A DNA stretch of 62,934 nt. Source: a virus. The notes under the pieces are model-generated. The model saw nothing but the letters and a program-made list of their open reading frames with translations. It was not told where the DNA came from and did no database searches. A program made the position numbers and the translations under genes. Shown one piece after another: positions 1 to 62,934 of this stretch; position 1 is the first letter of the stretch, and every line of letters starts with the position of its first letter. Location of the stretch: IMG/VR virus record IMGVR_UViG_3300020400_000006, positions 1 through 62,934 of that record; one strand, written 5' to 3'.

Positions 1-1
1 C

Positions 2-967
2 TACATTGGTACAATCAACAATGCTGACAAGGTAGCACTAAGTGCTCTTGACATTGACGGTGGCACAGACATAAACGCTGCTATCACGGACGCAGATCTG
101 TTTATTTGTGATGATGGTGGTGCTGGAACTAATAGAAAGGTAGCTGCGTCCAGATTAAAGACTTACTTGGGAATTGGTGCTGGTGCGTCAGATATTGATA
201 ACCTTGATATTGACGGTGGTACTGACATTGGTGCTAACCTCGCTGACGCTGATCTATTCATTGTTGATGATGGTGCTGGTGGCACAAATAGAAAACTCGC
301 AGCATCTAGAATCAAAACTTATGTTGCTGACATAACACTAACAACTGCAGCACAAACCGCAATCACGAGTGTTGGTACATTGGCATCACTTGACATCAGT
401 GGTGCATTAGATGTGGATGGTGCTACCACCTTAGACGGATTGACTGTCTCTGAGGCATCTACTTTCACTGGTGAGATAACTGCGAATGGTGGACTCGCTG
501 GTAACGTGACTGGTAATGTATCTGGTTCATCTGGATCATGTACTGGTACTGCAGCGATAGCAACAAGTGTTACTGCGACTGCCAACAACTCAACCGATGA
601 GACAGTATATCTTACTTTTGTTGATGGGGCGACTGGAACACAAGGAGTTGAGACAGACACAGGTCTATCATATAATCCAAGTTCAGGAACCATAACAACC
701 ACAGCGATTGGTGCTCACAGTGTTACAGGAACATTGACAACTCAGGCAATTATCCCTGATGGTGATGGTACAAGAGACCTTGGTGCATCTGGCACTAGAT
801 TTGCTAATATCTACAGTTCTGACGTAGATTTGAGCAATGAAGCTAGAGGTGGTAACACAGTTGATGGCACATGGGGTTCTTATCTTATAGAAGAGGGTGA
901 GAACGATTTGTTCTTGAAAAATAGAAGAACTGGTAAGCAATACAAGTTCTGTCTTCAAGAAGTATAA
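2..967 (+). CDS. tail fibre / adhesin protein, 5' truncated
   Basis: The reading frame is open from base 2, so the gene begins before the window; an internal ATG at 167 is not its start. The visible 321 residues open with a 52-residue (156 bp) repeat: the LDIDGGTDI segment recurs at 47 and 203 and continues through a DADLFI.DDG and a TNRK.AASR.KTY block. Next come fibre-like repeats (GALDVDGATTLDGLTV, GNVTGNVSGS) and a C-terminus with a GTWGSYLIEEGENDLFL segment ending in YKFCLQEV, which resembles cyanophage fibre C-termini. Likely role: host-recognition fibre on the virion. The stop codon overlaps a late promoter for the next gene. Confidence 0.8.
   Translation, partial: YIGTINNADKVALSALDIDGGTDINAAITDADLFICDDGGAGTNRKVAASRLKTYLGIGAGASDIDNLDIDGGTDIGANLADADLFIVDDGAGGTNRKLAASRIKTYVADITLTTAAQTAITSVGTLASLDISGALDVDGATTLDGLTVSEASTFTGEITANGGLAGNVTGNVSGSSGSCTGTAAIATSVTATANNSTDETVYLTFVDGATGTQGVETDTGLSYNPSSGTITTTAIGAHSVTGTLTTQAIIPDGDGTRDLGASGTRFANIYSSDVDLSNEARGGNTVDGTWGSYLIEEGENDLFLKNRRTGKQYKFCLQEV
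47..325 (+). repeat. 156-bp tandem repeat coding 52-residue fibre units
   Basis: Unit 1 runs 47-202 and the homologous part of unit 2 runs 203 to about 325. The frame is kept, and the copies differ mainly at silent or conservative positions. The array may extend upstream of the window. Confidence 0.8.
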
Positions 968-970
968 ATA
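963..970 (+). promoter_or_regulatory. T4-type late promoter (TATAAATA)
   Basis: Exact T4 late-promoter octamer, overlapping the stop codon of the fibre gene and 24 nt before the ATG at 994. An AGGAG-like ribosome site follows at about 978. Confidence 0.65.
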
Positions 971-993
971 ACAAAGTAGGAGACTAAGACGAA

Positions 994-1704
994 ATGGCTT
1001 TATACGGTACTGGTTCTAACGTAAACCAAACCACTGATGTAAGTGCAGGTAATTATGGTTCTGGTAATGCTATACCAGTAATCACAGTTGACTCTGATAA
1101 GAGAATTAGTGCTATCAATACATCGTCAGTTACTTATGCAACGTTGAACGCTAATGCAAACGTTGGTACAGTCGGTAGTTATGCCTTTATGCAACAGGCA
1201 TCTGGTAATACACAGTATGCACCAGGTGACACTTTGGCAGGGTCGGATCTGAGATACTCTGATGCAACTGGTCGTGTTCACACAGATACTCCAGCAGGTA
1301 ATTGGAGATGTATGGGTTATGACTCAGGGGCAGCATTGACAAACTCAGGAACTGTTGGTGGATCTGCCACTGGAACTGGTACCCTACAAGGTGGTAATGT
1401 AGAACAGGATTCAATCACACTGTCTGGTGCCACCGCTTCTTCATCAGCAGTGACCAGCGTTTCTACAAATACTAACGTCAACACCTCTGGTAACATACAG
1501 GGTGGTAAGGGTAACCTAAGTCTTAGCTCAAATGCATCTTCTAGCTCAAATGCATCTACGAGTGTTACAACAAACGTTGGTGGTAATGTTGACACAAGCA
1601 ACATAAATGTTGCAGGTAACACATCTGTAAACGTTAACCTAGCATCTATAACGGTGAATACAACAGTTGCATACTCAGCAACACTCTGGTTACGCTACGC
1701 ATAG
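994..1704 (+). CDS. Ser/Asn/Thr-rich structural-like protein
   Basis: A 236-residue protein placed directly behind a fibre gene and a late promoter. The N-terminal half is ordinary. Residues from about 130 on are low complexity, rich in Ser, Asn, Thr, Val and Gly (for example SNASSSSNAST), with alternating NVNTS/NVD.S patterns suggesting a beta-rich, repetitive shaft. There is no signal peptide or membrane segment. I recognise no family. The position suggests a fibre accessory or second fibre component; this is inference. Confidence 0.7.
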   Translation: MALYGTGSNVNQTTDVSAGNYGSGNAIPVITVDSDKRISAINTSSVTYATLNANANVGTVGSYAFMQQASGNTQYAPGDTLAGSDLRYSDATGRVHTDTPAGNWRCMGYDSGAALTNSGTVGGSATGTGTLQGGNVEQDSITLSGATASSSAVTSVSTNTNVNTSGNIQGGKGNLSLSSNASSSSNASTSVTTNVGGNVDTSNINVAGNTSVNVNLASITVNTTVAYSATLWLRYA

Positions 1705-1713
1705 GAATTAAAC

Positions 1714-2133
1714 ATGTCAAATCAAACAAGTTACGAGGTCGTAAGAGCAAGAAATCCAAAGTGGGCAAATCTTGAACATAATATGATCAACCTAGAGGTT
1801 GATTTTGCACCACTAGATGAGGAGTGGTTGCCATATACATGTGCTCCTAATGACACAGAGACAGAGCACTCACGTTATCTTTACAGCAAGGCAGTCAACG
1901 GAGATTATGGTGAGATAGCAGATTATGAGCATTGGTCTTTATGGACACCATGGTTCCAAGATAAGGTAGAGGTGGCAACTGAAGGTTTAGTGCAATTACT
2001 ATTAGAAAAAGGTATATTGACAGATGATGAGGTTGATACTATATTGATAGAGAAGTCTGAATTTCAAGGATTTTCTAGACCCGCCACTGATCCAGAAACT
2101 CACAATGGAGGAGCTAACTGGGGAGCAACATAG
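1714..2133 (+). CDS. hypothetical protein, acidic, Trp-rich
   Basis: 139 residues starting 9 nt after the previous stop, with an AGGAA-type ribosome site. The sequence is acidic with several Trp (DEEWLPYTC, YEHWSLWTPWF) and a C-terminus ending in HNGGANWGAT. No known motif. It probably belongs to the same late unit as the fibre genes, perhaps as a fibre assembly or small structural protein; no function is assigned. Confidence 0.7.
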   Translation: MSNQTSYEVVRARNPKWANLEHNMINLEVDFAPLDEEWLPYTCAPNDTETEHSRYLYSKAVNGDYGEIADYEHWSLWTPWFQDKVEVATEGLVQLLLEKGILTDDEVDTILIEKSEFQGFSRPATDPETHNGGANWGAT

Positions 2134-2151
2134 ATTATAATATTTTTTATT

Positions 2152-3141
2152 ATGTACGCTGACAAATCTGATAAATGGCATCACACAATGGCGAGGTATC
2201 TCGGTTTATCTGAGCATACCTCTTTTTTATTTGGTATACTACCAGGTGTATGTCGTGAGGCAATAGGTCGATACGACTACATGTACACCAAGTTTGAGTG
2301 CTTCAATAGCAATAAAACTTATGCTTGGTCATATCATCATGCTAATAAAATAAACAATGGAAGATTTAGTAATCAAATTGCTTATTACGGCACTGCTCCA
2401 TTTTTGTGGGAACTCGGTAGAGTCGCAACACAAGGAGATATGCCAGAACCTAAGGGAAGTTTGTTCTTCTTACCAAGAGACGATCAAGTCACAATAAGAG
2501 ATAGTGAATACGAAAGCGTACAAAAATTAATTGAATCTGCACCTAGACCAATTACTTTCCTACTGCCTTGGCGTAAATGTGACATATGGAAAAACTGGGA
2601 TAAATTGATATTGGGTGGTGATTGTAAAATCATTCAAATGAAAGACCCTGTAACCAGACAAAATACATTGTCAAAAACATTTTTAGAGCATGAGCATGTG
2701 TATGTGCCTTGGCCTGGCACAGACATTTACTATGCAGAGTTTTTAGATAAAAAAGTGCATGTTTATGATAAGTTAGAACAATATCGCACAAAAACTATGG
2801 AGGAGATGGAAAGAGAGAACAACATTGTAATACATTATTTAAAATGGGGATATAATTGGTTGACCGAAGATCAGAGAGTATTTTTTGAGTGGACAAGAAA
2901 ATGGAATGATATAGATAAAGACATAAGAAAATATCTAACAGAAAAAATGTTAGGACTTGATGTCCTCAAATCACCATCAGAGTTACACGAAGATCTTATG
3001 AATAATAATTTTTTAGAATTTGGTCAACAATTTGTTTATAACTCTGAATATCAAAAATCATATGAGTGGTTAAAATTTAGGATTCAGGAAAGAAGTCCTC
3101 GTCACTCATACCACGATCATCCACATATACAACTGCTCTAG
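2152..3141 (+). CDS. possible glycosyltransferase (GT-B / capsule-transferase-like)
   Basis: 329 residues, preceded by a TATAAT box in the 18-nt gap. Not clearly assignable. The C-terminal half has a strand-loop VYVPWPGTDIYYAEFLDKKVHVYD, split as VYVPWPGTDI then YYAEFLDKKV, resembling the donor-binding end of GT-B glycosyltransferases (PGT-D...EA.. pattern). It also has a late LKSPSELHEDLM segment like helices closing such enzymes. It sits next to a minus-strand sugar-activation operon and overlaps the HAD phosphatase by 65 nt tail to tail. The call rests on weak motif resemblance only. Confidence 0.4.
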   Translation: MYADKSDKWHHTMARYLGLSEHTSFLFGILPGVCREAIGRYDYMYTKFECFNSNKTYAWSYHHANKINNGRFSNQIAYYGTAPFLWELGRVATQGDMPEPKGSLFFLPRDDQVTIRDSEYESVQKLIESAPRPITFLLPWRKCDIWKNWDKLILGGDCKIIQMKDPVTRQNTLSKTFLEHEHVYVPWPGTDIYYAEFLDKKVHVYDKLEQYRTKTMEEMERENNIVIHYLKWGYNWLTEDQRVFFEWTRKWNDIDKDIRKYLTEKMLGLDVLKSPSELHEDLMNNNFLEFGQQFVYNSEYQKSYEWLKFRIQERSPRHSYHDHPHIQLL

Positions 3142-3481
3142 GTTTACCAAAATATAATTTGTGATATTTTACTCCCCACTCCTTGAGTTGTGCTTCAGTC
3201 CTTTGTCTACAATAATCATCTGCTTCTTTTTGTGCTGCCAATATATCGTCTTCATGTATACAAATGCTTCGTATAAATCCACGTGCTGTCATAAGATATA
3301 TTGTAGCACCCTCATCATATAATTCATTTACATATGCTATGCGTTTTGGTCTTGGTACTGCCTCCCATGGTGTACCCTGATGAGGTTCAGTAAGTGTGCC
3401 ATCAATGTCAATACAATAGATATTCGTGACATGATCTGTGATATCATTGAATTTTTCAACCAAAGGAGTAATCTTTTTCAT
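3077..3481 (-). CDS. HAD-superfamily phosphatase
   Basis: 134 residues. HAD motif I is D25-I-D27-G-T29; motif II is the Thr in TARG near residue 65; the motif III Lys is in GKPRAVV, and acidic motif IV is VDDRGMSDED near residues 117-126. It is short, with almost no cap domain, like KdsC/capsule-type or polynucleotide 3'-phosphatase HADs. It is the last gene of the minus operon and its start overlaps the stop of the SIS gene by 4 nt. The context (SIS isomerase, KdsB-like enzyme) points to sugar-phosphate dephosphorylation, which is inference. Confidence 0.75.
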   Translation of the reverse strand: MKKITPLVEKFNDITDHVTNIYCIDIDGTLTEPHQGTPWEAVPRPKRIAYVNELYDEGATIYLMTARGFIRSICIHEDDILAAQKEADDYCRQRTEAQLKEWGVKYHKLYFGKPRAVVYVDDRGMSDEDFFPES

Positions 3482-3933
3482 TTTATGTGAGGTAATTGAG
3501 GAAGGTCAACGCCTATGGATTCCATAAGCATGTATATTTGCCATAGGACATTACATTCAAATTCATGATATGTCTTAGCAGGTATTATTATAGTGTAAAG
3601 TTCTTGGTGTTGTTCTGGAGCAAACAATATAGTGTCTGATTTATCTCTTACACTCAACAATGCATCAGATACACCAGCATTAATTCTACATGATATACCT
3701 ATGACAAGATCAGCGTGTTGTGCATATTGCATCCAAGGCACTTTCCAATCGTTTTTATCTGCTAAGGCACTCGTGTTGATGGAATCAGGTGCATAACAAA
3801 ATTTACCAGTATGTCTGAATATATCAGATGCCATGTGTTGTGCCACTGCCATATTACCACCATTGCCAAATAGAGCAACAGTTTTTGCTTTCCTTAATTT
3901 CTCAGGTGCATCTCGTAAATCTACAGTGAGCAT
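3478..3933 (-). CDS. SIS-domain sugar isomerase, GmhA-like
   Basis: 151 residues. The N-terminal GNGGN.AVAQHMASD segment (residues ~23-37) matches the phosphate-binding loop and following helix of sedoheptulose-7-phosphate isomerases (GNGGS..DA.H.A.E). The protein is shorter than typical GmhA (~190), and the loop Ser is replaced by Asn/Met, so the substrate may differ. The HADLVIGISCR region corresponds to the second SIS strand. It overlaps its neighbours by 4 nt (HAD) and 13 nt (paralogue E). Likely role: ketose/aldose phosphate isomerisation for an LPS- or glycan-type sugar. Confidence 0.7.
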   Translation of the reverse strand: MLTVDLRDAPEKLRKAKTVALFGNGGNMAVAQHMASDIFRHTGKFCYAPDSINTSALADKNDWKVPWMQYAQHADLVIGISCRINAGVSDALLSVRDKSDTILFAPEQHQELYTIIIPAKTYHEFECNVLWQIYMLMESIGVDLPQLPHIK

Positions 3934-4835
3934 AGTACTTGATCTATTAGTTGAGGTAATTTGAGTTGACGTTTCAATGGCATGTGATTATCTAATGTAG
4001 TATTGTGATCACGTATACATTTATCCATCGGTAACCAGTCATCTAATTCAAAAAAATCTTGATAGTTATCTCTATCAAGATTAAATGGTGTGAAAGGTAT
4101 ACCATAATATTCTAGCATACGAGTGATCAAACCATAAGTTTTCCTATGGTTTTTCAACTTACGCACACATTCTGATACAAAATAATCCTGACCACGTTTC
4201 CAATGAGCATCACCCACACAACCACGTAAGAATCCTTCAACCAATGATTCAAGATCTTCTTTATATGGTACTATATTATACCTTAATTTGAACTGGTTGA
4301 CAATGTATTTTAGGTCAGCAGGAGGATGAGGAGGGTCTAGATCTTCCATATTTTTAGTTATAGTATCTTCAGCACCAAGAGATCCATTATATCCAAACAT
4401 AACGTGTGGATTATTCATTGAGTCATGTTCAAGCAGGTGTTCTGCACAGTCATAGAATGTTGTAGGTATATCATCTATGTTACCATCTAGTTTTCCCCAG
4501 TCTTTCATACTATATCTACCACGAGATGATATGAATGGTGATTCATAAAACCATTGATGTTGTGGTATCTCGTTAGGAAACCACTCAGGAAAACAAATGT
4601 CTATAGTTTTATTATATGTACTAAAATCTTGTACTGCATACCATGTCTTTAGTTTTCCATTTTGTTGCCAGTACCATTGTTTTATATAATATCCATTCTC
4701 TGCAGGTCTCCATGTTGAAGTGAATATAGGTGTAGAGTGATGGTTGCAACAATATGTTTTCTTATTATGAAAGAAGTTTATTACTACTTGCCATCCACCA
4801 GTCTTAACATAATTCCAATAACTATATTTTTTCAT
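3921..4835 (-). CDS. unknown ~290-aa paralogue family, member E
   Basis: 304 residues, the most diverged of the tandem copies. Family features seen: N-terminal MKKYSYWNY.K.GG start, NKKT near residue 24, a WYWQQNGKLK strand, an NPHVMFGYNGSLG block near residue 145, YNIVPYKEDLESL near residue 195, and IPFTPFNLDRDNYQDFFELD near residue 255. Charged and aromatic, with no signal peptide or membrane helix. The 5' end overlaps member D by 14 nt. Function unknown; see the finding on a possible sulfotransferase-like fold. Confidence 0.8.
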   Translation of the reverse strand: MKKYSYWNYVKTGGWQVVINFFHNKKTYCCNHHSTPIFTSTWRPAENGYYIKQWYWQQNGKLKTWYAVQDFSTYNKTIDICFPEWFPNEIPQHQWFYESPFISSRGRYSMKDWGKLDGNIDDIPTTFYDCAEHLLEHDSMNNPHVMFGYNGSLGAEDTITKNMEDLDPPHPPADLKYIVNQFKLRYNIVPYKEDLESLVEGFLRGCVGDAHWKRGQDYFVSECVRKLKNHRKTYGLITRMLEYYGIPFTPFNLDRDNYQDFFELDDWLPMDKCIRDHNTTLDNHMPLKRQLKLPQLIDQVLCSL

Positions 4836-5649
4836 AATCTCTTATATAATCATCAACTAATTTCTTTACATTTTGTTTCCATGGATTATATGTAAACAAT
4901 TTATCGTGACTATCTCTTGGTAATACTTTATCTAAGTCAAATGTCTTAGCATAGTCACCACTGTCTAATGAAAACATTTCGTATGGAATGTCAAGTCTAG
5001 ATAAAAATTTTGGTATATATTTTTGAAATTTTCTTATAGTATTAATTAAGATAGTGGTTTCCTCTACTGATTCGGGTCGCCCAGTACCTGCAAACACATT
5101 ATATGCTAAGTGTTTTATATCTTCTTTGTACACTACTATATTCTTACGTTTTCTTAGTTCTTCTATTATGTGTGATGGTGGGTTGAGATTTGGTCTGTCC
5201 TGCTCCATATTTCTCATTTGTTTCTCTGATCCTAGTAATCCAGTGTATCCTAGTAAACCAAATGGATTTGTTATAAGATCTCTACTCATTATATTATCCA
5301 CACACTCATAAAAATTTTGATGTGTTGTCCACTCCTTCCTAGGTACAGTTTCGTAACCACGATAATCTGGAATAGGATACCACATCTCATCATAATGTGC
5401 TGATGATAATTTATCTCTTGTGTCAAGATAGTAGTGGTGTGTATTTAATTGCTTTGTCTCTTTGTCACACCAATACCATTCTAGTTCATCTATTGGTATA
5501 TCAGTCTCAACAAGATCTATTGGTCTACTAAGAACACACCACAGTGGCTTTGATTGTGATAAAAATGCACAACTTTTTCTATTATACCAAAATTGACTAC
5601 GGATGAGACACTTACCAGATTTTATAGATGAAAAATAAGTGTATTTCAT
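4822..5649 (-). CDS. unknown ~290-aa paralogue family, member D
   Basis: 275 residues. The N-terminal YFSSIKSGKCLIR carries the conserved K-S-G-K, then N.KS, WYWCDKETKQL, NPFGLLGYTGLLG, RKNIVVYKEDIKHLA and IPYEMFSLDSGDYAKTFDLD followed by LPRD. The C-terminus is a VDDYIRDY helix. It overlaps member C by 4 nt and E by 14 nt, so the genes are probably translationally coupled. Unrecognised family. Confidence 0.82.
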   Translation of the reverse strand: MKYTYFSSIKSGKCLIRSQFWYNRKSCAFLSQSKPLWCVLSRPIDLVETDIPIDELEWYWCDKETKQLNTHHYYLDTRDKLSSAHYDEMWYPIPDYRGYETVPRKEWTTHQNFYECVDNIMSRDLITNPFGLLGYTGLLGSEKQMRNMEQDRPNLNPPSHIIEELRKRKNIVVYKEDIKHLAYNVFAGTGRPESVEETTILINTIRKFQKYIPKFLSRLDIPYEMFSLDSGDYAKTFDLDKVLPRDSHDKLFTYNPWKQNVKKLVDDYIRDYEKI

Positions 5650-6509
5650 GGATTGTTCCTCACATAATCATCAATCCATCCCTCTACGACATCAATAGGT
5701 TCAATATAATCATGTAACTTATGGTGGGGATCATCTTCTCTATCAAAAACTTTATCTAAATTAAAACATAGTTTATAACTATCTTTGTCTAGATTAAACC
5801 ACTCATATTTTATATTATAATAATCTAATAAATTTGCGATATCTTGCTCAAGTTGACGATATAAATTGATACGTTTGGTTACTTGTCTAATATATTTTTC
5901 TGTAGTATTTGTGAAGTGTACATCAGGATGTTTATATTGTAAATGACCTATTCCAATAAAAAAATTTTTTGCTAAATGTCTTAGATCTTCTTTGTGAGTT
6001 ACTATATTCTTACGTTTATTAAGTTCATCAATTACATAATCTAATGGTATATTGATTAGATTGGGTTCACGATTTACTACTGATTCTGCTAATTGTCTGC
6101 CGATACCAGAATAACCTAACATGACAAGAGGATTTACAACATAGTCACATTCCATTGCGATAGGAAAGACTTTATGATAATCGCCTTTACCTGTATTGGA
6201 CGTTTCTATTTCTGGTCTCTTGAGATACTTTATAATATTATAATTTCCATTGGTGGGTATGTAAAAAAAATGTTCACTATAATGATAATTCAATAAAAAA
6301 TCTTCATTTACTTTATATGATTTAGTGACTAATCTCCCATCAAGATCTTCCCAATACCAATAAAATTGTCCATTAGGTTTAACTGAGGTAGAGAATAATG
6401 TTTTTCTTTCTCCTAGATTAAAATTAAATGTGGTCTTATTATTGAGTAAGAACATGTCTCTCAACAAATACTTACCCGATTTGCCAGGACTAAAATAATT
6501 ATATTTCAT
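5646..6509 (-). CDS. unknown ~290-aa paralogue family, member C
   Basis: 287 residues with the clearest family pattern: YFSPGKSGKYLLR (G-K-S-G-K at residues 9-13), NNKTTF, FYWYWEDLDGRLV, NPLVMLGYSGIG, KRKNIVTHKEDLRHLAKNFF near residue 165, IKYEWFNLDKDSYKLCFNLD, and C-terminal IDDYVRNNP. The glycine-rich N-terminal loop could bind phosphate but is not a Walker A. Four-nt overlaps on both sides. Confidence 0.82.
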   Translation of the reverse strand: MKYNYFSPGKSGKYLLRDMFLLNNKTTFNFNLGERKTLFSTSVKPNGQFYWYWEDLDGRLVTKSYKVNEDFLLNYHYSEHFFYIPTNGNYNIIKYLKRPEIETSNTGKGDYHKVFPIAMECDYVVNPLVMLGYSGIGRQLAESVVNREPNLINIPLDYVIDELNKRKNIVTHKEDLRHLAKNFFIGIGHLQYKHPDVHFTNTTEKYIRQVTKRINLYRQLEQDIANLLDYYNIKYEWFNLDKDSYKLCFNLDKVFDREDDPHHKLHDYIEPIDVVEGWIDDYVRNNP

Positions 6510-7378
6510 GGATATTCACTCACATACCTATCTATCCAACCATCTACCATATATCTCAAATTATCAGGTAATAATGGTCCTGTTCCCTCAGTCTCATATC
6601 TACTAAACTCCTTTGTCACCTCAAATGTTTTGGAATAGTCTCCAGTATCAAGACTCCATCGTTCATAAGGTATATTATGTCTTTCCATCATAACTCTACA
6701 ACAGTGATGATATTTTCGTGCTTCATTTAAACGAGTAGATACTATATTATAAAATCTCTCATAGTTATCGTCAAATATTTGAGCACCACCAAGAAACCAT
6801 GATCTTGCCCAATGTCTCAAATCTTCTTTGTATACTATTATATTTTTTCGTCTTCTCATTTGTTCAATGGAGTAGTCTAAATCAACATTTAGTTTTCTTA
6901 TACCTTTTTCAAGTCCTTCATTTAAATGTAATCCTGATATATTATCCTTCACATATCCATAGTATCCTAACAATACCTCAGGATGTAATATAAAATCACA
7001 CTCAAAACATTTATCAAATATTTTGTATAAGTTATCAGGATGATACACTGAGGTGTTTTTTAGTTCGTCTGGAGTATACCTAGCATAGTCTATCGCTAAC
7101 CAATTAGTAGATGCTAGATTGTCTCTAATTCTTACTTTATGGTCATTTATTGTAGATATAAAATCTATGTTATCATATCGTCTAAACTCAGTTGTGCTTC
7201 TAATCTTTCCTTCTTTATCTTCCCAATACCATGTTCGTGTGTTATTTTTAGGGTTATATATTATTACATGTAAAGGACCATATCCCTTTAGTTTTGCTAC
7301 GCTCTTACCATTTAGTAATCCTATATTTTGATATTGTAATCTACCACCTCTATCTGTTGAGAAATAAGAGTTCTTCAT
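6506..7378 (-). CDS. unknown ~290-aa paralogue family, member B
   Basis: 290 residues. Family motifs in order: YFSTDRGGRLQYQ (the K-S-G-K replaced by D-R-G-G), NGKSVAK, TWYWEDKEGKIR, HPEVLLGYYGYV, RRKNIIVYKEDLRHWARSWF near residue 180, IPYERWSLDTGDYSKTFEV, and a VDGWIDRYVSEYP end. It overlaps the KdsB-like gene by 4 nt. Copies B, C and D are more alike than A, E and F, suggesting recent tandem duplication. Confidence 0.82.
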   Translation of the reverse strand: MKNSYFSTDRGGRLQYQNIGLLNGKSVAKLKGYGPLHVIIYNPKNNTRTWYWEDKEGKIRSTTEFRRYDNIDFISTINDHKVRIRDNLASTNWLAIDYARYTPDELKNTSVYHPDNLYKIFDKCFECDFILHPEVLLGYYGYVKDNISGLHLNEGLEKGIRKLNVDLDYSIEQMRRRKNIIVYKEDLRHWARSWFLGGAQIFDDNYERFYNIVSTRLNEARKYHHCCRVMMERHNIPYERWSLDTGDYSKTFEVTKEFSRYETEGTGPLLPDNLRYMVDGWIDRYVSEYP

Positions 7379-8091
7379 TTAGCATTTAAGGCATCTTCTA
7401 CTATTTGTATATGGTGTGGTCTATCAACACCTTGTGATCTATCTTTATCAGGGAGTAAAAGGGCATCAACATGATACTTACCACAAAAACCAATGGTGTC
7501 TAATCCTTTCCAGTGTTTGACAAATGTCATGTCAAGATTAGGAAAATCAGCAATGACTGATCTCTTATAAAAATACATTCCAAGTTGAGGGACAACATTG
7601 TCAGTCGCAATGTCAGGTGTTCTCATGAGATATAATACTCTACCATTGTTTATAGCCATTTGAACCACATCAGGATCCTCATAATCACCATCTAAAGTTT
7701 TTCTATATGGTTGAACCATGTCACTACAGTTATCAATTCCATATCTCACAATATAATCTATCTCTTTTGGATCTGCTAACGGTTCGTCTCCTTGTAAATT
7801 GAACACATAATCCACTCCCTGTAAATTTCGTGCTACCTCAGCAACTCTATGAGTACATGTATAATGTGATTTAGTCATTATCGCTTCAAATCCCCATTGT
7901 TCAACAGTGTCTTTTATAATCTCATCCTCTGTAGCAACAATAATGCGATCAAAATATTTACATTGTTTTGGTATATCTGCTACTCGTAAGACTAATTCTC
8001 TCCCGTTTATTTTTACCAATGGTTTACCAGGAAATCTAGATGATGACATTCGTGCAGGCACAATGCAAGCGATGTTTTTTTCTCTGTACAT
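7375..8091 (-). CDS. kdsB: CMP-KDO synthetase-like cytidylyltransferase
   Basis: 238 residues, close to the usual ~245 of KdsB. The N-terminal nucleotide-binding signature is IVPARMSSSRFPGKPL (residues ~10-25), followed by RIIVATEDE and NLQGDEPLADP (Mg/CTP-binding region near residue 98), the order expected for 3-deoxy-manno-octulosonate cytidylyltransferase. Reaction of the family: CTP plus KDO (or a related acid sugar) to CMP-sugar. The gene lies between members A and B, 5 nt after A. Such enzymes occur in some cyanophages. Which acid sugar it activates cannot be told from sequence. Confidence 0.85.
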   Translation of the reverse strand: MYREKNIACIVPARMSSSRFPGKPLVKINGRELVLRVADIPKQCKYFDRIIVATEDEIIKDTVEQWGFEAIMTKSHYTCTHRVAEVARNLQGVDYVFNLQGDEPLADPKEIDYIVRYGIDNCSDMVQPYRKTLDGDYEDPDVVQMAINNGRVLYLMRTPDIATDNVVPQLGMYFYKRSVIADFPNLDMTFVKHWKGLDTIGFCGKYHVDALLLPDKDRSQGVDRPHHIQIVEDALNAK

Positions 8092-8096
8092 AATGT

Positions 8097-9002
8097 TTAG
8101 ATGTTATCTTGTAGTCTACCAGACAATCTCATATCTGTCAAGTTTCGTTTTTGAAGATACTCTTTTGCCATAGTAGTTGCTAATTTATATCTATCACTTT
8201 CTTTATCGTATGGAAACATAGTATATTGTTTAGGGATTTTATTTTCACAAAAAATTTTATAATCATGGTTATCCAAATCAAGATAATCATATTCAATTTT
8301 ATTATCTCTAAGTGTTTGTTCTACATTTCTATTGTTTCTAGTGAAATCGTCTAAATGTTTGAACACTAATTCTTTATCAAGATACCATGCATCTTCTACA
8401 TTTTTTACATTTACATTGAATGTTTTATTAGTAGCAGCAGATACAAATAGATTTATTCTAGCAATAGTAATATCTAATAAATTCTCTTTGTAGGGTATTA
8501 TATTATTACATGTTCTAAAGTGTTTTGTAAATGGTTTATAGAATATTTGTGGATGTGGTTGAGGTAAAAATAGGTCACATGTGCATAAATCATTGAAGAA
8601 ATGGTCATGCCATTTTCTACCATGATCTTCGTATATTGGATAAAGTTTTCTATTATTTTCTTTCCATGTTCCTACCTTGAATTTCGTTTTTGGTGGATTA
8701 TTCTTGCCATATCCTAGATAATCTTCATATACAAAGTATTCTATCTTTATACCTGTATCTGTATAATGATGTAGCAATTGCTCACTACTAAGACTATCAA
8801 CTTTTATTACTGGAGTTATTGTGTCTGAGTCATCATATCTTTTATATTTTATATGGTGTTGATCTAAATCATGATACTCCCATTTATGTGATACATACTT
8901 ACCACCAATTTGCATTTGAGTGACAGTTTTTCTATTGTATCTAAATAAACCATTGAAATATGCTTTACCATAGTGCCTAGCACCCCAGATGACAAATTTC
9001 AT
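8097..9002 (-). CDS. unknown ~290-aa paralogue family, member A
   Basis: 301 residues, first gene of the minus operon. The N-terminus (VIWGARHYGKAYFNGLFRYN) shows a strand-loop-helix with a G...G-K pattern and NRKTV. Later come a KWEYHDLDQHHIK strand, a CNNIIPYKENLLDIA segment near residue 175 and IEYDYLDLDNHDYKIF near residue 245. It is diverged from B-D and resembles member F at 22.2 kb, which also starts with a WG....GKA.. loop. A 35-bp divergent gap separates it from 9038. Confidence 0.8.
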   Translation of the reverse strand: MKFVIWGARHYGKAYFNGLFRYNRKTVTQMQIGGKYVSHKWEYHDLDQHHIKYKRYDDSDTITPVIKVDSLSSEQLLHHYTDTGIKIEYFVYEDYLGYGKNNPPKTKFKVGTWKENNRKLYPIYEDHGRKWHDHFFNDLCTCDLFLPQPHPQIFYKPFTKHFRTCNNIIPYKENLLDITIARINLFVSAATNKTFNVNVKNVEDAWYLDKELVFKHLDDFTRNNRNVEQTLRDNKIEYDYLDLDNHDYKIFCENKIPKQYTMFPYDKESDRYKLATTMAKEYLQKRNLTDMRLSGRLQDNI

Positions 9003-9011
9003 ATCATGCTG

Positions 9012-9031
9012 TATAATGATCTTACTATAAT
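9012..9031 (+). promoter_or_regulatory. divergent promoter region, two TATAAT boxes
   Basis: The 35-bp space between the minus operon start (9002) and the ATG at 9038 holds TATAAT at 9012-9017 and 9026-9031. The first fits a start near 9024. Promoters for the minus operon must also lie here or inside the + gene. Confidence 0.5.
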
Positions 9032-9037
9032 ATATCT

Positions 9038-9424
9038 ATGAAAAAAACACTACCACCCAACTACGGATTTGACTTCCCTATACAATGGAAAAATGGTGAT
9101 TTCAAAGTTGGTGATGCGGTAGTATGTGGTATGCAGAATCTAGACTATGGTATTGTATCATTTATAAGTAATGAATACTTGACAGTGTGCACCGCTTGTG
9201 GAACTGGCACAGATGAGTTACCACATAGAGATATAAAAGTGGTAGTATCTAAAGTAGTACCAATTAGAAAATTAGAAAAACATGAATATACCAAACTGGC
9301 AACATCACTCAAAAAAGGGTGCCAAACGGAGACTGCGACCTCAAAAATTGAGACAGGCAAGGAAAAGACGCTCGCAATTTCTCACACGCTTAGAAAAAGA
9401 GTCGAAGAGAAACCAGTTGAATAA
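9038..9424 (+). CDS. hypothetical protein
   Basis: 128 residues. Residues 1-85 look like a small beta domain (GDAVVCGMQNLDYGIVSFISNEYLTVC). The C-terminal 40 residues are Lys/Thr/Glu-rich and probably disordered. No family recognised. It is followed 8 nt later by an intrinsic terminator. An overlapping basic ORF in another frame (ATG 9282) competes for the last 140 nt. Confidence 0.65.
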   Translation: MKKTLPPNYGFDFPIQWKNGDFKVGDAVVCGMQNLDYGIVSFISNEYLTVCTACGTGTDELPHRDIKVVVSKVVPIRKLEKHEYTKLATSLKKGCQTETATSKIETGKEKTLAISHTLRKRVEEKPVE

Positions 9425-9431
9425 GTGTCAC

Positions 9432-9458
9432 AATCGCCCACACAAGGGTGATTTTTTT
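9432..9458 (+). terminator. intrinsic terminator
   Basis: Stem AATCGCCC / GGGTGATT (one G-U pair) with a 6-nt loop, followed by a T run ending at 9458. Confidence 0.8.
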
Positions 9459-9461
9459 ATG

Positions 9462-9467
9462 TATAAT
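9462..9467 (+). promoter_or_regulatory. -10 box of early-type promoter
   Basis: TATAAT directly behind the terminator and 23 nt before the ATG at 9491; no clear -35 box. Confidence 0.5.
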
Positions 9468-9490
9468 ATTAGTATATCAAACAAAACAAC

Positions 9491-11695
9491 ATGCCTGTAA
9501 ACATAGAAATCAAAGGTAACTTAGCAAGACTACTTGCCACTGAGAACCTTATTGTTGAGCACAAAAAAGTAGAGACTGCTCAATTCAACACACAAACAAG
9601 AGTTTTGACTCTACCCATATGGAATACATCAAGTAATTTTGTTTATGATATGCTCGTAGCACACGAGGTAGGTCATGCATTATTTACTCCATGCGTTGAT
9701 TGGAAACAAGATAAGTACAAATCTGTACCTCACTCATATGTCAATATTGTAGAGGATGCACGTATTGAGAGACTCATGAAAAACAAATTTGCAGGTCTAA
9801 ACAGAGATTTCTACAAAGGATATGAAGAGTTGAACTCAAGTGACTTTTTTGAATTGAGTGACAAAAATGTCAATAAAATGAAATTTATCGATAAAATCAA
9901 TCTATACTTCAAACTAGGTGCCTTTCTATGTCTTGAGTTCAATGATATTGAAAATCAATTCATCACTGAAATATCACAATCAGAAACATTTGAACAAGTT
10001 CTTGACATTTCACTTAGAGTTTATCAGTATTCTAAAGAGCAACAACAAGCAAGACAAAAAATGCTTGACTTAGCACAAACAAGTGAAGATAAAAACAACA
10101 ATGATGATGAGGATCTTCAATCACCATCATATCAAAGAGATTATCAATCAGAAAGTGATGATGAGATTGATGACTCTGCAGATATTGATGATCCTGATTT
10201 TGAACCATCAGATGAAGTTGACGATGATGATGAAATTGACGGTGGTAGCACTGCAGGCAATCATGCGGGTGATTGGAATAACATTGATGAGAGTGATACT
10301 CAAGATGCATTTGACAATAACAGTGAGAAACTCAGAGATACTGATAGTAAAGAAACCACTTATATCAATCTACCAGAGGTAAGACTTGACAAAGTTGTTG
10401 TACCATTTGATGTTATCAATGAATACCTAACAGATCACTTTCTTACTGAGAAAACAAGTCAGCAAGATAATCATACAAACTACGTTGGTAATGCGATTCT
10501 CAAAGACACAAATGATTTCAGACAGTACAAAAAGTCAGCATCTAAAGATGTCAATCACCTTGTAAAAGAGTTTGAAATGAAGAAATCAGCAGATTCATAC
10601 GCTAGACAGGCAACTGCTAGGACAGGTGTTCTTGATACATCTAAATTGCATACTTATATGTTCAATGAAGATATATTCAAAAAGATAACTGTTATTCCAG
10701 AGGGTAAAAATCATGGTCTTGTGTTTTTACTTGATTGGTCTGGTTCAATGTCTAACATACTTGAGAATACTTTGAAGCAATTATTCAATCTAGTATGGTT
10801 TTGTAGAAAAGTCAATATACCTTTTGAGGTTTATGCCTTTACAAATGATTCATGGTCATTATGGGGTGATTACAACGAGGAAACAAGATATTATGAACTT
10901 GATGGATCTAAACTTGTAAAGTCATACAATACAAATGATTTACATATTGAGGGTGGTTTCAGAATGGTAAACATTCTCACTAGCACTGCAAAATCTAAAG
11001 ATATTGACAATATGATGCTAAATCTATGGTTACAAACAAGAGCGATGAACTTTCGCATGTATAATTGGGGTCGCAAGTTTACTTTATCAGGAACACCACT
11101 CAATGAAGCAATTGTGTGTGTAGGACAACTCACTAAGCAATTTATCAAAAATGCTAAGTTGCAAAAATCTCATGTTATTATATTGACTGACGGTGATGGT
11201 TATCACCCATCATACAACCATAACTTTATATCCTCTCATACTGGTAAAGAGAGACAATGTGTAAATTCAGTGCCAACGTGGTCTAGCACAATTAGAGTGG
11301 GTAGTAGATCATTTATCTGCACCACTGGTGATGTTGATTTTACAAACAAAATGGTTGAAGCAGTAAAAAGCACATTACCAAACACAAGTTTTATTGGAAT
11401 ACGTATTCTTGATAGCAGATCATATTCATGTTTCTATAATAAGTTTGGTAGATTATCATTTGATTATTTTGAAGACATGAAGAGTGAACTAAGGAAAAAC
11501 GGTGCGGTGTTCTTCAAAAACAAATCATTTGATTTATGGTGTGGAGTGGTTCAAAAATCATTACATACAGATGCAGATCTAGAGGTAGATCAAGGTGCTG
11601 CAAAAAGACAAATCACTGCTGCGTTCAAAAAAATGAACAAGGGTAAGAAATCCAACAAATTCATGGTCAAAGAGTTCATAAAACAAATTGCTTGA
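9491..11695 (+). CDS. metallopeptidase / VWA-domain protein (CobT-like partner of AAA+ ATPase)
   Basis: 734 residues. An HEVGH zinc motif at residues 58-62 and an NIVEDARIE segment ~25 residues later (possible third ligand) form a peptidase-like N-terminal domain. Residues ~190-260 are an Asp/Glu-rich linker. A VWA domain starts near 410 with a MIDAS D415-W-S417-G-S419-M; a TDGDG loop follows. VWA proteins beside MoxR/CobS ATPases usually act as chaperone or metal-insertion pairs; cyanomyoviruses carry this pair. The stop overlaps the downstream frame, and a hairpin at 11705 separates the two genes. Confidence 0.8.
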   Translation: MPVNIEIKGNLARLLATENLIVEHKKVETAQFNTQTRVLTLPIWNTSSNFVYDMLVAHEVGHALFTPCVDWKQDKYKSVPHSYVNIVEDARIERLMKNKFAGLNRDFYKGYEELNSSDFFELSDKNVNKMKFIDKINLYFKLGAFLCLEFNDIENQFITEISQSETFEQVLDISLRVYQYSKEQQQARQKMLDLAQTSEDKNNNDDEDLQSPSYQRDYQSESDDEIDDSADIDDPDFEPSDEVDDDDEIDGGSTAGNHAGDWNNIDESDTQDAFDNNSEKLRDTDSKETTYINLPEVRLDKVVVPFDVINEYLTDHFLTEKTSQQDNHTNYVGNAILKDTNDFRQYKKSASKDVNHLVKEFEMKKSADSYARQATARTGVLDTSKLHTYMFNEDIFKKITVIPEGKNHGLVFLLDWSGSMSNILENTLKQLFNLVWFCRKVNIPFEVYAFTNDSWSLWGDYNEETRYYELDGSKLVKSYNTNDLHIEGGFRMVNILTSTAKSKDIDNMMLNLWLQTRAMNFRMYNWGRKFTLSGTPLNEAIVCVGQLTKQFIKNAKLQKSHVIILTDGDGYHPSYNHNFISSHTGKERQCVNSVPTWSSTIRVGSRSFICTTGDVDFTNKMVEAVKSTLPNTSFIGIRILDSRSYSCFYNKFGRLSFDYFEDMKSELRKNGAVFFKNKSFDLWCGVVQKSLHTDADLEVDQGAAKRQITAAFKKMNKGKKSNKFMVKEFIKQIA

Positions 11696-11704
11696 CCAGT
11701 TTAC

Positions 11705-11738
11705 AAAGTGGTACATCATCGGTTGATTTACCACTTTT
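11705..11738 (+). terminator. hairpin, probable terminator
   Basis: Perfect 9-bp stem AAAGTGGTA / TACCACTTT with a 15-nt loop and a short T run, between the VWA gene and the AAA+ gene. Confidence 0.6.
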
Positions 11739-11744
11739 ATCAAT

Positions 11745-11750
11745 TATAAT
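11745..11750 (+). promoter_or_regulatory. -10 box before AAA+ gene
   Basis: TATAAT 26 nt before the ATG at 11776, directly after the hairpin. It supports the ATG at 11776 rather than an in-frame start nearer 11692. Confidence 0.5.
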
Positions 11751-11775
11751 ACTATTATACAAACAAATCTTTATT

Positions 11776-12906
11776 ATGACACTTATTCCTCACAAATATA
11801 CAGACGTTGAATTGTTTGACTTACTCAAAAAGTATGATGACTCAGCAATCACATCAAAAGACTTACAAGAGATTGCAGATCACTTTGATGTAAAAGTATC
11901 TTCACTACGTAGAAGAATGAAGAGAAAAGGTTTTGAGTACAATGCTAAGAAAAAAACATATGCATTGACTAAAACTCAACTCAAATCTGCAAAAAAACAA
12001 CTTGAGACACAATTTGAGAAACCTCATGTTTTTGCTACTGAGCAAAAAGAGAATCTTGTGCCTACTATAGACGACACATTTATCAAGTTTGGTGCATTTC
12101 CTGATCTCAAGAAAATTATACAATCAAGATTGTTTTATCCTATCTTCATCACTGGTATGTCAGGCAACGGAAAAACTTTCGGTGTTGAACAAGCATGCTC
12201 TCAAACTAAGAGAGAGCTTATCAGAGTAAACATCACTGTTGAGACTGATGAAGATGATCTTATCGGTGGTTTCAGACTTGTCAACGGTGAGACTGTATGG
12301 CATAACGGTCCAGTTATTGAAGCATTAGAGCGTGGTGCTATATTATTATTAGATGAAGTTGATCTTGCATCTAACAAGATATTATGTTTACAATCTATTC
12401 TAGAGGGTAAAGGTGTATTTCTCAAAAAGATTGGTAAGTTTGTCAAACCTAATGAGGGTTTCAATATTGTAGCAACTGCCAATACAAAAGGTAAAGGCAG
12501 TGATGACGGTAGGTTTATTGGCACAAATGTTCTCAATGAAGCATTTCTTGAGCGTTTTCCTATTACCATTGAGCAAGACTACCCCACTGTAGGTGTAGAG
12601 TCAAAAATATTGACTAAAGTTGCAGAGTCATTGAATATTCCTATGATAAGTGAGCACAAAAACTTCATTACACACTTGTGCAACTGGGCAGAGATTGTTC
12701 GTAAGACTTTCAATGATGGTGGTGTTGATGAGATCATATCAACACGTAGATTGACTCACATCATGCGAGCATATTCTATCTTCGGTGATAAGATGAAGTC
12801 TGTTCAAATGTGTCTCAACAGATTTGATGATGAGACTAAGGAGTCATTTATTCAATTATACACTAAATTGGATGATACTGTAAATGTTTCAGAGTCAACA
12901 CAATAG
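11776..12906 (+). CDS. cobS: CobS/MoxR-like AAA+ ATPase
   Basis: 376 residues from ATG 11776; the frame extends to 11692, but that stretch holds a hairpin and a promoter. The N-terminal ~60 residues resemble a DNA-binding-like helical segment (ITSKDLQEIADHFDVKVSSLRRRMKRKG). Walker A is GMSGNGKT (residues ~127-134), Walker B is ILLLDEVD (D193), and an ATANT sensor-1 strand and SFLERFP-type arginine-finger region (AFLERFPI) follow. CobS-like genes are common in cyanomyoviruses; whether they help cobalt insertion or act in virion biology is not settled. Likely works with the upstream VWA protein. Confidence 0.85.
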   Translation: MTLIPHKYTDVELFDLLKKYDDSAITSKDLQEIADHFDVKVSSLRRRMKRKGFEYNAKKKTYALTKTQLKSAKKQLETQFEKPHVFATEQKENLVPTIDDTFIKFGAFPDLKKIIQSRLFYPIFITGMSGNGKTFGVEQACSQTKRELIRVNITVETDEDDLIGGFRLVNGETVWHNGPVIEALERGAILLLDEVDLASNKILCLQSILEGKGVFLKKIGKFVKPNEGFNIVATANTKGKGSDDGRFIGTNVLNEAFLERFPITIEQDYPTVGVESKILTKVAESLNIPMISEHKNFITHLCNWAEIVRKTFNDGGVDEIISTRRLTHIMRAYSIFGDKMKSVQMCLNRFDDETKESFIQLYTKLDDTVNVSESTQ

Positions 12907-12907
12907 G

Positions 12908-12935
12908 TTGACTCTTGATCTCAATCTGCTATAAT
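12908..12935 (+). promoter_or_regulatory. sigma70-type promoter for candidate ncRNA
   Basis: TTGACT at 12908-12913, 16-nt spacer, TATAAT at 12930-12935. The predicted start is near 12942, just before GCGAGG. No open reading frame of note follows for ~280 nt. Confidence 0.65.
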
Positions 12936-12941
12936 AAGAAT

Positions 12942-13140
12942 GTAAGCGAGGTTGGTTGAGTAGGTTTTTTGTAGAAGGTTTGACTACTCTTCTGTAAAAT
13001 GTATCCTCGCACGATTTTTGGGCATTGATATGGCAAGGGTGATCTCATTCCGACATGCTATGTAAGGATTCTAAACGGTAGTCGGTGGAAAAGGTCTTCA
13101 AATCGAACCTCATGTCATGTAAGTCCCGATTTCAACACAT
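12942..13140 (+). ncRNA. candidate structured non-coding RNA region
   Basis: A gene-free stretch between two good promoters. Pairings seen: GCGAGG (12946-12951) with CCTCGC (13005-13010) closing a domain. Inside it, AGTAG (12959-12963) can pair with CTACT (12984-12988) and AGAAG (12973-12977) with CTTCT (12989-12993); these cross, so they are a pseudoknot or alternative folds. A second domain pairs GACATG (13052-13057) with CATGTC (13111-13116), extended by AGG / CCT. I matched it to no known RNA family; it is not a tRNA. The 3' end is unknown. Confidence 0.4.
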
Positions 13141-13142
13141 TG

Positions 13143-13178
13143 TTGACAAACAGTCTTGTACATGCTATAATATGTACA
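13143..13178 (+). promoter_or_regulatory. consensus sigma70 promoter with 22-bp inverted repeat
   Basis: TTGACA (13143-13148), 17-nt spacer, TATAAT (13166-13171): a full consensus. The -10 box sits inside an inverted repeat TGTACAT-N8-ATGTACA (13157-13178), an operator-like arrangement also seen at 18599. Confidence 0.75.
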
Positions 13179-13231
13179 TACAGACCTGAGAAGTCTCTAA
13201 ACTCATTCATTGTCCCTTTATTATGTTATTC

Positions 13232-13447
13232 ATGAAAATCACTGGTTCATCTGCTATTGCTGCTGTAAACTTTGGCGAGAACAATGCAGTAGGTGTGACA
13301 TTTACCAGTAATGATACCGAGTACGGTTTTGTTGCTAAGGATGCTGCACTTGTTCGCACTGGTCTTGAGTCTGCCCTCTCAAAGGGTGAGTCCATCGGCA
13401 AGTTGATCTCAAACTATCGTACAACTGGACAACTAAAGGCAGTCTAG
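13232..13447 (+). CDS. small KTSC-domain-like protein
   Basis: 71 residues from ATG 13232 (an ATG at 13223 would add three). The pattern SAIAAVNFGENNAVGVTF, then EYGFV, then SKGESIGKLISNYR resembles the KTSC domain (small beta domain with a closing helix). Codons are unusually rich in C-ending and CGN choices compared with neighbours, and the promoter is consensus, suggesting strong expression. A strong terminator follows at 13483. Function unknown. Confidence 0.75.
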   Translation: MKITGSSAIAAVNFGENNAVGVTFTSNDTEYGFVAKDAALVRTGLESALSKGESIGKLISNYRTTGQLKAV

Positions 13448-13482
13448 TTCATAACCACAACTGAATACATTGATTTATTTTT

Positions 13483-13512
13483 ACCCCTGATTGAGTCAGG
13501 GGTTTGCATTTT
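13483..13512 (+). terminator. intrinsic terminator
   Basis: Perfect stem ACCCCTGA / TCAGGGGT, 5-nt loop, then a T-rich tail. Confidence 0.85.
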
Positions 13513-13532
13513 AAATTACATTGGAGATTATT

Positions 13533-13904
13533 ATGTCACTAAACTATGAGAAAGTATGGGAGGTAATGAATGATCTTGATGAGGTCGTTCAAAAGACAAA
13601 GATTATCTCTGAAATGTGTAATAAACTGAGAAAAACAGTTTATGATTGGACTGATGCTGATGAGGTATTGGACGAGGTTGATGCACTAAAAGGATTTTCA
13701 ACATATATCCTACAAGAATTAGACAATGCATCAATAAGAGCATGGAATAATACTGTTATTCCATTGAATCCAAATAGAGAAAAGATAAGATTAGGAAAAG
13801 ATCTTGATTCATTAGATAATGTCAAAATAGATACAGATCAATTCAAGATTGATTTGAATCAATTTAGAGATTATAACATAAGATCGGAGGATATGAAGGC
13901 ATGA
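13533..13904 (+). CDS. hypothetical helical protein
   Basis: 123 residues from ATG 13533, with GGAG at 13523 as ribosome site; the frame could open at a TTG 12 nt earlier. Mostly charged helices (EVMNDLDEVVQKTKIISEMC) and no recognisable motif. The stop overlaps the start of the next small gene by 4 nt. Confidence 0.6.
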   Translation: MSLNYEKVWEVMNDLDEVVQKTKIISEMCNKLRKTVYDWTDADEVLDEVDALKGFSTYILQELDNASIRAWNNTVIPLNPNREKIRLGKDLDSLDNVKIDTDQFKIDLNQFRDYNIRSEDMKA

Positions 13905-13981
13905 TTTATACAATGCTATCAATCATAACCATAGGTGTTATAATGGTGATATATACATTATACAAATATAATCCACATTGA
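13901..13981 (+). CDS. 26-residue single-pass membrane peptide
   Basis: The ATG overlaps the upstream TGA (ATGA). The peptide has a hydrophobic stretch (residues ~4-20, MLSIITIGVIMVIYTL) and a short YKYNPH tail, as expected for a tiny inner-membrane peptide. GGAG at 13887 is a plausible ribosome site. Confidence 0.5.
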   Translation: MIYTMLSIITIGVIMVIYTLYKYNPH

Positions 13982-13986
13982 TCATC

Positions 13987-14229
13987 ATGGCACTATCATC
14001 ACAAGTTGAGGAATCACTAAGGGATGCACAAAGTCATTTACGAAATGCTTTAGCATTTTCAGCAAGGAGTGAGAAAACTTATGTAAGTAAACATGTTGCT
14101 GACATGTTACATAGAATAGATAATTTGATAGATGTTACTGATGTAATGGAGAGGTTAGAGTCAAGAAAACAAGGTGATAAAGGTACGTGGGGTCCTTTTA
14201 TTGATGACCATTTAGACGAAGATTGTTAG
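13987..14229 (+). CDS. small conserved-type hypothetical protein
   Basis: 80 residues from ATG 13987. Helical N-terminus (SSQVEESLRDAQSHLRNALA), then HVADMLHRIDNLIDV and an acidic DDHLDEDC tail. It looks like a family common in cyanomyoviruses (from memory), with no known function. The next gene starts immediately after its stop. Confidence 0.7.
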   Translation: MALSSQVEESLRDAQSHLRNALAFSARSEKTYVSKHVADMLHRIDNLIDVTDVMERLESRKQGDKGTWGPFIDDHLDEDC

Positions 14230-15453
14230 ATGACAACTAAAGAGAATCCACAAAAGGATAACCATGTTATATGTGGTTATCCTTTTTATGCTATTAGAAA
14301 TGGTCCGAGTATAAACTATGCTCCATGTTGTTGGGCAAGGACAAAAAGCGTGTGTGGACCTCAAAACACCCCTGCTATTGATTATTTCAAAGGCAATATA
14401 TTCAATGAAATGAGGAGAGATATGTTGAGAGGTGTAAAGAGTGATTTGTTATTGGACACTTGCTCTTTATGTTATAAAAATGAGGAGAATAACGGTTCAT
14501 CTGCTAGACTTCAATCCGAGGTAGATTGGAGTGTGCTTGATAATTTTGATAGTGATGGTAAAATGATTGATAATAATAACAGATTTATAAAATTAGAACT
14601 CAATGCTTTTGGCAATCATTGTAACTTAGAATGTTATGAATGTCAACCAGACAACTCAAGTAGAAGGGAAGAGCGTTTGAAGAAGATGGGCACAAAGTGG
14701 CAAGCGATATTGGGTAAGTATTCATTTGTTGATAGGGATGTAAAAAAGAAAAATAAAGTGTTATGGAGAGAGTTTGTCAATGATTTAGTGCAACATAGTA
14801 GGAATATAAAAATGTTATCTTTTTGTGGTGGTGAACCAATGTCAATGGTATCACATTTTGATATATTGGATGCACTCATTGACAGTGGTGATTCTAAAGA
14901 GATAGAATTATATTATGTCTCAAATATGACAATGTTTACATTACCTAAAATGAGAAGATACATTGACAAATTCAAGTGGATGAACATACAATGGAGTGTG
15001 GATGGCATAGGTGAGAGAAATTATTGGTTGAGATATCCAACAAATTGGAACAATACTGTAAAAAATGTATTAGACGTGCAACAATATCTTTATTATACTA
15101 AACCATGGAAAATAGGAAAGATTGAAGCAACAATAACACCATCATTATTAGGTGTACTCAAGTTGAGAGAGACAGTAGATTGGATGAATAAACATGATCT
15201 AATGCAAGATAATCCTATGATAAACAGAATTGATGAACCAAAAATATGTCAAACAAGACATTTACCAGATGAGATAAAACAAAAGATAGGTGATGATGTC
15301 AAATCAGTGTCCGAGTATCATTATAATGATATGATGGAGAAGAGAGACCCTTATTATTTTGGGTTGGCAATAAAGTATTTTGATGCACTTGATAAATCAA
15401 GGGGCACTGACTGGAGAGCAACGTTTCCTGAGTTAGCATGTTATACCAACTAA
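14230..15453 (+). CDS. radical SAM protein (twitch/SPASM-type)
   Basis: 407 residues. The radical SAM cluster motif C131-NLE-C135-YE-C138 (CxxxCxxC) is followed by an FCGGEP motif. Extra cysteines at 33/34 (APCCW) and 78/81 (CSLC) could bind an auxiliary cluster, an arrangement known as twitch/SPASM. Such enzymes modify peptides, proteins or nucleotides by radical chemistry. It abuts the previous gene and overlaps the nuclease-like gene by 16 nt. The substrate is unknown; the neighbours are DNA-modification genes. Confidence 0.8.
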   Translation: MTTKENPQKDNHVICGYPFYAIRNGPSINYAPCCWARTKSVCGPQNTPAIDYFKGNIFNEMRRDMLRGVKSDLLLDTCSLCYKNEENNGSSARLQSEVDWSVLDNFDSDGKMIDNNNRFIKLELNAFGNHCNLECYECQPDNSSRREERLKKMGTKWQAILGKYSFVDRDVKKKNKVLWREFVNDLVQHSRNIKMLSFCGGEPMSMVSHFDILDALIDSGDSKEIELYYVSNMTMFTLPKMRRYIDKFKWMNIQWSVDGIGERNYWLRYPTNWNNTVKNVLDVQQYLYYTKPWKIGKIEATITPSLLGVLKLRETVDWMNKHDLMQDNPMINRIDEPKICQTRHLPDEIKQKIGDDVKSVSEYHYNDMMEKRDPYYFGLAIKYFDALDKSRGTDWRATFPELACYTN

Positions 15454-16268
15454 TTGACGTTAGATTTACACCAGAATGTAAAGAACTTCATGAACTATTG
15501 ACCGATAATTGTTTTGAGTTTGAGTCCTCTGATGATATTGTTAGTTCATTAGAAGAACATTATAACATCAAGATTGAAAGTCTAGCATGGTGTAATGTGA
15601 TCGACCAGATTGATAGTGATGGTAAAGTAACTGTCACATTGAATAACCAATGTGTTATAATACCTGCTATAATGAATACAAGATTAGTTGGGATACCACC
15701 TAATTTTAGATATGATCCTAAAAGAAAACTTATTGGAGGTTTCAACATGATATTGGCAGAGTGGATACACAATTATAAATGCCATGATGATGCTGTAAAT
15801 AATAGAGATATTGATCCCTATAACGGCTCACCATTTCAAATCTACAAAGATATGAGCAGTAAACGTAAGGGTAAGTTTTTTGAAATGATAGTTGCTGAGT
15901 ATTGTGAAAATTTAGGATGTCTTGTAGAAAGAGCAACAAACTCTGAACATGATAGAATAATAAGTAAGCAGAAAGCAGAAATCAAGGGATCAACTTTATG
16001 GGAAGGTCACGATGAGTTGTTTAGATGGCAACAAATACGACCAAATCAAGATTATGACATTATGATATTTCTTGCAATGTATCCTGATAGAGTTGATCTT
16101 TTTGCAAGTAAAAAGAAAGATGTAGTTGACTACGTTACAAAACAAGATGAGGATGGTAACTTTATCCATAATCAACATGGTGGAAAGAGCGTTGATAGTG
16201 GTACATATTTCATACAAGGTAAACCATCTGATTTTCCATTTTTTAGACCCATACAAAGCGTAATATGA
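15438..16268 (+). CDS. PD-(D/E)XK nuclease-like protein (possible restriction endonuclease)
   Basis: 276 residues. A helix with E149/E154 (GKFFEMIVAEYCENLG) precedes D172 and the E181-I-K183 of KAEIKGS, the spacing expected of a PD-(D/E)XK active site. A following DYDIMIFLAMYPDRVDLF strand-turn-strand is typical of type II restriction-like folds. It overlaps the radical SAM gene (16 nt) and methyltransferase 1 (4 nt), so this could be a phage-borne restriction-modification pair. The family is not recognised, and nuclease activity is inference. Confidence 0.6.
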   Translation: MLYQLIDVRFTPECKELHELLTDNCFEFESSDDIVSSLEEHYNIKIESLAWCNVIDQIDSDGKVTVTLNNQCVIIPAIMNTRLVGIPPNFRYDPKRKLIGGFNMILAEWIHNYKCHDDAVNNRDIDPYNGSPFQIYKDMSSKRKGKFFEMIVAEYCENLGCLVERATNSEHDRIISKQKAEIKGSTLWEGHDELFRWQQIRPNQDYDIMIFLAMYPDRVDLFASKKKDVVDYVTKQDEDGNFIHNQHGGKSVDSGTYFIQGKPSDFPFFRPIQSVI

Positions 16269-17059
16269 AACTCAATGAAATACAGGAAAGAGATTGTATC
16301 GAGTATTTGAACACACTTGATGACAACTCAGTTGATCTTATCATTACTGATCCACCGTACAACATATCATTTGATGGTGGCAAGGGATGGGATTCACAAT
16401 GGAAAACTGAAGAGGATTATCTAAAATGGTGTGATACATGGACTACAGAGTTGGTACGTGTGCTAAAACCTAATCGCATGATGATAGTGTGGGGTACTCT
16501 CAAAACAGATACATTTCTAAAATATAAACTATTGTTGAGTTCATATAATCAATTAGTATCACAAAATGAGATAGTGTGGAGTTATAATTGGGGTGGACGC
16601 ACTAAGGATAATTTTGCACGTAAACATGAATATGCATGGTGTTATTCAAAAGGTGATAAGTTTCTATTCAATCGTGATGATGTAAGAGTTGAGCGTAAAG
16701 TGAAAAGAAATCTAAGAACTGGTGAGAATTATAGTCAGGGAACTATACCTACATGTGTATGGGAAAAGAATAATCATACAGCAAGTAAGGAACACTGCGG
16801 GTGGCACCCTACAACCAAAAACTTAGATGTGATATCAAGAATGGTAAGAGCATATTCAAACGAGGGTGATACTGTTTTAGATATATTCATGGGTAGTGGA
16901 TCAACTGCTATTGCATCTATGATGAATAAACGTAATTATGTTGGATGTGAACTTGATCCTAATTATAATGAATTGATGAAAGAAAGAATATCATCTTATG
17001 CCACTAATACTATTGGCACAATACAACAACCAAATCCCATATTATCTACTATTGCATGA
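16265..17059 (+). CDS. DNA adenine-type methyltransferase 1 (N4/N6 family)
   Basis: 264 residues. Motif IV is D29-P-P-Y32 near the N-terminus, and the motif I-like FMGSGSTA lies near residue 215 with an NYVGCELD strand after it: the beta-type order (catalytic motif first). Reaction: methyl transfer from SAM to an exocyclic DNA amino group. The start overlaps the nuclease stop (ATGA) and the stop overlaps methyltransferase 2. It could protect phage DNA from host or its own nuclease. Confidence 0.85.
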   Translation: MKLNEIQERDCIEYLNTLDDNSVDLIITDPPYNISFDGGKGWDSQWKTEEDYLKWCDTWTTELVRVLKPNRMMIVWGTLKTDTFLKYKLLLSSYNQLVSQNEIVWSYNWGGRTKDNFARKHEYAWCYSKGDKFLFNRDDVRVERKVKRNLRTGENYSQGTIPTCVWEKNNHTASKEHCGWHPTTKNLDVISRMVRAYSNEGDTVLDIFMGSGSTAIASMMNKRNYVGCELDPNYNELMKERISSYATNTIGTIQQPNPILSTIA

Positions 17060-17925
17060 TGAAAGACACAATCTTATATGGAGACTGTCGTGATACACTC
17101 AATAATGTAATAAATTCGTCAGTGCAGATGTGTGTTACATCCCCCCCTTATTATGGTCTTAGAGACTATGGTGGTGAGGATTCACAAATTGGACAAGAGC
17201 AAACACCTGAGGAGTATATCAAACAATTAGTTGACTTGTTTAGTGTAGTAAGAGACAAACTAAAAGATGATGGTGTATTATGGGTGAATATTGGTGATAG
17301 TTATTATAACTATAGGAGTGGTAAAGGTCAAGCATTACCAAAACAAACAGTGAGCAAAACTAATCAAGACTTACCCACTAAATGCAATCGTAGAGCAAAT
17401 AAACTAAAAGGATATAAAGAAAAAGATTTGATGGGCATACCATGGATGTTAGCATTTGCACTACGTGCAGATGGATGGTATCTTCGTCAGGATATCATAT
17501 GGCACAAACCTAATCCAATGCCTGAGTCAGTGCGTGATAGATGTACAAAATCACATGAATATATTTTCCTATTGAGTAAGAATAGAAATTATTATTTTGA
17601 TGTTGATGCCATCAAAGAACCAACAAGAAGAAAGAGGAGTGTGTGGAATGTGACAAAGAGACCATATAAGGGTGCACATTTTGCAGTATTCCCACCTGAT
17701 TTGATTGAACCATGTATATTGGCAGGCAGTGACAAGGGTGATATCATATTAGATCCGTTTATGGGTAGTGGTACAACTGCACTGGTAGCAAAATCCTTAG
17801 AAAGACATTTTATTGGATGCGAATTGCATCAACAATATGATAACCTAATAAAAGAGAGATTGAGCAATGTGACAATCAAGAAACCTGCACAGTCTACACC
17901 AAATCCATTAGAACTACTGCTATAA
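17056..17925 (+). CDS. DNA methyltransferase 2 (SPPY type)
   Basis: 289 residues. Motif IV is S29-P-P-Y32 with YGLRDYG after it; DPFMGSGTTALVA near residue 230 and HFIGCEL follow. SPPY is seen in N4-cytosine and some N6-adenine enzymes, so the base cannot be fixed. It is distinct from methyltransferase 1 and probably reads another site. A TATAAT box for the next gene overlaps its stop codon. Confidence 0.85.
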   Translation: MMKDTILYGDCRDTLNNVINSSVQMCVTSPPYYGLRDYGGEDSQIGQEQTPEEYIKQLVDLFSVVRDKLKDDGVLWVNIGDSYYNYRSGKGQALPKQTVSKTNQDLPTKCNRRANKLKGYKEKDLMGIPWMLAFALRADGWYLRQDIIWHKPNPMPESVRDRCTKSHEYIFLLSKNRNYYFDVDAIKEPTRRKRSVWNVTKRPYKGAHFAVFPPDLIEPCILAGSDKGDIILDPFMGSGTTALVAKSLERHFIGCELHQQYDNLIKERLSNVTIKKPAQSTPNPLELLL

Positions 17926-17926
17926 T
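17921..17926 (+). promoter_or_regulatory. -10 box before small-gene cluster
   Basis: TATAAT overlapping the methyltransferase stop and 22 nt before the ATG at 17949. Confidence 0.45.
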
Positions 17927-17948
17927 ATTATTGTAAACAAAAAAACCA

Positions 17949-18098
17949 ATGAGTTCAGTTCAAACAGTTACTACCAAACATCACACTATACTGATTGATC
18001 GTGATGATTATCGTCAAATCAAAAATGAGTGTAAAAGACTTGATGTAACTATTGACTATTACTTTTTTGAGTTTCAATTCTATCAGGATGAAAACTAA
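17949..18098 (+). CDS. 49-residue hypothetical protein
   Basis: ATG 17949. It contains HTILIDRDDYRQIKNECKRL and an aromatic C-terminus (YYFFEFQFYQDEN). The stop overlaps the next start by 1 nt. No family recognised. Confidence 0.55.
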   Translation: MSSVQTVTTKHHTILIDRDDYRQIKNECKRLDVTIDYYFFEFQFYQDEN

Positions 18099-18235
18099 TG
18101 AGAAAATATACAGTCTCAGCACTTGTAGAGGGTTATCGTATTGAGGATCAAATCGTTGCAGTCTCAATACATCAAGCAATCAAACTCATGCAAGCAAAAT
18201 ACAGCAACGCAAGCAACATTTACTGTCTACACTAA
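18098..18235 (+). CDS. 45-residue hypothetical protein
   Basis: ATG 18098 shares a base with the upstream stop (TAATG). A beta-like start (KYTVSALVEGY) and AVSIHQAIKLMQAKY helix suggest a small folded domain. Unrecognised. Confidence 0.55.
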   Translation: MRKYTVSALVEGYRIEDQIVAVSIHQAIKLMQAKYSNASNIYCLH

Positions 18236-18240
18236 TTATT

Positions 18241-18378
18241 ATGAACATTCCAACATATGACTTTCCACAGTCACCAATTTTGATTATTGGATTCTTCGGA
18301 ATCTTTACAGCACTACTCGTGTTATACATTGCAAACAGGGATTATTTTTCTAGTCCATACAATCAAGATAAGAGGTAA
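18241..18378 (+). CDS. 45-residue single-pass membrane protein
   Basis: ATG 18241. One hydrophobic segment (residues ~13-30, ILIIGFFGIFTALLVLYI) is flanked by a short N-terminus and a polar YNQDKR tail. Unrecognised early-type membrane protein. Confidence 0.55.
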   Translation: MNIPTYDFPQSPILIIGFFGIFTALLVLYIANRDYFSSPYNQDKR

Positions 18379-18379
18379 T

Positions 18380-18571
18380 ATGAAATACAATGTCACTTAC
18401 GTTGAGTTTGACTTTGATGATGAAGTTATCTCAAAAGATGAAAGAATCGAAATCACTAATGACCACATAGGTGTGTGGGATGCTATTGATGAAGATGACC
18501 TAATCGATGAAATTACAACCTCTTCAAATTGGTGCGTCAAAAATATTGATTATGTGTACCAGTTGAAATAG
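18380..18571 (+). CDS. 63-residue acidic hypothetical protein
   Basis: ATG 18380, 1 nt after the previous stop. The frame extends upstream through the membrane-protein gene, but this ATG fits the operon. Asp/Glu-rich with possible nucleic-acid mimicry (inference only). Confidence 0.55.
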   Translation: MKYNVTYVEFDFDDEVISKDERIEITNDHIGVWDAIDEDDLIDEITTSSNWCVKNIDYVYQLK

Positions 18572-18598
18572 TGTCACATACACCCTAGCATTTTGTTT

Positions 18599-18620
18599 TG
18601 TACCGATTATAATAGGTACA
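18599..18620 (+). promoter_or_regulatory. promoter with 22-bp inverted repeat over -10 box
   Basis: TGTACC-N10-GGTACA encloses TATAAT (18608-18613). Total length (22 bp) and the offset of the -10 box (9 nt from the left end) are the same as at 13157-13178. The downstream leader (ACATAACAAACAAAC) is shared with other early promoters here. Confidence 0.6.
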
Positions 18621-18637
18621 TAACAAACAAACACATT

Positions 18638-18886
18638 ATGCCAAACTTCTCAGATTTTCTAGACTACGTTTATATGTTCTACAATGACAACGATGGTCTA
18701 TATCCCATTTCAAAACTCACAAAGGCAGAAATTGCACTTGCTACTCTTCGTTATCTTGATGAGATCAATGAAAAAGATGATGACAATTTCACATGGGGTT
18801 ATGGTGACACTATTGACAGAGAGCGTGTAAGAAATCACATTGTTATGAATCGTGAATCAGTCAAATCACTAAACTGGAGTAAGTAA
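18638..18886 (+). CDS. 82-residue hypothetical protein
   Basis: ATG 18638, after an early-type leader. Acidic and aromatic (FSDFLDYVYMFYNDNDG), then a helix (LTKAEIALATLRYLDEIN) and a C-terminal ESVKSLNWSK. No family recognised. Confidence 0.6.
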   Translation: MPNFSDFLDYVYMFYNDNDGLYPISKLTKAEIALATLRYLDEINEKDDDNFTWGYGDTIDRERVRNHIVMNRESVKSLNWSK

Positions 18887-19041
18887 TGTTTGCAATATTC
18901 ACTTCGCCCATCAAATTCTCAAAGTCATACAAAAATGCTTGTAAAATTGCAGATGACTATTACAACAAAACTGGTCAAGTTGTAGCAGTTGAGAGCATAA
19001 GCAAATCTAGTGTATGGCATTTACCCTCTTTAGCATCATGA
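18886..19041 (+). CDS. 51-residue hypothetical protein
   Basis: The ATG shares a base with the previous stop and the stop overlaps the next start by 4 nt. Beta-helix style sequence (MFAIFTSPIKFSKSYKNACK). Unrecognised. Confidence 0.5.
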   Translation: MFAIFTSPIKFSKSYKNACKIADDYYNKTGQVVAVESISKSSVWHLPSLAS

Positions 19042-19223
19042 ACAAAACTCAAAACGATCAATGCATCAACTTTATGAGTTTAGCATTACAATACTTTTGT
19101 GAAGCAAATTCGTTACCATTTATGTCAGCAGATGATCTATTATATGGTCAGATAGTGACAACAACTAAACAAAAGTTATGGTTACATAGTTATATGCAAC
19201 TTTGGCAATCGTTAGACATATAA
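19038..19223 (+). CDS. 61-residue hypothetical protein
   Basis: ATG 19038 inside ATGA with the upstream stop. Helical, with two Cys and a Trp-rich end (KLWLHSYMQLWQSLDI). Unrecognised. Confidence 0.5.
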   Translation: MNKTQNDQCINFMSLALQYFCEANSLPFMSADDLLYGQIVTTTKQKLWLHSYMQLWQSLDI

Positions 19224-19273
19224 TAACATTATCTTGCAATTATTCTTTTATTCTTCACATTATTCGTTCTATT

Positions 19274-19429
19274 ATGTCCTCTAAAAAGTATCAACAATTA
19301 CAGATCAATTTGACCGCAGTAAGTGATAAGCAAAGAGAGGCTAAACGCCATGAATTGTTGTCACTTAGTGAGCATAATTTAGTGAATAAACATCATAATA
19401 AACCATGGAGGACAATCAACAACTATTAG
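19274..19429 (+). CDS. 51-residue basic hypothetical protein
   Basis: ATG 19274. Lys/Arg/His-rich with one long helix (SDKQREAKRHELLSLSEHNL). It is followed by a GACAGT hairpin. Possible nucleic-acid binding is inference. Confidence 0.5.
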   Translation: MSSKKYQQLQINLTAVSDKQREAKRHELLSLSEHNLVNKHHNKPWRTINNY

Positions 19430-19432
19430 TGT

Positions 19433-19458
19433 GACAGTAAACAAACTGTCCACATTTT
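19433..19458 (+). terminator. stem-loop, GACAGT family copy 1
   Basis: GACAGT / ACTGTC with a 6-nt loop and a T-rich tail, followed by a promoter: a PeSL-like cassette. Confidence 0.65.
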
Positions 19459-19481
19459 CCCTATTCCTGATAATTGTTGAC

Positions 19482-19542
19482 TATAATAAAGACATAACAA
19501 GGATGCTAACATTCACAAGTGCTTAGGGATACCATCCTTGTT
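19482..19542 (+). promoter_or_regulatory. early promoter plus structured leader
   Basis: TATAAT (19482-19487) is followed, from about the predicted start, by a perfect 10-bp stem AACAAGGATG (19496-19505) / CATCCTTGTT (19533-19542). Inner pairs are CTAA / TTAG and CAC / GTG. A T run follows at 19549-19554, so the leader could act as an attenuator. Confidence 0.5.
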
Positions 19543-19567
19543 ATACAAGTTTTTTATCGTGTTTATT

Positions 19568-19786
19568 ATGATCCACTCATTACATTTTGGAAGAGCATTT
19601 TGGTTGAATCTTGATAATGAGCTCATGTCCGCACCATGGTTGAAAACTGGTGAGGTTTTAGACGGAACTTATGGAACTGATGACCAATCTGACTACGTTT
19701 GTGAGTGGACTGATTTTGAAGGGGTTGATATAGCATTATTACTCAAAATTCACAAAGATTTATTACTTGCTGAGACAGTTCAATAA
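19568..19786 (+). CDS. 72-residue hypothetical protein
   Basis: ATG 19568, behind the structured leader. Contains HFGRAFWLNLDNEL and an acidic middle (YGTDDQSDYVCEWTDFEG), ending in a helix. The stop codon lies inside the next stem-loop. Unrecognised. Confidence 0.55.
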   Translation: MIHSLHFGRAFWLNLDNELMSAPWLKTGEVLDGTYGTDDQSDYVCEWTDFEGVDIALLLKIHKDLLLAETVQ

Positions 19787-19829
19787 CTGTCACAGCATTG
19801 CCCCATAACTCTACAAGGGGCATTATAAT
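19774..19829 (+). promoter_or_regulatory. PeSL-like cassette: stem-loops plus promoter
   Basis: GACAGTT / AACTGTC stem (19774-19791, 4-nt loop), a second stem TGCCCC / GGGGCA (19799-19822), then TATAAT at 19824-19829. Confidence 0.6.
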
Positions 19830-19851
19830 AAGAACATATACAGAAAAACTC

Positions 19852-20040
19852 ATGAACATTGCAACATCAAAATTTTTATATAGAATCTCAACACCTAATA
19901 AAATTGTAGGTGATGACATTTTTACAAATGATCTAAACTCAGCAACTCTATTTTGTTTAGAATGTGCTAGAGATTATGGATCTGCAGCAGTTTACAATCA
20001 TCAGACAGGCAAACTCATACAGACTATAGGACAGTCATAG
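19852..20040 (+). CDS. 62-residue hypothetical protein
   Basis: ATG 19852 after an early-type leader; an upstream in-frame ATG at 19798 lies in the stem-loop. Sequence begins MNIATSKFLYRISTP and ends in an AAVYNHQTGKLIQ hairpin-like segment, similar to small phage domains of the YkgJ-free, function-unknown kind; no family claimed. Confidence 0.5.
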   Translation: MNIATSKFLYRISTPNKIVGDDIFTNDLNSATLFCLECARDYGSAAVYNHQTGKLIQTIGQS

Positions 20041-20085
20041 AACTGTCACAGTGACACGTGCAATATTATCTCAATGCACTATAAT
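20030..20085 (+). promoter_or_regulatory. PeSL-like cassette: stem-loop plus promoter
   Basis: GACAGT / ACTGTC stem (20030-20047), overlapping the preceding stop codon, then TATAAT at 20080-20085. Confidence 0.6.
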
Positions 20086-20111
20086 AAAATCATAACAGAA
20101 ATTTACAAACT

Positions 20112-20294
20112 ATGTCAACATTACACCACGAATCACTCTTAGAAACATGCTACGATGAAGCATGGGAAGAATACAGAAAAGAGCACAATCTCACCTCAGA
20201 TCAACTATATGCATTAGAGCAAAATTCAGAGCATGGTTATTTACCAGTCATCGCTGACAATGCTAGGAAAAAATTTGATGATTTATGCATGTAG
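20112..20294 (+). CDS. 60-residue hypothetical protein
   Basis: ATG 20112. Helical and acidic (SLLETCYDEAWEEYRKEHNL) with a DNARKKFDDLCM end. Unrecognised early protein between two stem-loop cassettes. Confidence 0.55.
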   Translation: MSTLHHESLLETCYDEAWEEYRKEHNLTSDQLYALEQNSEHGYLPVIADNARKKFDDLCM

Positions 20295-20296
20295 TG

Positions 20297-20323
20297 GACA
20301 GTTCACAAACTGTCTATTTTTTT
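20297..20323 (+). terminator. stem-loop, GACAGT family copy 4, with T run
   Basis: Perfect GACAGTT / AACTGTC stem, loop CACA, followed by TATTTTTTT: the best terminator of the four copies. It lies 3 nt after the upstream stop. Confidence 0.8.
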
Positions 20324-20333
20324 ACACATGCTC

Positions 20334-20384
20334 TATAATAGGCATTATAATAAGTACATAACAAACAAACAATCCTTTCTACAT
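20334..20384 (+). promoter_or_regulatory. tandem -10 boxes and 44-nt duplicated promoter/leader, copy 1
   Basis: TATAAT at 20334-20339 and 20346-20351. Bases 20341-20384 are identical to 20938-20981, including the leader up to the start codon. Confidence 0.65.
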
Positions 20385-20667
20385 GACAATCACAGAATAC
20401 AAACAACTCATCAAAAATGATACTCTTATGATAGGTCTTGACGTATCTGAAGAGAAAACAAACAAAATCATCAACAGAATACTAGAGGTTGATAATTTTC
20501 AAAACGTCGCATGCTATTGTGCAGACTTCTCAGAATTTGTAGAAGAGTTAGCAGAATGGGGAGTTGACGGATGTGCAAAAGTTTACTTCGATGACCCAGA
20601 TTTGAATATTGCTAAACTTGATGCATTTATCAAGGCAGAAAACGGTTACATCAGAGAGGGCAAATAA
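20383..20667 (+). CDS. 94-residue hypothetical protein
   Basis: ATG 20383 at the end of the duplicated leader. Acidic and helical, with CYCADFSEFVEELAEWG in the middle. Unrecognised. It is followed by the next gene within 2 nt, so the two share a transcript. Confidence 0.6.
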   Translation: MTITEYKQLIKNDTLMIGLDVSEEKTNKIINRILEVDNFQNVACYCADFSEFVEELAEWGVDGCAKVYFDDPDLNIAKLDAFIKAENGYIREGK

Positions 20668-20668
20668 T

Positions 20669-20947
20669 ATGCAATTACAATCTAAAACCTCAAAAGATGT
20701 ACCATCACCAGTAACAGTAGATTATTATCAAATCAAGGGAACCGATCAAGTAAGATTGAGAGTAATTACATTACTAGGCAAAACTCTCAATAAGACTTGC
20801 ATCGAAGTACATGATATGGCAAGAGAGATTGATAATTTATTATTACATGAATTTGCAGTAACTGTCAATACCAACCGACCTAGACAGATTGTGCCAGTCA
20901 AAGAAGTGGCACAATGTCTCACACATTACCATGCTCAGGCATTATAA
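20669..20947 (+). CDS. 92-residue hypothetical protein
   Basis: ATG 20669 is preferred over an in-frame ATG at 20609 inside the previous gene. Beta-rich start (TVDYYQIKGTDQVRLRVITL). The 3' coding end holds a 9-bp inverted repeat ATTGTGCCA (20888-20896) / TGGCACAAT (20907-20915), perhaps a processing or termination stem. The stop overlaps the duplicated promoter. Confidence 0.6.
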   Translation: MQLQSKTSKDVPSPVTVDYYQIKGTDQVRLRVITLLGKTLNKTCIEVHDMAREIDNLLLHEFAVTVNTNRPRQIVPVKEVAQCLTHYHAQAL

Positions 20948-20981
20948 TAAGTACATAACAAACAAACAATCCTTTCTACAT
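20938..20981 (+). promoter_or_regulatory. 44-nt duplicated promoter/leader, copy 2
   Basis: Identical to 20341-20384, with TATAAT at 20943-20948 and the shared leader up to the ATG at 20983. Confidence 0.65.
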
Positions 20982-20982
20982 C

Positions 20983-21327
20983 ATGCGTAAAATCGAATCA
21001 CAAATGAACAATGCAATCAAAAACAAAATTGCATGGTCTAAAGACAACACACTCACCACTTTTGACAATACTCTTGAAAATTGCTTTGTTTACCTACATG
21101 GAAATCATATTGCAACTTACAATTATGAATCTCAAGAGTTATCCTTATTCGATGGCGGATGGCAGTCCAATACAACTAAATCTAGACTCAACGCACTTTG
21201 CTATGAGTTTGCAACTGGTTTTTCAGTATTTCAAAAAAACTGGAATTGGTTTGTAAGTGACTTTCAAGCAAAAACAATCAAGAATTTCACTGACGGCATT
21301 ACAGTAAATTACAACGGATGTTTCTAA
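20983..21327 (+). CDS. 114-residue hypothetical protein
   Basis: ATG 20983. Looks like a small mixed domain (FVYLHGNHIATYNYESQELSL, then RLNALCYEFATGF and a Trp-rich NWNWFVSDF) of a type found in cyanomyovirus early regions, from memory. Function unknown. Confidence 0.65.
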   Translation: MRKIESQMNNAIKNKIAWSKDNTLTTFDNTLENCFVYLHGNHIATYNYESQELSLFDGGWQSNTTKSRLNALCYEFATGFSVFQKNWNWFVSDFQAKTIKNFTDGITVNYNGCF

Positions 21328-21367
21328 TAACATCCTCTACAAATCACTCTACTAAGTAACAACTATC

Positions 21368-21541
21368 ATGAACAATTTCTACTCTTTTTCTTATCAACAA
21401 TCAGACGATGATTATCAAGCAGATTTTAACTATAATTGTACACAATTTGTTGATGAAGATGATATTTTTTCTACTATAGATGCACCGTCTATATATGAAA
21501 CAATAGACAAAGAAACACAGTCAATTCTTAACACTTTCTAG
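21368..21541 (+). CDS. 57-residue acidic hypothetical protein
   Basis: ATG 21368. Very acidic and Tyr/Gln-rich (YQQSDDDYQADFNYN), probably disordered. Unrecognised. Confidence 0.5.
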   Translation: MNNFYSFSYQQSDDDYQADFNYNCTQFVDEDDIFSTIDAPSIYETIDKETQSILNTF

Positions 21542-21550
21542 GTAACACGC

Positions 21551-21718
21551 ATGAGACCCGCACTAACAACAACTCAACCAAATTACACACGTAAAAGTAT
21601 TACAAATACTAGTGTTATTCTCCCTGATAATGTATATAAATCGTTATTCAAAATGCATCCATCTGATGCTTACATATTCGGTATAGATTGTGAACCGCAA
21701 AATGTTATAAATGTATAA
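21551..21718 (+). CDS. 55-residue hypothetical protein
   Basis: ATG 21551. Polar N-terminus, then SVILPDNVYKSLFKMHPSDAYIFG. Unrecognised. The next 159 nt contain no convincing gene. Confidence 0.45.
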   Translation: MRPALTTTQPNYTRKSITNTSVILPDNVYKSLFKMHPSDAYIFGIDCEPQNVINV

Positions 21719-21877
21719 AAAAACATATGTTTGTTTTATATAAACTTTGTAAATGTTCTCACTAATTGTTACCTTAGCGAGCAACATAACAAAAGTCAAG
21801 TATAAGAATTGTGGAGTGACTTCGCCACTATCTAACACAAAAGACAGTCAATTTGTCCCTTATTCTTTATAACAATT

Positions 21878-21973
21878 ATGAGCAAATTGCAGGCACTATC
21901 TGAACTCGAAGCAGCAAGTACTTCAAGGACAGTTAGACACATTTTATACAAATATTACAGAGGTAACTGGTAA
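21878..21973 (+). CDS. 31-residue peptide, uncertain
   Basis: ATG 21878. A short helical peptide (SELEAASTSRTVRHILYKYY) ending NW. Only the clean start/stop and the position support it. Confidence 0.3.
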   Translation: MSKLQALSELEAASTSRTVRHILYKYYRGNW

Positions 21974-22036
21974 CAATTATAAGACATTCAACAGATATAT
22001 TATAACACATACTTGAAAGGATTGCAAGGGGTACGG

Positions 22037-22173
22037 ATAACACGAATTGACAGTGTTTTTCGTGCCTTTTGTGTTATAATGGGGGGGCGGTTAGCTAAAA
22101 AAGCAAACAACCCTAACCTACAAAAGTATCCCAACGAGCGATATATAAAAAAAATCGCAAAAAAATTTTTTGC
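22037..22173 (+). promoter_or_regulatory. regulatory leader: extended -10 promoter and stacked hairpins
   Basis: An extended -10 (TGTTATAAT, 22072-22080) lies in nested inverted repeats (CACGAA / TTCGTG and ATAACAC / GTGTTAT, 22037-22077). Then come a G7 run, stem GGTTAG / CTAACC (22089-22118), stem GCGAT / ATCGC (22138-22158), and a palindrome of seven A then six T flanked by GC (22157-22173). The rest of 21974-22193 has no gene. Confidence 0.45.
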
Positions 22174-22193
22174 CCTTAAAAAAAATTCTGGAT

Positions 22194-23141
22194 ATGTTTG
22201 TATACTGGGGATCTAATGATTCTGGCAAGGCACATCTGAAGCACTATGCCAAACTGAATAATAAAACGGTTCTCATGTGGTGGCCGAATGAGATTCATAA
22301 GGTAAAGACCACAACCCATATCAATGAATGGTCATGGGCGGATGAGACTGTTCATCGTATCAAGTATCATGACTTGGACGGTTTTCGTAAATGTGAAAAG
22401 ACAGAAAACCAGATATGGATAAACACGTTTCTATTTGAAAATTACGCTGCTACTATTAAGAGTACAATCAACCCTACCATAAATAAAGGTAAATATGGAA
22501 AACATGAAAAACATAAGAAGATATACACAAAAGAACAAATAAAGAAATATACACAGAAGGAGTATATCAACACTTCAGTATACTTTGATATTATCTCAAC
22601 GTTTAATAAAGCATATGGTAATGGTATCTGTAAACCATTGACTCATGATACTCTAAAGAATCACTATGATGAGATACTGGAAGATGTAGATGTAATCACA
22701 TTCACTCTCCCAGACTGGGCGATAGATGATTTAGAGGATGTACTCAGAAAGTCTGTCAATATCATACCGTATAAATCAAATCAACTTGATTCGGCAATCA
22801 GTAAATTAGATCACTTCAATAATGTAGAGAAGACAAATCTATTTGAAGTTTACAAAACTGATAAGAAGAGAGTATGGCGTTACCTAGATTGGTATCGTGA
22901 GGAAGTGGATAATACAATAGACAAACTATCACAGCGTAACATACCTTATACATTGTTTGATTTAGATACTGATAGTTACCCTGAAACTTTTGGATGGGAA
23001 ATTGACGTAGATCGTAAGTTCAGTCATCGAGGTGTAGCATGGAATCATGAGAATTATAACAGAGTCAAAGAAATTGCCGAGGAGTATGTCATAAATAAGT
23101 CAGGATACTATCACGATAAAAATGGCATACACAAGGGATGA
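22194..23141 (+). CDS. unknown ~290-aa paralogue family, member F
   Basis: 315 residues from ATG 22194. The N-terminus MFVYWGSNDSGKAHLKHY matches the WG....GKA loop of member A, then LNNKTVLMWW. Later segments are NIIPYKSNQLDSAI (YKED replaced by YKSN) near residue 190 and IPYTLFDLDTDSYPETF near residue 257. It is the only + strand member and starts the accessory island. Unrecognised; a distant copy of the 3.9-9.0 kb family. Confidence 0.75.
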   Translation: MFVYWGSNDSGKAHLKHYAKLNNKTVLMWWPNEIHKVKTTTHINEWSWADETVHRIKYHDLDGFRKCEKTENQIWINTFLFENYAATIKSTINPTINKGKYGKHEKHKKIYTKEQIKKYTQKEYINTSVYFDIISTFNKAYGNGICKPLTHDTLKNHYDEILEDVDVITFTLPDWAIDDLEDVLRKSVNIIPYKSNQLDSAISKLDHFNNVEKTNLFEVYKTDKKRVWRYLDWYREEVDNTIDKLSQRNIPYTLFDLDTDSYPETFGWEIDVDRKFSHRGVAWNHENYNRVKEIAEEYVINKSGYYHDKNGIHKG

Positions 23142-23337
23142 TGACGGTTTAGTAGGAAAAATCACACGGAACTCTGCAGGTAAATATGAGTGGAGTTTAG
23201 GTGAGTTTTATAAAGATGCTGAGATTGTTGGTAAGACTGGCACTTTTAATGGAAGGACACAACTTGTAAAAGGAACCGAAGATGATTACGACACCGCAGC
23301 AGCAGCACTAAAAGCAGCATTCGTGGCAGCAGAATAG
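23122..23337 (+). CDS. 71-residue hypothetical protein
   Basis: ATG 23122 overlaps the end of member F by 20 nt. Sequence AYTRDDDGLVGKITRNSAGKYEWSL looks like a small beta domain with an Ala-rich C-terminal helix. Its last 52 nt are antisense to the aldolase 3' end. Confidence 0.5.
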   Translation: MAYTRDDDGLVGKITRNSAGKYEWSLGEFYKDAEIVGKTGTFNGRTQLVKGTEDDYDTAAAALKAAFVAAE

Positions 23338-24089
23338 CATCGAAGCATACATATATCAGCTGAGTAGACAATAAAAGTATATCCTTCTTGTCGCCTCTCA
23401 GAGAATTCTTCTTTAGGATCCTTTGAGAGGTGATTTCCTGGTATGTGATAACCGATTGGCACATTATTTCGTAGACATCCTTTCTTGAACTCTCCTAACA
23501 CTTGCAAGTATTTGACATTTTCAAAATCACCTGCACAACCGAGAGATGCTGAAAGATCATACGGACCTATCAGTGCAACATCCACATCGACACTTAGAAT
23601 CTCATCGATGTTTTCCACAGCTTCGTAGTGTTCTATCATTGGTATGAGTAACGGTTGTTGTCCTAATCCTTCTCGGTGCTCATGAAATTGTATACCATAC
23701 CCGTTTCCTCTGTTAAACCCTATACCCCGTGTGCCTCTGGGTGGCAGCGAGAAACTCTCTTTTATCTCAGAGAGTTGTGATTTATTTCTTATTTGAGGAA
23801 CTATGATACCAGCAGCACCTTGTTCTAATGCTTCAATGGCACAATAGGAGTCTGGTTTAGATATACGTGCTAAAGGTAATGTATTGCCTAATTCCAATGC
23901 CCGAAATATGTTTGGTAACTGATCACGTGTAATATTACTATGTTCTAAGTCTACTCCTATAAAATCAAATCCTTGTGATCCTAAGATCTCTGCAACCTCA
24001 GGACAGGGTAATTGCATCCAAGACCCTACAACATGTCTACCTTCTGCTAAATATTGTCGAATCTTTTGAACTGCTGCAAATTTATTCAT
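23286..24089 (-). CDS. HpcH/HpaI-type aldolase
   Basis: 267 residues. Matches the class II HpcH/HpaI aldolase family (2-keto-3-deoxy sugar acid and related aldolases): VVGSWMQLPCPEVAEI, GFDFIGVDLEH (the catalytic His region), PLLIPMIEHYEAVENIDEIL (metal-site Glu) and DVALIGPYDLSASLG. It could cleave or form a 3-deoxy-2-keto acid sugar, compatible with the KdsB-like enzyme in the window (inference). The start overlaps the SGNH gene head to head in CATG, and the 3' end overlaps its neighbour by 52 nt; the Ala-rich last 12 residues may be an accreted tail. Confidence 0.8.
   Translation of the reverse strand: MNKFAAVQKIRQYLAEGRHVVGSWMQLPCPEVAEILGSQGFDFIGVDLEHSNITRDQLPNIFRALELGNTLPLARISKPDSYCAIEALEQGAAGIIVPQIRNKSQLSEIKESFSLPPRGTRGIGFNRGNGYGIQFHEHREGLGQQPLLIPMIEHYEAVENIDEILSVDVDVALIGPYDLSASLGCAGDFENVKYLQVLGEFKKGCLRNNVPIGYHIPGNHLSKDPKEEFSERRQEGYTFIVYSADICMLRCYSAATNAAFSAAAAVS
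24046..24053 (+). promoter_or_regulatory. late-promoter-like GCTAAATA inside aldolase gene
   Basis: On the + strand within the minus-strand aldolase, 35 nt before the SGNH ATG at 24088; distance fits a late promoter. Confidence 0.4.
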
Positions 24090-24669
24090 GATTTTATTCT
24101 CTGGATGTAGTATAACATATGGTGATGAGTTAGTAAACCCCGAAAAAGACAGATTTTCTAAAAATCATATCAATATTGCACGGTGTGGATTGTCAAATGA
24201 CATGATTGTCATGAGAACTATCGAGTATATTGAACAAAATCCCGATGTAGATTACGTTATAACGCAATTTACAGTGCCTAGACGGTCAACATACTACAAA
24301 AATGAGTGGAAAAGCATCACACCATGGATAAAAAACGTGCAATCAGATGTATATTATAAGTATTTGGACTCTCAAGAAATGAGAAATATGAATTTATGGA
24401 AAAATGTGTATATTTTAGAGCAATATTTACGTGACATACCGCATTATTTCTGGAGATTGAGTGAAAGCACAGAGAAATCATCAACAAATGACGGTATTTT
24501 TAAGAATTTGGTGCCTTGGAGTAATATGAAGACCTTATATGAACTAATTGGCAGACCCGATACATCTCCTCAACACTATGTAACTGGTCACCCTAACAAA
24601 AAAGGTCATGATTTGATTGCTCAACACCTCCAAGGCGTTGTCCCAAACATATTATACCACTCATCGTAG
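24088..24669 (+). CDS. SGNH/GDSL-type hydrolase 1
   Basis: 193 residues. Block I is FSGCSITYGDEL (nucleophile Ser in GCS) and block V is HPNKKGHDLIAQHL (catalytic His). The oxyanion Gly and Asn may be in RCGLSNDM. Family role: esterase, acyltransferase or deacetylase on glycans or lipids. The start codon overlaps the aldolase start (CATG). Its 3' end overlaps sulfotransferase 1 by 49 nt tail to tail. Confidence 0.75.
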   Translation: MILFSGCSITYGDELVNPEKDRFSKNHINIARCGLSNDMIVMRTIEYIEQNPDVDYVITQFTVPRRSTYYKNEWKSITPWIKNVQSDVYYKYLDSQEMRNMNLWKNVYILEQYLRDIPHYFWRLSESTEKSSTNDGIFKNLVPWSNMKTLYELIGRPDTSPQHYVTGHPNKKGHDLIAQHLQGVVPNILYHSS

Positions 24670-25529
24670 TATTTGGCAAGGTATCTTCGACCAAAACTCA
24701 AGTCATCATCAGTCAAATCCTCTAAATCAGAGGAATACTGGTCACTGAGGTTCTCATGGTGGGGTGCTTTTGTTCCCATTTCAGGATAATAGCAGTTAGG
24801 GTATAGATTTTTGATGTCAAAATGTAAAAAGTCACTAAGTTTTGCTAAAGCATCGTTTTTTCCACCCCATAAATCTTCTGAAACTATGGTTGTGGTGCTA
24901 AAAATCGATTTATAACACTTTATTCTCTTAACAAACTCACAATTTATGCTATAATTGCCTTTCATAAGATAATTTCTGAAATAATCTCTTGATGTAGGAT
25001 ATTTTTTACGTATATTTTTGTCATATTGGTATTGTGCCGACAATTCGCTGTATAATCTACGAACTGGGTCACGAAAAATTATTAAAACCTTAATTTTGAA
25101 GTGTTTTCTGAGTTGAGGTGCTATTTCTTTTATAAATTTTTGGGGAAGCATTGCATTGCTGTTAGAAAAATCAGCAACATATGCATATTCGTGTTTTATT
25201 CTCTCATAATGTCTTTTGTAATATTTGATATATGTCTCTAACGTCGGTTTTGTAAATAATTCTTCAATCTCATCTAGATTTTCAGTAAAAGCATACTTAT
25301 CTTTTAGATGCCACTCATTTTTGTAGTGTGGATTCTCGGATTTACCCATAATGAATTCATACCAAGGTCTTCTCCACTCCCATGCCTCATCGCTAAAAAT
25401 ATGATATAATAAGTGACTCTCCTTTTGTAGTCCTACATGGGCACACTTGTTAGAACGTTGTAATGTAAGGTGAAGAGGACTTGTAGCACTCCAACCAGTC
25501 CCTGCACCGATGATCAATGGAACTCTCAT
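24621..25529 (-). CDS. sulfotransferase 1
   Basis: 302 residues from the ATG at 25529, which overlaps the stop of sulfotransferase 2 (ATGA); a TTG two codons upstream is less likely. The N-terminal loop GAGTGWSATSPLHLTL corresponds to the 5'-phosphosulfate-binding loop, and IFRDPVRRLYSELS (residues ~148-161) to the 3'-phosphate-binding R...S motif of PAPS-dependent sulfotransferases. A conserved YYPEMGTKAPHHENLSDQY block and an FGRRYL...W...FG end follow. Closest to sulfotransferase 2. Confidence 0.8.
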   Translation of the reverse strand: MRVPLIIGAGTGWSATSPLHLTLQRSNKCAHVGLQKESHLLYHIFSDEAWEWRRPWYEFIMGKSENPHYKNEWHLKDKYAFTENLDEIEELFTKPTLETYIKYYKRHYERIKHEYAYVADFSNSNAMLPQKFIKEIAPQLRKHFKIKVLIIFRDPVRRLYSELSAQYQYDKNIRKKYPTSRDYFRNYLMKGNYSINCEFVKRIKCYKSIFSTTTIVSEDLWGGKNDALAKLSDFLHFDIKNLYPNCYYPEMGTKAPHHENLSDQYSSDLEDLTDDDLSFGRRYLAKYYDEWYNMFGTTPWRC

Positions 25530-26407
25530 GTCCAAGGCATAGTACCAAAGTAATTATACCACTCATCGTAATACTTTGTAAGGTGTTTTCTACCAAACTC
25601 AAGATCTTCTTCAGTCAAATCTTCTAAATCTGAAGACCATTGGTCTTTTAATTTCTTATGATGAGGTGCTTTTGTTCCCATCTCTGGAAAATATGCATTT
25701 GGCCACAATTTTTCAAACTTAAAATCTAAAAATTTCTCTAAGTTTTCTTGACAATTATTTTTTCCACCCCATAAATCCTCAGAAACGATACTTATGGTAC
25801 TAAAATGCTCGTTGAATGATTTATAACTGCCAACATAATCAGAATTTGGAGTAATCTCTCCTTTTTTAAGATAACTTCTCCAATATTCTTTTGAAGTGCT
25901 ATAACTATTTTGCAATTCTTTAGAATCTTGATATCTTTGAGACATTTCTGAGTATAATCTTCTTGTTGGATCTCTAAAAATCTTTAAAACCTTGATATCA
26001 AAATGTTTTTTTAATGTAGGAGCAATTTTTGCAATAAAATCTTTCGGTAAATTAGCATTACTGTTAGAAAAATCATGAACATACTTGAATTTGTGCTTCA
26101 CACGTTCATAATGACGTTTATAATACTTGACATATATCTTTAAATTTGGACTTCTAGTGTAAAACTCTTTAATTTCATCTATATTATGATGTAACTTTTT
26201 AGAAGTCATCGAATTACCAACAAAACGTTTATACGAAGGTTCTCTCCATTGCCATACACTAGGGTCATAAATATTCATCAGGAAATGGGGTTCTTTCAGA
26301 ATACCTGGATGACTACATTTATTTGCACATGATAGTGTAAGATGAAGTGGAGTGGTCGCACACCAACCATGTCCAGCTCCTATTATTAATGGAACTTTCT
26401 TATTCAT
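25526..26407 (-). CDS. sulfotransferase 2
   Basis: 293 residues. PSB-like loop GAGHGWCATTPLHLTL, 3'-phosphate motif IFRDPTRRLYSEMS, VADFSN-type block (VHDFSNSNANLP) and PEMGTKAPHHKKLKDQW. Most similar to sulfotransferase 1 along its whole length, indicating recent duplication. Its start codon overlaps the SGNH 2 start on the other strand (CATG). Confidence 0.8.
   Translation of the reverse strand: MNKKVPLIIGAGHGWCATTPLHLTLSCANKCSHPGILKEPHFLMNIYDPSVWQWREPSYKRFVGNSMTSKKLHHNIDEIKEFYTRSPNLKIYVKYYKRHYERVKHKFKYVHDFSNSNANLPKDFIAKIAPTLKKHFDIKVLKIFRDPTRRLYSEMSQRYQDSKELQNSYSTSKEYWRSYLKKGEITPNSDYVGSYKSFNEHFSTISIVSEDLWGGKNNCQENLEKFLDFKFEKLWPNAYFPEMGTKAPHHKKLKDQWSSDLEDLTEEDLEFGRKHLTKYYDEWYNYFGTMPWT
26266..26273 (+). 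promoter_or_regulatory. late-promoter-like CATAAATA inside sulfotransferase 2
   Basis: On the + strand, antisense to sulfotransferase 2 and 133 nt before the SGNH 2 ATG. In AT-rich DNA this could be chance. Confidence 0.25.
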
Positions 26408-27053
26408 GAAAATATTATTCAGTGGTGATAGTTTTACTTATGGTGACGAATTATCAAATAGAGAAAAAGATCGTTTCTCAAGACTAGTTAGTGAACATTA
26501 TGCTGCAGAAGAAATTAACAAGGCACAATGTGGTTCCTCAAACGATAAAATTGTTCGTGATGTATTTGAATATCTTCATCTGTTCAATGTTGACGCTGTA
26601 GTTGTTCAATTTTCAATATTACGTAGATTTGATGCTTATAAAGATGGTTGGATAGGAATGATGCCTGAAGATACAGGTGGAAAGTATTGTCATGCTCCAG
26701 ATTGGAAGAAAAATATAGCAAGAGCATATTATAAACACGTTCAAGATGATAGAAAAGATCAAGAGCGTTATTTTCAACAAATTTTGTTGTTGCAATCATT
26801 TTTGAATCAAAAAAATATCCCATACGTTATGTTGGGTCTAGAGAGTTTTGAATATAGGCAGGAAAAGATATATTATAATTACATCAAAGATTTTTGTGAG
26901 GATTTTGAATATATAATTCCAAATCTTATAGGAGGGTACAGATCTGAAAATTATTGTCCAGATCTCACACATATTAACTCTGCTTTGCATGGGATGCACC
27001 CAAATGAAAAGGGTCATAAAATCATAGCAAATCATATTATCAGTAAATTATGA
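26406..27053 (+). CDS. SGNH/GDSL-type hydrolase 2
   Basis: 215 residues from ATG 26406; the frame continues upstream, antisense to sulfotransferase 2. Block I is ILFSGDSFTYGDEL and block V is HPNEKGHKIIANHI. Contains GSSNDKIVRD (block II/III region). Head-to-head CATG with sulfotransferase 2, ATGA overlap with sulfotransferase 3. It resembles SGNH 1 and 3 throughout, so the three are paralogues. Confidence 0.78.
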   Translation: MKILFSGDSFTYGDELSNREKDRFSRLVSEHYAAEEINKAQCGSSNDKIVRDVFEYLHLFNVDAVVVQFSILRRFDAYKDGWIGMMPEDTGGKYCHAPDWKKNIARAYYKHVQDDRKDQERYFQQILLLQSFLNQKNIPYVMLGLESFEYRQEKIYYNYIKDFCEDFEYIIPNLIGGYRSENYCPDLTHINSALHGMHPNEKGHKIIANHIISKL

Positions 27054-28102
27054 AGATAAGGCATAAACCTAGAATACCAGTCGCACCACCTCCAAAAAAA
27101 CCAACTTTACTTATGAATATTGGTGTTGGTTGGTCTGCAACCACTCCATTCTTATATACTCTCTCAATAGATCAAAGATACTGTCATCCTGGTCATATAA
27201 AAGAAAATCATTACCTTAGAATGATATTTGAGCAAGATTGTTGTAATAAATTTGACATACATAAATTTATTTTATCAACATCAGCAAATGAAAAGCAATG
27301 GATATTTAGAAAATGGCAAAAAGAATTATTTGAGTACAGTTATCACTTTCTTGATGATCCAAATTACATAAAAGATTGGTATTCGCTTCCAGTTACCATT
27401 GATAAGTATATTGATTATTACATAAAGCATTGGGAAGTAATAAAAAGTGATTTTCATGCCGTAGCTGATTTTTCTAATCATAATTGGGCAATTCCTTATT
27501 ATGAAAATGGTTCAGACATGATAAAGGAGATACAAAAAGAATTTGAACTAAAAGTTACAGTTCAATTTAGAGATCCTATAAAACGTTTGTACTCAGAGTT
27601 AGGAACTTGTTTTGTTGATAAGAGAGTTCCACATATGTTTACTTTAGGTGCAACATCAAAACTACTGAGAGGTAGAAAATACTTACAAAACAATCAACAC
27701 AATAATTTTTTTAAATTTTGCTTAGACGATGGTGCTTGGGATAGTGCAAACTGTCGATACATTGATTTATTGACAAAGTGGGAGTCGTTAGTTGGCACTG
27801 CCAACATATTACCTATCATAATGGAAGAATTTTGGAATCCTCAATATAGAAAACAACAATGTGAGAGATTATCTAATTTTTTAGGAGCACCAATTCAAAA
27901 AATTCATCAAAATGCCTATTTTCCAGATATGGGTGCAGATGCACCTCACCACATAGGTCTTATAGATCAATGGACCTCTGATAAAGAAACAATTACTGAA
28001 GAAACTATAGAATATGCACTAAAATACATGAAACCGTGCTATACTGATTGGAAGTCTAAATTTGGAAGTGTACCTGAGTTGTGGACAAAGTATGAAGATT
28101 AA
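27050..28102 (+). CDS. sulfotransferase 3
   Basis: 350 residues, the longest copy. A basic proline-rich start (KIRHKPRIPVAPPPKKP) precedes the loop GVGWSATTPFLYTL. 3'-phosphate motif VQFRDPIKRLYSELG, then an inserted ~40 residues, NILPIIMEEFW, and YFPDMGADAPHHIGLIDQW. It overlaps SGNH 2 by 4 nt and the oxygenase gene by 11 nt. Confidence 0.8.
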   Translation: MKIRHKPRIPVAPPPKKPTLLMNIGVGWSATTPFLYTLSIDQRYCHPGHIKENHYLRMIFEQDCCNKFDIHKFILSTSANEKQWIFRKWQKELFEYSYHFLDDPNYIKDWYSLPVTIDKYIDYYIKHWEVIKSDFHAVADFSNHNWAIPYYENGSDMIKEIQKEFELKVTVQFRDPIKRLYSELGTCFVDKRVPHMFTLGATSKLLRGRKYLQNNQHNNFFKFCLDDGAWDSANCRYIDLLTKWESLVGTANILPIIMEEFWNPQYRKQQCERLSNFLGAPIQKIHQNAYFPDMGADAPHHIGLIDQWTSDKETITEETIEYALKYMKPCYTDWKSKFGSVPELWTKYED

Positions 28103-28703
28103 TTATGTTACTGATCCTTGGAAATGTGTAGAAATAGAAGATTTTCTACCTGAAGATAGGTGGAAAGAAATACAAGGACTAGCAAAAATAGAATTAGATA
28201 ACTACCACTCTTCAAATACTAAAGAAAAGTCTGGTCATTATGTAAGATTCCTAGATTATGATATTATTCCAGAAACCAATAGTTTATTTACAGATATTGC
28301 TTTACCTCATCGTGAATATAAAGGTAAATTGAAAAAACTTGTGCATTGGGCAATTTCTCCTCCAAAATGGAATTATCCAACTCATTGTGACAATAAATCC
28401 AGAATAAGCACTTCAATCATGTATATTTCTCCTGAGAATAGTGATGGTACTGTTCTACATAAGAACGCTAGTCAAAATGATGGAGGTGATCATGAAAAGG
28501 CAGATTTACCATCAACCTACACTTGTAAATTAGATTGGAAACCCAATAAGGTTTTCTTTCATAATAGTATTCCAAATAAAACTTGGCATAGTATTCAAAA
28601 TTCTACAGATCTTCCTAGAGTCGTATTAAGTTCGTTTCTAATACAAGAAGATTTGATTTTACCGAACAGACCTTGTTCAGGGTATGAAATTTCTATTAAT
28701 TAA
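28092..28703 (+). CDS. 2OG-Fe(II) oxygenase-like protein
   Basis: 203 residues from ATG 28092, overlapping the end of sulfotransferase 3. Candidate iron ligands are H98-C-D100 (THCDN) and H166 (TWHSIQN), with R176 ten residues later for 2-oxoglutarate: the HxD...H...R layout of small hydroxylases. STSIMYISPENSDG forms the core strands between. Family role: hydroxylation of a protein, sugar or small molecule. It lies in one transcript unit with sulfotransferases, suggesting a joint substrate (inference). Confidence 0.65.
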   Translation: MKINYVTDPWKCVEIEDFLPEDRWKEIQGLAKIELDNYHSSNTKEKSGHYVRFLDYDIIPETNSLFTDIALPHREYKGKLKKLVHWAISPPKWNYPTHCDNKSRISTSIMYISPENSDGTVLHKNASQNDGGDHEKADLPSTYTCKLDWKPNKVFFHNSIPNKTWHSIQNSTDLPRVVLSSFLIQEDLILPNRPCSGYEISIN

Positions 28704-28709
28704 TAATTC

Positions 28710-29537
28710 GTGACTACCTTATTGATTAGTGCTGGCACTGCTTTCTCTGCTAGTTCACCTTTACACTACACATTATGTTTAGATAACAAATATGCTCATA
28801 CTGGTTTATGTAAGGAAAATTTTTACCTCTATTCACTTCAAGAGGGTGTGAATATTGAGTTTGGTCGTGACACATCAAAAAACAAACCTCCACAAATGAC
28901 TATCACGCACGGATGTGAGGAGTTACATGGTAGAAGATCAATAAACTCTTACATAAGATATTATCAACGGTTGTGGGAGCATATAAAGACTGATTATCAA
29001 GCAATTGCTGACTTTTCTAATCAAAATGCTTGTTTGACTGAAAAATTCATGAAATCTATAAAACCAAATTTACTTAAGTGTTTTAATGTCAAAGTAATAA
29101 TGATTTTTAGAGATCCTATACGTAGATTGTGGTCAGTTTGTAACAAAGGTAACATCAAAGATTTTCGTAGATGGGTAAGTGGTGAATTAGAACCAAATGC
29201 CATGTATGCTGACATTTATAAAAGATATAGGAATGTTTGGGGTGAAGAAAATGTTCATATGGTGGTTATGGAAGAATTATGGGAAGGAAAGACGCAAGCA
29301 CTCTCTAATTTTTTAAATTTCCCTATAAACACAATTCATGAAAATGTTTATTACCCTGAAAGAGGAACAAAAGCACCGCATTACGAATACTTAATGGATC
29401 AATGGATATCTGACAAACATGATTTAGATGTAAAGACATGGGAGTATGCCATAAGCAATATGGGTTGGGTGTACAAAGATTTTAAGGAAACTTTTGGATA
29501 CATACCTGATAAGTGGGGTCAATGGTATGAAACCTAA
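28710..29537 (+). CDS. sulfotransferase 4
   Basis: 275 residues with a GTG start 6 nt after the oxygenase stop. Loop SAGTAFSASSPLHYTL, 3'-phosphate motif IFRDPIRRLWSVCN, VMEELWEGKTQALSNFL, and YPERGTKAPHYEYLMDQW. The shortest copy; it ends in FKETFGYIPDKW. It overlaps copy 5 by 11 nt. Confidence 0.8.
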   Translation: MTTLLISAGTAFSASSPLHYTLCLDNKYAHTGLCKENFYLYSLQEGVNIEFGRDTSKNKPPQMTITHGCEELHGRRSINSYIRYYQRLWEHIKTDYQAIADFSNQNACLTEKFMKSIKPNLLKCFNVKVIMIFRDPIRRLWSVCNKGNIKDFRRWVSGELEPNAMYADIYKRYRNVWGEENVHMVVMEELWEGKTQALSNFLNFPINTIHENVYYPERGTKAPHYEYLMDQWISDKHDLDVKTWEYAISNMGWVYKDFKETFGYIPDKWGQWYET

Positions 29538-30492
29538 ATTATTATTGAACGCTGGAACTTGTTTCTCAGCAACAAGTCCGTTGTGGTATACTTTAGGGTT
29601 AAATAACCACTATGCTCATACTGGACACGCAAAAGAGCACAATTATCTTTATCATATGATGATTGATGCGAAAAGGTCCATCAGTACACCTAGTCAACTC
29701 AATTCATCTGTTAGATTGACTCAAAAGTGGGAACAAACTGATTTGATAAAAAAAACCAAGAAGAAGGAGAAAAAGAGGGATGGAAAAGATGGATTCATGC
29801 ATGTTTATCCTGAGATGACTAAAAGGTCACCTTTTATAGAAGGTAAGTGGACATTAGAAGAAAGAAGAGATTTTTTTGATAATCCAGAACTAAGTATTGA
29901 CAAATATATTAAGTATTACCTAAAACATTGGGAAAACTTTAAATGTGAATATCAATCAGTTGCAGATTTCTCTAATACTAATGCTTGCTTGTCTGTAGAG
30001 TTTATGGAAAGTATAAAACCTAAATTATTAGAATATTTTGATATAAAAGTAACAATGATCTTTAGAGATCCTATTCGTAGGTTATTTTCAGCGTGTAATA
30101 GAGTTCATTCTAAATCTGGTGGAATTATGGAAGGATTTAGAAATTGGATCCTATCTGACAGTATGGAAGAGAACGTTTACTACTCAAACATATATAATAG
30201 GCATTGTCAGGTATGGGGTAAAGAAAATGTAATGCCTATTATAATGGAGGAGTTCTCTACTGATAAATTATCTGATTTCTTAGGTTATCGTTTAGTCACT
30301 GCTCATCAGAATTGTTATTATCCTGAAATGGGTTCTAATGCACCAAAATATCCTGGTTTGTCAGATCAATATAGTTCAGATAAGATAGATTTGTATAAAG
30401 AGACTTATGAGTTTGCTTTAGTACATATGGAGAACATTTATAAATCATTTGAAGAAACTTTTGGTTACATACCCGAAGCATGGAAAAAATAA
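29527..30492 (+). CDS. sulfotransferase 5
   Basis: 321 residues from ATG 29527. Loop NAGTCFSATSPLWYTL; a Lys-rich insert (KKTKKKEKKRDGK) near residue 77; VADFSNTNACLS; 3'-phosphate motif IFRDPIRRLFSACN; and YPEMGSNAPKYPGLSDQY. It overlaps copy 6 by 13 nt. Closest to copies 4 and 6. Confidence 0.8.
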   Translation: MKPKLLLNAGTCFSATSPLWYTLGLNNHYAHTGHAKEHNYLYHMMIDAKRSISTPSQLNSSVRLTQKWEQTDLIKKTKKKEKKRDGKDGFMHVYPEMTKRSPFIEGKWTLEERRDFFDNPELSIDKYIKYYLKHWENFKCEYQSVADFSNTNACLSVEFMESIKPKLLEYFDIKVTMIFRDPIRRLFSACNRVHSKSGGIMEGFRNWILSDSMEENVYYSNIYNRHCQVWGKENVMPIIMEEFSTDKLSDFLGYRLVTAHQNCYYPEMGSNAPKYPGLSDQYSSDKIDLYKETYEFALVHMENIYKSFEETFGYIPEAWKK

Positions 30493-31370
30493 AGTTATTA
30501 TGGAATATTGGGACCAACTATTCCGCTACAACTCCTTTTTGGTACACATTATCGTTAAATCATAAATTTTGCCATACTGGTCATCGTAAAGAATTGCATT
30601 GGCTTGATCTTCTGGAATCTCAAAAGTTTTGGAAAACGAAAATCAAGGGTAGACCACGTTATTACAAATATTTCACTAATAGGATTTTTGGTTTTACTAC
30701 ATCACCTTTAGCATACCTAAAAACCGACAAACCATCAAAATTACAAAATGCTAGATGTTTCACTAAGGAAGAAGAAGAATACTTCTTCTCTTATCCAACA
30801 TCAATTGAAAAGTACATTGATTATCGTAAAAGGCATTGGAATCACATAAAACATGAGTATCATGCATTAGGTGATTTTTCAAATAGTTATTGTTTATTAT
30901 CTGAAGACTTTATGAGAGGTATTAAGGATAAATTACTAGAAGTCTTTGATCTAAAGATTACTGTATGCCTTAGAGACCCTGTTCGTCGTTTATGGTCCTC
31001 TAACCCTAATAAATCAGGCGGAATAGATAAAGTTTCTAATTATGGTAAAATATTACGGTCTTATTATAATGTTTGGGGTAAAGACAATGTTCTTCCTATT
31101 ATAATGGAGGAATTTTGGGATCCTAGTAAATATAGAGAGCAGACTGAAAGATTATCTAATTTTTTGAATTATCCTATTACTAACATCTATAAAAACGTTT
31201 ATTATCCTGAACTTGGTTCTAATTCACCACAATATGAATTTTTGAAAGATCAATGGAAAAATGAGAAGGATATTGATTTAGAAACATATAAACACATTTA
31301 TTCTAAATTAGAATGGATTTACCAAGACTGTGAAAAAATTTTTGGTTATATCCCAGAAAAATGGCAATAA
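30480..31370 (+). CDS. sulfotransferase 6
   Basis: 296 residues. Loop NIGTNYSATTPFWYTL, LGDFSNSYCLLS, 3'-phosphate motif CLRDPVRRLWSS, NVLPIIMEEFWDP, and YPELGSNSPQYEFLKDQW. Last gene of the + strand run 26406-31370. The stop overlaps a late-promoter octamer. Confidence 0.8.
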   Translation: MEKIKLLWNIGTNYSATTPFWYTLSLNHKFCHTGHRKELHWLDLLESQKFWKTKIKGRPRYYKYFTNRIFGFTTSPLAYLKTDKPSKLQNARCFTKEEEEYFFSYPTSIEKYIDYRKRHWNHIKHEYHALGDFSNSYCLLSEDFMRGIKDKLLEVFDLKITVCLRDPVRRLWSSNPNKSGGIDKVSNYGKILRSYYNVWGKDNVLPIIMEEFWDPSKYREQTERLSNFLNYPITNIYKNVYYPELGSNSPQYEFLKDQWKNEKDIDLETYKHIYSKLEWIYQDCEKIFGYIPEKWQ

Positions 31371-31373
31371 ATA
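31366..31373 (+). promoter_or_regulatory. late-promoter-like AATAAATA
   Basis: Overlaps the stop of sulfotransferase 6 and lies 22 nt before the ATG at 31395. Confidence 0.5.
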
Positions 31374-31394
31374 AAAATACTTATTTTTATAGAT

Positions 31395-31487
31395 ATGAAA
31401 AGATTATGGCAATGGATAAAAGGTGAATACAAACTTTGGAAATTACGTAAGCAAGATCCATATATTTACGAAGAAGATGATGACTAA
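31395..31487 (+). CDS. 30-residue small protein
   Basis: ATG 31395. An amphipathic Trp/Lys-rich start (KRLWQWIKGEYKLWKLRK) is followed by a very acidic tail. It has its own late promoter and ends exactly where the minus-strand sulfotransferase 7 stop begins. The composition and promoter argue for a real gene, perhaps conserved in cyanomyoviruses. Confidence 0.55.
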   Translation: MKRLWQWIKGEYKLWKLRKQDPYIYEEDDD

Positions 31488-32330
31488 TTACCAACTATGT
31501 GGTATATAACCAAATTTTTTCTCAAACCCTTCATATAACCAATTAAGTTTTTTTCTACCATAATCAAGATCATCTTTTGATAAATCTTGCAAGTCAGATG
31601 TCCATTGGTGTTCTAAACCCTTTATATGCGGTGCTCTTGTTCCTCGTTCTGGAAAATAAAGATTTTTGCTCATTTTATCTATTTTCACACCTAGAAAATC
31701 AGACAAACCTTTTGGATTCTCCCAAACCTCCTCCATAATCACAGGATACACCTTTTTGAACGCAGATGACCAATTTTTGTAAATTGTTACGTAGTCTGGT
31801 AATACAATTGAGGGTTTTTCTAAATTTGACCTCCAATATTCTAAACTATTAGAATATCTTTTATAACTGTCATTCCATTTTTCTTTGTACCATGTTGACA
31901 TTTGAGAATATGATCTCCTGACTGGATTTCTCCATATTGTAGTGACTTTGACATCAAATTCGCTTTCAAGTCTTGGTGCAATCTGTCTCAAGAAGTATGC
32001 AGGTAAATCTCCGTTACTATTTGAGAAATCGCTGACACCTTTATGACTTTTAACAATATGTGATTTAATATAATCAACATACCAGTCTAGAGTCGTGTCT
32101 TTTTTGACAAAATCTAATCCTCTTTTCTTATGATCCTTGTGCCAGTAAATATTTGCATGCTTTGGATTGTATTCCCTCTCATATAAGTAATATAGCACAT
32201 TACACTCTGTAGTATGCTCTCTATTTGGGCATATCGCATATCCAATGTCTGAAAGTGTGTCGCAAAGCGGTTTAGTCGCAGACCACCCCACTCCAGCATT
32301 TATGTGCAATACGGGTTTCATAAATATCAT
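31488..32330 (-). CDS. sulfotransferase 7
   Basis: 280 residues; AAGGAG six nt upstream of the ATG at 32330 supports this start over the internal Met at 32321. Loop NAGVGWSATKPLCDTL. The 3'-phosphate motif reads IWRNPVRRSYSQMS, Asn replacing the usual Asp. VSDFSNSNGDLP and YFPERGTRAPHIKGLEHQW are also seen. The only isolated minus-strand copy. Confidence 0.8.
   Translation of the reverse strand: MIFMKPVLHINAGVGWSATKPLCDTLSDIGYAICPNREHTTECNVLYYLYEREYNPKHANIYWHKDHKKRGLDFVKKDTTLDWYVDYIKSHIVKSHKGVSDFSNSNGDLPAYFLRQIAPRLESEFDVKVTTIWRNPVRRSYSQMSTWYKEKWNDSYKRYSNSLEYWRSNLEKPSIVLPDYVTIYKNWSSAFKKVYPVIMEEVWENPKGLSDFLGVKIDKMSKNLYFPERGTRAPHIKGLEHQWTSDLQDLSKDDLDYGRKKLNWLYEGFEKKFGYIPHSW
32319..32326 (+). 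promoter_or_regulatory. late-promoter-like CATAAATA for sulfotransferase 8
   Basis: On the + strand, overlapping the 5' end of sulfotransferase 7. Predicted transcription starts near 32332, downstream of the ATG at 32304, which favours a TTG start at 32349. Confidence 0.5.
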
Positions 32331-32348
32331 GCATTCTCCTTATATATT

Positions 32349-33311
32349 TTGAAAATACCATTATTGATATTTGGTGGATGGGGTCATGCTGCATCTACAC
32401 CATTTTATTATACTCTTTCTTTAGATAATAAGTATTGTCATGGTGGACACAGAAAGGAGACTGGATACCTTAATGAATTAGAAAATTATGAGTTCTTTGA
32501 TCAACCTATGTGGACGTATACTAGTGACCCATATGATAGGTTGATGGTAAAGGATTCTAGTATGCCACCAATACTTGATAAGCATGTAAAGCATAGTGAG
32601 GAGTTTATCCGAGATTGGATAGCAGAACCACCAAGTATATGTAAGTACATTCATTATTATCTAATACATTATGAAAACATCAAACATGAATATAAGGCAG
32701 TTGCTGACTTTACAAACGGCAATTCTTGGTTGAGAGAACCATTTCTTGACAAGTACGTGCCTGCATTGCAAGAGTTTTTTGATATAAAATGCATATTTGT
32801 TTCTAGAGATCCAGTCCGTAGATCATATTCAGATTTTAGTGCTAAGTTTACAGGAAATGATCCTAGTGGTAAAATGTTGAAAGAAGGTATGTTATACCCT
32901 AACAATCCCACTGACAAACATTATAATAATATACATGATATGTTTTGCGGAGAACTACGTAAGACTTGTACAAGGTTCTATGTTGAGTTTTATAAAAAAT
33001 TCAGCAAATACTTCCCAACTCTTCAAATTGTGATGGAGGATTTTTGGGAACCTGATAATTTTACTGAGCAGACCGAAAGGTTATCCAATTTCTTAGGTTA
33101 TCCTATTACAAAGATACATGAGAATGCTTTTTGGCCAGAAGCAGGTGAAAATGCACCTAAATACGATTTCCTGAAGGATCAATGGGGATCTGTAAGGGAA
33201 CCACTAACAAAAGAGTTATACGATTATGGTAGAGAACAATTGGACCCAATCTATTCTCAATGGAAAGAAGAGTTTGGATCTTTGCCTAGTTCTTGGGGTA
33301 AACATATATGA
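32349..33311 (+). CDS. sulfotransferase 8
   Basis: 320 residues from TTG 32349, chosen because it gives the same short strand before the loop as in the other copies and because of the late promoter at 32319; an ATG at 32304 would add 15 residues antisense to copy 7. Loop FGGWGHAASTPFYYTL (most diverged), VADFTNGNSWL, 3'-phosphate motif VSRDPVRRSYSDFS, and WPEAGENAPKYDFLKDQW. The stop overlaps the carbamoyltransferase start by 4 nt. Confidence 0.75.
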   Translation: MKIPLLIFGGWGHAASTPFYYTLSLDNKYCHGGHRKETGYLNELENYEFFDQPMWTYTSDPYDRLMVKDSSMPPILDKHVKHSEEFIRDWIAEPPSICKYIHYYLIHYENIKHEYKAVADFTNGNSWLREPFLDKYVPALQEFFDIKCIFVSRDPVRRSYSDFSAKFTGNDPSGKMLKEGMLYPNNPTDKHYNNIHDMFCGELRKTCTRFYVEFYKKFSKYFPTLQIVMEDFWEPDNFTEQTERLSNFLGYPITKIHENAFWPEAGENAPKYDFLKDQWGSVREPLTKELYDYGREQLDPIYSQWKEEFGSLPSSWGKHI

Positions 33312-34687
33312 TAGGGTTTAGCGAGGGATTTCATGACGCTGCAATTGCGGTTGTTCATAAAAATACTATTAGTTACGCTGCACATTCTGAGAGATACTCA
33401 AAAAAGAAGCATGATAAAGTATTGAACTTAAATGCAGTCACCATGGCAAGGGGATTGAATATACATGATGACATTGTAGCATTTTACGAAAACCCGTTAT
33501 CAAAAAGAACTAGACAGTTATATGCAGGACAAAAAGCGTGGAGGAGAGATAGACGGTTATCTTTGCAACCTAATAAGTATATGCAACATCATAAATCACA
33601 CGCTGCTGCTGCATTTCAAACATCCAACTTTGAACACGCTGCGTGTGTGGTGGTAGATAGCATTGGTGAGTGGGATTGTTCCTCAGTGTGGACTGCTAAT
33701 ATGGTAAGAGGATCCGCAGTATATAAAAAAGTATGGTCTAGAAGATATCCTAAGTCTATAGGACTTTGGTATAGTGCACTGACTAAATGGGCAGGATTAA
33801 GACCATTAGATGAAGAATATATTTTTATGGGAATGGCAGCCTTCGGAAAACCTTGTTATACTAAAGAGTTACGAGCATTACTTTCTAAAAATAACCATAA
33901 AGGTATACGTGGACTAGAAGGTGATTCATGTGATGTAGCAAAAAGTGCGGAGGTTGTTCTTCAAGAGGAATTGTTCAAAATATTTGATATTGCTAAAAAA
34001 TACAGTAACAACATTTGCTATGGAGGCGGAGTTGCACTAAACTGTGTTGTAAATACAAAACTAAGGGAAAGGTGCAATCTTTGGATTATGCCTAATCCTG
34101 GCGACGCTGGAGGTGCTTTAGGTGCAGCTTTACTTGCATATGGTAAAAAAGTTCAATTTACTCCCTATCTCGGATGTAACATTAGGGGTTCGGTGGATCC
34201 AGAAGAGGTGGTCGATCACATACTCAAACATAAAATCGTTGGTGTTGCAAATGGTCGTGCTGAGTTTGGTCCTCGTGCTCTTGGTAATAGAAGTCTATTG
34301 GCGGATCCACGCCAAATTTCAACCAAAGATCTAGTCAACGAAATAAAACAACGTCAGAAGTTTAGACCATTTGCTCCTGCTATACTAGAAGAGCATTGTC
34401 AGGAATGGTTTGATATGCCTGAGCATTCAAGGCATATGTCATATGTTTATCAATGTAAGCAGAGTGACCTTATTCCTGCCTGTCTACACGTTGATAACTC
34501 TGCTAGAGTACAAACAGTGCCAGAGACATCTGAGAGCGTTCTGAGACCCATATTGGAGTGTTGGTATGAGAAGACAGGAATCCCTGTATTGTTGAATACA
34601 TCTTTGAATGTTCGTGGAAAACCAATGGTAAACAATGTTGAAGATGCAAAATTGTTTTCTAGTAAATATTCAGTCAAGGTTTTTTAA
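33308..34687 (+). CDS. NodU/CmcH-type carbamoyltransferase
   Basis: 459 residues. The N-terminal domain has GFHDAAIAVV, HHKSHAAAAFQ (conserved His pair) and VVVDSIGEWD. The YrdC-like C-terminal half shows GGGVALNCVVN, PGDAGGALGAALLA and GRAEFGPRALGNRSLLADPR. These are hallmarks of O-carbamoyltransferases that use carbamoyl phosphate and ATP to modify a sugar hydroxyl. It is slightly shorter than typical (~550) family members. Placed between sulfotransferase 8 (ATGA) and SGNH 3 (TAATG) in one unit. Confidence 0.88.
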   Translation: MIGFSEGFHDAAIAVVHKNTISYAAHSERYSKKKHDKVLNLNAVTMARGLNIHDDIVAFYENPLSKRTRQLYAGQKAWRRDRRLSLQPNKYMQHHKSHAAAAFQTSNFEHAACVVVDSIGEWDCSSVWTANMVRGSAVYKKVWSRRYPKSIGLWYSALTKWAGLRPLDEEYIFMGMAAFGKPCYTKELRALLSKNNHKGIRGLEGDSCDVAKSAEVVLQEELFKIFDIAKKYSNNICYGGGVALNCVVNTKLRERCNLWIMPNPGDAGGALGAALLAYGKKVQFTPYLGCNIRGSVDPEEVVDHILKHKIVGVANGRAEFGPRALGNRSLLADPRQISTKDLVNEIKQRQKFRPFAPAILEEHCQEWFDMPEHSRHMSYVYQCKQSDLIPACLHVDNSARVQTVPETSESVLRPILECWYEKTGIPVLLNTSLNVRGKPMVNNVEDAKLFSSKYSVKVF

Positions 34688-35403
34688 TGAAAATACTGTT
34701 TCATGGATGCTCAATTACTTGGGGTGACGAACTCGAAGATCGTGAAAATGAAAGATATAGTAAATTAGTTTCTAATCATTTTCTGACTGAAGACTGTAAT
34801 ATTTCTCATTGCGGGAATAGTAACGATAGAATTGTAAGAGAATCTATTGAACATCTACAAGACAATTGTTTTGATATTGTGGTATTGCAGTTTACTGTAC
34901 ACTCAAGAGTGGAGTGGTTTGATAAACAGGGTTTTCCCCATAGGTTTACACCACAACTTACATCAACTCATGGAAAATTAAAACTCAAGGGTATTGCAGG
35001 TAGAGATGATTTGAGAGAAAGAATGTTTTCTGCTGGTAAATGGTTTTATAGGTTTGTTTATAATGATATTCTTGGTGTCGAAAATATGTGGAAAAATATT
35101 TTTCTTTTTGATTCTTACTGTAAGGCAAACAATATTACCTTCATCCCTATTTTAGCAGATCATTTTCATGAGGTTATTCGTAGACCAGAAAAGTTTTATC
35201 ATGGGGCAAATGGAACTGGTTGGTGGAAACCTTTATGTCAGGATATACCAATAACATATATTCATGAGGATATTATAGGTCATAAAAAGGATGGCATAGG
35301 AGATCATTACTATGGTGATTACCATGCAAAGGGAAATCATCCAAACGCTTTAGGACACCAAAAAATTGCAGAAAAACTTATTAAGTTGATAGAGACTATA
35401 TAA
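34687..35403 (+). CDS. SGNH/GDSL-type hydrolase 3
   Basis: 238 residues; the ATG shares a base with the upstream stop. Block I is ILFHGCSITWGDEL, CGNSNDRIVRESIEH carries the Gly/Asn region, and block V is HPNALGHQKIAEKL. An insert near residues 165-215 (FYHGANGTGWW... GIGDHYYGDYHAKG) is longer than in SGNH 1 and 2. Function as for the other two: ester hydrolysis or transfer on a glycan is inference. Confidence 0.78.
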   Translation: MKILFHGCSITWGDELEDRENERYSKLVSNHFLTEDCNISHCGNSNDRIVRESIEHLQDNCFDIVVLQFTVHSRVEWFDKQGFPHRFTPQLTSTHGKLKLKGIAGRDDLRERMFSAGKWFYRFVYNDILGVENMWKNIFLFDSYCKANNITFIPILADHFHEVIRRPEKFYHGANGTGWWKPLCQDIPITYIHEDIIGHKKDGIGDHYYGDYHAKGNHPNALGHQKIAEKLIKLIETI

Positions 35404-35438
35404 TCTGTTATAATATAATTGGATTGCAACCCTATAGT

Positions 35439-36197
35439 ATGGCTAAAGGATTTAAGGTGGTAACCACTCCACCCGCTACAGAAAAAAAGGAAGACTGGTG
35501 GTCTGTAGAAAAAGGAAAAGAATTAATCAAAGGTAAAAGCATTGTTTTTTGTTTGCCTGGTCGTGGTGTTTCTTACATATTTTTAAAAGCGTTTGTGCAA
35601 CTTTGTTTTGATTTAGTACAAAGTGGTGCAAGTATTCAAATATCTCAAGATTACTCATCAATGGTAAACTTTGCACGATGTAAGTGTTTAGGTGCGAATG
35701 TGCTTAGAGGACCTGATCAATTACCATGGGACGGTAAACTGAAATATGACTATCAACTTTGGATTGACAGTGATATTGTTTTCAACCTAGAAAATTTTTA
35801 TCGAATAGTTTGTATGGACAAAGATATCGCTGCTGGTTGGTATGCGACTGAAGATGGTAAGACAACATCCGTTGCACATTGGCTTGAAGAAGATGACTTC
35901 AAGGAAAATGGCGGAGTTATGAATCATGAGATGGTTGATGGCATTCAAAAACGCAAAAAACCATTTACAGTTGACTACACTGGATTTGGTTGGTTATTAA
36001 TTAAAAAAGGAGTGTTCGAGCATAAAGAAATGACTTATCCTTGGTTCGCACCTCAAATGCAGGTTTTTGAATCTGGAGAGGTTCAAGACATGTGTGGTGA
36101 AGATGTATCTTTTTGCTTAGATGCTATCAAGGCGGGATTTGAAATTTGGTGTGACCCTCAATGTCGTGTTGGTCATGAGAAAACAAGAATTATATAG
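35439..36197 (+). CDS. GT-A-like glycosyltransferase
   Basis: 252 residues from ATG 35439; a TTG 15 nt upstream is less likely, and TATAAT-like sequence (35409-35416) lies before it. FCLPGRGVSYIFLKAF opens the domain, LWIDSDIVFN carries a DxD-type metal motif, and GEDVSFCLDAIKAGFEIWCDP carries the late ED acceptor motif common in GT-2-like enzymes. Similar genes occur near baseplate genes in cyanomyoviruses (from memory). Acceptor unknown. Confidence 0.65.
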   Translation: MAKGFKVVTTPPATEKKEDWWSVEKGKELIKGKSIVFCLPGRGVSYIFLKAFVQLCFDLVQSGASIQISQDYSSMVNFARCKCLGANVLRGPDQLPWDGKLKYDYQLWIDSDIVFNLENFYRIVCMDKDIAAGWYATEDGKTTSVAHWLEEDDFKENGGVMNHEMVDGIQKRKKPFTVDYTGFGWLLIKKGVFEHKEMTYPWFAPQMQVFESGEVQDMCGEDVSFCLDAIKAGFEIWCDPQCRVGHEKTRII

Positions 36198-36201
36198 ATA
36201 C

Positions 36202-36220
36202 CTGTAAAGAATGTTTACAG
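36202..36220 (+). repeat. 7-bp perfect hairpin before small gene
   Basis: CTGTAAA / TTTACAG with a 5-nt loop, 4 nt before the ATG at 36224; no T run. It may affect translation of the small gene. Confidence 0.4.
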
Positions 36221-36223
36221 TGT

Positions 36224-36397
36224 ATGGAAAAGTATGATATATATGTTGAGGGAGTAAAAGAATTCTCTTCTGTTAATGAAGAGGAGATGCTTGACATTAC
36301 TCAAGCACTTGCCGACGAGTTTTATAACTCAGGTTACCCTCATCCCGACGAAATAGAAATTAAATACCTGGGAACCGACGACCAGGATTCCGACTGA
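36224..36397 (+). CDS. 57-residue acidic small protein
   Basis: ATG 36224. Acidic (VNEEEMLDITQALADEF, then PHPDEIEIKYLGTDD). It is followed by a strong terminator that closes the accessory island. It looks like a small protein often found just before gp25 in cyanomyoviruses (from memory). Function unknown. Confidence 0.6.
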   Translation: MEKYDIYVEGVKEFSSVNEEEMLDITQALADEFYNSGYPHPDEIEIKYLGTDDQDSD

Positions 36398-36423
36398 CTA
36401 TCAGGCGACGGAGCATCCTAATT

Positions 36424-36452
36424 GACCTTCTCGACAGAGGAGGTCTTTTTTT
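36424..36452 (+). terminator. intrinsic terminator between island and baseplate operon
   Basis: Stem GACCTTCTC / GAGGAGGTC (one G-U), loop GACA, then seven T. Confidence 0.88.
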
Positions 36453-36463
36453 GCCTCTAAATA

Positions 36464-36471
36464 GATAAATA
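36464..36471 (+). promoter_or_regulatory. late promoter (GATAAATA) for baseplate genes
   Basis: NATAAATA 23 nt before the GTG of gp25 and just after the terminator; a CTAAATA also lies at 36457-36463. Confidence 0.65.
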
Positions 36472-36493
36472 TACCGAGATTGTAAACGTTCAA

Positions 36494-36898
36494 GTGCCTG
36501 TCCAACGTTTTTCGCAGGGTTTTAAGGACATATCTTTGTCTTTCAAAACTCATCCAGTAACAAATGATATACTTGCATTGAAAAATGAGGATGCAATAAA
36601 ACGTTCTGTCCAAAATTTGATAAGAATACAATTAGGAGAGGTATTTTTTAATGATTTGTTAGGTACTAGAATAACTGGTGCGTTATTTGAGCTTGCCAAC
36701 GATGATTTTGTTGATCCTATAGTAACAGAAATAGAAACTACGATAACAAACAACGAACCTAGAGTGGAATTGACTGATGTTGATGTTCAATCACAACCTG
36801 ATAATAATTCTTTAGATATTAGGATATCTTATGATCTCGTTGGTTTATCTGCACCAACTCAAATTTTACAATTCGTCTTAGAACCAACTAGGCTATAA
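36494..36898 (+). CDS. 25: baseplate wedge protein gp25
   Basis: 134 residues with a GTG start. Matches the gp25/GPW family: RGFKDISLSF-type start (SQGFKDISLSF), THPVTNDI, NEDAIKRSVQNLIRIQLGEVFFN and LFE. In T4, gp25 forms the core of the wedge with gp6 and gp53 and has a lysozyme-like fold without activity. The stop overlaps the gp6 start (TAATG). Confidence 0.88.
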   Translation: MPVQRFSQGFKDISLSFKTHPVTNDILALKNEDAIKRSVQNLIRIQLGEVFFNDLLGTRITGALFELANDDFVDPIVTEIETTITNNEPRVELTDVDVQSQPDNNSLDIRISYDLVGLSAPTQILQFVLEPTRL

Positions 36899-38775
36899 TG
36901 GCACTTCAACAATTTACAAATCTAAATTTTGAAGATATAAAATCTTCATTAAAAGACTACTTGAGAGAAAATTCTAATTTTTCAGATATGGATTTTGAGG
37001 GTTCTAACCTCTCAATTCTCATAAACACTCTTGCTTATAACTCATACATCACTGCATACAACACCAACATGGTGGTGAATGAGACTTTTATTGACTCTGC
37101 TACATTAAGAGAGAATGTTGTATCATTAGCACGTAATATTGGATATGTTCCTCGCTCAAAAACTGCTGCAAAAACTAAAGTAGATTATTTCATTACAGGT
37201 ATATCTACATCTACATCAATAATTGTTTTTGAATCAGGTGTAATTGCAAATGGAACTGTATCTAATGCTAATTATATTTTTTCGTTACCAGAAGAAGTAA
37301 CTGGAACTGTTGTTGATGGAATATCACAGGGAACCATAGAAATTTGTCAAGGACAATATTTAGAATCCCAATTTAGAATTGATAATTCTCAACCAAACCA
37401 AAGATTCATATTACCAAATTCTGATATCGACACCTCTACAATAAGAGTAAGTGTACTAGAAAGTTCTGGAAGTAATACAAGCACTGAATATAAATTAGCA
37501 GAAAATATAATTGGTATCACATCTACTTCTAACATATATCTTTTACAGGAAACAACTGACGAAAGGTATGAGTTATTGTTTGGTGATGGTGTATTTGGTG
37601 ATAAACTAGAATCTGGAAATATAGTCAATGTTTCTTACATTAAAACAAGTGGAAAGCAAGGTAATGGTGTAGCAGGTTTCAAATTTGCAGGTGCAATTAG
37701 TGATCAAGATGGTGCAATTTTAGATGGATTTACCGCTACCTTAAATGCACAATTTCCATCAGAAAATGGTGATGACATAGAAGATCTTGATAGTGTAAGG
37801 TACTATGCACCAAGAGTTTACTCATCTCAACATCGAGCAGTAACTGCCTCTGATTACGAAGCAATATTACCATCGATATATTCTAATATAGAGTCTGTTA
37901 GTGCGTATGGAGGCGAACAATTAGATCCACCTCAATTTGGAAGAGTGTTCATATCAGCTAAACCTAAAAATGGATCTTTCTTGTCTGACTTTACTAAAAA
38001 AGATATATTGTCATCTTTAAAAAGTTATTCTGTAGCAGGTATAGTGCCAACGTTTGTTGACCTTAAGTTTTTATTTGTAGAGATTGATAGTTACATTTAT
38101 TATAATCCTAATTTTGCAGGAAATGAGGAAAGTATAAAAACTTCTGTAATAAATTCCCTCACATCTTTTTCAACAGGTAAGGAACTAAATCAATTTGGTG
38201 GCAGATTTAAGTACAGTAAGGTATTGTCATTGATAGACAATGTTGATAGTTCAATCACCTCTAACATAACAACAGTAAGGATAAGAAGAAATCTTATCGC
38301 TGCAATAAACCAATTTACTCAATATGAGTTGTGTTTCTTAAACGCTTTCTATTGTAAAGAAGATAGTTTTAATATAAAGTCTACTGGATTCAACGTGTCT
38401 GGAGTCTCAGGAACTTGTTTTTTCACTGATCAAAAAATTGACAGTGAAAATGGTAAACTTATTCTCTTTCAAATACTTACTGATAACTCGATAAAAATTA
38501 TCTCAAATAATTTTGGAACAGTAGAATATAAAAAAGGTGAATTGATTATAGATACTGTGAATATAACATCTACAGTGCTTTCAAATAACATAATAGAGGT
38601 AGAGGCAACTCCAGACTCTAATGATATATTAGCAAGAAATGAATTGTATTTGCAATTTGAAGTGTCAAAGAGTAACTTCTTTATGAGAAAAGATTCAATA
38701 TCCTCTGGTGCAGATACCTCAGGAGCAAGGTTTACCCCACAATCTAGTTACCAATCTGGTAGTAGAACACGATAA
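36898..38775 (+). CDS. 6: baseplate wedge protein gp6
   Basis: 625 residues, near T4 gp6 length (660). N-terminal NFEDIKSSLKDYLRENSNFSDMDFEGSNLS and LAYNSYITAYNTNMVVNETFIDSATLRENV are typical of gp6/J-type wedge proteins; the middle has RAVTASDYEAILPSIY. It forms the wedge dimer ring around the baseplate hub. Directly followed, without gap, by the gp7-like gene. Confidence 0.85.
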   Translation: MALQQFTNLNFEDIKSSLKDYLRENSNFSDMDFEGSNLSILINTLAYNSYITAYNTNMVVNETFIDSATLRENVVSLARNIGYVPRSKTAAKTKVDYFITGISTSTSIIVFESGVIANGTVSNANYIFSLPEEVTGTVVDGISQGTIEICQGQYLESQFRIDNSQPNQRFILPNSDIDTSTIRVSVLESSGSNTSTEYKLAENIIGITSTSNIYLLQETTDERYELLFGDGVFGDKLESGNIVNVSYIKTSGKQGNGVAGFKFAGAISDQDGAILDGFTATLNAQFPSENGDDIEDLDSVRYYAPRVYSSQHRAVTASDYEAILPSIYSNIESVSAYGGEQLDPPQFGRVFISAKPKNGSFLSDFTKKDILSSLKSYSVAGIVPTFVDLKFLFVEIDSYIYYNPNFAGNEESIKTSVINSLTSFSTGKELNQFGGRFKYSKVLSLIDNVDSSITSNITTVRIRRNLIAAINQFTQYELCFLNAFYCKEDSFNIKSTGFNVSGVSGTCFFTDQKIDSENGKLILFQILTDNSIKIISNNFGTVEYKKGELIIDTVNITSTVLSNNIIEVEATPDSNDILARNELYLQFEVSKSNFFMRKDSISSGADTSGARFTPQSSYQSGSRTR

Positions 38776-41700
38776 ATGATACAGACATCCATCACTAAAG
38801 TAAAAGTCAGTGAAGTAATTCAGGGTCAAATACCTGAACACATAGACGTTGAAAATCCTTTATTTTCTGAATTTTTAAGACAATACTATATCTCTCAAGA
38901 ATTTCAGGGAGGTGTCATTGATATTGCTGATAACTTATCAGATTATAAAAAATTAGATTTCTTAAATAATGAAAATCTGATAGGTTTTACCTCACTTACT
39001 AATTTTACAAACGCAAATGAGGAGACAATATTTGTAGAGTCAACGAAGGGTTGGCCTAGACAATATGGTTTACTAAAAATTGATGATGAAATTATTACGT
39101 ATAGTGGCATAGGTTCAACATCATTTATAGGATGCACACGTGGATTTAGTGGAATTGAAAATAACTCAAAAACTAATCAACCAGAATTTTTAACATTTAG
39201 TCAAACTGGTGTAAGCACACATAAAGAAGATTCAAGAGTTACTAATCTAAGTAATGTGTTTTTGAACACATTTTTAAAAAAATTAAAAAATCAATTTTTG
39301 CCAGGTTTTGCTGAAAGAAACATTAATACAAACGTAAATCAAGCAAATTTTATAAGACAAGCAAAAGATTTTTATAAGTCAAAAGGAACAGAAGAGGCAT
39401 TTAAGATACTTTTCGGAGCATTATTTAATGAAAAAGTAGAGATGGTTCAACCATCTAAATTCTTAATAAGACCTTCAGATGCAGATTTTATTGTAAACGA
39501 TGTATTGGTGTGTGAAGCAATAAAAGGTGACCCAGAAAAAATAAAAGGTCAAAGTTTGATACAGGATACACAACCACTACAAACAAGTGCATCAATTTTT
39601 GACGTAGAACGTGCTACCATTGATGGTAAGAAGTTTTATAAGATTGCAGTGGATCAAAGCAGTCTTGTTGGTAAATTTAAACAAATTGGTAAAACATTCA
39701 TAACTAAAACCTCTGGTATAGGTGAAACAATACTAAACGTCGATTCCACTGTAGGTTTTGGAACCACTGGAACAATAAATTTTGAGGATAGAATTTTTAA
39801 TTATACAAGTAAAAACCTTACACAATTTTTTGGTATATCAGCGTTTACGTCTCCTTGTGGCATAGGATCTACCGTTACATCTGGATTAGAAGCATTCTCA
39901 TTTGAGGATGGTGATCTAAGTAAAATTGTTAGAGTAAACGTACTGGGAGTATTGAGTGAGTTTGTGGGAGATGCATTTAATCAACAAACTAACAGTGATA
40001 TCAACGTAAAGACATTAGGTATTGAGCAAAAAGAATTACGATGGTCATCATGGATTTACAACACCACTGCAAGTCATAGTTTAGTTGGTTTTGAGGATTT
40101 AGGTGGTAATAGTTATAGATTTGATTTAGTTAATAGTCATGTTTTTTATGTTGGTGACAAATTAGATATTATTGATCAAGATGGTATCATACAAGAAGGA
40201 ACTGTCTCAAGTACACCTAATGATAGGAGTGTTGTGGCATCAACAGGTAACCTAGATCCACAAATTAAGTATTACATTCGTAGAAGACTAAAAACAACAT
40301 CTGATGGATTTACTGCTGATATACAAAACACTTATACTGATAATGAGACAGTAGTTGTAGCGTCTAATAGTTTACCTCACTGGACCATAGACCCACAAAA
40401 AAGAGTAAGAACGTTTGTCTCAAGTTTAAATAATGCTGGCACAATAATCGAGGTTACAGATCATAATTTTCATGATGGTGAATTAGTTGTTTATTCCTGC
40501 TCATCTACAAAATTAACAAACTTAATAAACAATCAACCTTATCATATTAAAAAAATTGATAATAATCGGGTTGCATTGGCATACTCTTTAGAAAATGTTC
40601 GTAACTCTGTTCTTATAACAGCATTCACAGATGATGATGTTGCTAACACTACCTTACATTTTTTGACTCCAGATGTTGTTTTTGGTAGCACTATTGGGGC
40701 ACAAAAATTACTTAGAAGGTTTGACGAACCTCAATTTGCAGAAACAAAAACTAAAACTGTTCAGGGTGGAGTTGGTTTATTTGCAAATGGTGTAGAACTT
40801 TATTCTTATAAAGCAACTGACAAAGTTTTTTATGGACCTATTGAATCTGTTGATATCTTAAATTCTGGTTCAGGTTATGATGTAATTTTTCCTCCCAGAT
40901 TATCAGTCACTCAAACTGGACATACAGGTGTAGGGTGCTCTGCAATCACTCATGTTGAAGGAAAGTTAGTAGACATACTGGTCGATACGGAGGGACTTGA
41001 TTACATAACAACTCCCACGGTTTCTATCACAGGTGGTAATGATACAAGTGCTAGAGCGAGAGCACAAATGAAATTGGTAGATCAAGAGGTTGAGTTTGAT
41101 AGCACCTCGCAAGCAGGTATTGTAAATTTAATATCTGATAGATTTGTTTTTTCAAAACCTCATGGATTCAAACATGGTGAAGAAATTATATATCGTTCTA
41201 ATAAAAGTGATGCTATTGGGATAGGAACAACACCAGGTAAACTCATTGATGAGGCATCATATTTTGTTGTAAAAATAGATGATTTTCAAATTCACATATC
41301 AGAAACAAAACAAGATGCTACCTTAGGTATTGGAACAATAGATTTACTATCTCATGGTGGAGGAGTTCAAAGTTTTTTTGCAACACAAAAAAGAAGTAAA
41401 GTTGATCAAATAGTTATTGAAAATGCAGGTAAATTTAAGAATAGACAAAATACTGCAAAAGATTCTACAGGCATCAATACCTTTACAAATACTATTTCTA
41501 TAATAGATCATAATTTTATATCAGGTGATACTGTTAGGTATAGTGCAGATGATGCGATAGGTGGATTAGTAAGTGGCACTGATTATTTTGCAAATGTCAT
41601 TGACACAAATACATTTAGGTTGTCATCTCAAAAAGATTTATCTGACATAATATCATTTGGAAGTATTGGATCTGGAACTCACACATTTCAAGACCCACCT

Positions 41701-44700
41701 ATAGAGGTGGTGTTATCTGGAAGACAAGGTATTGTAACAACAAATTCTCTGGCAACTCCTATCGCCAGAGGAAAAATAATTGGTTTACATATAGAAAATG
41801 CAGGCACAGATTTTGGGTCAACTGTTATCAATGATAATAACAAACCAGATATAAAAATTGTAGAGGGTGAAAAATCATTTTTACAAGCTTTTGTTATAAA
41901 TGGCAGGATAGATCAAATAATTATACTAAGTGGTGGAGAACAATTCTTTAGCACTCCTGATATTATCATAACTGGTGATGGGGTTGGTGCAAAAGCAAAA
42001 GCAGTGATAGAAAATGGATCGATAGTAAGAATCGACATGATTAATAAAGGTATAAGTTATAGTCAAGAAAAAACAAGTGTTAGAGCAAGAACGCCAGGAT
42101 CTAGTGCAATTTTTTCAGGCAATATTAAAGAGTGGACTGTTAATCAAGTTGAGAAATTAGCAAAATATGGTGATGTAAAAAATGATGATGGATTTTTTGA
42201 AAATATTAAAGTTGCTTCACTAGGCAACCCTTATGTCAATTATTACGTACCAAGAAACTTAAGATCATATCTAGGAGATGACGGAACAACACACTCTCCA
42301 ATTATAGGGTGGGCATATGATGGACATCCTATCTACGGTCCTGTTGGAATTGTTAATGGAACTTTAAAAATATTAGATTCTAGTTATTCTAAACTTTCAG
42401 GTACAGAGAGACCTAATGGACCTCCACTCAACATTTATCCTGCAGGATTTTTCTGTGAAGATTTTACCTTTATCGAGGGTTATGGTGATTTAGATGAGCA
42501 TAACGGTAGATTTGCTGTTACTCCAGATTTTCCAAATGGAATTTATGCTTATTACGCAACGGTAGATAAAATTGCCACTCAAAATCCATTAGATCCCTTT
42601 GATGGTATAAGAAGACCAATTTTTCCCTATGTTATTGGTGATTCTTACCATTCATCTCCAATTGAATTTAATCTATCTCTAAACTCTATACAAGACATAG
42701 ATTTCAATAAAACTAACTTCATAAGAAACACCGACCCTCATAATATCAATGAGTACGAGTTTGTCACAAATTCTAATAAAAATACATTTACAAATTCAAA
42801 AATACTTTCTATAAAATCAAATTCTTTAGATAACATATCGATAATTGAATCTGGTAGAGAATACAATGTAGGAGATACTCTTACTTTTGATAATAAGAAT
42901 ACAGAAGGTTTTGGTGCTATCGGAAAAGTTGTTGAGGTTACAGGTCCTACAATATCAACTATTACGTCAACAATAACTGATTTTGAAAATGTTACCTTCT
43001 TCACCTCTAGTAATTTTGTTACTGGTGTCACAACATTACCTCACAATTTATCAAACAATACTTTTGGAGAGGTATTAGGCACACCAACAGCATTGTTGTC
43101 AACACCAAAAATAAAAGTAGAATCTATTCGTTCTATACTTACAGATCCAATGTTGTCTGTTGGTCTGACAACAGACGTTTCGTTTAGTGATAGATTTTCG
43201 ACTAAAAAATTTGGTATCAATGATATTATTAAAATTGATGATGAACAACTTAAGGTTTTTGGATTTAATTCTTTATCAAACAAATACAAATTATTGAGAG
43301 CACAAAATGGCACTGTATCTGCTGCACATACTTTTGGATCAATCATAGAAAGACAAGAGAGAAAATTTACATTTCCCCTCCCAAATAATTTTAAGGATGT
43401 TGTAAAAGAAAATTTCACCAGATTTTTTGATGCGACTAGTGTTGTAGGTGTTGGATTGACATTTGGTGTGGGTGTGGGTGTAACTATATCAATCGATAAT
43501 GTAGATAGATTTATTCCAACAAGAAGTATTTTTATAGAAAATAATGATTTTTCACACGGTGAGAAATTGCTTTATAGTGCTGGTGCAGGAACATCATTAA
43601 CGTATCAAACTGATGCGATGAAGCGTGTCAATACCAACTTTAAAAGTCCTCTGCCACCAGAGGTGTTTGTTCAAAAAATAGACAATAATCTTATTGGAAT
43701 AGTCACCACAAGAACTGGTATTGGATCTGATTTAGATAGAGTTATGTTTGATACCACTACAGGTATAGGAAACACACATAATTTTACAACTACAAGAGGA
43801 GAAGTAAAAGGAACATTTAGAGTTGTTGATGTACAAGCAACCACTGTAGGGGTACATAGCATGAGACCAAACGACAAAATTAATTTGTCTATTGTCTCTT
43901 CAGGAACTAGTGTCGTTACTGCAACATATGATTCTGGAACAAGGTTTGTAAGTATAGGATCTACAAATAACCCACCTTTATCAGTGACTATTGGTGACAC
44001 CTTAATTATCAATACTGATGATGGATCTATGTTAGATACAAAATTGAAGTTCTTTTTAGATCAAGAATATAAAAAACCATTTGTAGGATCAGGTGTTTCT
44101 GCTGTTGAGATAAGAGAAAATTCAATACCTGGCAACTTAGCAGGATTGACATCTATCACATTTACACCTCAAGTTCCAGATATATTATACTATAAGTTTG
44201 TCCCTGTTGGAACTGGCATAAACTCAAAAGTAATAGAGGTAGATGAAGACGTTGTTGATTACTCTAAAATTGTTGTAAACACAAGTAAATTTGCTGGTAA
44301 ACATTCTATTACAACCACTGGTAGTAATACATTCAATTATAATATCGCAAGCGTACCAGAAAAAGTAGGATATTCATCTTCATCTGAACTAAAATACACC
44401 ATAGATTCAAAAACTCAACGAGGTGGAGTAGGAAGAATTTTACTATCATCTGGTGGCACAGGTTATAAAGATATACCAGAGGTTTCTGTCGCATCAACCA
44501 CAGGTAGATCTGCCTCTGTAAAAGCGATTGGAGAAAAAATTGGTGAAATTAATAATGTTCAAATAGTTGATTTTGGATTTGACTATCCGTCAGACAATAC
44601 ATTGAGACCTGAGGCAGAGGTCGCTCAAATTATATCATTGAAAGATAATTTTAGTGTAACAAGTGTTGGTATCACATCTGTTGGATCAAAGTACTTAACT

Positions 44701-46989
44701 CCTCCTAATTTTGTTGTATATAATAGAAAAACAAATACTATATCTGAAGAGTCTCAATTTTTTGCAGAATTAGACGGTGGTGGTGTTGGTAAAGTTACCA
44801 TAGTCAATGGTGGTAATAACTTGAGTAGTTCCGATAATGAATTGATCGCTGTTGACAATACCAATGGGGTAGGAATTATCTCTGCATCTTACTCAAATCC
44901 TAATGTAACACTTAGATTACAAACTCCTATTGGTGGTTTTACAACATCATTACCCATGCCCTTCAACGTAGGTGATAGAGTTTTTGTTGAAAATGTAGGG
45001 GTAAGCTCAGGACAAGGTTATAATTCTGAAGATCATAATTTTGAATTTTTTACCCTTACTGGAGTGACCACTGCGTTTGGTTTGGTAGATCAAGCAACAA
45101 TTACATATTCAATAGACAAAGATCCTGGTTTTCATGATTTTGAAAAATTTGGAACAGTATCTAATGAAAAAAATATTGCTAAATTTACATTAAACTTATC
45201 AGAAGGTATTTTTAATAATAATGAAAAAGTTTTTACCTCCTCAGGTGCAAAAGCGAGAATTATTTCTGGCGACGGAAAAACTAGAAATGTTTTACGAGTT
45301 GACAATATTGTAGGACTCAATACTGGTGATAAACTTACAGGTGAGTTGTCACGTGCTAGTGGAACAATAGAATCTTTGGCATCGTATACTGGACATTTTA
45401 AGTTAGATAGTTCTGTCAATAAGAGTTTTGGTTGGGAAAATGATACAGGAAAACTAAGTGATTTTTATCAGAGAGTGCAAGATAATGACTACTATCAAAA
45501 TTTTTCATACTCCTTAAAAAGTAAAGTTGGAGTTTCTAGTTGGAGTGAACCAGTTGACTCGCTATCTCATATCGCTGGATTTAAGAAACACTCTGATTTA
45601 CTTATTCCTTCCATTGCTGGAGTCGGTGCAAGTGTGGTTGGTATTAGTTCTCAAGCAGGTGGTGTAATCCTATTGGATTCTGTTATTGATATGGAAAAAA
45701 GAGATCAGTTTGATCTTGTCTCAGAAAATACTGATATCAAGGCAAAAAGCAGTAGTGAAATTAATTTCAATTCTAAGAGATTTGGACAAGCAATACAATG
45801 TAAAGGTAATAGGGTGTTAGATTTAGATGATATCTCAGAGCAATTTTATTCTGATCCTGATATATTCAGGTCTCTTGAATTAGACGTATTTGACATGACT
45901 GAAGTGTCAGCAGTAAAATATTATGCACAGGTTGTTCTTGACACATCTTTAGAAATTACTTTCAACGCAACACAATACACTGAGTTTGTGGTAAGTCATG
46001 ACGGAAACATAGCATTTTTAAACACGTACTCTGAGTTATCTGATGCATTTGATCTAGGTGAGTTTACTGCCACTGCATCTGGAAGTATTTGCAGCGTGTC
46101 ATTTTCTCCATTCAATACTACGTTTGAATATGACATAACATTCCACAAAGAAGTTCTTGGTTCTGCTGTAGGGGTAGGAACAACTGCTTTTGGAATGGTG
46201 CAAAAGGTTGGTATGACATCAGCAATTGCTGCATCAGGTTCACCTGTTGTACAAGTTATAGCAGAGATGGACGGAAGTAAATTCAGATCTGGTAGTGTGA
46301 TAGTTTCTGCTGGCACAAAGACAGAAAAAGAAATAGATGAGTTTGCTTTTGTGCTTGCAGGTACAAATAGTATGAATTTTACTAATTTTGGTAAAATGGA
46401 TGCTGGAACTGATATGGGAACTTTTGTTCTAAATCAGGCAAGTGGTGTAATTAGATTAGAGTTTACCCCTGCAGCAAATCAAGATGTAACTGTTTCTACA
46501 TTGTCAACTGTAGTTGGTGTTGCCACCACCGTTGCTGCAAGTGGATTCACAACAACCAGATATAGAATTGGTGATACTGAATTAAACTCTCGTAGGACCG
46601 AGATATCTGCTGCAGCATCTCCTTCTGCAACAATAATTTCTAATCAATCATCTAACAATTATACCTCTATAAGATATACAATCGAGGTTGAAAACACCAC
46701 TGATAATGCTTATTCATATTATAATGTGGTTGCTAATACATATGAGGGAAGCATCAATTTTGTAAAATTTAATAATGTGTCCACTGCATCAGGTATATCA
46801 ACTATTGGTGCTGATACTAGTGTGCCTAATGATATAAGAGATATTCGTGCTACAGAGGTTGTCTCTTCTGGTAATGATACTCAATTGAGATTTACTCCTG
46901 CACCAAACAAAGCATATAATGTAAGAGTTGCCGAACTGAGAATCGACAAACCTGATGCTCTATCAAGTGACCTAACAGTTGGATTCTAA
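38776..46989 (+). CDS. 7: gp7-like giant baseplate wedge protein with YHYH domain
   Basis: 2737 residues, far larger than T4 gp7 (1032). The N-terminal ~270 residues (LFSEFLRQYYISQEFQGG; FIRQAKDFYKSKGTEEAFKILFGALF) look like a wedge attachment domain. Then come repeated beta modules: SGSGYDV..PP.LSVT type and HNF.DGE..VY type, at ~40440, 41140, 41500 and 43520. A YHYH-type domain (IIGWAYDGHPIYGPVG; GRFAVTPDFPNGIYAYYAT) lies near 42300-42570. Placement between gp6 and gp8 supports gp7. The C-terminal third is Ser/Thr-rich and fibre-like. Confidence 0.7.
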   Translation: MIQTSITKVKVSEVIQGQIPEHIDVENPLFSEFLRQYYISQEFQGGVIDIADNLSDYKKLDFLNNENLIGFTSLTNFTNANEETIFVESTKGWPRQYGLLKIDDEIITYSGIGSTSFIGCTRGFSGIENNSKTNQPEFLTFSQTGVSTHKEDSRVTNLSNVFLNTFLKKLKNQFLPGFAERNINTNVNQANFIRQAKDFYKSKGTEEAFKILFGALFNEKVEMVQPSKFLIRPSDADFIVNDVLVCEAIKGDPEKIKGQSLIQDTQPLQTSASIFDVERATIDGKKFYKIAVDQSSLVGKFKQIGKTFITKTSGIGETILNVDSTVGFGTTGTINFEDRIFNYTSKNLTQFFGISAFTSPCGIGSTVTSGLEAFSFEDGDLSKIVRVNVLGVLSEFVGDAFNQQTNSDINVKTLGIEQKELRWSSWIYNTTASHSLVGFEDLGGNSYRFDLVNSHVFYVGDKLDIIDQDGIIQEGTVSSTPNDRSVVASTGNLDPQIKYYIRRRLKTTSDGFTADIQNTYTDNETVVVASNSLPHWTIDPQKRVRTFVSSLNNAGTIIEVTDHNFHDGELVVYSCSSTKLTNLINNQPYHIKKIDNNRVALAYSLENVRNSVLITAFTDDDVANTTLHFLTPDVVFGSTIGAQKLLRRFDEPQFAETKTKTVQGGVGLFANGVELYSYKATDKVFYGPIESVDILNSGSGYDVIFPPRLSVTQTGHTGVGCSAITHVEGKLVDILVDTEGLDYITTPTVSITGGNDTSARARAQMKLVDQEVEFDSTSQAGIVNLISDRFVFSKPHGFKHGEEIIYRSNKSDAIGIGTTPGKLIDEASYFVVKIDDFQIHISETKQDATLGIGTIDLLSHGGGVQSFFATQKRSKVDQIVIENAGKFKNRQNTAKDSTGINTFTNTISIIDHNFISGDTVRYSADDAIGGLVSGTDYFANVIDTNTFRLSSQKDLSDIISFGSIGSGTHTFQDPPIEVVLSGRQGIVTTNSLATPIARGKIIGLHIENAGTDFGSTVINDNNKPDIKIVEGEKSFLQAFVINGRIDQIIILSGGEQFFSTPDIIITGDGVGAKAKAVIENGSIVRIDMINKGISYSQEKTSVRARTPGSSAIFSGNIKEWTVNQVEKLAKYGDVKNDDGFFENIKVASLGNPYVNYYVPRNLRSYLGDDGTTHSPIIGWAYDGHPIYGPVGIVNGTLKILDSSYSKLSGTERPNGPPLNIYPAGFFCEDFTFIEGYGDLDEHNGRFAVTPDFPNGIYAYYATVDKIATQNPLDPFDGIRRPIFPYVIGDSYHSSPIEFNLSLNSIQDIDFNKTNFIRNTDPHNINEYEFVTNSNKNTFTNSKILSIKSNSLDNISIIESGREYNVGDTLTFDNKNTEGFGAIGKVVEVTGPTISTITSTITDFENVTFFTSSNFVTGVTTLPHNLSNNTFGEVLGTPTALLSTPKIKVESIRSILTDPMLSVGLTTDVSFSDRFSTKKFGINDIIKIDDEQLKVFGFNSLSNKYKLLRAQNGTVSAAHTFGSIIERQERKFTFPLPNNFKDVVKENFTRFFDATSVVGVGLTFGVGVGVTISIDNVDRFIPTRSIFIENNDFSHGEKLLYSAGAGTSLTYQTDAMKRVNTNFKSPLPPEVFVQKIDNNLIGIVTTRTGIGSDLDRVMFDTTTGIGNTHNFTTTRGEVKGTFRVVDVQATTVGVHSMRPNDKINLSIVSSGTSVVTATYDSGTRFVSIGSTNNPPLSVTIGDTLIINTDDGSMLDTKLKFFLDQEYKKPFVGSGVSAVEIRENSIPGNLAGLTSITFTPQVPDILYYKFVPVGTGINSKVIEVDEDVVDYSKIVVNTSKFAGKHSITTTGSNTFNYNIASVPEKVGYSSSSELKYTIDSKTQRGGVGRILLSSGGTGYKDIPEVSVASTTGRSASVKAIGEKIGEINNVQIVDFGFDYPSDNTLRPEAEVAQIISLKDNFSVTSVGITSVGSKYLTPPNFVVYNRKTNTISEESQFFAELDGGGVGKVTIVNGGNNLSSSDNELIAVDNTNGVGIISASYSNPNVTLRLQTPIGGFTTSLPMPFNVGDRVFVENVGVSSGQGYNSEDHNFEFFTLTGVTTAFGLVDQATITYSIDKDPGFHDFEKFGTVSNEKNIAKFTLNLSEGIFNNNEKVFTSSGAKARIISGDGKTRNVLRVDNIVGLNTGDKLTGELSRASGTIESLASYTGHFKLDSSVNKSFGWENDTGKLSDFYQRVQDNDYYQNFSYSLKSKVGVSSWSEPVDSLSHIAGFKKHSDLLIPSIAGVGASVVGISSQAGGVILLDSVIDMEKRDQFDLVSENTDIKAKSSSEINFNSKRFGQAIQCKGNRVLDLDDISEQFYSDPDIFRSLELDVFDMTEVSAVKYYAQVVLDTSLEITFNATQYTEFVVSHDGNIAFLNTYSELSDAFDLGEFTATASGSICSVSFSPFNTTFEYDITFHKEVLGSAVGVGTTAFGMVQKVGMTSAIAASGSPVVQVIAEMDGSKFRSGSVIVSAGTKTEKEIDEFAFVLAGTNSMNFTNFGKMDAGTDMGTFVLNQASGVIRLEFTPAANQDVTVSTLSTVVGVATTVAASGFTTTRYRIGDTELNSRRTEISAAASPSATIISNQSSNNYTSIRYTIEVENTTDNAYSYYNVVANTYEGSINFVKFNNVSTASGISTIGADTSVPNDIRDIRATEVVSSGNDTQLRFTPAPNKAYNVRVAELRIDKPDALSSDLTVGF

Positions 46990-46992
46990 ATA
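46985..46992 (+). promoter_or_regulatory. late-promoter-like TCTAAATA
   Basis: Overlaps the stop of the gp7-like gene, 15 nt before the ATG at 47007. Confidence 0.5.
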
Positions 46993-47006
46993 CCTAAAAA
47001 ACAATA

Positions 47007-50000
47007 ATGTTTCAGTTAGCATCTGTAAATAAACAATTTAACAAGGCAACAGAAACCTTTAGAAAGTCATTTAATTTGACTCATAGGGGTGAACCTCTTT
47101 TTGTTAAAACATTTGATGCTAGTTCTAGTGCCATTGTAGATACAGATGATAATACCTTTATAATTAATAATCATTTTTTTAGAACAGGAGAACCACTAAT
47201 ATATGATGCCACCAATGGATCTGCGGTTGGTATCCAACATAGTTTAAATGGTGTGGGTGCAGCAACGACCTTACCAATAAAAGTGTTTGCAATTGAGGTT
47301 GGAGAAAATAAATTTAAGGTTGCATCAAGTGCTGCTAACGCTGCCTCTAATTTACCAATAGGGTTGACAACAGTTGGCATAGGCACAACTCATAGATTTA
47401 TAGCAGAAAAACAATTATCAAAATGCATTATTTCTCTTGATAATGTTATACAAGCACCACTGTATGAAACAGATGGATTCCAAACAGAGTGTATGAACAA
47501 TGTGATTGGTAGAGAAATTGTATTTAAGAATGTCGGTGGATTCAAAAAATTTGACTTAATAAGGATAAATGATGAAATAATGAGAATTCAAATAATCGGA
47601 TTCGGAAATAGTGCAACTAATGTATTAGTAGATCGTGAATGGTTTGGAACATCACAGTTTGCTCACAATATAGGAGACAGTATTAAGTTGATACGTGGTG
47701 ACTACAATATTATACAAGATAAAATTCATTTTGCGGATGTTCCTTTTGGTGGTAGAAGAGATGAGGTGGGTGTATCTTCAGAGACTATAAGTGTGGATAC
47801 TAATTCATTTACTGTTCTTACTGATTTATTTGAGTCTGGAACAAAAGTAAAATTAAGAACTTTAGATCCACCTACACCACTAGAAGAAAACAGAGAATAC
47901 TTCATAATAAAAAATTCTGCAAATAACTTTTCATTCGCAAACGATAGAGGTGATGCTTTACTAGGTAATAAAATAAATCTTACAACATCTGGTATTGGCA
48001 CACACAAATTATTGGTATCAGGAACTGTTGAGGGTAGTTCTTTCCAAGGGAGGGTATTTACAAGATCAGATTATAATGATAATGTTGTTTTAGATGACAT
48101 CTCAGAATCATTTACAGGTATAGCAAAAACATTTACTGCAAAAAGTTCTGGAGTAAACACTACTGGAATATCTACTGATTTTGGTGTCATATTAGTAAAC
48201 AACATTTTCCAAAGACCGACAATTGACTACAGATTAGATGGCACTCCTGCAACAGGTATTACAACTATAACATTTACTGGTAACGAGTCAACCATTCAAA
48301 CAGAATCATATAGTACATCTGATGTAAACTCAAACAATCTACCAAGAAAGGGAATTATTACACGTATTGATGAGTGGGAAAAAGGTTATGGATATCAACC
48401 TAGAATTGTTGGTGTTGGTTCTGCGATAGTTTCTGCAGCAGGAACTGTATCTAACATTGGTCTTGGTTTTACTGGTAGTGGATATAGAAACAACAATGAA
48501 ACAACCTATAGATTTAAAGTTTTAGGAGGGGGTGCTACCACAAGTGCTGCTGGAACATTTACAACTGATGTTGGACATATAAAATCTATTGATATAGTTG
48601 ATTCTGGTTCTGGATACTATCATAAAACAGTATCAAATGCAATTCATGATATAAATTCAGGTATCATGACAGTTACAACATCTGCCAATCATAATTTAGC
48701 AGTAGGTGACAGGGTTGTATTAAGTGGTATTAATATGACTGATGGATCATCAACATATTCATTCCCATTTCCAGATGAGATTGGTTATCAAGGAGCAAGG
48801 GTTGTTGAGATTGTTCCAAGTGTAAGGAAATTTTCTGTAAATGTTGGTGTTCATACTGTTGCTACAACATACAGCAGTGGTGGTGTTATTAATAAACCAA
48901 CAGATGTTGTTTTCGACTCACCTATTGGATATGATGATGTTGCACTTATTAGTTCTCTGACAGGAATTGGAGCGTCGGTGTCAATAGACGCAAACACGCT
49001 CACTCAAATGAAGGGATGGGAACTAACAAATGTTGGTTACGGATATAGTGAGGGTGAGATACTTACGATTAGCAGTGGCATTAATACAGACCCGACTTTA
49101 CATGAAAAAGGTTTTATAGATGTTGCTAGTGGTGATGAATATAAAATAGAGCATGCAGATTATAACTCAAATGTAGGTATACTCACTGTTGCCATAGGTA
49201 TTCATACGTTGACAGTGGGTATGGGAGTTAGTTTGAAAGACAAAGCTATTGGTTTTACTTGTGCTAAAGACAATTACAGCACTTTACATAAGTATCCAAG
49301 ATCAACTGATCCTGTGTCAGGAATAAGCACAGAAATTGTAGGTGTTGCTGGAACAACTATATCTATAAATGTTGGATTACCTCCTGCAAATGAGAGATAT
49401 GAATATAAATTTGCAGGAGCAGCATTCAAGGAGTCTACATTTACAGTCAAGTTCACGATGGATGATGAGTTTGCTGGATGGGTGTTTGGTAAATTGCAAA
49501 TACTTGATGATTTTTCAAATGAATTTAATGGTAGTAAAACTGTTTTCACATTGAGAGAAAATTCTGCTGCAATCAGTTTTGAAAAAGATATTGGTAGTCC
49601 AGTTATAATTCAAAATAGTCTTCTTATATTCATTGATGATGTGTTACAAGAACCTGGCAAGTCATACGTATATAATGGTGGTACACAATTAGAGTTTTTA
49701 GAGGCACCTAAGGCAGGATCTTCTCTTCAAATTTTATTCTATAAAGGGACAGACTCTGATGTAGGAACCTTAAGTGCAACACCATCACTCAAGACTGGTG
49801 ATAAAGTAAATATTGAGAATCAAGATATAAGAGTTGTAAGAGATCTTATTACAAGAGACACAATTCAGTCAACACTTTACAAAGGTCCTGGCATAAGTTC
49901 TGCTAGAGTTCCACTAAGACCATTGTCATGGAGTAAACAAAGAGATGACTCTTTTGTTGATGGTGTAAAAGTAAGTAAAGCAAGAGAAGACTTACTTTCG

Positions 50001-50711
50001 TTTATATTTCCTGCTGGACGCATAATCAAAGATATCGCCACCACAGATACTGTTCTTTATATTGATACAGGTGTAGCAAGTTTCTTATATTCTGAGGAAC
50101 CTGATGCATCTAATAGTAGTTGTAGGATTATTGATACTGATAAGAATAACAGTGGATATGGATCAACAGGATTCCATTTTCCATTAAAAGACATAAGTGG
50201 TGTAAGTTTTGTAGGAGATGATGGTATCATCACTGGTGTAGGAACTCAAAACAATAAAATAACCTTTGAGTTTACACTCCCTCTAAATTCTCCCTATAGA
50301 GAGAATCAATATGGTGGTAAAACATCAACAGCAATTGCAAGTGGTGATTATTTTATTGTAACTAATTCAAGTGTTGGTTCTGGGGTAACTGCAAAAGATT
50401 CTACTGCCTCTACTGTTGTGGGTGTTGCAACAGAATTTTTAGATGGTGTATATCAAGTAGCATCTACACCAGTTGCTGTTGGATCAGGTCAAACAATGAG
50501 AGTTACTTGTAACATTGAATCTAATCATGGACTTGATTTTACAGGTCTTAGTTCAGGATCAGGACAATTTTATGGTAATTACAGTTTTTGTAAAATAACC
50601 AGTGCTGCTGTTGGTGCTGCTTTCACTTGCAACACTCTTAATGGTCTTACAGGTATAGCGACTGCACCTCAGGTCATAAGGTCTGAAAGATTGTCGTTAG
50701 ACTACACATAA
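47007..50711 (+). CDS. large baseplate/fibre structural protein
   Basis: 1234 residues. Starts FQLASVNKQFNKATETFRKSFNLTHRG-like (a polar helix), then beta modules of the same type as in the gp7-like protein (INNHFFRTGEPLIYDA; FTVLTDLFESGTKVKLR) ending in GIGTH-type strands. VIQAPLYETDGFQTE and LLIFIDDVLQEPGKSYVYNGGTQLEF are repeated fibre-like motifs seen in cyanophage virion proteins. Position between gp7-like and gp8 and a late promoter support a virion role. It may be a split-off part of the gp7 region. Confidence 0.7.
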   Translation: MFQLASVNKQFNKATETFRKSFNLTHRGEPLFVKTFDASSSAIVDTDDNTFIINNHFFRTGEPLIYDATNGSAVGIQHSLNGVGAATTLPIKVFAIEVGENKFKVASSAANAASNLPIGLTTVGIGTTHRFIAEKQLSKCIISLDNVIQAPLYETDGFQTECMNNVIGREIVFKNVGGFKKFDLIRINDEIMRIQIIGFGNSATNVLVDREWFGTSQFAHNIGDSIKLIRGDYNIIQDKIHFADVPFGGRRDEVGVSSETISVDTNSFTVLTDLFESGTKVKLRTLDPPTPLEENREYFIIKNSANNFSFANDRGDALLGNKINLTTSGIGTHKLLVSGTVEGSSFQGRVFTRSDYNDNVVLDDISESFTGIAKTFTAKSSGVNTTGISTDFGVILVNNIFQRPTIDYRLDGTPATGITTITFTGNESTIQTESYSTSDVNSNNLPRKGIITRIDEWEKGYGYQPRIVGVGSAIVSAAGTVSNIGLGFTGSGYRNNNETTYRFKVLGGGATTSAAGTFTTDVGHIKSIDIVDSGSGYYHKTVSNAIHDINSGIMTVTTSANHNLAVGDRVVLSGINMTDGSSTYSFPFPDEIGYQGARVVEIVPSVRKFSVNVGVHTVATTYSSGGVINKPTDVVFDSPIGYDDVALISSLTGIGASVSIDANTLTQMKGWELTNVGYGYSEGEILTISSGINTDPTLHEKGFIDVASGDEYKIEHADYNSNVGILTVAIGIHTLTVGMGVSLKDKAIGFTCAKDNYSTLHKYPRSTDPVSGISTEIVGVAGTTISINVGLPPANERYEYKFAGAAFKESTFTVKFTMDDEFAGWVFGKLQILDDFSNEFNGSKTVFTLRENSAAISFEKDIGSPVIIQNSLLIFIDDVLQEPGKSYVYNGGTQLEFLEAPKAGSSLQILFYKGTDSDVGTLSATPSLKTGDKVNIENQDIRVVRDLITRDTIQSTLYKGPGISSARVPLRPLSWSKQRDDSFVDGVKVSKAREDLLSFIFPAGRIIKDIATTDTVLYIDTGVASFLYSEEPDASNSSCRIIDTDKNNSGYGSTGFHFPLKDISGVSFVGDDGIITGVGTQNNKITFEFTLPLNSPYRENQYGGKTSTAIASGDYFIVTNSSVGSGVTAKDSTASTVVGVATEFLDGVYQVASTPVAVGSGQTMRVTCNIESNHGLDFTGLSSGSGQFYGNYSFCKITSAAVGAAFTCNTLNGLTGIATAPQVIRSERLSLDYT

Positions 50712-50714
50712 ATA
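50707..50714 (+). promoter_or_regulatory. late promoter (CATAAATA) for gp8
   Basis: NATAAATA overlapping the upstream stop, 19 nt before the ATG at 50733. Confidence 0.6.
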
Positions 50715-50732
50715 AACAAAAAGTTTTAAATA

Positions 50733-52271
50733 ATGCCAGCCGTCATCACGAATCAGATCAGGGTATTGAATGCGTCTAATTTTGTTAGCGGAATTTCGAC
50801 GACAAACAATAGTTACTATATTTTTATTGGATTACCAAATGCAACTGAAGTTGCGTCTGATTGGAATACAAATACTCCATCACCCATAGACAATTTTGAT
50901 GAGCATGATAATGTCTACGATACGATGATATCTGCAAAAAAAATTACATCAAATGATGTTCTTAGAGTTGTCAATAAAGTAAATTGGACAAGTGGAACAA
51001 TATTTGAGATGTATCGTCATGATTATAGCGTCAATAACTTAAGTCCACAAACAAGTTCTACAAGTCTTTACAGTGCAAACTATTATGTTATGAATAAAGA
51101 CTTTAGGGTTTATGTTTGCATATACAATGGATCTGCTCCATCAAATAGTGGGCAAGGTATAGTATCACTTGTTGAACCACTACACACTGACTTACAACCC
51201 AGATTAGAAAGTGACGGTTATATATGGAAGTATCTTTATACCATAAAACCAAGTGAAATCTTAAAATTTGATAGTGCTAACTTTATGCCTACACCAGCAG
51301 ATTATGCAAATAATCCTGACTGTGCTGATGTAAGAAATGCTGCTATAAATGGAAAAATTGAGGTAATAACTATTGAGGACACGACTAATGCTGCCTATCA
51401 ATTTAACGGCACAAAAAACAATGTTCCAATAAGAGGTGATGGTGATGGTGGATTAGCTTCAGTAACATTTTTGAATGGTAAACCATCTTCTGTTCAAGTG
51501 ACAAATGGTGGTTCTGATTATTCTTTTGCAACTTTAGATTTAGACTCAGTTGTTACAGGTGCTGGTGCATCATTCTCTGTTATCATACCACCGCCAGGCG
51601 GTCATGGTGCTGACGTATACACAGAGTTAGGGTCAAATAAAGTATTGGTTTATTCGAGAATTGAAAATACTGATGTAACTAATCCTGATTTTCCTTCAGG
51701 AAATCAATTTGCCAGAATAGGAATTCTTAAAAATCCTATAGAAAATGGCAGCACTAATTTATTAACAGCAGCAAGTGTTACAAACACAAAAGCATTACGT
51801 GTAACAGGTGCTACTGCAGATAGTTTGTCAGCATCCATAGATGGTTTAATCACTCAAACTGTGGGAGTTGGATCAACTGCTGTAGGTAAAATTATATCCT
51901 ATGATAACTCTACTCAAGTATTGAGATATTGGCAAGATAGATCTCTTGCAACAAATGATTCCAATGGAACACCACCTACCTTTGGATACAAGCTAAATAA
52001 ATTCAGCAATACACCTGGCACTGGCGGTAGCACTAACGTTGTTGTAACAACTTCCTCAGGGACAGAAACCGTTGGTATTGACACTGGTTTTGTTGGAGTC
52101 TCAACAACAATAAATGCTAAAACTTTTTACTTCGGTCAATCGTTTACAAACGGAATAGCAGAACCAGAGATAAAAAAACATTCTGGTGATATCATATACA
52201 TTGATAACAGACCAGAAGTGACAAGAGCCTCAAACCAAAGGGAAGATATTAAGATCATCTTAGAATTCTGA
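50733..52271 (+). CDS. 8: baseplate wedge protein gp8
   Basis: 512 residues (T4 gp8 is 334). The N-terminal ~190 residues match the gp8 plan: an ITNQIRVLNASNFV start, YYIFIGLPNATE, a tightly conserved aromatic core (RVYVCIYNG; LESDGYIWKYLYTIKPSEILKF). The DGY.W.YL.TI segment is the T4 gp8 signature. The C-terminal half is extra beta sequence. gp8 bridges wedge and outer fibres in T4. Confidence 0.82.
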   Translation: MPAVITNQIRVLNASNFVSGISTTNNSYYIFIGLPNATEVASDWNTNTPSPIDNFDEHDNVYDTMISAKKITSNDVLRVVNKVNWTSGTIFEMYRHDYSVNNLSPQTSSTSLYSANYYVMNKDFRVYVCIYNGSAPSNSGQGIVSLVEPLHTDLQPRLESDGYIWKYLYTIKPSEILKFDSANFMPTPADYANNPDCADVRNAAINGKIEVITIEDTTNAAYQFNGTKNNVPIRGDGDGGLASVTFLNGKPSSVQVTNGGSDYSFATLDLDSVVTGAGASFSVIIPPPGGHGADVYTELGSNKVLVYSRIENTDVTNPDFPSGNQFARIGILKNPIENGSTNLLTAASVTNTKALRVTGATADSLSASIDGLITQTVGVGSTAVGKIISYDNSTQVLRYWQDRSLATNDSNGTPPTFGYKLNKFSNTPGTGGSTNVVVTTSSGTETVGIDTGFVGVSTTINAKTFYFGQSFTNGIAEPEIKKHSGDIIYIDNRPEVTRASNQREDIKIILEF

Positions 52272-52275
52272 TACA

Positions 52276-55200
52276 ATGCCACAGAACACCAATTTAAATG
52301 CTAGTCCATATTTTGATGATTTTGAGTCGTCGAAAAACTTCAATCGAGTTTTATTCAAACCTGGCACTCCTGTTCAAGCAAGAGAATTAACGACTTTACA
52401 ATCTATCTTACAGGGACAGATTGAAAAATTTGGTAAACATATTTTTAAGGAAGGATCTGTTGTCATACCTGGTTCTCTTGGATTTGATCAAGAATATACT
52501 GCTGTAAAAGTTGAGTCTACATTTTCTGGTGTTCCTGTTGAACTTTATTTTGATAGATTTATAGGTGTAAAAATAAAGGGTAAAATTTCTGGAGTTACCG
52601 CAAAAGTTGTTAAAGTTCTATCTGCATCTCAATCGGAGACAGGACATACTACTCTTTATATAAAATACTTATCTTCTGGTAAAAACAAATCTCAAGAATT
52701 GTTCTCAAGTGGAGAGAATTTATTTACAACAGTTCCTGTTACTTATGGGACAACAACTATTGGTGGAGGTTCAGATTTTGCCACATGCATACAATCGAAT
52801 GCTACAGCACAAGGTTCTGCTTTTACAGTAACAAAGGGTATATTTTTTGCTCGTGGTGCTTTTGTAGAGGTTCCAACAAAAACTATTTTATTAGATCAAT
52901 ACAATCCAAATCCATCATGTAGAGTTGGTTTTCTTGTAAAAGAAGAGATAGTGACTGCTGTAGATGATGAGAGTTTATATGATAATGCTGCAGGATTCTC
53001 AAACTTTACTGCACCAGGTGCAGACAGACTTAAAATAAGTTTAGAACTTACTAAAAAACCATTAGATAATCTAAGTGATGAAAATTTTATTGAGTTGTTT
53101 AGGAGTGACAAAGGAACAGGTGAGAAAATTGTCAACAATACACAGTACAACGAACTTGGAAAGGAACTTGCAAGAAGAACACATGACGAGAGTGGAGATT
53201 ATTTTGTAGACAGATTTAGTTTACAAGCAAAAGAGTGTCTTAATGATAGACACTCTGTTTTTGGAACATATTTTCCTGAGCAAAAAACTAGAAGAGGTAA
53301 TGTACCATCAAAAGATTTACTCAATATAAAAATAGGACCAGGTAAAGCGTATGTAAAAGGTTTTGAGATAAAGGTATGTGGTTTTAGAATTTTAGATATA
53401 GAAAAACCTAGAACTACAAAAAAAATAACAAGCAGTGCCATACCATTTCAAGCAGGAAATAAACTTTCAGTAAACAATACTTTAAACGGTGCTCAAATTA
53501 AATTAAACGCCACTAACTCTGATTTTATTGATTTACGTGATACAAGATTAGGTGCTACAAAATCGACTGCTGCTGGAAATAGCATAGGAAGAGCAAGGGT
53601 GTATGATTATAAAACAACTAATGCAAATTATACTGGCAATGAAACTCAATTTGATTTATTTCTTTGGGATATACAAACTGATACCACAGTCACGATAAGT
53701 ACAACTACCACTCTTTCTGTGCCTGCTTTTATAGAGGGTTCAAGATCAGGTGCTAGAGGTTATCTAAAATCTTCCATATCAAATTCAGCAGATCTGGTGC
53801 TTACACAAACATCAGGTAAATTTATTGTTGATGAACCCATTATTATTAATGGTATACAAGATGGAAAGGTCGTTAGATCCATAAGCGAAAAAGATTTAGC
53901 AGATGTGAAATCAGTAAGATCAACTGGTGGATCAAGAACCTTTGCTGCAGATGTAGTATTAGAACCAAAACAAGATTTTGGTGGAAGATCTTTTACCATA
54001 ACAACTGGTGGTGTGATAACTAGTGGAACGGTTGGTTGGGTTAAGAACTTTAAGGTAGGTGATATTATATCATATAAGTTAGCGGGGGTAACAGACAATA
54101 CATTCAATCAAGTAAGTTCTATAAATCTAACAAATAGAACGGTAACTGTGGTTGCAGCACCTAATGATGTTAGTGGTATTTGTAGTAAGGATTTACCAAC
54201 CTCAAACGTTACTGTAAGTGGATTGCAAATAGTTGCATCCAACTTAAGAGCATCTCAAAGTGGATTTTTATATTCAGAATTACCAAACACCAACATAGAA
54301 TCTATTGACCTTACAGATTCTTCCTTGCAATTTAGAGAGGAGATAACTGGTGAGAACACAGATGGTTCTGGACAATTAGACTTACCTTCATTGACAGGAA
54401 CTGATAAAGTATACGCAGCTTTTGACGAGGAGAGGTATGGTATATTTTATTCTGACGGCACTATAGAACCTCTAACATCTGATCAGTTTGTCTTGACAAA
54501 TGGTAGTAAAGGTGCAACAATATCAGGTTTATCTGCTTCTCAAAGCAATGTTGTCGTTCACGTTACAACACAAAAATCAAAGGTAAAAGCAAAACAAAAA
54601 AATCTTGTAAGAGGTAAGTCTATTACGGTTACAGGATCTGAAAGATCTTTTTCAGGTGTAAGCACATCAATCGCTGATGGTCTTACCTTTAGTAATGTAT
54701 ATGGTAAACGTGTACAAGATAGAGAGATATCACTTGACGTTGCTGATGTTGTTGATGTTCATGCCGTATTTGAATCTTCAGGAAATGGTGTGCCAACTAT
54801 TCCATCATTAGTATTGAATTCATTTACAGGACCTAATGGAGACAACTCAGATATTATATTAGGAGAGGTAGGCGTAGGAAAAAGTTCTGGTGCGTCTGCT
54901 ATGGTCTTATCTAGAAGTGGCACTAACAAAGTAGAGGTTTGCTTCAAAAACAACTTTTCATTCAAAGAATCTGAGGATGTTGTATTCCAAGAAAGTGGTA
55001 TAACAGCAAATCTGTCTCAATTATCACCTGGCGATCCAAACATTAGAAATAATTTTATTGTAGATTCAGGGCAAAGATCTGAGTATTATGATTTTGGTCG
55101 AATAGTAAGAAAACAAAATTCTCCAAAACCACAGGGTCAACTTAAGATATTCTATGATCATTACACCATTAATGCTTTAGATTCTGGTGATGTTGTATGT

Positions 55201-58200
55201 GTAAACAGTTATAGTGCAGATAGATATGACACTGTGCCTACATTTGGTGGTGCAAGAAACACTGATGTCATTGACTTGAGACCAAGAGTCGCTGATTACT
55301 CAGGAAGTAGATCTCCTTTTGAGTTTGACTCAAGAGATTTTACAACAACTGGATCAGCATCAAATGTCCTTGTGTCAGATGAGAATATAATTTTTGATTA
55401 CAACTTTTACTTAGGAAGAATTGATAGATTATACCTTTCTTACAAAAATAATAGTGCAAATGGACTTGGTAGATACGATCACTCGTTTACTGTAAAAAAA
55501 GGTATTCCTGCTGTAAATCCCACAGAACCAGAACCACTCACTGACGCTTTTGAACTAGCAAGGATAGATTATAAACCATACGTATATGATGCTACACAAG
55601 ACGTTACTATAACTTCTCGTGGAAACAAAAGATATACAATGAAGGATATAGGTAAATTAGAGGATCGTATTGAAACTTTAGAGGAAGTAACTTCTCTAAG
55701 TTTATTGGAAACTGCAACAGAAAATTTAGTTATAAGTGATCCTGACACAGGTTTAGATAGATTTAAGAATGGGTTTGTTGTGGATACATTTAATAATTTT
55801 GACGTTGCTGATTTAGGTCAATCATCTCTTAAGTATGATATTCAAAATGGAAACTTAGTAGCAAGAAAAAATAATGACTCTATAGATCTTCTTATTGGGT
55901 CAGAACAAATTGTAGGGTTGAATGGAATACCTGATGTTACAGTCGATCCAAGATTTGCTAATGACCTTACCTCACCAAACATACAAAGAACAGGTGATCT
56001 CATAACTCTTAGTTATACTAATATAATTGATTTTCAACAACCATTTGCAAGTCGAGTTGAGAATGTAAACCCTTATATGACTCGTAAGTATAAAGGTAGT
56101 CTTACATTAAATCCACAGAGTGATGTATTTGTAGATAGAAGAGTTATTACAAGAGATGGTGGCATAGGTTATGGTAATGATTTTATCTCACAAACCGAAC
56201 CTGTTCCCACAATTAGAGAGCAAAATATTCAATTTGTTGCAACAAGACTAAAACCAAACACGCTTCACTTTTGCTCTTTTGATGCTGAAGATATGATTGA
56301 AAGTAGGAGTCGTGTTATACCAAAACTTTTAGAAGTAGCTCCAATTCAAGGTTCTTTCCAAATAGGTGAGACTGTTCGTGGTGCAACTGTTGATACTCAA
56401 AACGTAAGTCAAGGGACAGGACTTAGATTTAGATTATGTGTTCCTGATCATAAAGACGGTCCTTTTAATGATCCTACAGTTGTTTACGCCATCAATCCTT
56501 ACAGCGACGAAGTGGTCGGATTACCATCTGAGTATTCAGAAACATCAACAGTGTTAAATGTTGATACTGCCTCTCTAAACCAAAAATCTGATGGAAATTT
56601 CTTTGGTCAAGCATTAATAGGAATGAGACTGGTTGGTGAGACTAGTGGTGCTGAAGCACAAATAACCAATCTAAGATTGGTATCTGACGATCTTGGAGCA
56701 ATCATAGGAAGTTTGTACATTAGAGGTCAAACTTTTGACGCAGGTACAAGCACACTTATTCTCTCAAGTCTAAGACCTCAAGATCAAATATCAGGTTTAA
56801 ACTTTAGTTCTGCTGGAGCTGATTTTTTCTCTGAGGGATTTGAAATAACAGAAACCACAATAACAAGAAGAGAACCTGCTCCCCCTGTCATTCCACCTCC
56901 AGTTATAATCAACAATACCGTTATACAAGAAGTTGAGGTTCCTGTTGTACAAACAGTTGTTCAAGAAGTTCAGGTAGAAGTTCCTGTTGAGGTTGTGGTA
57001 GAGAGGGAAGTTCCTGTTGAGGTATTTGTTGAAGTCCCATCCCCTCCTCCAGAACCTGAAATTGTAACAGTTTTTGTAGATAGAATTGTAGAGGTTCCAG
57101 TTGTTGAAGTTAGAGAAGTTGTAAGAGAGGTAGAAGTTGTAAGAATTGTAGAGGTTCCAGTTGACCCTTGGGATGAAGATGATGACCCATTAGCACAAAG
57201 TTTCATTGTCAGTGATGAACCAGGTTGTTTTATGACTGCTGTTGATTTATTTTTCCAAAGTAGATCTGAAACAATACCTCTAGAGGTTCGTATTGCTCCT
57301 GTAGTTAATGGTTATCCAACTAGAGATATAGTGCCAAATTCTATTTGTATATTGAATCCTAGAGACGTTAATATATCCGATGATGCTACGATACCTACAC
57401 GATGTACGTTCCCGTCTCCAGTATATTGTCCTTCTGGTGAGTATGCATTTGTTGTCCTTACAATGACAGATGAGTATAATCAGTGGATATCACAAGTTGG
57501 AGAAGTTGAGATAAGCAGTGCCAATGCATCAGAGTTACAAAAAGTTGTCATAAGTAAACAACCTACATTAGGATCCTTGTTTAAGGGTCAGAATGCTGGA
57601 ACGTGGACTGCCTCTCAACTTGAAGACATGAAGTATACTGCTTATAAGGCACAGTTTACTGATCAGACTGGCACATTTAGAATGTACAATCCACAATTAG
57701 GAGATTTTGCTGAAAGAAATCAACTTCCAGAAAACCCCATTGAAACATTTTCTAGAAGAGTTGTTGTTGGGTTAGGATCTGCTATTGATTCAGGTATAAT
57801 TGATATTGGTACTCAAATAAAACAAAACAATAGAACTGCAAATGGTTTTGTAACTGAAAAACTCTCTCATTTAGATGAGGGTGGATCAGCACTTACAATA
57901 CTCAATGCAGGAACTGGATATGAGGATGGTCAATATAATGATGTATCATTGATAACAGTGACAGGATCTGGATCGAATGCCACAGCAAATATAAGTGTTG
58001 ACGGTAACGTAGCGACTGCTGTTACAGTCACTTCTTCAACTGGCACAGGATATGTTGTAGGTGACACTTTGACTGCACTAATAGGAACAAAAGGATTAGG
58101 TCAAAACTTGACATTCAATGTTGGTGTAACAACAGGTGTAAACTCACTTGTACTTACAAATGTAAGTGGTAATGATTTCAACACTACAGATCTAATTCAA

Positions 58201-59583
58201 TATCATGATTCAAGTTTAGGTTACGGTGTTACTGTCAATGATATTGTGCCATCCACTGTGACTGTAAACTCTGATCAATTTGATGGAAAAATATTTAAGG
58301 TAAGTCATCCTAATCACGGTATGCATGACGTAAATAATGTAGTCAAAATTTCTGGTGTAACTGGTGATCTTCTGCCTACAAGACTCACTGTTGGATATGC
58401 GGTTAGTCAAACAAGTGCTGTTAGTGTTGCTAGTAGCATAGGTTTCAATTTCTTTGAGGGAACTCAAGTATCTGCAAGTAATCCTGGCGTTGCCCTTATA
58501 GGTGATGAAGTAATTACTTATACTTCAGTTGGAGTAAATCAATTGACAGGAACAATTACCAGAGGTCTTGATAACACTTTTGCAAGAACTTATGAGATAG
58601 ATGCTCCAGTTCAAAAATACGAATTATCAGGTGTTTCCTTACGCAAAATTAATAAAACTCATAATATGGTAGATGTCACCAATACAATTGAAGGCAAGAC
58701 TACTTTAGATGCTTATCATATTAAGATATCTGGAGACGTATTTTTCAACAAAGATAAGTTTGGCGGTGGCACAAGAGCAAGAGCATCTTCAAATATTCTT
58801 TTTGACACTATTGAACCTAGTATTGCATCAAGTGTTCCAGAAGGATCATCTTTATTAGCATCAGTAAGAACAACCTCTGCAACAAGTGTTGATGGTTCTC
58901 AAACATCCTTTGAAGATCAAGGGTTTGAGGACATATCACTTGCAGGTGAAACTAAGTTCACAAGTCCAAGAATGGTTGCCTCAGGTGAAAATGAGCAAAC
59001 TAAAGCAACTTTGGTTGCATTACCTGGCAATAAGTCATTTACAGTAGAGATGAATTTGAGTACAAGTAATAGACTTGTATCTCCTGTTATTGACGCTTTT
59101 GGTAGTTCTATACTAACTAAATCAACAAGGGTTAACTCTCCCATATCAAATTATACAACTGACAATAGAGTTAATAAACTAGAGGATCCCCATGAATTAT
59201 TATATCAAACAAAGGTCATAAAACTTGACAATCCATCATCTGCTATAAAGGTTTTATTTGCTGCTAATAGACCAGCAGCATCCGATATAAGAGTTTTATA
59301 TCGTTTAGAAAGAGTAGATGGAAATGAGTTGGATCAAATTTTTGAACTATTTCCTGGTTTTGACAATCTTGACGCATCAGGTAATATTATCTCTGATAAA
59401 AATAATAGTGGTAGACCAGATGTAAATATATCACCTAGTATTCAAGATCAATTCAATGAGTATGAATTTACAATTTCTAATTTACCACAGTTTACAGGAT
59501 TCCAAATAAAAATAGTTATGTCCACAACAGATCAATCACAAACTCCAAAATTAAAAGATTTTAGAGCAATAGCAACAGCATAA
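52276..59583 (+). CDS. giant DUF4815-type baseplate/fibre protein
   Basis: 2435 residues. The N-terminal SPYFDDFESSKNFNRVLFKPGTPVQARELTTLQ region (a DUF4815-like start) is followed by repeated beta segments. Near residues 1550-1635 a Pro/Val/Glu repeat (EVPV, VEVPVE, REVPVEV) with PSPPPEPE forms a stiff linker. After it, DPLAQSFIVSDEPGCFMTAVDLFFQS resembles the gp10-type or fibre module seen in several T4-like phages. It occupies the place of T4 genes 9/10. Likely a baseplate-anchored fibre or tip; exact role unknown. Confidence 0.72.
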   Translation: MPQNTNLNASPYFDDFESSKNFNRVLFKPGTPVQARELTTLQSILQGQIEKFGKHIFKEGSVVIPGSLGFDQEYTAVKVESTFSGVPVELYFDRFIGVKIKGKISGVTAKVVKVLSASQSETGHTTLYIKYLSSGKNKSQELFSSGENLFTTVPVTYGTTTIGGGSDFATCIQSNATAQGSAFTVTKGIFFARGAFVEVPTKTILLDQYNPNPSCRVGFLVKEEIVTAVDDESLYDNAAGFSNFTAPGADRLKISLELTKKPLDNLSDENFIELFRSDKGTGEKIVNNTQYNELGKELARRTHDESGDYFVDRFSLQAKECLNDRHSVFGTYFPEQKTRRGNVPSKDLLNIKIGPGKAYVKGFEIKVCGFRILDIEKPRTTKKITSSAIPFQAGNKLSVNNTLNGAQIKLNATNSDFIDLRDTRLGATKSTAAGNSIGRARVYDYKTTNANYTGNETQFDLFLWDIQTDTTVTISTTTTLSVPAFIEGSRSGARGYLKSSISNSADLVLTQTSGKFIVDEPIIINGIQDGKVVRSISEKDLADVKSVRSTGGSRTFAADVVLEPKQDFGGRSFTITTGGVITSGTVGWVKNFKVGDIISYKLAGVTDNTFNQVSSINLTNRTVTVVAAPNDVSGICSKDLPTSNVTVSGLQIVASNLRASQSGFLYSELPNTNIESIDLTDSSLQFREEITGENTDGSGQLDLPSLTGTDKVYAAFDEERYGIFYSDGTIEPLTSDQFVLTNGSKGATISGLSASQSNVVVHVTTQKSKVKAKQKNLVRGKSITVTGSERSFSGVSTSIADGLTFSNVYGKRVQDREISLDVADVVDVHAVFESSGNGVPTIPSLVLNSFTGPNGDNSDIILGEVGVGKSSGASAMVLSRSGTNKVEVCFKNNFSFKESEDVVFQESGITANLSQLSPGDPNIRNNFIVDSGQRSEYYDFGRIVRKQNSPKPQGQLKIFYDHYTINALDSGDVVCVNSYSADRYDTVPTFGGARNTDVIDLRPRVADYSGSRSPFEFDSRDFTTTGSASNVLVSDENIIFDYNFYLGRIDRLYLSYKNNSANGLGRYDHSFTVKKGIPAVNPTEPEPLTDAFELARIDYKPYVYDATQDVTITSRGNKRYTMKDIGKLEDRIETLEEVTSLSLLETATENLVISDPDTGLDRFKNGFVVDTFNNFDVADLGQSSLKYDIQNGNLVARKNNDSIDLLIGSEQIVGLNGIPDVTVDPRFANDLTSPNIQRTGDLITLSYTNIIDFQQPFASRVENVNPYMTRKYKGSLTLNPQSDVFVDRRVITRDGGIGYGNDFISQTEPVPTIREQNIQFVATRLKPNTLHFCSFDAEDMIESRSRVIPKLLEVAPIQGSFQIGETVRGATVDTQNVSQGTGLRFRLCVPDHKDGPFNDPTVVYAINPYSDEVVGLPSEYSETSTVLNVDTASLNQKSDGNFFGQALIGMRLVGETSGAEAQITNLRLVSDDLGAIIGSLYIRGQTFDAGTSTLILSSLRPQDQISGLNFSSAGADFFSEGFEITETTITRREPAPPVIPPPVIINNTVIQEVEVPVVQTVVQEVQVEVPVEVVVEREVPVEVFVEVPSPPPEPEIVTVFVDRIVEVPVVEVREVVREVEVVRIVEVPVDPWDEDDDPLAQSFIVSDEPGCFMTAVDLFFQSRSETIPLEVRIAPVVNGYPTRDIVPNSICILNPRDVNISDDATIPTRCTFPSPVYCPSGEYAFVVLTMTDEYNQWISQVGEVEISSANASELQKVVISKQPTLGSLFKGQNAGTWTASQLEDMKYTAYKAQFTDQTGTFRMYNPQLGDFAERNQLPENPIETFSRRVVVGLGSAIDSGIIDIGTQIKQNNRTANGFVTEKLSHLDEGGSALTILNAGTGYEDGQYNDVSLITVTGSGSNATANISVDGNVATAVTVTSSTGTGYVVGDTLTALIGTKGLGQNLTFNVGVTTGVNSLVLTNVSGNDFNTTDLIQYHDSSLGYGVTVNDIVPSTVTVNSDQFDGKIFKVSHPNHGMHDVNNVVKISGVTGDLLPTRLTVGYAVSQTSAVSVASSIGFNFFEGTQVSASNPGVALIGDEVITYTSVGVNQLTGTITRGLDNTFARTYEIDAPVQKYELSGVSLRKINKTHNMVDVTNTIEGKTTLDAYHIKISGDVFFNKDKFGGGTRARASSNILFDTIEPSIASSVPEGSSLLASVRTTSATSVDGSQTSFEDQGFEDISLAGETKFTSPRMVASGENEQTKATLVALPGNKSFTVEMNLSTSNRLVSPVIDAFGSSILTKSTRVNSPISNYTTDNRVNKLEDPHELLYQTKVIKLDNPSSAIKVLFAANRPAASDIRVLYRLERVDGNELDQIFELFPGFDNLDASGNIISDKNNSGRPDVNISPSIQDQFNEYEFTISNLPQFTGFQIKIVMSTTDQSQTPKLKDFRAIATA
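56932..57165 (+). repeat. EVPV-type repeat linker within the 2435-aa protein
   Basis: At least five near-repeats of a GAGGTTCCTGTTG-like unit code for VEVPV blocks, interrupted by a PSPPPEPE stretch. Confidence 0.7.
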
Positions 59584-59640
59584 AAAAAAGTATGATAAAC
59601 GCATGGTCATTAGCAGCAGAAATTTTAGAGGGCACATTAG

Positions 59641-59850
59641 ATGAAACATTTCCAATCAAAAAGAACACAAGTCGAAAATCATCCCTCCCTACAGAGAGAC
59701 ACAAGAACAAATGCAATAGTCAACAACGACCAGACTGCTTACAATCGTTACATGAATAGAAAACAAGCAGGCATGAAACAAAAAGCAGAGATTGATGAAT
59801 TAAGAAACGAAATTGAGATTTTAAAGTCTTTGTTATTAAATAATAAATAG
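59641..59850 (+). CDS. 69-residue coiled-coil protein
   Basis: ATG 59641. A polar basic N-terminus (KHFQSKRTQVENHPSLQRD) is followed by a C-terminal heptad-like helix (AEIDELRNEIEILKSLLLNN). It probably oligomerises. A competing ORF from 59592 in another frame overlaps it. The stop abuts a late promoter. Confidence 0.6.
   Translation: MKHFQSKRTQVENHPSLQRDTRTNAIVNNDQTAYNRYMNRKQAGMKQKAEIDELRNEIEILKSLLLNNK
59842..59849 (+). promoter_or_regulatory. late promoter (AATAAATA)
   Basis: NATAAATA overlapping the upstream stop, 22 nt before the ATG at 59871. Confidence 0.55.
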
Positions 59851-59870
59851 AAATACTGTAATAGGTTTAT

Positions 59871-60209
59871 ATGGCAGTCCCCTCAGTAAATATTCAAATT
59901 GAGAAAGGAACTGACTTTTCTTCAACTTTTGACTTGAAGAAAAGAGACAATGATCCATTGGACCTTACACCATATGATTTTTCTGTAAAGATGAGGAAAC
60001 ATTCAGAAGCATCTGGATCTGTTTCTTTTGCTACCACTTATGGTGGACAACCCGCAAAGGGTAATCTAACAATATCTCTGACTGATACTCAGACTGGTAT
60101 TATCACAGCAGGAAGATATGAATATGATGTGGTTATAACTAACCGCAACAGTAACATAAAGACCAAGGTTATAACTGGTCAAGCACTTGTAAACCCAACA
60201 GCATCGTGA
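59871..60209 (+). CDS. small structural protein, BppU-N-like beta domain
   Basis: 112 residues. VNIQIEKGTDFSSTFDLKKRDNDPLDLTPYDFSVKMRKH followed by ITAGRYEYDVVIT resembles N-terminal domains of phage baseplate-upper or fibre-attachment proteins. It sits in the late cluster between giant baseplate genes and a fibre gene. Likely a virion attachment component. Confidence 0.65.
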   Translation: MAVPSVNIQIEKGTDFSSTFDLKKRDNDPLDLTPYDFSVKMRKHSEASGSVSFATTYGGQPAKGNLTISLTDTQTGIITAGRYEYDVVITNRNSNIKTKVITGQALVNPTAS

Positions 60210-60210
60210 T

Positions 60211-60555
60211 ATGTCAGTACAAGTTGTTGCAGTTGGAATTGTATCAAGTCATGCCGACACTAATCTAGATGGTCAACCATCAGTCAAATTTACAATTGAG
60301 CAGGAAGACACAGTGGCAAACATTCGAGACATCTCTGACATCGTATCTACATCAATTGGTGTTGGGGTAGGGACGAATTTTGTTTTATCCTATGATCCAT
60401 CTGCTGATAACTTTGTTTTTATAAGTCCAGATGCAGTAGTAAATTCTGCTGCTGGAAATTTATCTGGTCCTGAGGGATTTGATGCTTCTGTTGTTACTGC
60501 TCTTGCTGAAGATCTAGACAATCAAATTGATCTTGATGCTGGAACTTGGTCATAA
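60211..60555 (+). CDS. small structural-like protein
   Basis: 114 residues starting 1 nt after the previous stop. Beta-rich (SVQVVAVGIVSSHADTNLDG; FVLSYDPSADNFVFISPD) with an acidic C-terminus. It resembles small conserved genes of cyanomyovirus late clusters. Function unknown. Confidence 0.65.
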   Translation: MSVQVVAVGIVSSHADTNLDGQPSVKFTIEQEDTVANIRDISDIVSTSIGVGVGTNFVLSYDPSADNFVFISPDAVVNSAAGNLSGPEGFDASVVTALAEDLDNQIDLDAGTWS

Positions 60556-60557
60556 AA

Positions 60558-60565
60558 TCTAAATA
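60558..60565 (+). promoter_or_regulatory. late-promoter-like TCTAAATA
   Basis: 21 nt before the ATG at 60586, with an AGGTAATAGG ribosome site between. Confidence 0.5.
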
Positions 60566-60585
60566 CACAAAGGTAATAGGAACAA

Positions 60586-61572
60586 ATGAGTAATCCAGTA
60601 CTTCAGTTTAAGAGGGGTAATCTTGCTAGTCTACCTGGTCTAAGAGCAGGTGAACCAGGTTTTACAATTGACAAGTACGATTTGTACGTTGGTATTGACT
60701 CAACAACAACCAATAACCAATTTATAGGATCCTCTCGATTCTGGACAAAAGAAACAACAACCACAGGATCTGGTGTAAATTTAGTTGAAGGAACGAATAA
60801 CGGTGTACATAAGGTTGTTCTAAAAGCACCCTCTACCATAGGTTCAGATCAAGAATATACTTTTCCTGCTGCAGCAGTCAATACAGGATACTTAAAGTCT
60901 GATGGAAGCGGTAATCTAACATGGGACACAGCTCCTAATGCACCTGCAGCAGGTGGGTCGGGTGCTGCTGAAGTTAATGTGTCTGGTGTAGGTACAGTAA
61001 CAAATTTAAAATCAAGTGACATTGTTGTGTCTGCTGGTGCCACTTTTGCTTCTGCTCAAGTGAGTGATCTTACCTCAGGTAGAGTCGTTCTCGCTGGCAC
61101 AAACGGTGAGTTAGAAGATAGTGGAAATTTAGCATTTACTGGCACACAATTGAATGTAACTGGAAATGCAAACGTTACAAGCGATTTGTCTGTTGGAGGT
61201 AATCTAACAATAAGTGGTTCTGTAACACAGATTAACACTGTTAACACAACTGTAGAAGATGTTCTGTTAGAATTACAGGTTGTAGATGGTTCTGTTTTAA
61301 CTGGAGATACTAACAAAGACGTTGGTATTATTATGAATTACTACAGTGGTTCTGCCAAAAAAGCTGCTGTATTTTGGGATGACTCTGCAGGTAGAATAGT
61401 TCTTGCTGAGGAGGCATCTGAGTCATCAAGTGTATTAACGGTTAGCACGACTGCATCATTAGAGATTGGTGGTTTGTTTGTAAATGATTGTGCAGGTCAA
61501 ACACAAGTTATTTCTTGCTCAGGAACCACTCGCTCACTAGAAAATATAACCATAGACGGTGGTTCATTCTAG
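60586..61572 (+). CDS. tail-fibre-like protein with Mtd-N-type start
   Basis: 328 residues. The N-terminal LQFKRGNLASLPGLRAGEPGFTIDKYDLYVGI matches the Mtd N-terminal type module that anchors fibres to the virion. Fibre repeats (NGELEDSGNLAFTGTQLNVTGNANVTSDLSVGGNLTISG) follow, then a globular C-terminal part. Late promoter upstream. Probably receptor-binding or fibre-assembly; related in style to the fibre at the left end. Confidence 0.75.
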   Translation: MSNPVLQFKRGNLASLPGLRAGEPGFTIDKYDLYVGIDSTTTNNQFIGSSRFWTKETTTTGSGVNLVEGTNNGVHKVVLKAPSTIGSDQEYTFPAAAVNTGYLKSDGSGNLTWDTAPNAPAAGGSGAAEVNVSGVGTVTNLKSSDIVVSAGATFASAQVSDLTSGRVVLAGTNGELEDSGNLAFTGTQLNVTGNANVTSDLSVGGNLTISGSVTQINTVNTTVEDVLLELQVVDGSVLTGDTNKDVGIIMNYYSGSAKKAAVFWDDSAGRIVLAEEASESSSVLTVSTTASLEIGGLFVNDCAGQTQVISCSGTTRSLENITIDGGSF

Positions 61573-61600
61573 ACTATATACTATAGTTTAATTGATTAAC

Positions 61601-61774
61601 ATGAATGAAGAAGTGAACGCTGTATTGCAAGTTTATCAAGCAAAAGTAAATAACTTACTCGCACAAAACATAGCGTTAGAAGCAAAAATTATAACCTTAA
61701 CAAAAACCATAGAAAGTTTACAGAAGTCATCAGAACAGGATTCTAATTCAGTTGTGGATGGCGGAGAAGTGTGA
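61601..61774 (+). CDS. 57-residue coiled-coil peptide
   Basis: ATG 61601 (a TTG 9 nt earlier is less likely). One helix with heptad-like hydrophobics (AVLQVYQAKVNNLLAQNIALEAKIITL) and an acidic tail. The stop overlaps the GTG of the next gene (GTGA). Confidence 0.6.
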   Translation: MNEEVNAVLQVYQAKVNNLLAQNIALEAKIITLTKTIESLQKSSEQDSNSVVDGGEV

Positions 61775-62148
61775 TTGTTTATCTAGCAGGTCCTATAGAA
61801 TTATGTTCTGAGGATGAAATTCATTTATGGAGAAATTATGTTTCTGAACATATTCCCTTGAATATAGCAGTATTAGAACCTCGTTATGACTTAAGTTCTG
61901 CTGGAGAGATATATCAAGACACAAGAAAAAATGTGCAAGAATGTGATATGATTTTTGCCTATTTACCAAAAAGTGTAAACGTAAGAAGACCTTCATACGG
62001 CACAATATTTGAAATTGCTTATGGTCATGCACTCCATAAGGATATTGTTATCGTTTCTGATGATGAGTATGTTCACAATCACCCTATTATGAAGGGAATT
62101 GGAATGCATTTTAAATCTTTAGACAATGCAATTAAGTACTTATTTTAA
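61771..62148 (+). CDS. nucleoside 2-deoxyribosyltransferase-like protein
   Basis: 125 residues with a GTG start overlapping the previous stop. Starts VYLAGPIELCSED, the phosphate/ribose loop of the family, has CDMIFAYLPKS, and YGTIFEIAYGHALHKDIVIVSDDE carries the Gly-Thr...Glu active-site segment. Family role: transfer of 2-deoxyribose between bases (nucleotide salvage). The 3' end overlaps the methyltransferase by 23 nt. Confidence 0.75.
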   Translation: MIVYLAGPIELCSEDEIHLWRNYVSEHIPLNIAVLEPRYDLSSAGEIYQDTRKNVQECDMIFAYLPKSVNVRRPSYGTIFEIAYGHALHKDIVIVSDDEYVHNHPIMKGIGMHFKSLDNAIKYLF

Positions 62149-62653
62149 TGGTGTTTGGCAAGATAATAACTTTGAGTCTTTACGTTACTCTGGTTACCAA
62201 CTTGTAGATTACGTTAATTCTCAAAACCCTACCAGTGTTTTAGATGTGGGTTGTGGTTACAATAGGTTTAAGGGAAAAATAAAAAATCTTACTGGAATTG
62301 ATCCATATAACGACGCTGCAGATATAAAAGTAAAAATAGAAAATTTTTATCCACTTACCATTCACGATAATTACGATATTGTCTTATGCTTAGGTTCTAT
62401 AAATTTTGGAGATGAAGAAACAATTGATAATCAATTGTCAATTATAAACGAGTTGTTTACAAAAGAGGCAATATTTAGAGTGAATCCTGGCATACCTCAT
62501 GATTGGACAGATTACGGAGATATAGTTTGGTATAAGTGGACATTAGATAAAATACACCATGTTGCAATGAAATATAACTATGATATAAAAAAACTTAAAT
62601 GCGAGTATACTGCAGAGGGTCACAGAAGATTATTTTTTATTTTTGCTAAATAA
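62126..62653 (+). CDS. class I SAM-dependent methyltransferase
   Basis: 175 residues. Motif I SVLDVGCGYNRFKG (residues ~37-50), an acidic GIDPYND strand end (motif II) and YDIVLCLGSINFGD (motif III/IV) define a Rossmann methyltransferase. Substrate unknown; it lies beside the deoxyribosyltransferase-like gene. The stop lies in a late-promoter-like sequence. Confidence 0.75.
   Translation: MQLSTYFNGVWQDNNFESLRYSGYQLVDYVNSQNPTSVLDVGCGYNRFKGKIKNLTGIDPYNDAADIKVKIENFYPLTIHDNYDIVLCLGSINFGDEETIDNQLSIINELFTKEAIFRVNPGIPHDWTDYGDIVWYKWTLDKIHHVAMKYNYDIKKLKCEYTAEGHRRLFFIFAK
62645..62652 (+). promoter_or_regulatory. late-promoter-like GCTAAATA
   Basis: Overlaps the methyltransferase stop, 24 nt before the ATG at 62676; AGGA at 62663 is a ribosome site. 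Confidence 0.5.
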
Positions 62654-62675
62654 ACATGTAGATAGGAAAATTAAA

Positions 62676-62934
62676 ATGCTTTCTGGAACAGATTTCGTTA
62701 AGAAGATCAAAGAAGGAAACAAGGCACTGTTTGACGCATCTCGCTCAAACGTCCGTCGTTTTTTCGCTTCCAACCCAAGTGATGAGTATCTAGTCGAGCA
62801 CTTCCGTGGACGTATGGTCAACGAAGCTCAGAACATGTACGCTATCGCTGGTCAGGTTGCCTCCTCTGATCCCTCTACCGACGTAAAAGACTTAGAACTT
62901 CTAAGCCGTCAAGCTATGGACGAAGCAAAGCACT
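62676..62934 (+). CDS. unidentified protein, 3' truncated; possible ferritin-like
   Basis: 86 residues before the window ends. Starts MLSGTDFVKKIKEGNKALFD and is all helix-like; the last visible DEAKH is the ExxH-type pattern of ferritin-like or di-iron helices, too little for a firm call. Codons are markedly rich in C-ending and CGT choices (TTC, AAC, ATC, GAC), unlike the preceding genes, suggesting high expression or a different history. A late-promoter octamer precedes it. Confidence 0.75.
   Translation, partial: MLSGTDFVKKIKEGNKALFDASRSNVRRFFASNPSDEYLVEHFRGRMVNEAQNMYAIAGQVASSDPSTDVKDLELLSRQAMDEAKH

Follow-up and report, generated by a model that had tools for sequence, protein, structure and literature searches.

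The window analysed here, all 62,934 nucleotides of IMG/VR virus record IMGVR_UViG_3300020400_000006, is probably a fragment of a larger genome, that of an uncultured marine T4-like cyanophage. This type is assigned from gp25-gp6 synteny and cyanophage genes; the relatives are Kyanoviridae, and gp6 is about 50% identical to Synechococcus phage gp6. Photosystem reaction-centre genes (psbA/psbD-type) are carried by relatives, and psbA is absent from the window itself. Upstream of the gp25 and gp6 genes lies an island in which sulfotransferase-fold paralogues (ST1 to ST8) are interleaved with other enzyme genes:

23286..24089, − strand: HpcH/HpaI-type aldolase (2-keto-3-deoxy acid aldolase family); Pfam PF03328, E 4.3e-17
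24088..24669, + strand: SGNH1, SGNH-hydrolase-like; iterated-profile homology to SGNH2; GCS, GLSND, GHPN..GH
24621..25535, − strand: ST1, sulfotransferase-fold; W in PSB loop GTGWSATSP; dN/dS 0.09-0.14
25526..26407, − strand: ST2, sulfotransferase-fold; W in PSB loop GHGWCATTP; dN/dS 0.21-0.30; the copy that was folded
26406..27053, + strand: SGNH2, SGNH-hydrolase-like; DUF6071, E 3e-11; GDS, GSSND, MHPN..GH; the annotated ORF may start at 26352
27050..28102, + strand: ST3, sulfotransferase-fold; W in loop GVGWSATTP; dN/dS 0.21
28062..28703, + strand: 2OG-Fe(II)-oxygenase-like protein; H108xD110...H176...R186
28710..29537, + strand: ST4, sulfotransferase-fold; F in loop GTAFSASSP; dN/dS 0.08-0.10
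29494..30492, + strand: ST5, sulfotransferase-fold; F in loop GTCFSATSP; dN/dS 0.09-0.13 at a dS of merely 0.20
30480..31370, + strand: ST6, sulfotransferase-fold; Y in loop GTNYSATTP; dN/dS 0.24
31488..32330, − strand: ST7, sulfotransferase-fold; W in loop GVGWSATKP; RNP replaces RDP; dN/dS 0.16
32304..33311, + strand: ST8, sulfotransferase-fold; H in PSB loop GWGHAASTP; dN/dS 0.16; adjoins the carbamoyltransferase
32320..32326, + strand: ATAAATA, late-promoter-like motif, 23 nt upstream of the probable ST8 start
33308..34687, + strand: NodU/TobZ-type O-carbamoyltransferase; PF16861, E 1.5e-52; PF02543, E 5e-31; phrog_1601
34687..35403, + strand: SGNH3, SGNH-hydrolase-like; homology to SGNH2
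35424..36197, + strand: phrog_1574 protein (GT), weakly glycosyltransferase-like; phrog_1574, E 4.5e-116
36494..38775, + strand: gp25 and gp6 baseplate wedge genes; Pfam matches; anchor of the hot spot

Genes of the island

The island mainly carries sulfotransferase-fold proteins, which form a phage-specific radiation. The preliminary description had proposed eight divergent sulfotransferase paralogues, and profile and fold matches bear this out: eight complete ORFs without internal stops span 24621-33311, and their products are 26-56% identical in pairwise full-length alignment. The likely start of ST8 is the TTG at 32349 and not 32304. The RDP.RR.(Y/W/F)S motif earlier ascribed to each copy is found as RDPxRRxxS in 6/8, whereas ST3 has RDPIKRLYS and ST7 RNPVRRSYS; the Ser and the PxxRxxS of the 3'-phosphate-binding helix are present in all eight.

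Scans of the individual sequences against Pfam and PHROG yielded no usable match for these proteins, and profiles and folding were required. The gathering score of Sulfotransfer_1 (PF00685) is not reached: among the window copies ST8 alone matches (E 0.046, 13.5 of 22 bits), and of 70 relatives 7 reach E ≤ 0.01 (best 5.1e-7). Because profile searches overlook all eight copies, so large a family has gone without annotation. Each of ST1-ST8 matches the family profile, which includes these copies, at E ≤ 1e-107, too strong for chance. Independent tests agree, the fold among them: an 8-row profile retrieves solved sulfotransferases at E 0.0016, and a 70-row profile retrieves the 3rnl sulfotransferase at E 2e-8, with 3-OSTs next best.

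The AlphaFold model of ST2 (pLDDT 95.3) shows the PAPS-binding sheet and the strand-loop-helix architecture, and over residues 1-293 it matches 3-OST/NDST at Z 16-17 (3-OST-3, Z 16.7, 221 residues, 3.4 Å; NDST1, Z 16.5). The paralogues resemble heparan-sulfate 3-O-sulfotransferases, the NDST N-sulfotransferase domain (PF00685) and 3rnl in fold over nearly the whole chain and in the 3'-PB motif RxPxxRxxS. A K-E block that follows the first helix is, by analogy, equated with the catalytic Glu of 3-OST enzymes. Unlike these enzymes, to which they are 14-18% identical, they have an aromatic residue or His in place of the PSB Lys and stay below the Pfam gathering score. In fold, homology and reading frame, the copies are neither nonhomologous to sulfotransferases nor decayed. 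The F3921/orf8097 family, a candidate for extra sulfotransferases, has its best Z (8.5) to Stf0, level with P-loop kinases, and no Foldseek match below E 0.1.

Among the other enzymes, the proposed NodU-type carbamoyltransferase and the aldolase are confirmed by Pfam. The former has Carbam_trans_N and _C domains above gathering score, and its FGPRALGNRS block aligns with the NovN/VtdB structures. Its profile matches NovN/GdmN/TobZ-type structures, and it resembles metabolite/sugar O-carbamoyltransferases. The aldolase matches NCBIfam HpaI/GarL below cut-off and is found in 12/81 related contigs. The three SGNH paralogues are upheld in part: SGNH2 matches DUF6071 and, weakly, Lipase_GDSL_2 (E 2.2e-5, below cut-off), the only Pfam GDSL match among them, and SGNH1 and SGNH3 are its homologues but have no Pfam match. 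All three have the HPN motif without the Asp of block V (Asp-x-x-His). Among 196 SGNH relatives, block I (GxS) is GCS/GDS in 146 and the GxND-like block III pattern is present in 122. For the putative oxygenase-like protein, the HxD...H...R residues H108, D110, H176 and R186 are invariant in 10 relatives, yet no Pfam or PDB profile matches it. The GT-A-like protein is not island cargo, as had been suggested, but a cyanophage backbone gene, since phrog_1574 is seen in 103 phage records, nearly all cyanophage.

A cassette site upstream of gp25

The same island, which the preliminary description suggested looking for in related phages, occurs in 81 bait-selected viral contigs that hold the carbamoyltransferase and gp25. 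It always lies at one fixed place directly 5' of GT-gp25-gp6, with the GT gene as its fixed right border (81/81), and its gene content varies freely. The number of ST copies ranges from 0 to 9. At least one ST is present in 67/81 contigs and five or more in 15; these per-contig tallies count unique proteins and may exceed the true copy number where the locus end cuts a gene, and the 0-9 range was counted separately. For 183/190 STs the nearest relative lies in another contig. ST diversity predates the array.

In the comparison with contig L017, dS is low for the oxygenase-like gene (0.04), ST5 (0.20) and ST6 (0.23), against backbone values of 1.1 (GT), 1.5 (gp25) and 1.9 (gp6). By these values and the nearest-relative count, cassettes are exchanged between phages. 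The locus is a hypervariable, recombining cassette site of T4-like phages infecting marine picocyanobacteria, immediately upstream of GT-gp25-gp6. Orthologues of all eight STs are under purifying selection (dN/dS 0.08-0.30).

The gp46-gp25 hot spot of T4-like cyanophages occupies the same genomic interval and is likewise variable, but its reported content is small, mostly hypothetical genes (PMC3037559), whereas we find large enzyme arrays. Sugar-modification cargo in cyanomyoviruses is also known from the LPS/cell-wall gene clusters of P-SSM2, S-SSM7 and S-SCSM1, for which a role in changing the host's surface has been proposed (PMC3037559, PMC9602691). Glycosyltransferases and epimerases abound in those clusters, which are located close to hli03/phoH, in contrast to the many group-transfer enzymes upstream of gp25. 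Our search of the open-access literature found no description of sulfotransferase arrays in phages. Four cultured cyanophage genomes that were checked lack the island STs, and tblastn of ST2 and ST8 against 50,697 phage records matched only the uncultured Marine virus AG-345-D19. Single sulfotransferase genes of the same fold occur in Synechococcus phage S-SCSM1 and Prochlorococcus phage P-SSM7 (viral structure library).

Active-site residues of the phage family

PSB loop: The PSB position, in the 5'-phosphosulfate loop, was aligned to the K of 3rnl and the K of the cellular relatives. In 185 readable loops it is W (132), F (28), H (16), Y (8) or K (1). A Lys/Arg here is highly conserved, catalytic and part of the sulfotransferase definition (PMC11625862). 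Hence, with W, F, H or Y in 184/185, the phage proteins are by the published definition not canonical PAPS sulfotransferases, though the fold and the 3'-phosphate motif are retained. The earlier reading of the N-terminal loop as a PAPS P-loop is qualified by the lack of this defining residue, so PAPS chemistry is not to be assumed; at residue level the evidence for a PAPS site is mixed, the 3'-phosphate motif being retained. In addition, the PSB-loop G is mostly A, and the following conserved block (S/T)PxY has become SNxN.

Retained residues: The motif RDPxxRx(YFW)S is present in 178/191 unique copies. In the 70-row alignment, the KE motif is largely kept (K38 in 61/70, E39 in 58/70), and R150 and E210 (70/70) are invariant. 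By analogy with 3-OST/NDST, the KE-motif Glu or E210 may act as the catalytic base.

Cellular relatives: A contig scan for close cellular relatives of the STs found none, and a profile search of 201 host-family genomes recovered distant ones in 40. Like the phage proteins, these picocyanobacterial sulfotransferases match the full-length profile (the best eight at E 1e-17 to 2e-25) and have the K-E block and RDPxxRxxS, but their PSB loop still has its K/R and its G (GAQ[KR]xGT), and (S/T)PxY is preserved too. They number one to three per genome, compared with the 0-9 of a phage island. Six of them retain the PSB Lys/Arg as GAQK or GAQR, and one basal phage copy retains the Lys. In the tree this copy groups with the cellular sequences, and the other 69 phage copies lie across one branch (99/94). 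This topology fits a single loss of the PSB Lys/Arg followed by radiation. The sample forms about 70 clusters at 65% identity. A tentative extension, less likely than not, is a phage-born enzyme superfamily that lost the PSB Lys/Arg once, split into dozens of subfamilies as it radiated among cyanophages and would transfer groups by a new catalytic arrangement; through its interchangeable cassettes the surface of the cell or virion would bear a chemical signature particular to each phage.

The same substitutions, and the separation of the 69 copies from the Lys-bearing ones, would also be expected if the fold has changed function and transfers no sulfate. The STs would then serve in recognition or ligand binding (of PAP/PAPS or glycans, or for sequestration), or be transferases for other donors, their diversity reflecting binding specificity. 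However, the 3'-phosphate and KE motifs are conserved under purifying selection, and the charged K38, E39, R145, R150 and E210, hardly needed by a pure scaffold, remain; we regard a changed function as possible but rather unlikely.

Proposed function and alternatives

To sulfation and carbamoylation of a glycan by the island we give an even chance. PAPS would be provided by the host APS kinase, which is found in 55/61 host-family genomes; 11 phage records contain no APS kinase as a phage-encoded source. The paralogues would bind PAPS via the intact 3'-phosphate site (RDPxxRxxS) and pass sulfuryl groups to different hydroxyls of the glycan, with the conserved KE motif perhaps taking the place of the PSB Lys/Arg that was lost. 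On the same acceptor, other groups would be added or removed by the carbamoyltransferase, the SGNH proteins and the oxygenase. Cassette exchange could then alter the decoration of the infected cell's surface polymer or of a virion glycan, comparable to phage/host arms races over surface recognition. Glycosyltransferases are almost absent from the island, and a 192-kb and a 122-kb relative have one GT2 match each, so the glycan would need to be largely host-made. That sulfuryl groups are transferred, to which class of acceptor, where and for what selective advantage is inferred; the sulfotransferase fold alone does not determine the substrate, and neighbours in a hot spot need not function jointly.

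Tailoring of a soluble metabolite from host precursors during infection, rather than of a polymer, seems improbable. In the PDB, the carbamoyltransferase profile does match natural-product O-carbamoyltransferases best; sulfotransferases, carbamoyltransferases and oxygenases co-occur in natural-product tailoring clusters, and relatives carry radical SAM genes. But none of the scanned island ORFs would build a scaffold, as a polyketide synthase or peptide synthetase does, ST number and divergence differ from phage to phage, which is odd for a fixed product, and the solved structures closest in fold belong to polysaccharide enzymes.

The evidence disfavours both DNA modification and gene decay. 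Phage carbamoyltransferases of the same superfamily carbamoylate 5hmC, and in these C and T mostly replace TobZ G421 and R423 (PMC8670742); hypermodification, in which the island's carbamoyltransferase would act on hydroxymethylcytosine and the other enzymes add further groups, is nevertheless very improbable, as ALGNR is kept in 6/6 aligned proteins, like known metabolite carbamoyltransferases (the numbering match to TobZ G421/R423 being inferred), and neither the window nor six relatives (two >120 kb, one 192 kb) hold a thymidylate-synthase-family gene as 5hmC source. Functionless filler DNA retained for headful packaging, an idea proposed for the LPS gene clusters of large cyanophages (PMC3037559) and in line with the free variation of gene content, is scarcely credible given eight intact copies at dN/dS 0.08-0.30 and motifs conserved even in distant copies.

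If glycan decoration takes place, polymers are modified during infection by many group-transfer enzymes at once. Surface polymers bear on adsorption, superinfection and grazing of the sea's most abundant photosynthetic cells. The STs would either add sulfate to sugars in a modified way or have a new activity, and new chemistry at the altered loop would change how sulfotransferases are recognized. The family also supplies ready-made natural variants with which to ask which of the PSB residues are needed for sulfuryl transfer.

Late expression of the entire island is unsupported. The late-promoter motif is present at 8/42 heads of ST transcription units on the + strand and 1/69 on the − strand; most units lack it, which gives no support for virion decoration. 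Sigma-70-like promoters occur at chance level in the island (73 found, 72.6 expected). The ATAAATA at 32320..32326 could head ST8-CarbT-SGNH3-GT. At the island's border, the motif lies 5' of gp25 in the window (36465-36471) and precedes gp25 in 74/80 contigs.

Layout of the sulfotransferase-fold island

The IMG/VR record has 62,934 bases and carries T4-type baseplate genes from 36.5 kb onward. Its gp6 shares 49–53% identity with Synechococcus phages and 64.5% with the single-particle Marine virus AG-345-D19. The array of eight sulfotransferase paralogues noticed in the preliminary description was confirmed inside 23.3–35.4 kb, interspersed with an aldolase, three SGNH-like genes, a 2OG-oxygenase-like gene, and a carbamoyltransferase. 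Family profile searches found no ninth copy in the window; one of them returned ST6 as two pieces. Island genes abut or overlap their neighbours, head-to-head pairs included (24088/24089, 26406/26407).

Sulfotransferase-fold genes (ST) of the window
ST1: 24621–25535, minus strand
ST2: 25526–26407, minus strand
ST3: 27050–28102, plus strand
ST4: 28710–29537, plus strand
ST5: 29494–30492, plus strand
ST6: 30480–31370, plus strand
ST7: 31488–32330, minus strand
ST8: 32304–33311, plus strand (32349 is the alternative, probable start)

Predicted fold and altered catalytic loop

None of the eight copies passes Pfam singly (best ST8, E 0.046). As profiles, the eight rows (E 0.0016) and 70 family rows (E 2e-8) match solved sulfotransferases in the same order, 3rnl first and then heparan-sulfate 3-O-sulfotransferases. 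The AlphaFold2 model of ST2 (68 family rows; pLDDT 95.3, pTM 0.92) is structurally closest to 3-OST-3 (Z 16.7, 221 residues, 3.4 Å), followed by NDST1 (Z 16.5) and 3rnl (Z 16.3), with other sulfotransferase classes lower (Z 10–13). In a viral structure library, the majority of its named top matches are annotated as sulfotransferase. Hence, the predicted sulfotransferase fold is hardly in doubt, and the ranking of the matches suggests polysaccharide-type enzymes, although the fold does not fix the substrate.

The 5'-phosphosulfate (PSB) loop reads GxGWSATTPL in the family versus the canonical GxxKxGTxxL, and HMMER aligns the family W to the K of 3rnl. The pattern used could read the loop in 185 of the 191 unique members longer than 220 residues; this position is W in 132 of them, F in 28, H in 16, Y in 8, and K in 1. 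As a working definition of sulfotransferases, a review uses the sheet together with the PB serine and this PSB Lys/Arg (PMC11625862), and simulation assigned a catalytic-acid role to the equivalent Lys614 of NDST1 (PMC3733922). In the main rival explanation, sulfate transfer was lost when the loop changed. The 3'-phosphate motif RDPxxRx(Y/F/W)S is kept in 178 of the 191 members, and of the 70 aligned rows about 85% have K38-E39 and every one has R150 and E210; beyond the PSB Lys/Arg, the site is retained. As the fold family is known but a defining residue is replaced, we do not class the proteins as canonical PAPS sulfotransferases. The interpretation in the preliminary description is supported in part: the fold and the 3'-phosphate motif agree with it, the PSB residue does not. 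That the proteins work like PAPS sulfotransferases is a prediction we consider about evenly balanced, and there is a real chance that their chemistry is new.

In one relative's island, a minus-strand gene (L058:2882-3841) belongs to another family, Sulfotransfer_2, and exceeds the gathering score of PF03567. Its product has retained the canonical Lys (HIAKCGGTT), so a single island can contain both types of loop.

Exchange of island genes among phages

About 100 loci were fetched by viral-contig scans with the carbamoyltransferase and the ST1/ST2 group as baits. The same island, which the preliminary description had proposed to seek in relatives, recurs in 81 contigs with carbamoyltransferase and gp25. 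These end in carbamoyltransferase-(SGNH)-GT-gp25-gp6, where GT is the phrog_1574 protein, with few insertions, and the upstream cargo varies (0–9 STs and 0–9 SGNH genes per contig; occasionally 2OG oxygenase, aldolase, F3921 family, and radical SAM genes). Presence of the carbamoyltransferase reflects selection because it was a bait; GT, gp25, and ST content does not. Four cultured cyanophages share GT-gp25-gp6, and their whole genomes contain no STs of this family. The gp46-gp25 interval is an already listed hot spot of cyanomyoviruses (PMC3037559).

Between the window and the related contig L017, synonymous divergence is 1.1–1.9 in GT, gp25, and gp6 versus 0.04–0.23 in 2OG, ST5, and ST6. In L016, other paralogues replace ST6 and ST7 between close ST5 (96%) and ST8 (88%) copies. 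The nearest relative lies in another contig for 183 of 190 STs, and ST1–ST8 are scattered across the maximum-likelihood tree. Hence, the arrays look drawn from an old shared pool and put together by recombination, not built by recent in-place duplication. All eight window STs have dN/dS of 0.08–0.30.

A profile search found ST relatives in 40 of 201 picocyanobacterial genomes, the six best with GAQ(K/R)xGT, (S/T)PxY, and RDPxxRxxS. The phylogeny against host sulfotransferases, as earlier suggested, places the sole Lys-bearing phage copy (L106:3722-4636) with these cellular relatives and the remaining 69 phage rows on one side of a branch supported 99/94, in a midpoint-rooted tree whose bootstrap had not fully converged and in which two rows, the Lys-bearing one included, have very long branches. 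On the simplest reading, a single Lys/Arg loss was followed by radiation within phages.

Small island ORFs with an HNH-nuclease-like pattern (CAYCG...DHI.P...GG; L099:3309-3698, L070:6499-6897) are candidate drivers of cassette exchange. A second ST locus lies downstream of tail genes in L134:4141-9871 (the 192-kb relative) and L136:6925-10820, both with other P-loop-like proteins (TGPQGSGNHLF...) and the former with a DctP-like solute-binding protein (PF03480, E 2.5e-32). Next to STs and SGNH genes, L038:3571-6275 and L019:2585-3904 contain paralogous ORFs that begin with V.QHWDPL..C.VG.S..PEFYS or a similar sequence; the one searched had no Pfam or NCBIfam match.

Host, expression, and proposed function

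Photosystem reaction-centre genes (psbA type) occur in the 192-kb relative (two) and the 122-kb relative, and also in AG-345-D19, whose plate represents the extracellular sort gate in work on Prochlorococcus/Synechococcus (PMC6122165). Hence, the host is very probably a marine picocyanobacterium. APS kinase is encoded in 55 of 61 genomes of the host family and in none of 11 phage records; PAPS would be supplied by the host. Our best guess is glycan sulfation combined with carbamoylation, hydroxylation, or deacylation. Since glycosyltransferases of the commonest family are nearly absent from these phages, the host probably makes the acceptor. DNA modification fails on the carbamoyltransferase residues and on the thymidylate-synthase homologue, none being found in the window and six relatives.

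ATAAATA, taken here as the core of cyanophage late promoters, occurs 9 times in the window where 33.5 copies would be expected, roughly a fourfold depletion. All copies are on the plus strand, several 23–31 nt before gene starts; the probable ST8 start has one 23 nt ahead of it. Such strong avoidance elsewhere would fit a functional late promoter. The motif stands ahead of gp25 in 74 of 80 contigs and of ST heads in 8 of 42 cases on the plus and 1 of 69 on the minus strand. As most other island heads lack it, at most a part of the island is canonically late, and the motif gives virion decoration no advantage over modification of the host surface.

A second block (3077–9002, minus strand) lies between structural genes and holds HAD, SIS-like, and CMP-Kdo-synthetase-like genes, the HAD matching a capsule-biosynthesis protein.

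Coordinates within the second block
3921–7378, minus strand: four paralogues of the unannotated F3921 family
7375–8091, minus strand: CMP-Kdo-synthetase-like gene, then orf8097

A similar block occupies the same place in L139, and AG-345-D19 has HAD-SIS-KdsB-ST. Since marine Synechococcus LPS is without Kdo and heptose (PMC4515613), the block may make a host-foreign sugar; with the HpcH/HpaI aldolase, it hints, speculatively, at a 2-keto-3-deoxy acid.

The F3921/orf8097/orf22170 family (3921–7378 and 22170–23141 in the window) adjoins the carbamoyltransferase in relatives L011-L098 and has a conserved GK near the N-terminus. Its predicted fold is P-loop-like, with Stf0 sulfotransferase (Z 8.5) and kinases sharing the top rank, and it may be a further group-transfer family. 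Radical SAM proteins with a Twitch domain, scoring above the NF033640 cut-off, are encoded at 14230–15453 in the window and inside a relative's island (L061:10484-11737), with similar ORFs seen by eye in L099, L106, and L040; they are possible further tailoring enzymes.
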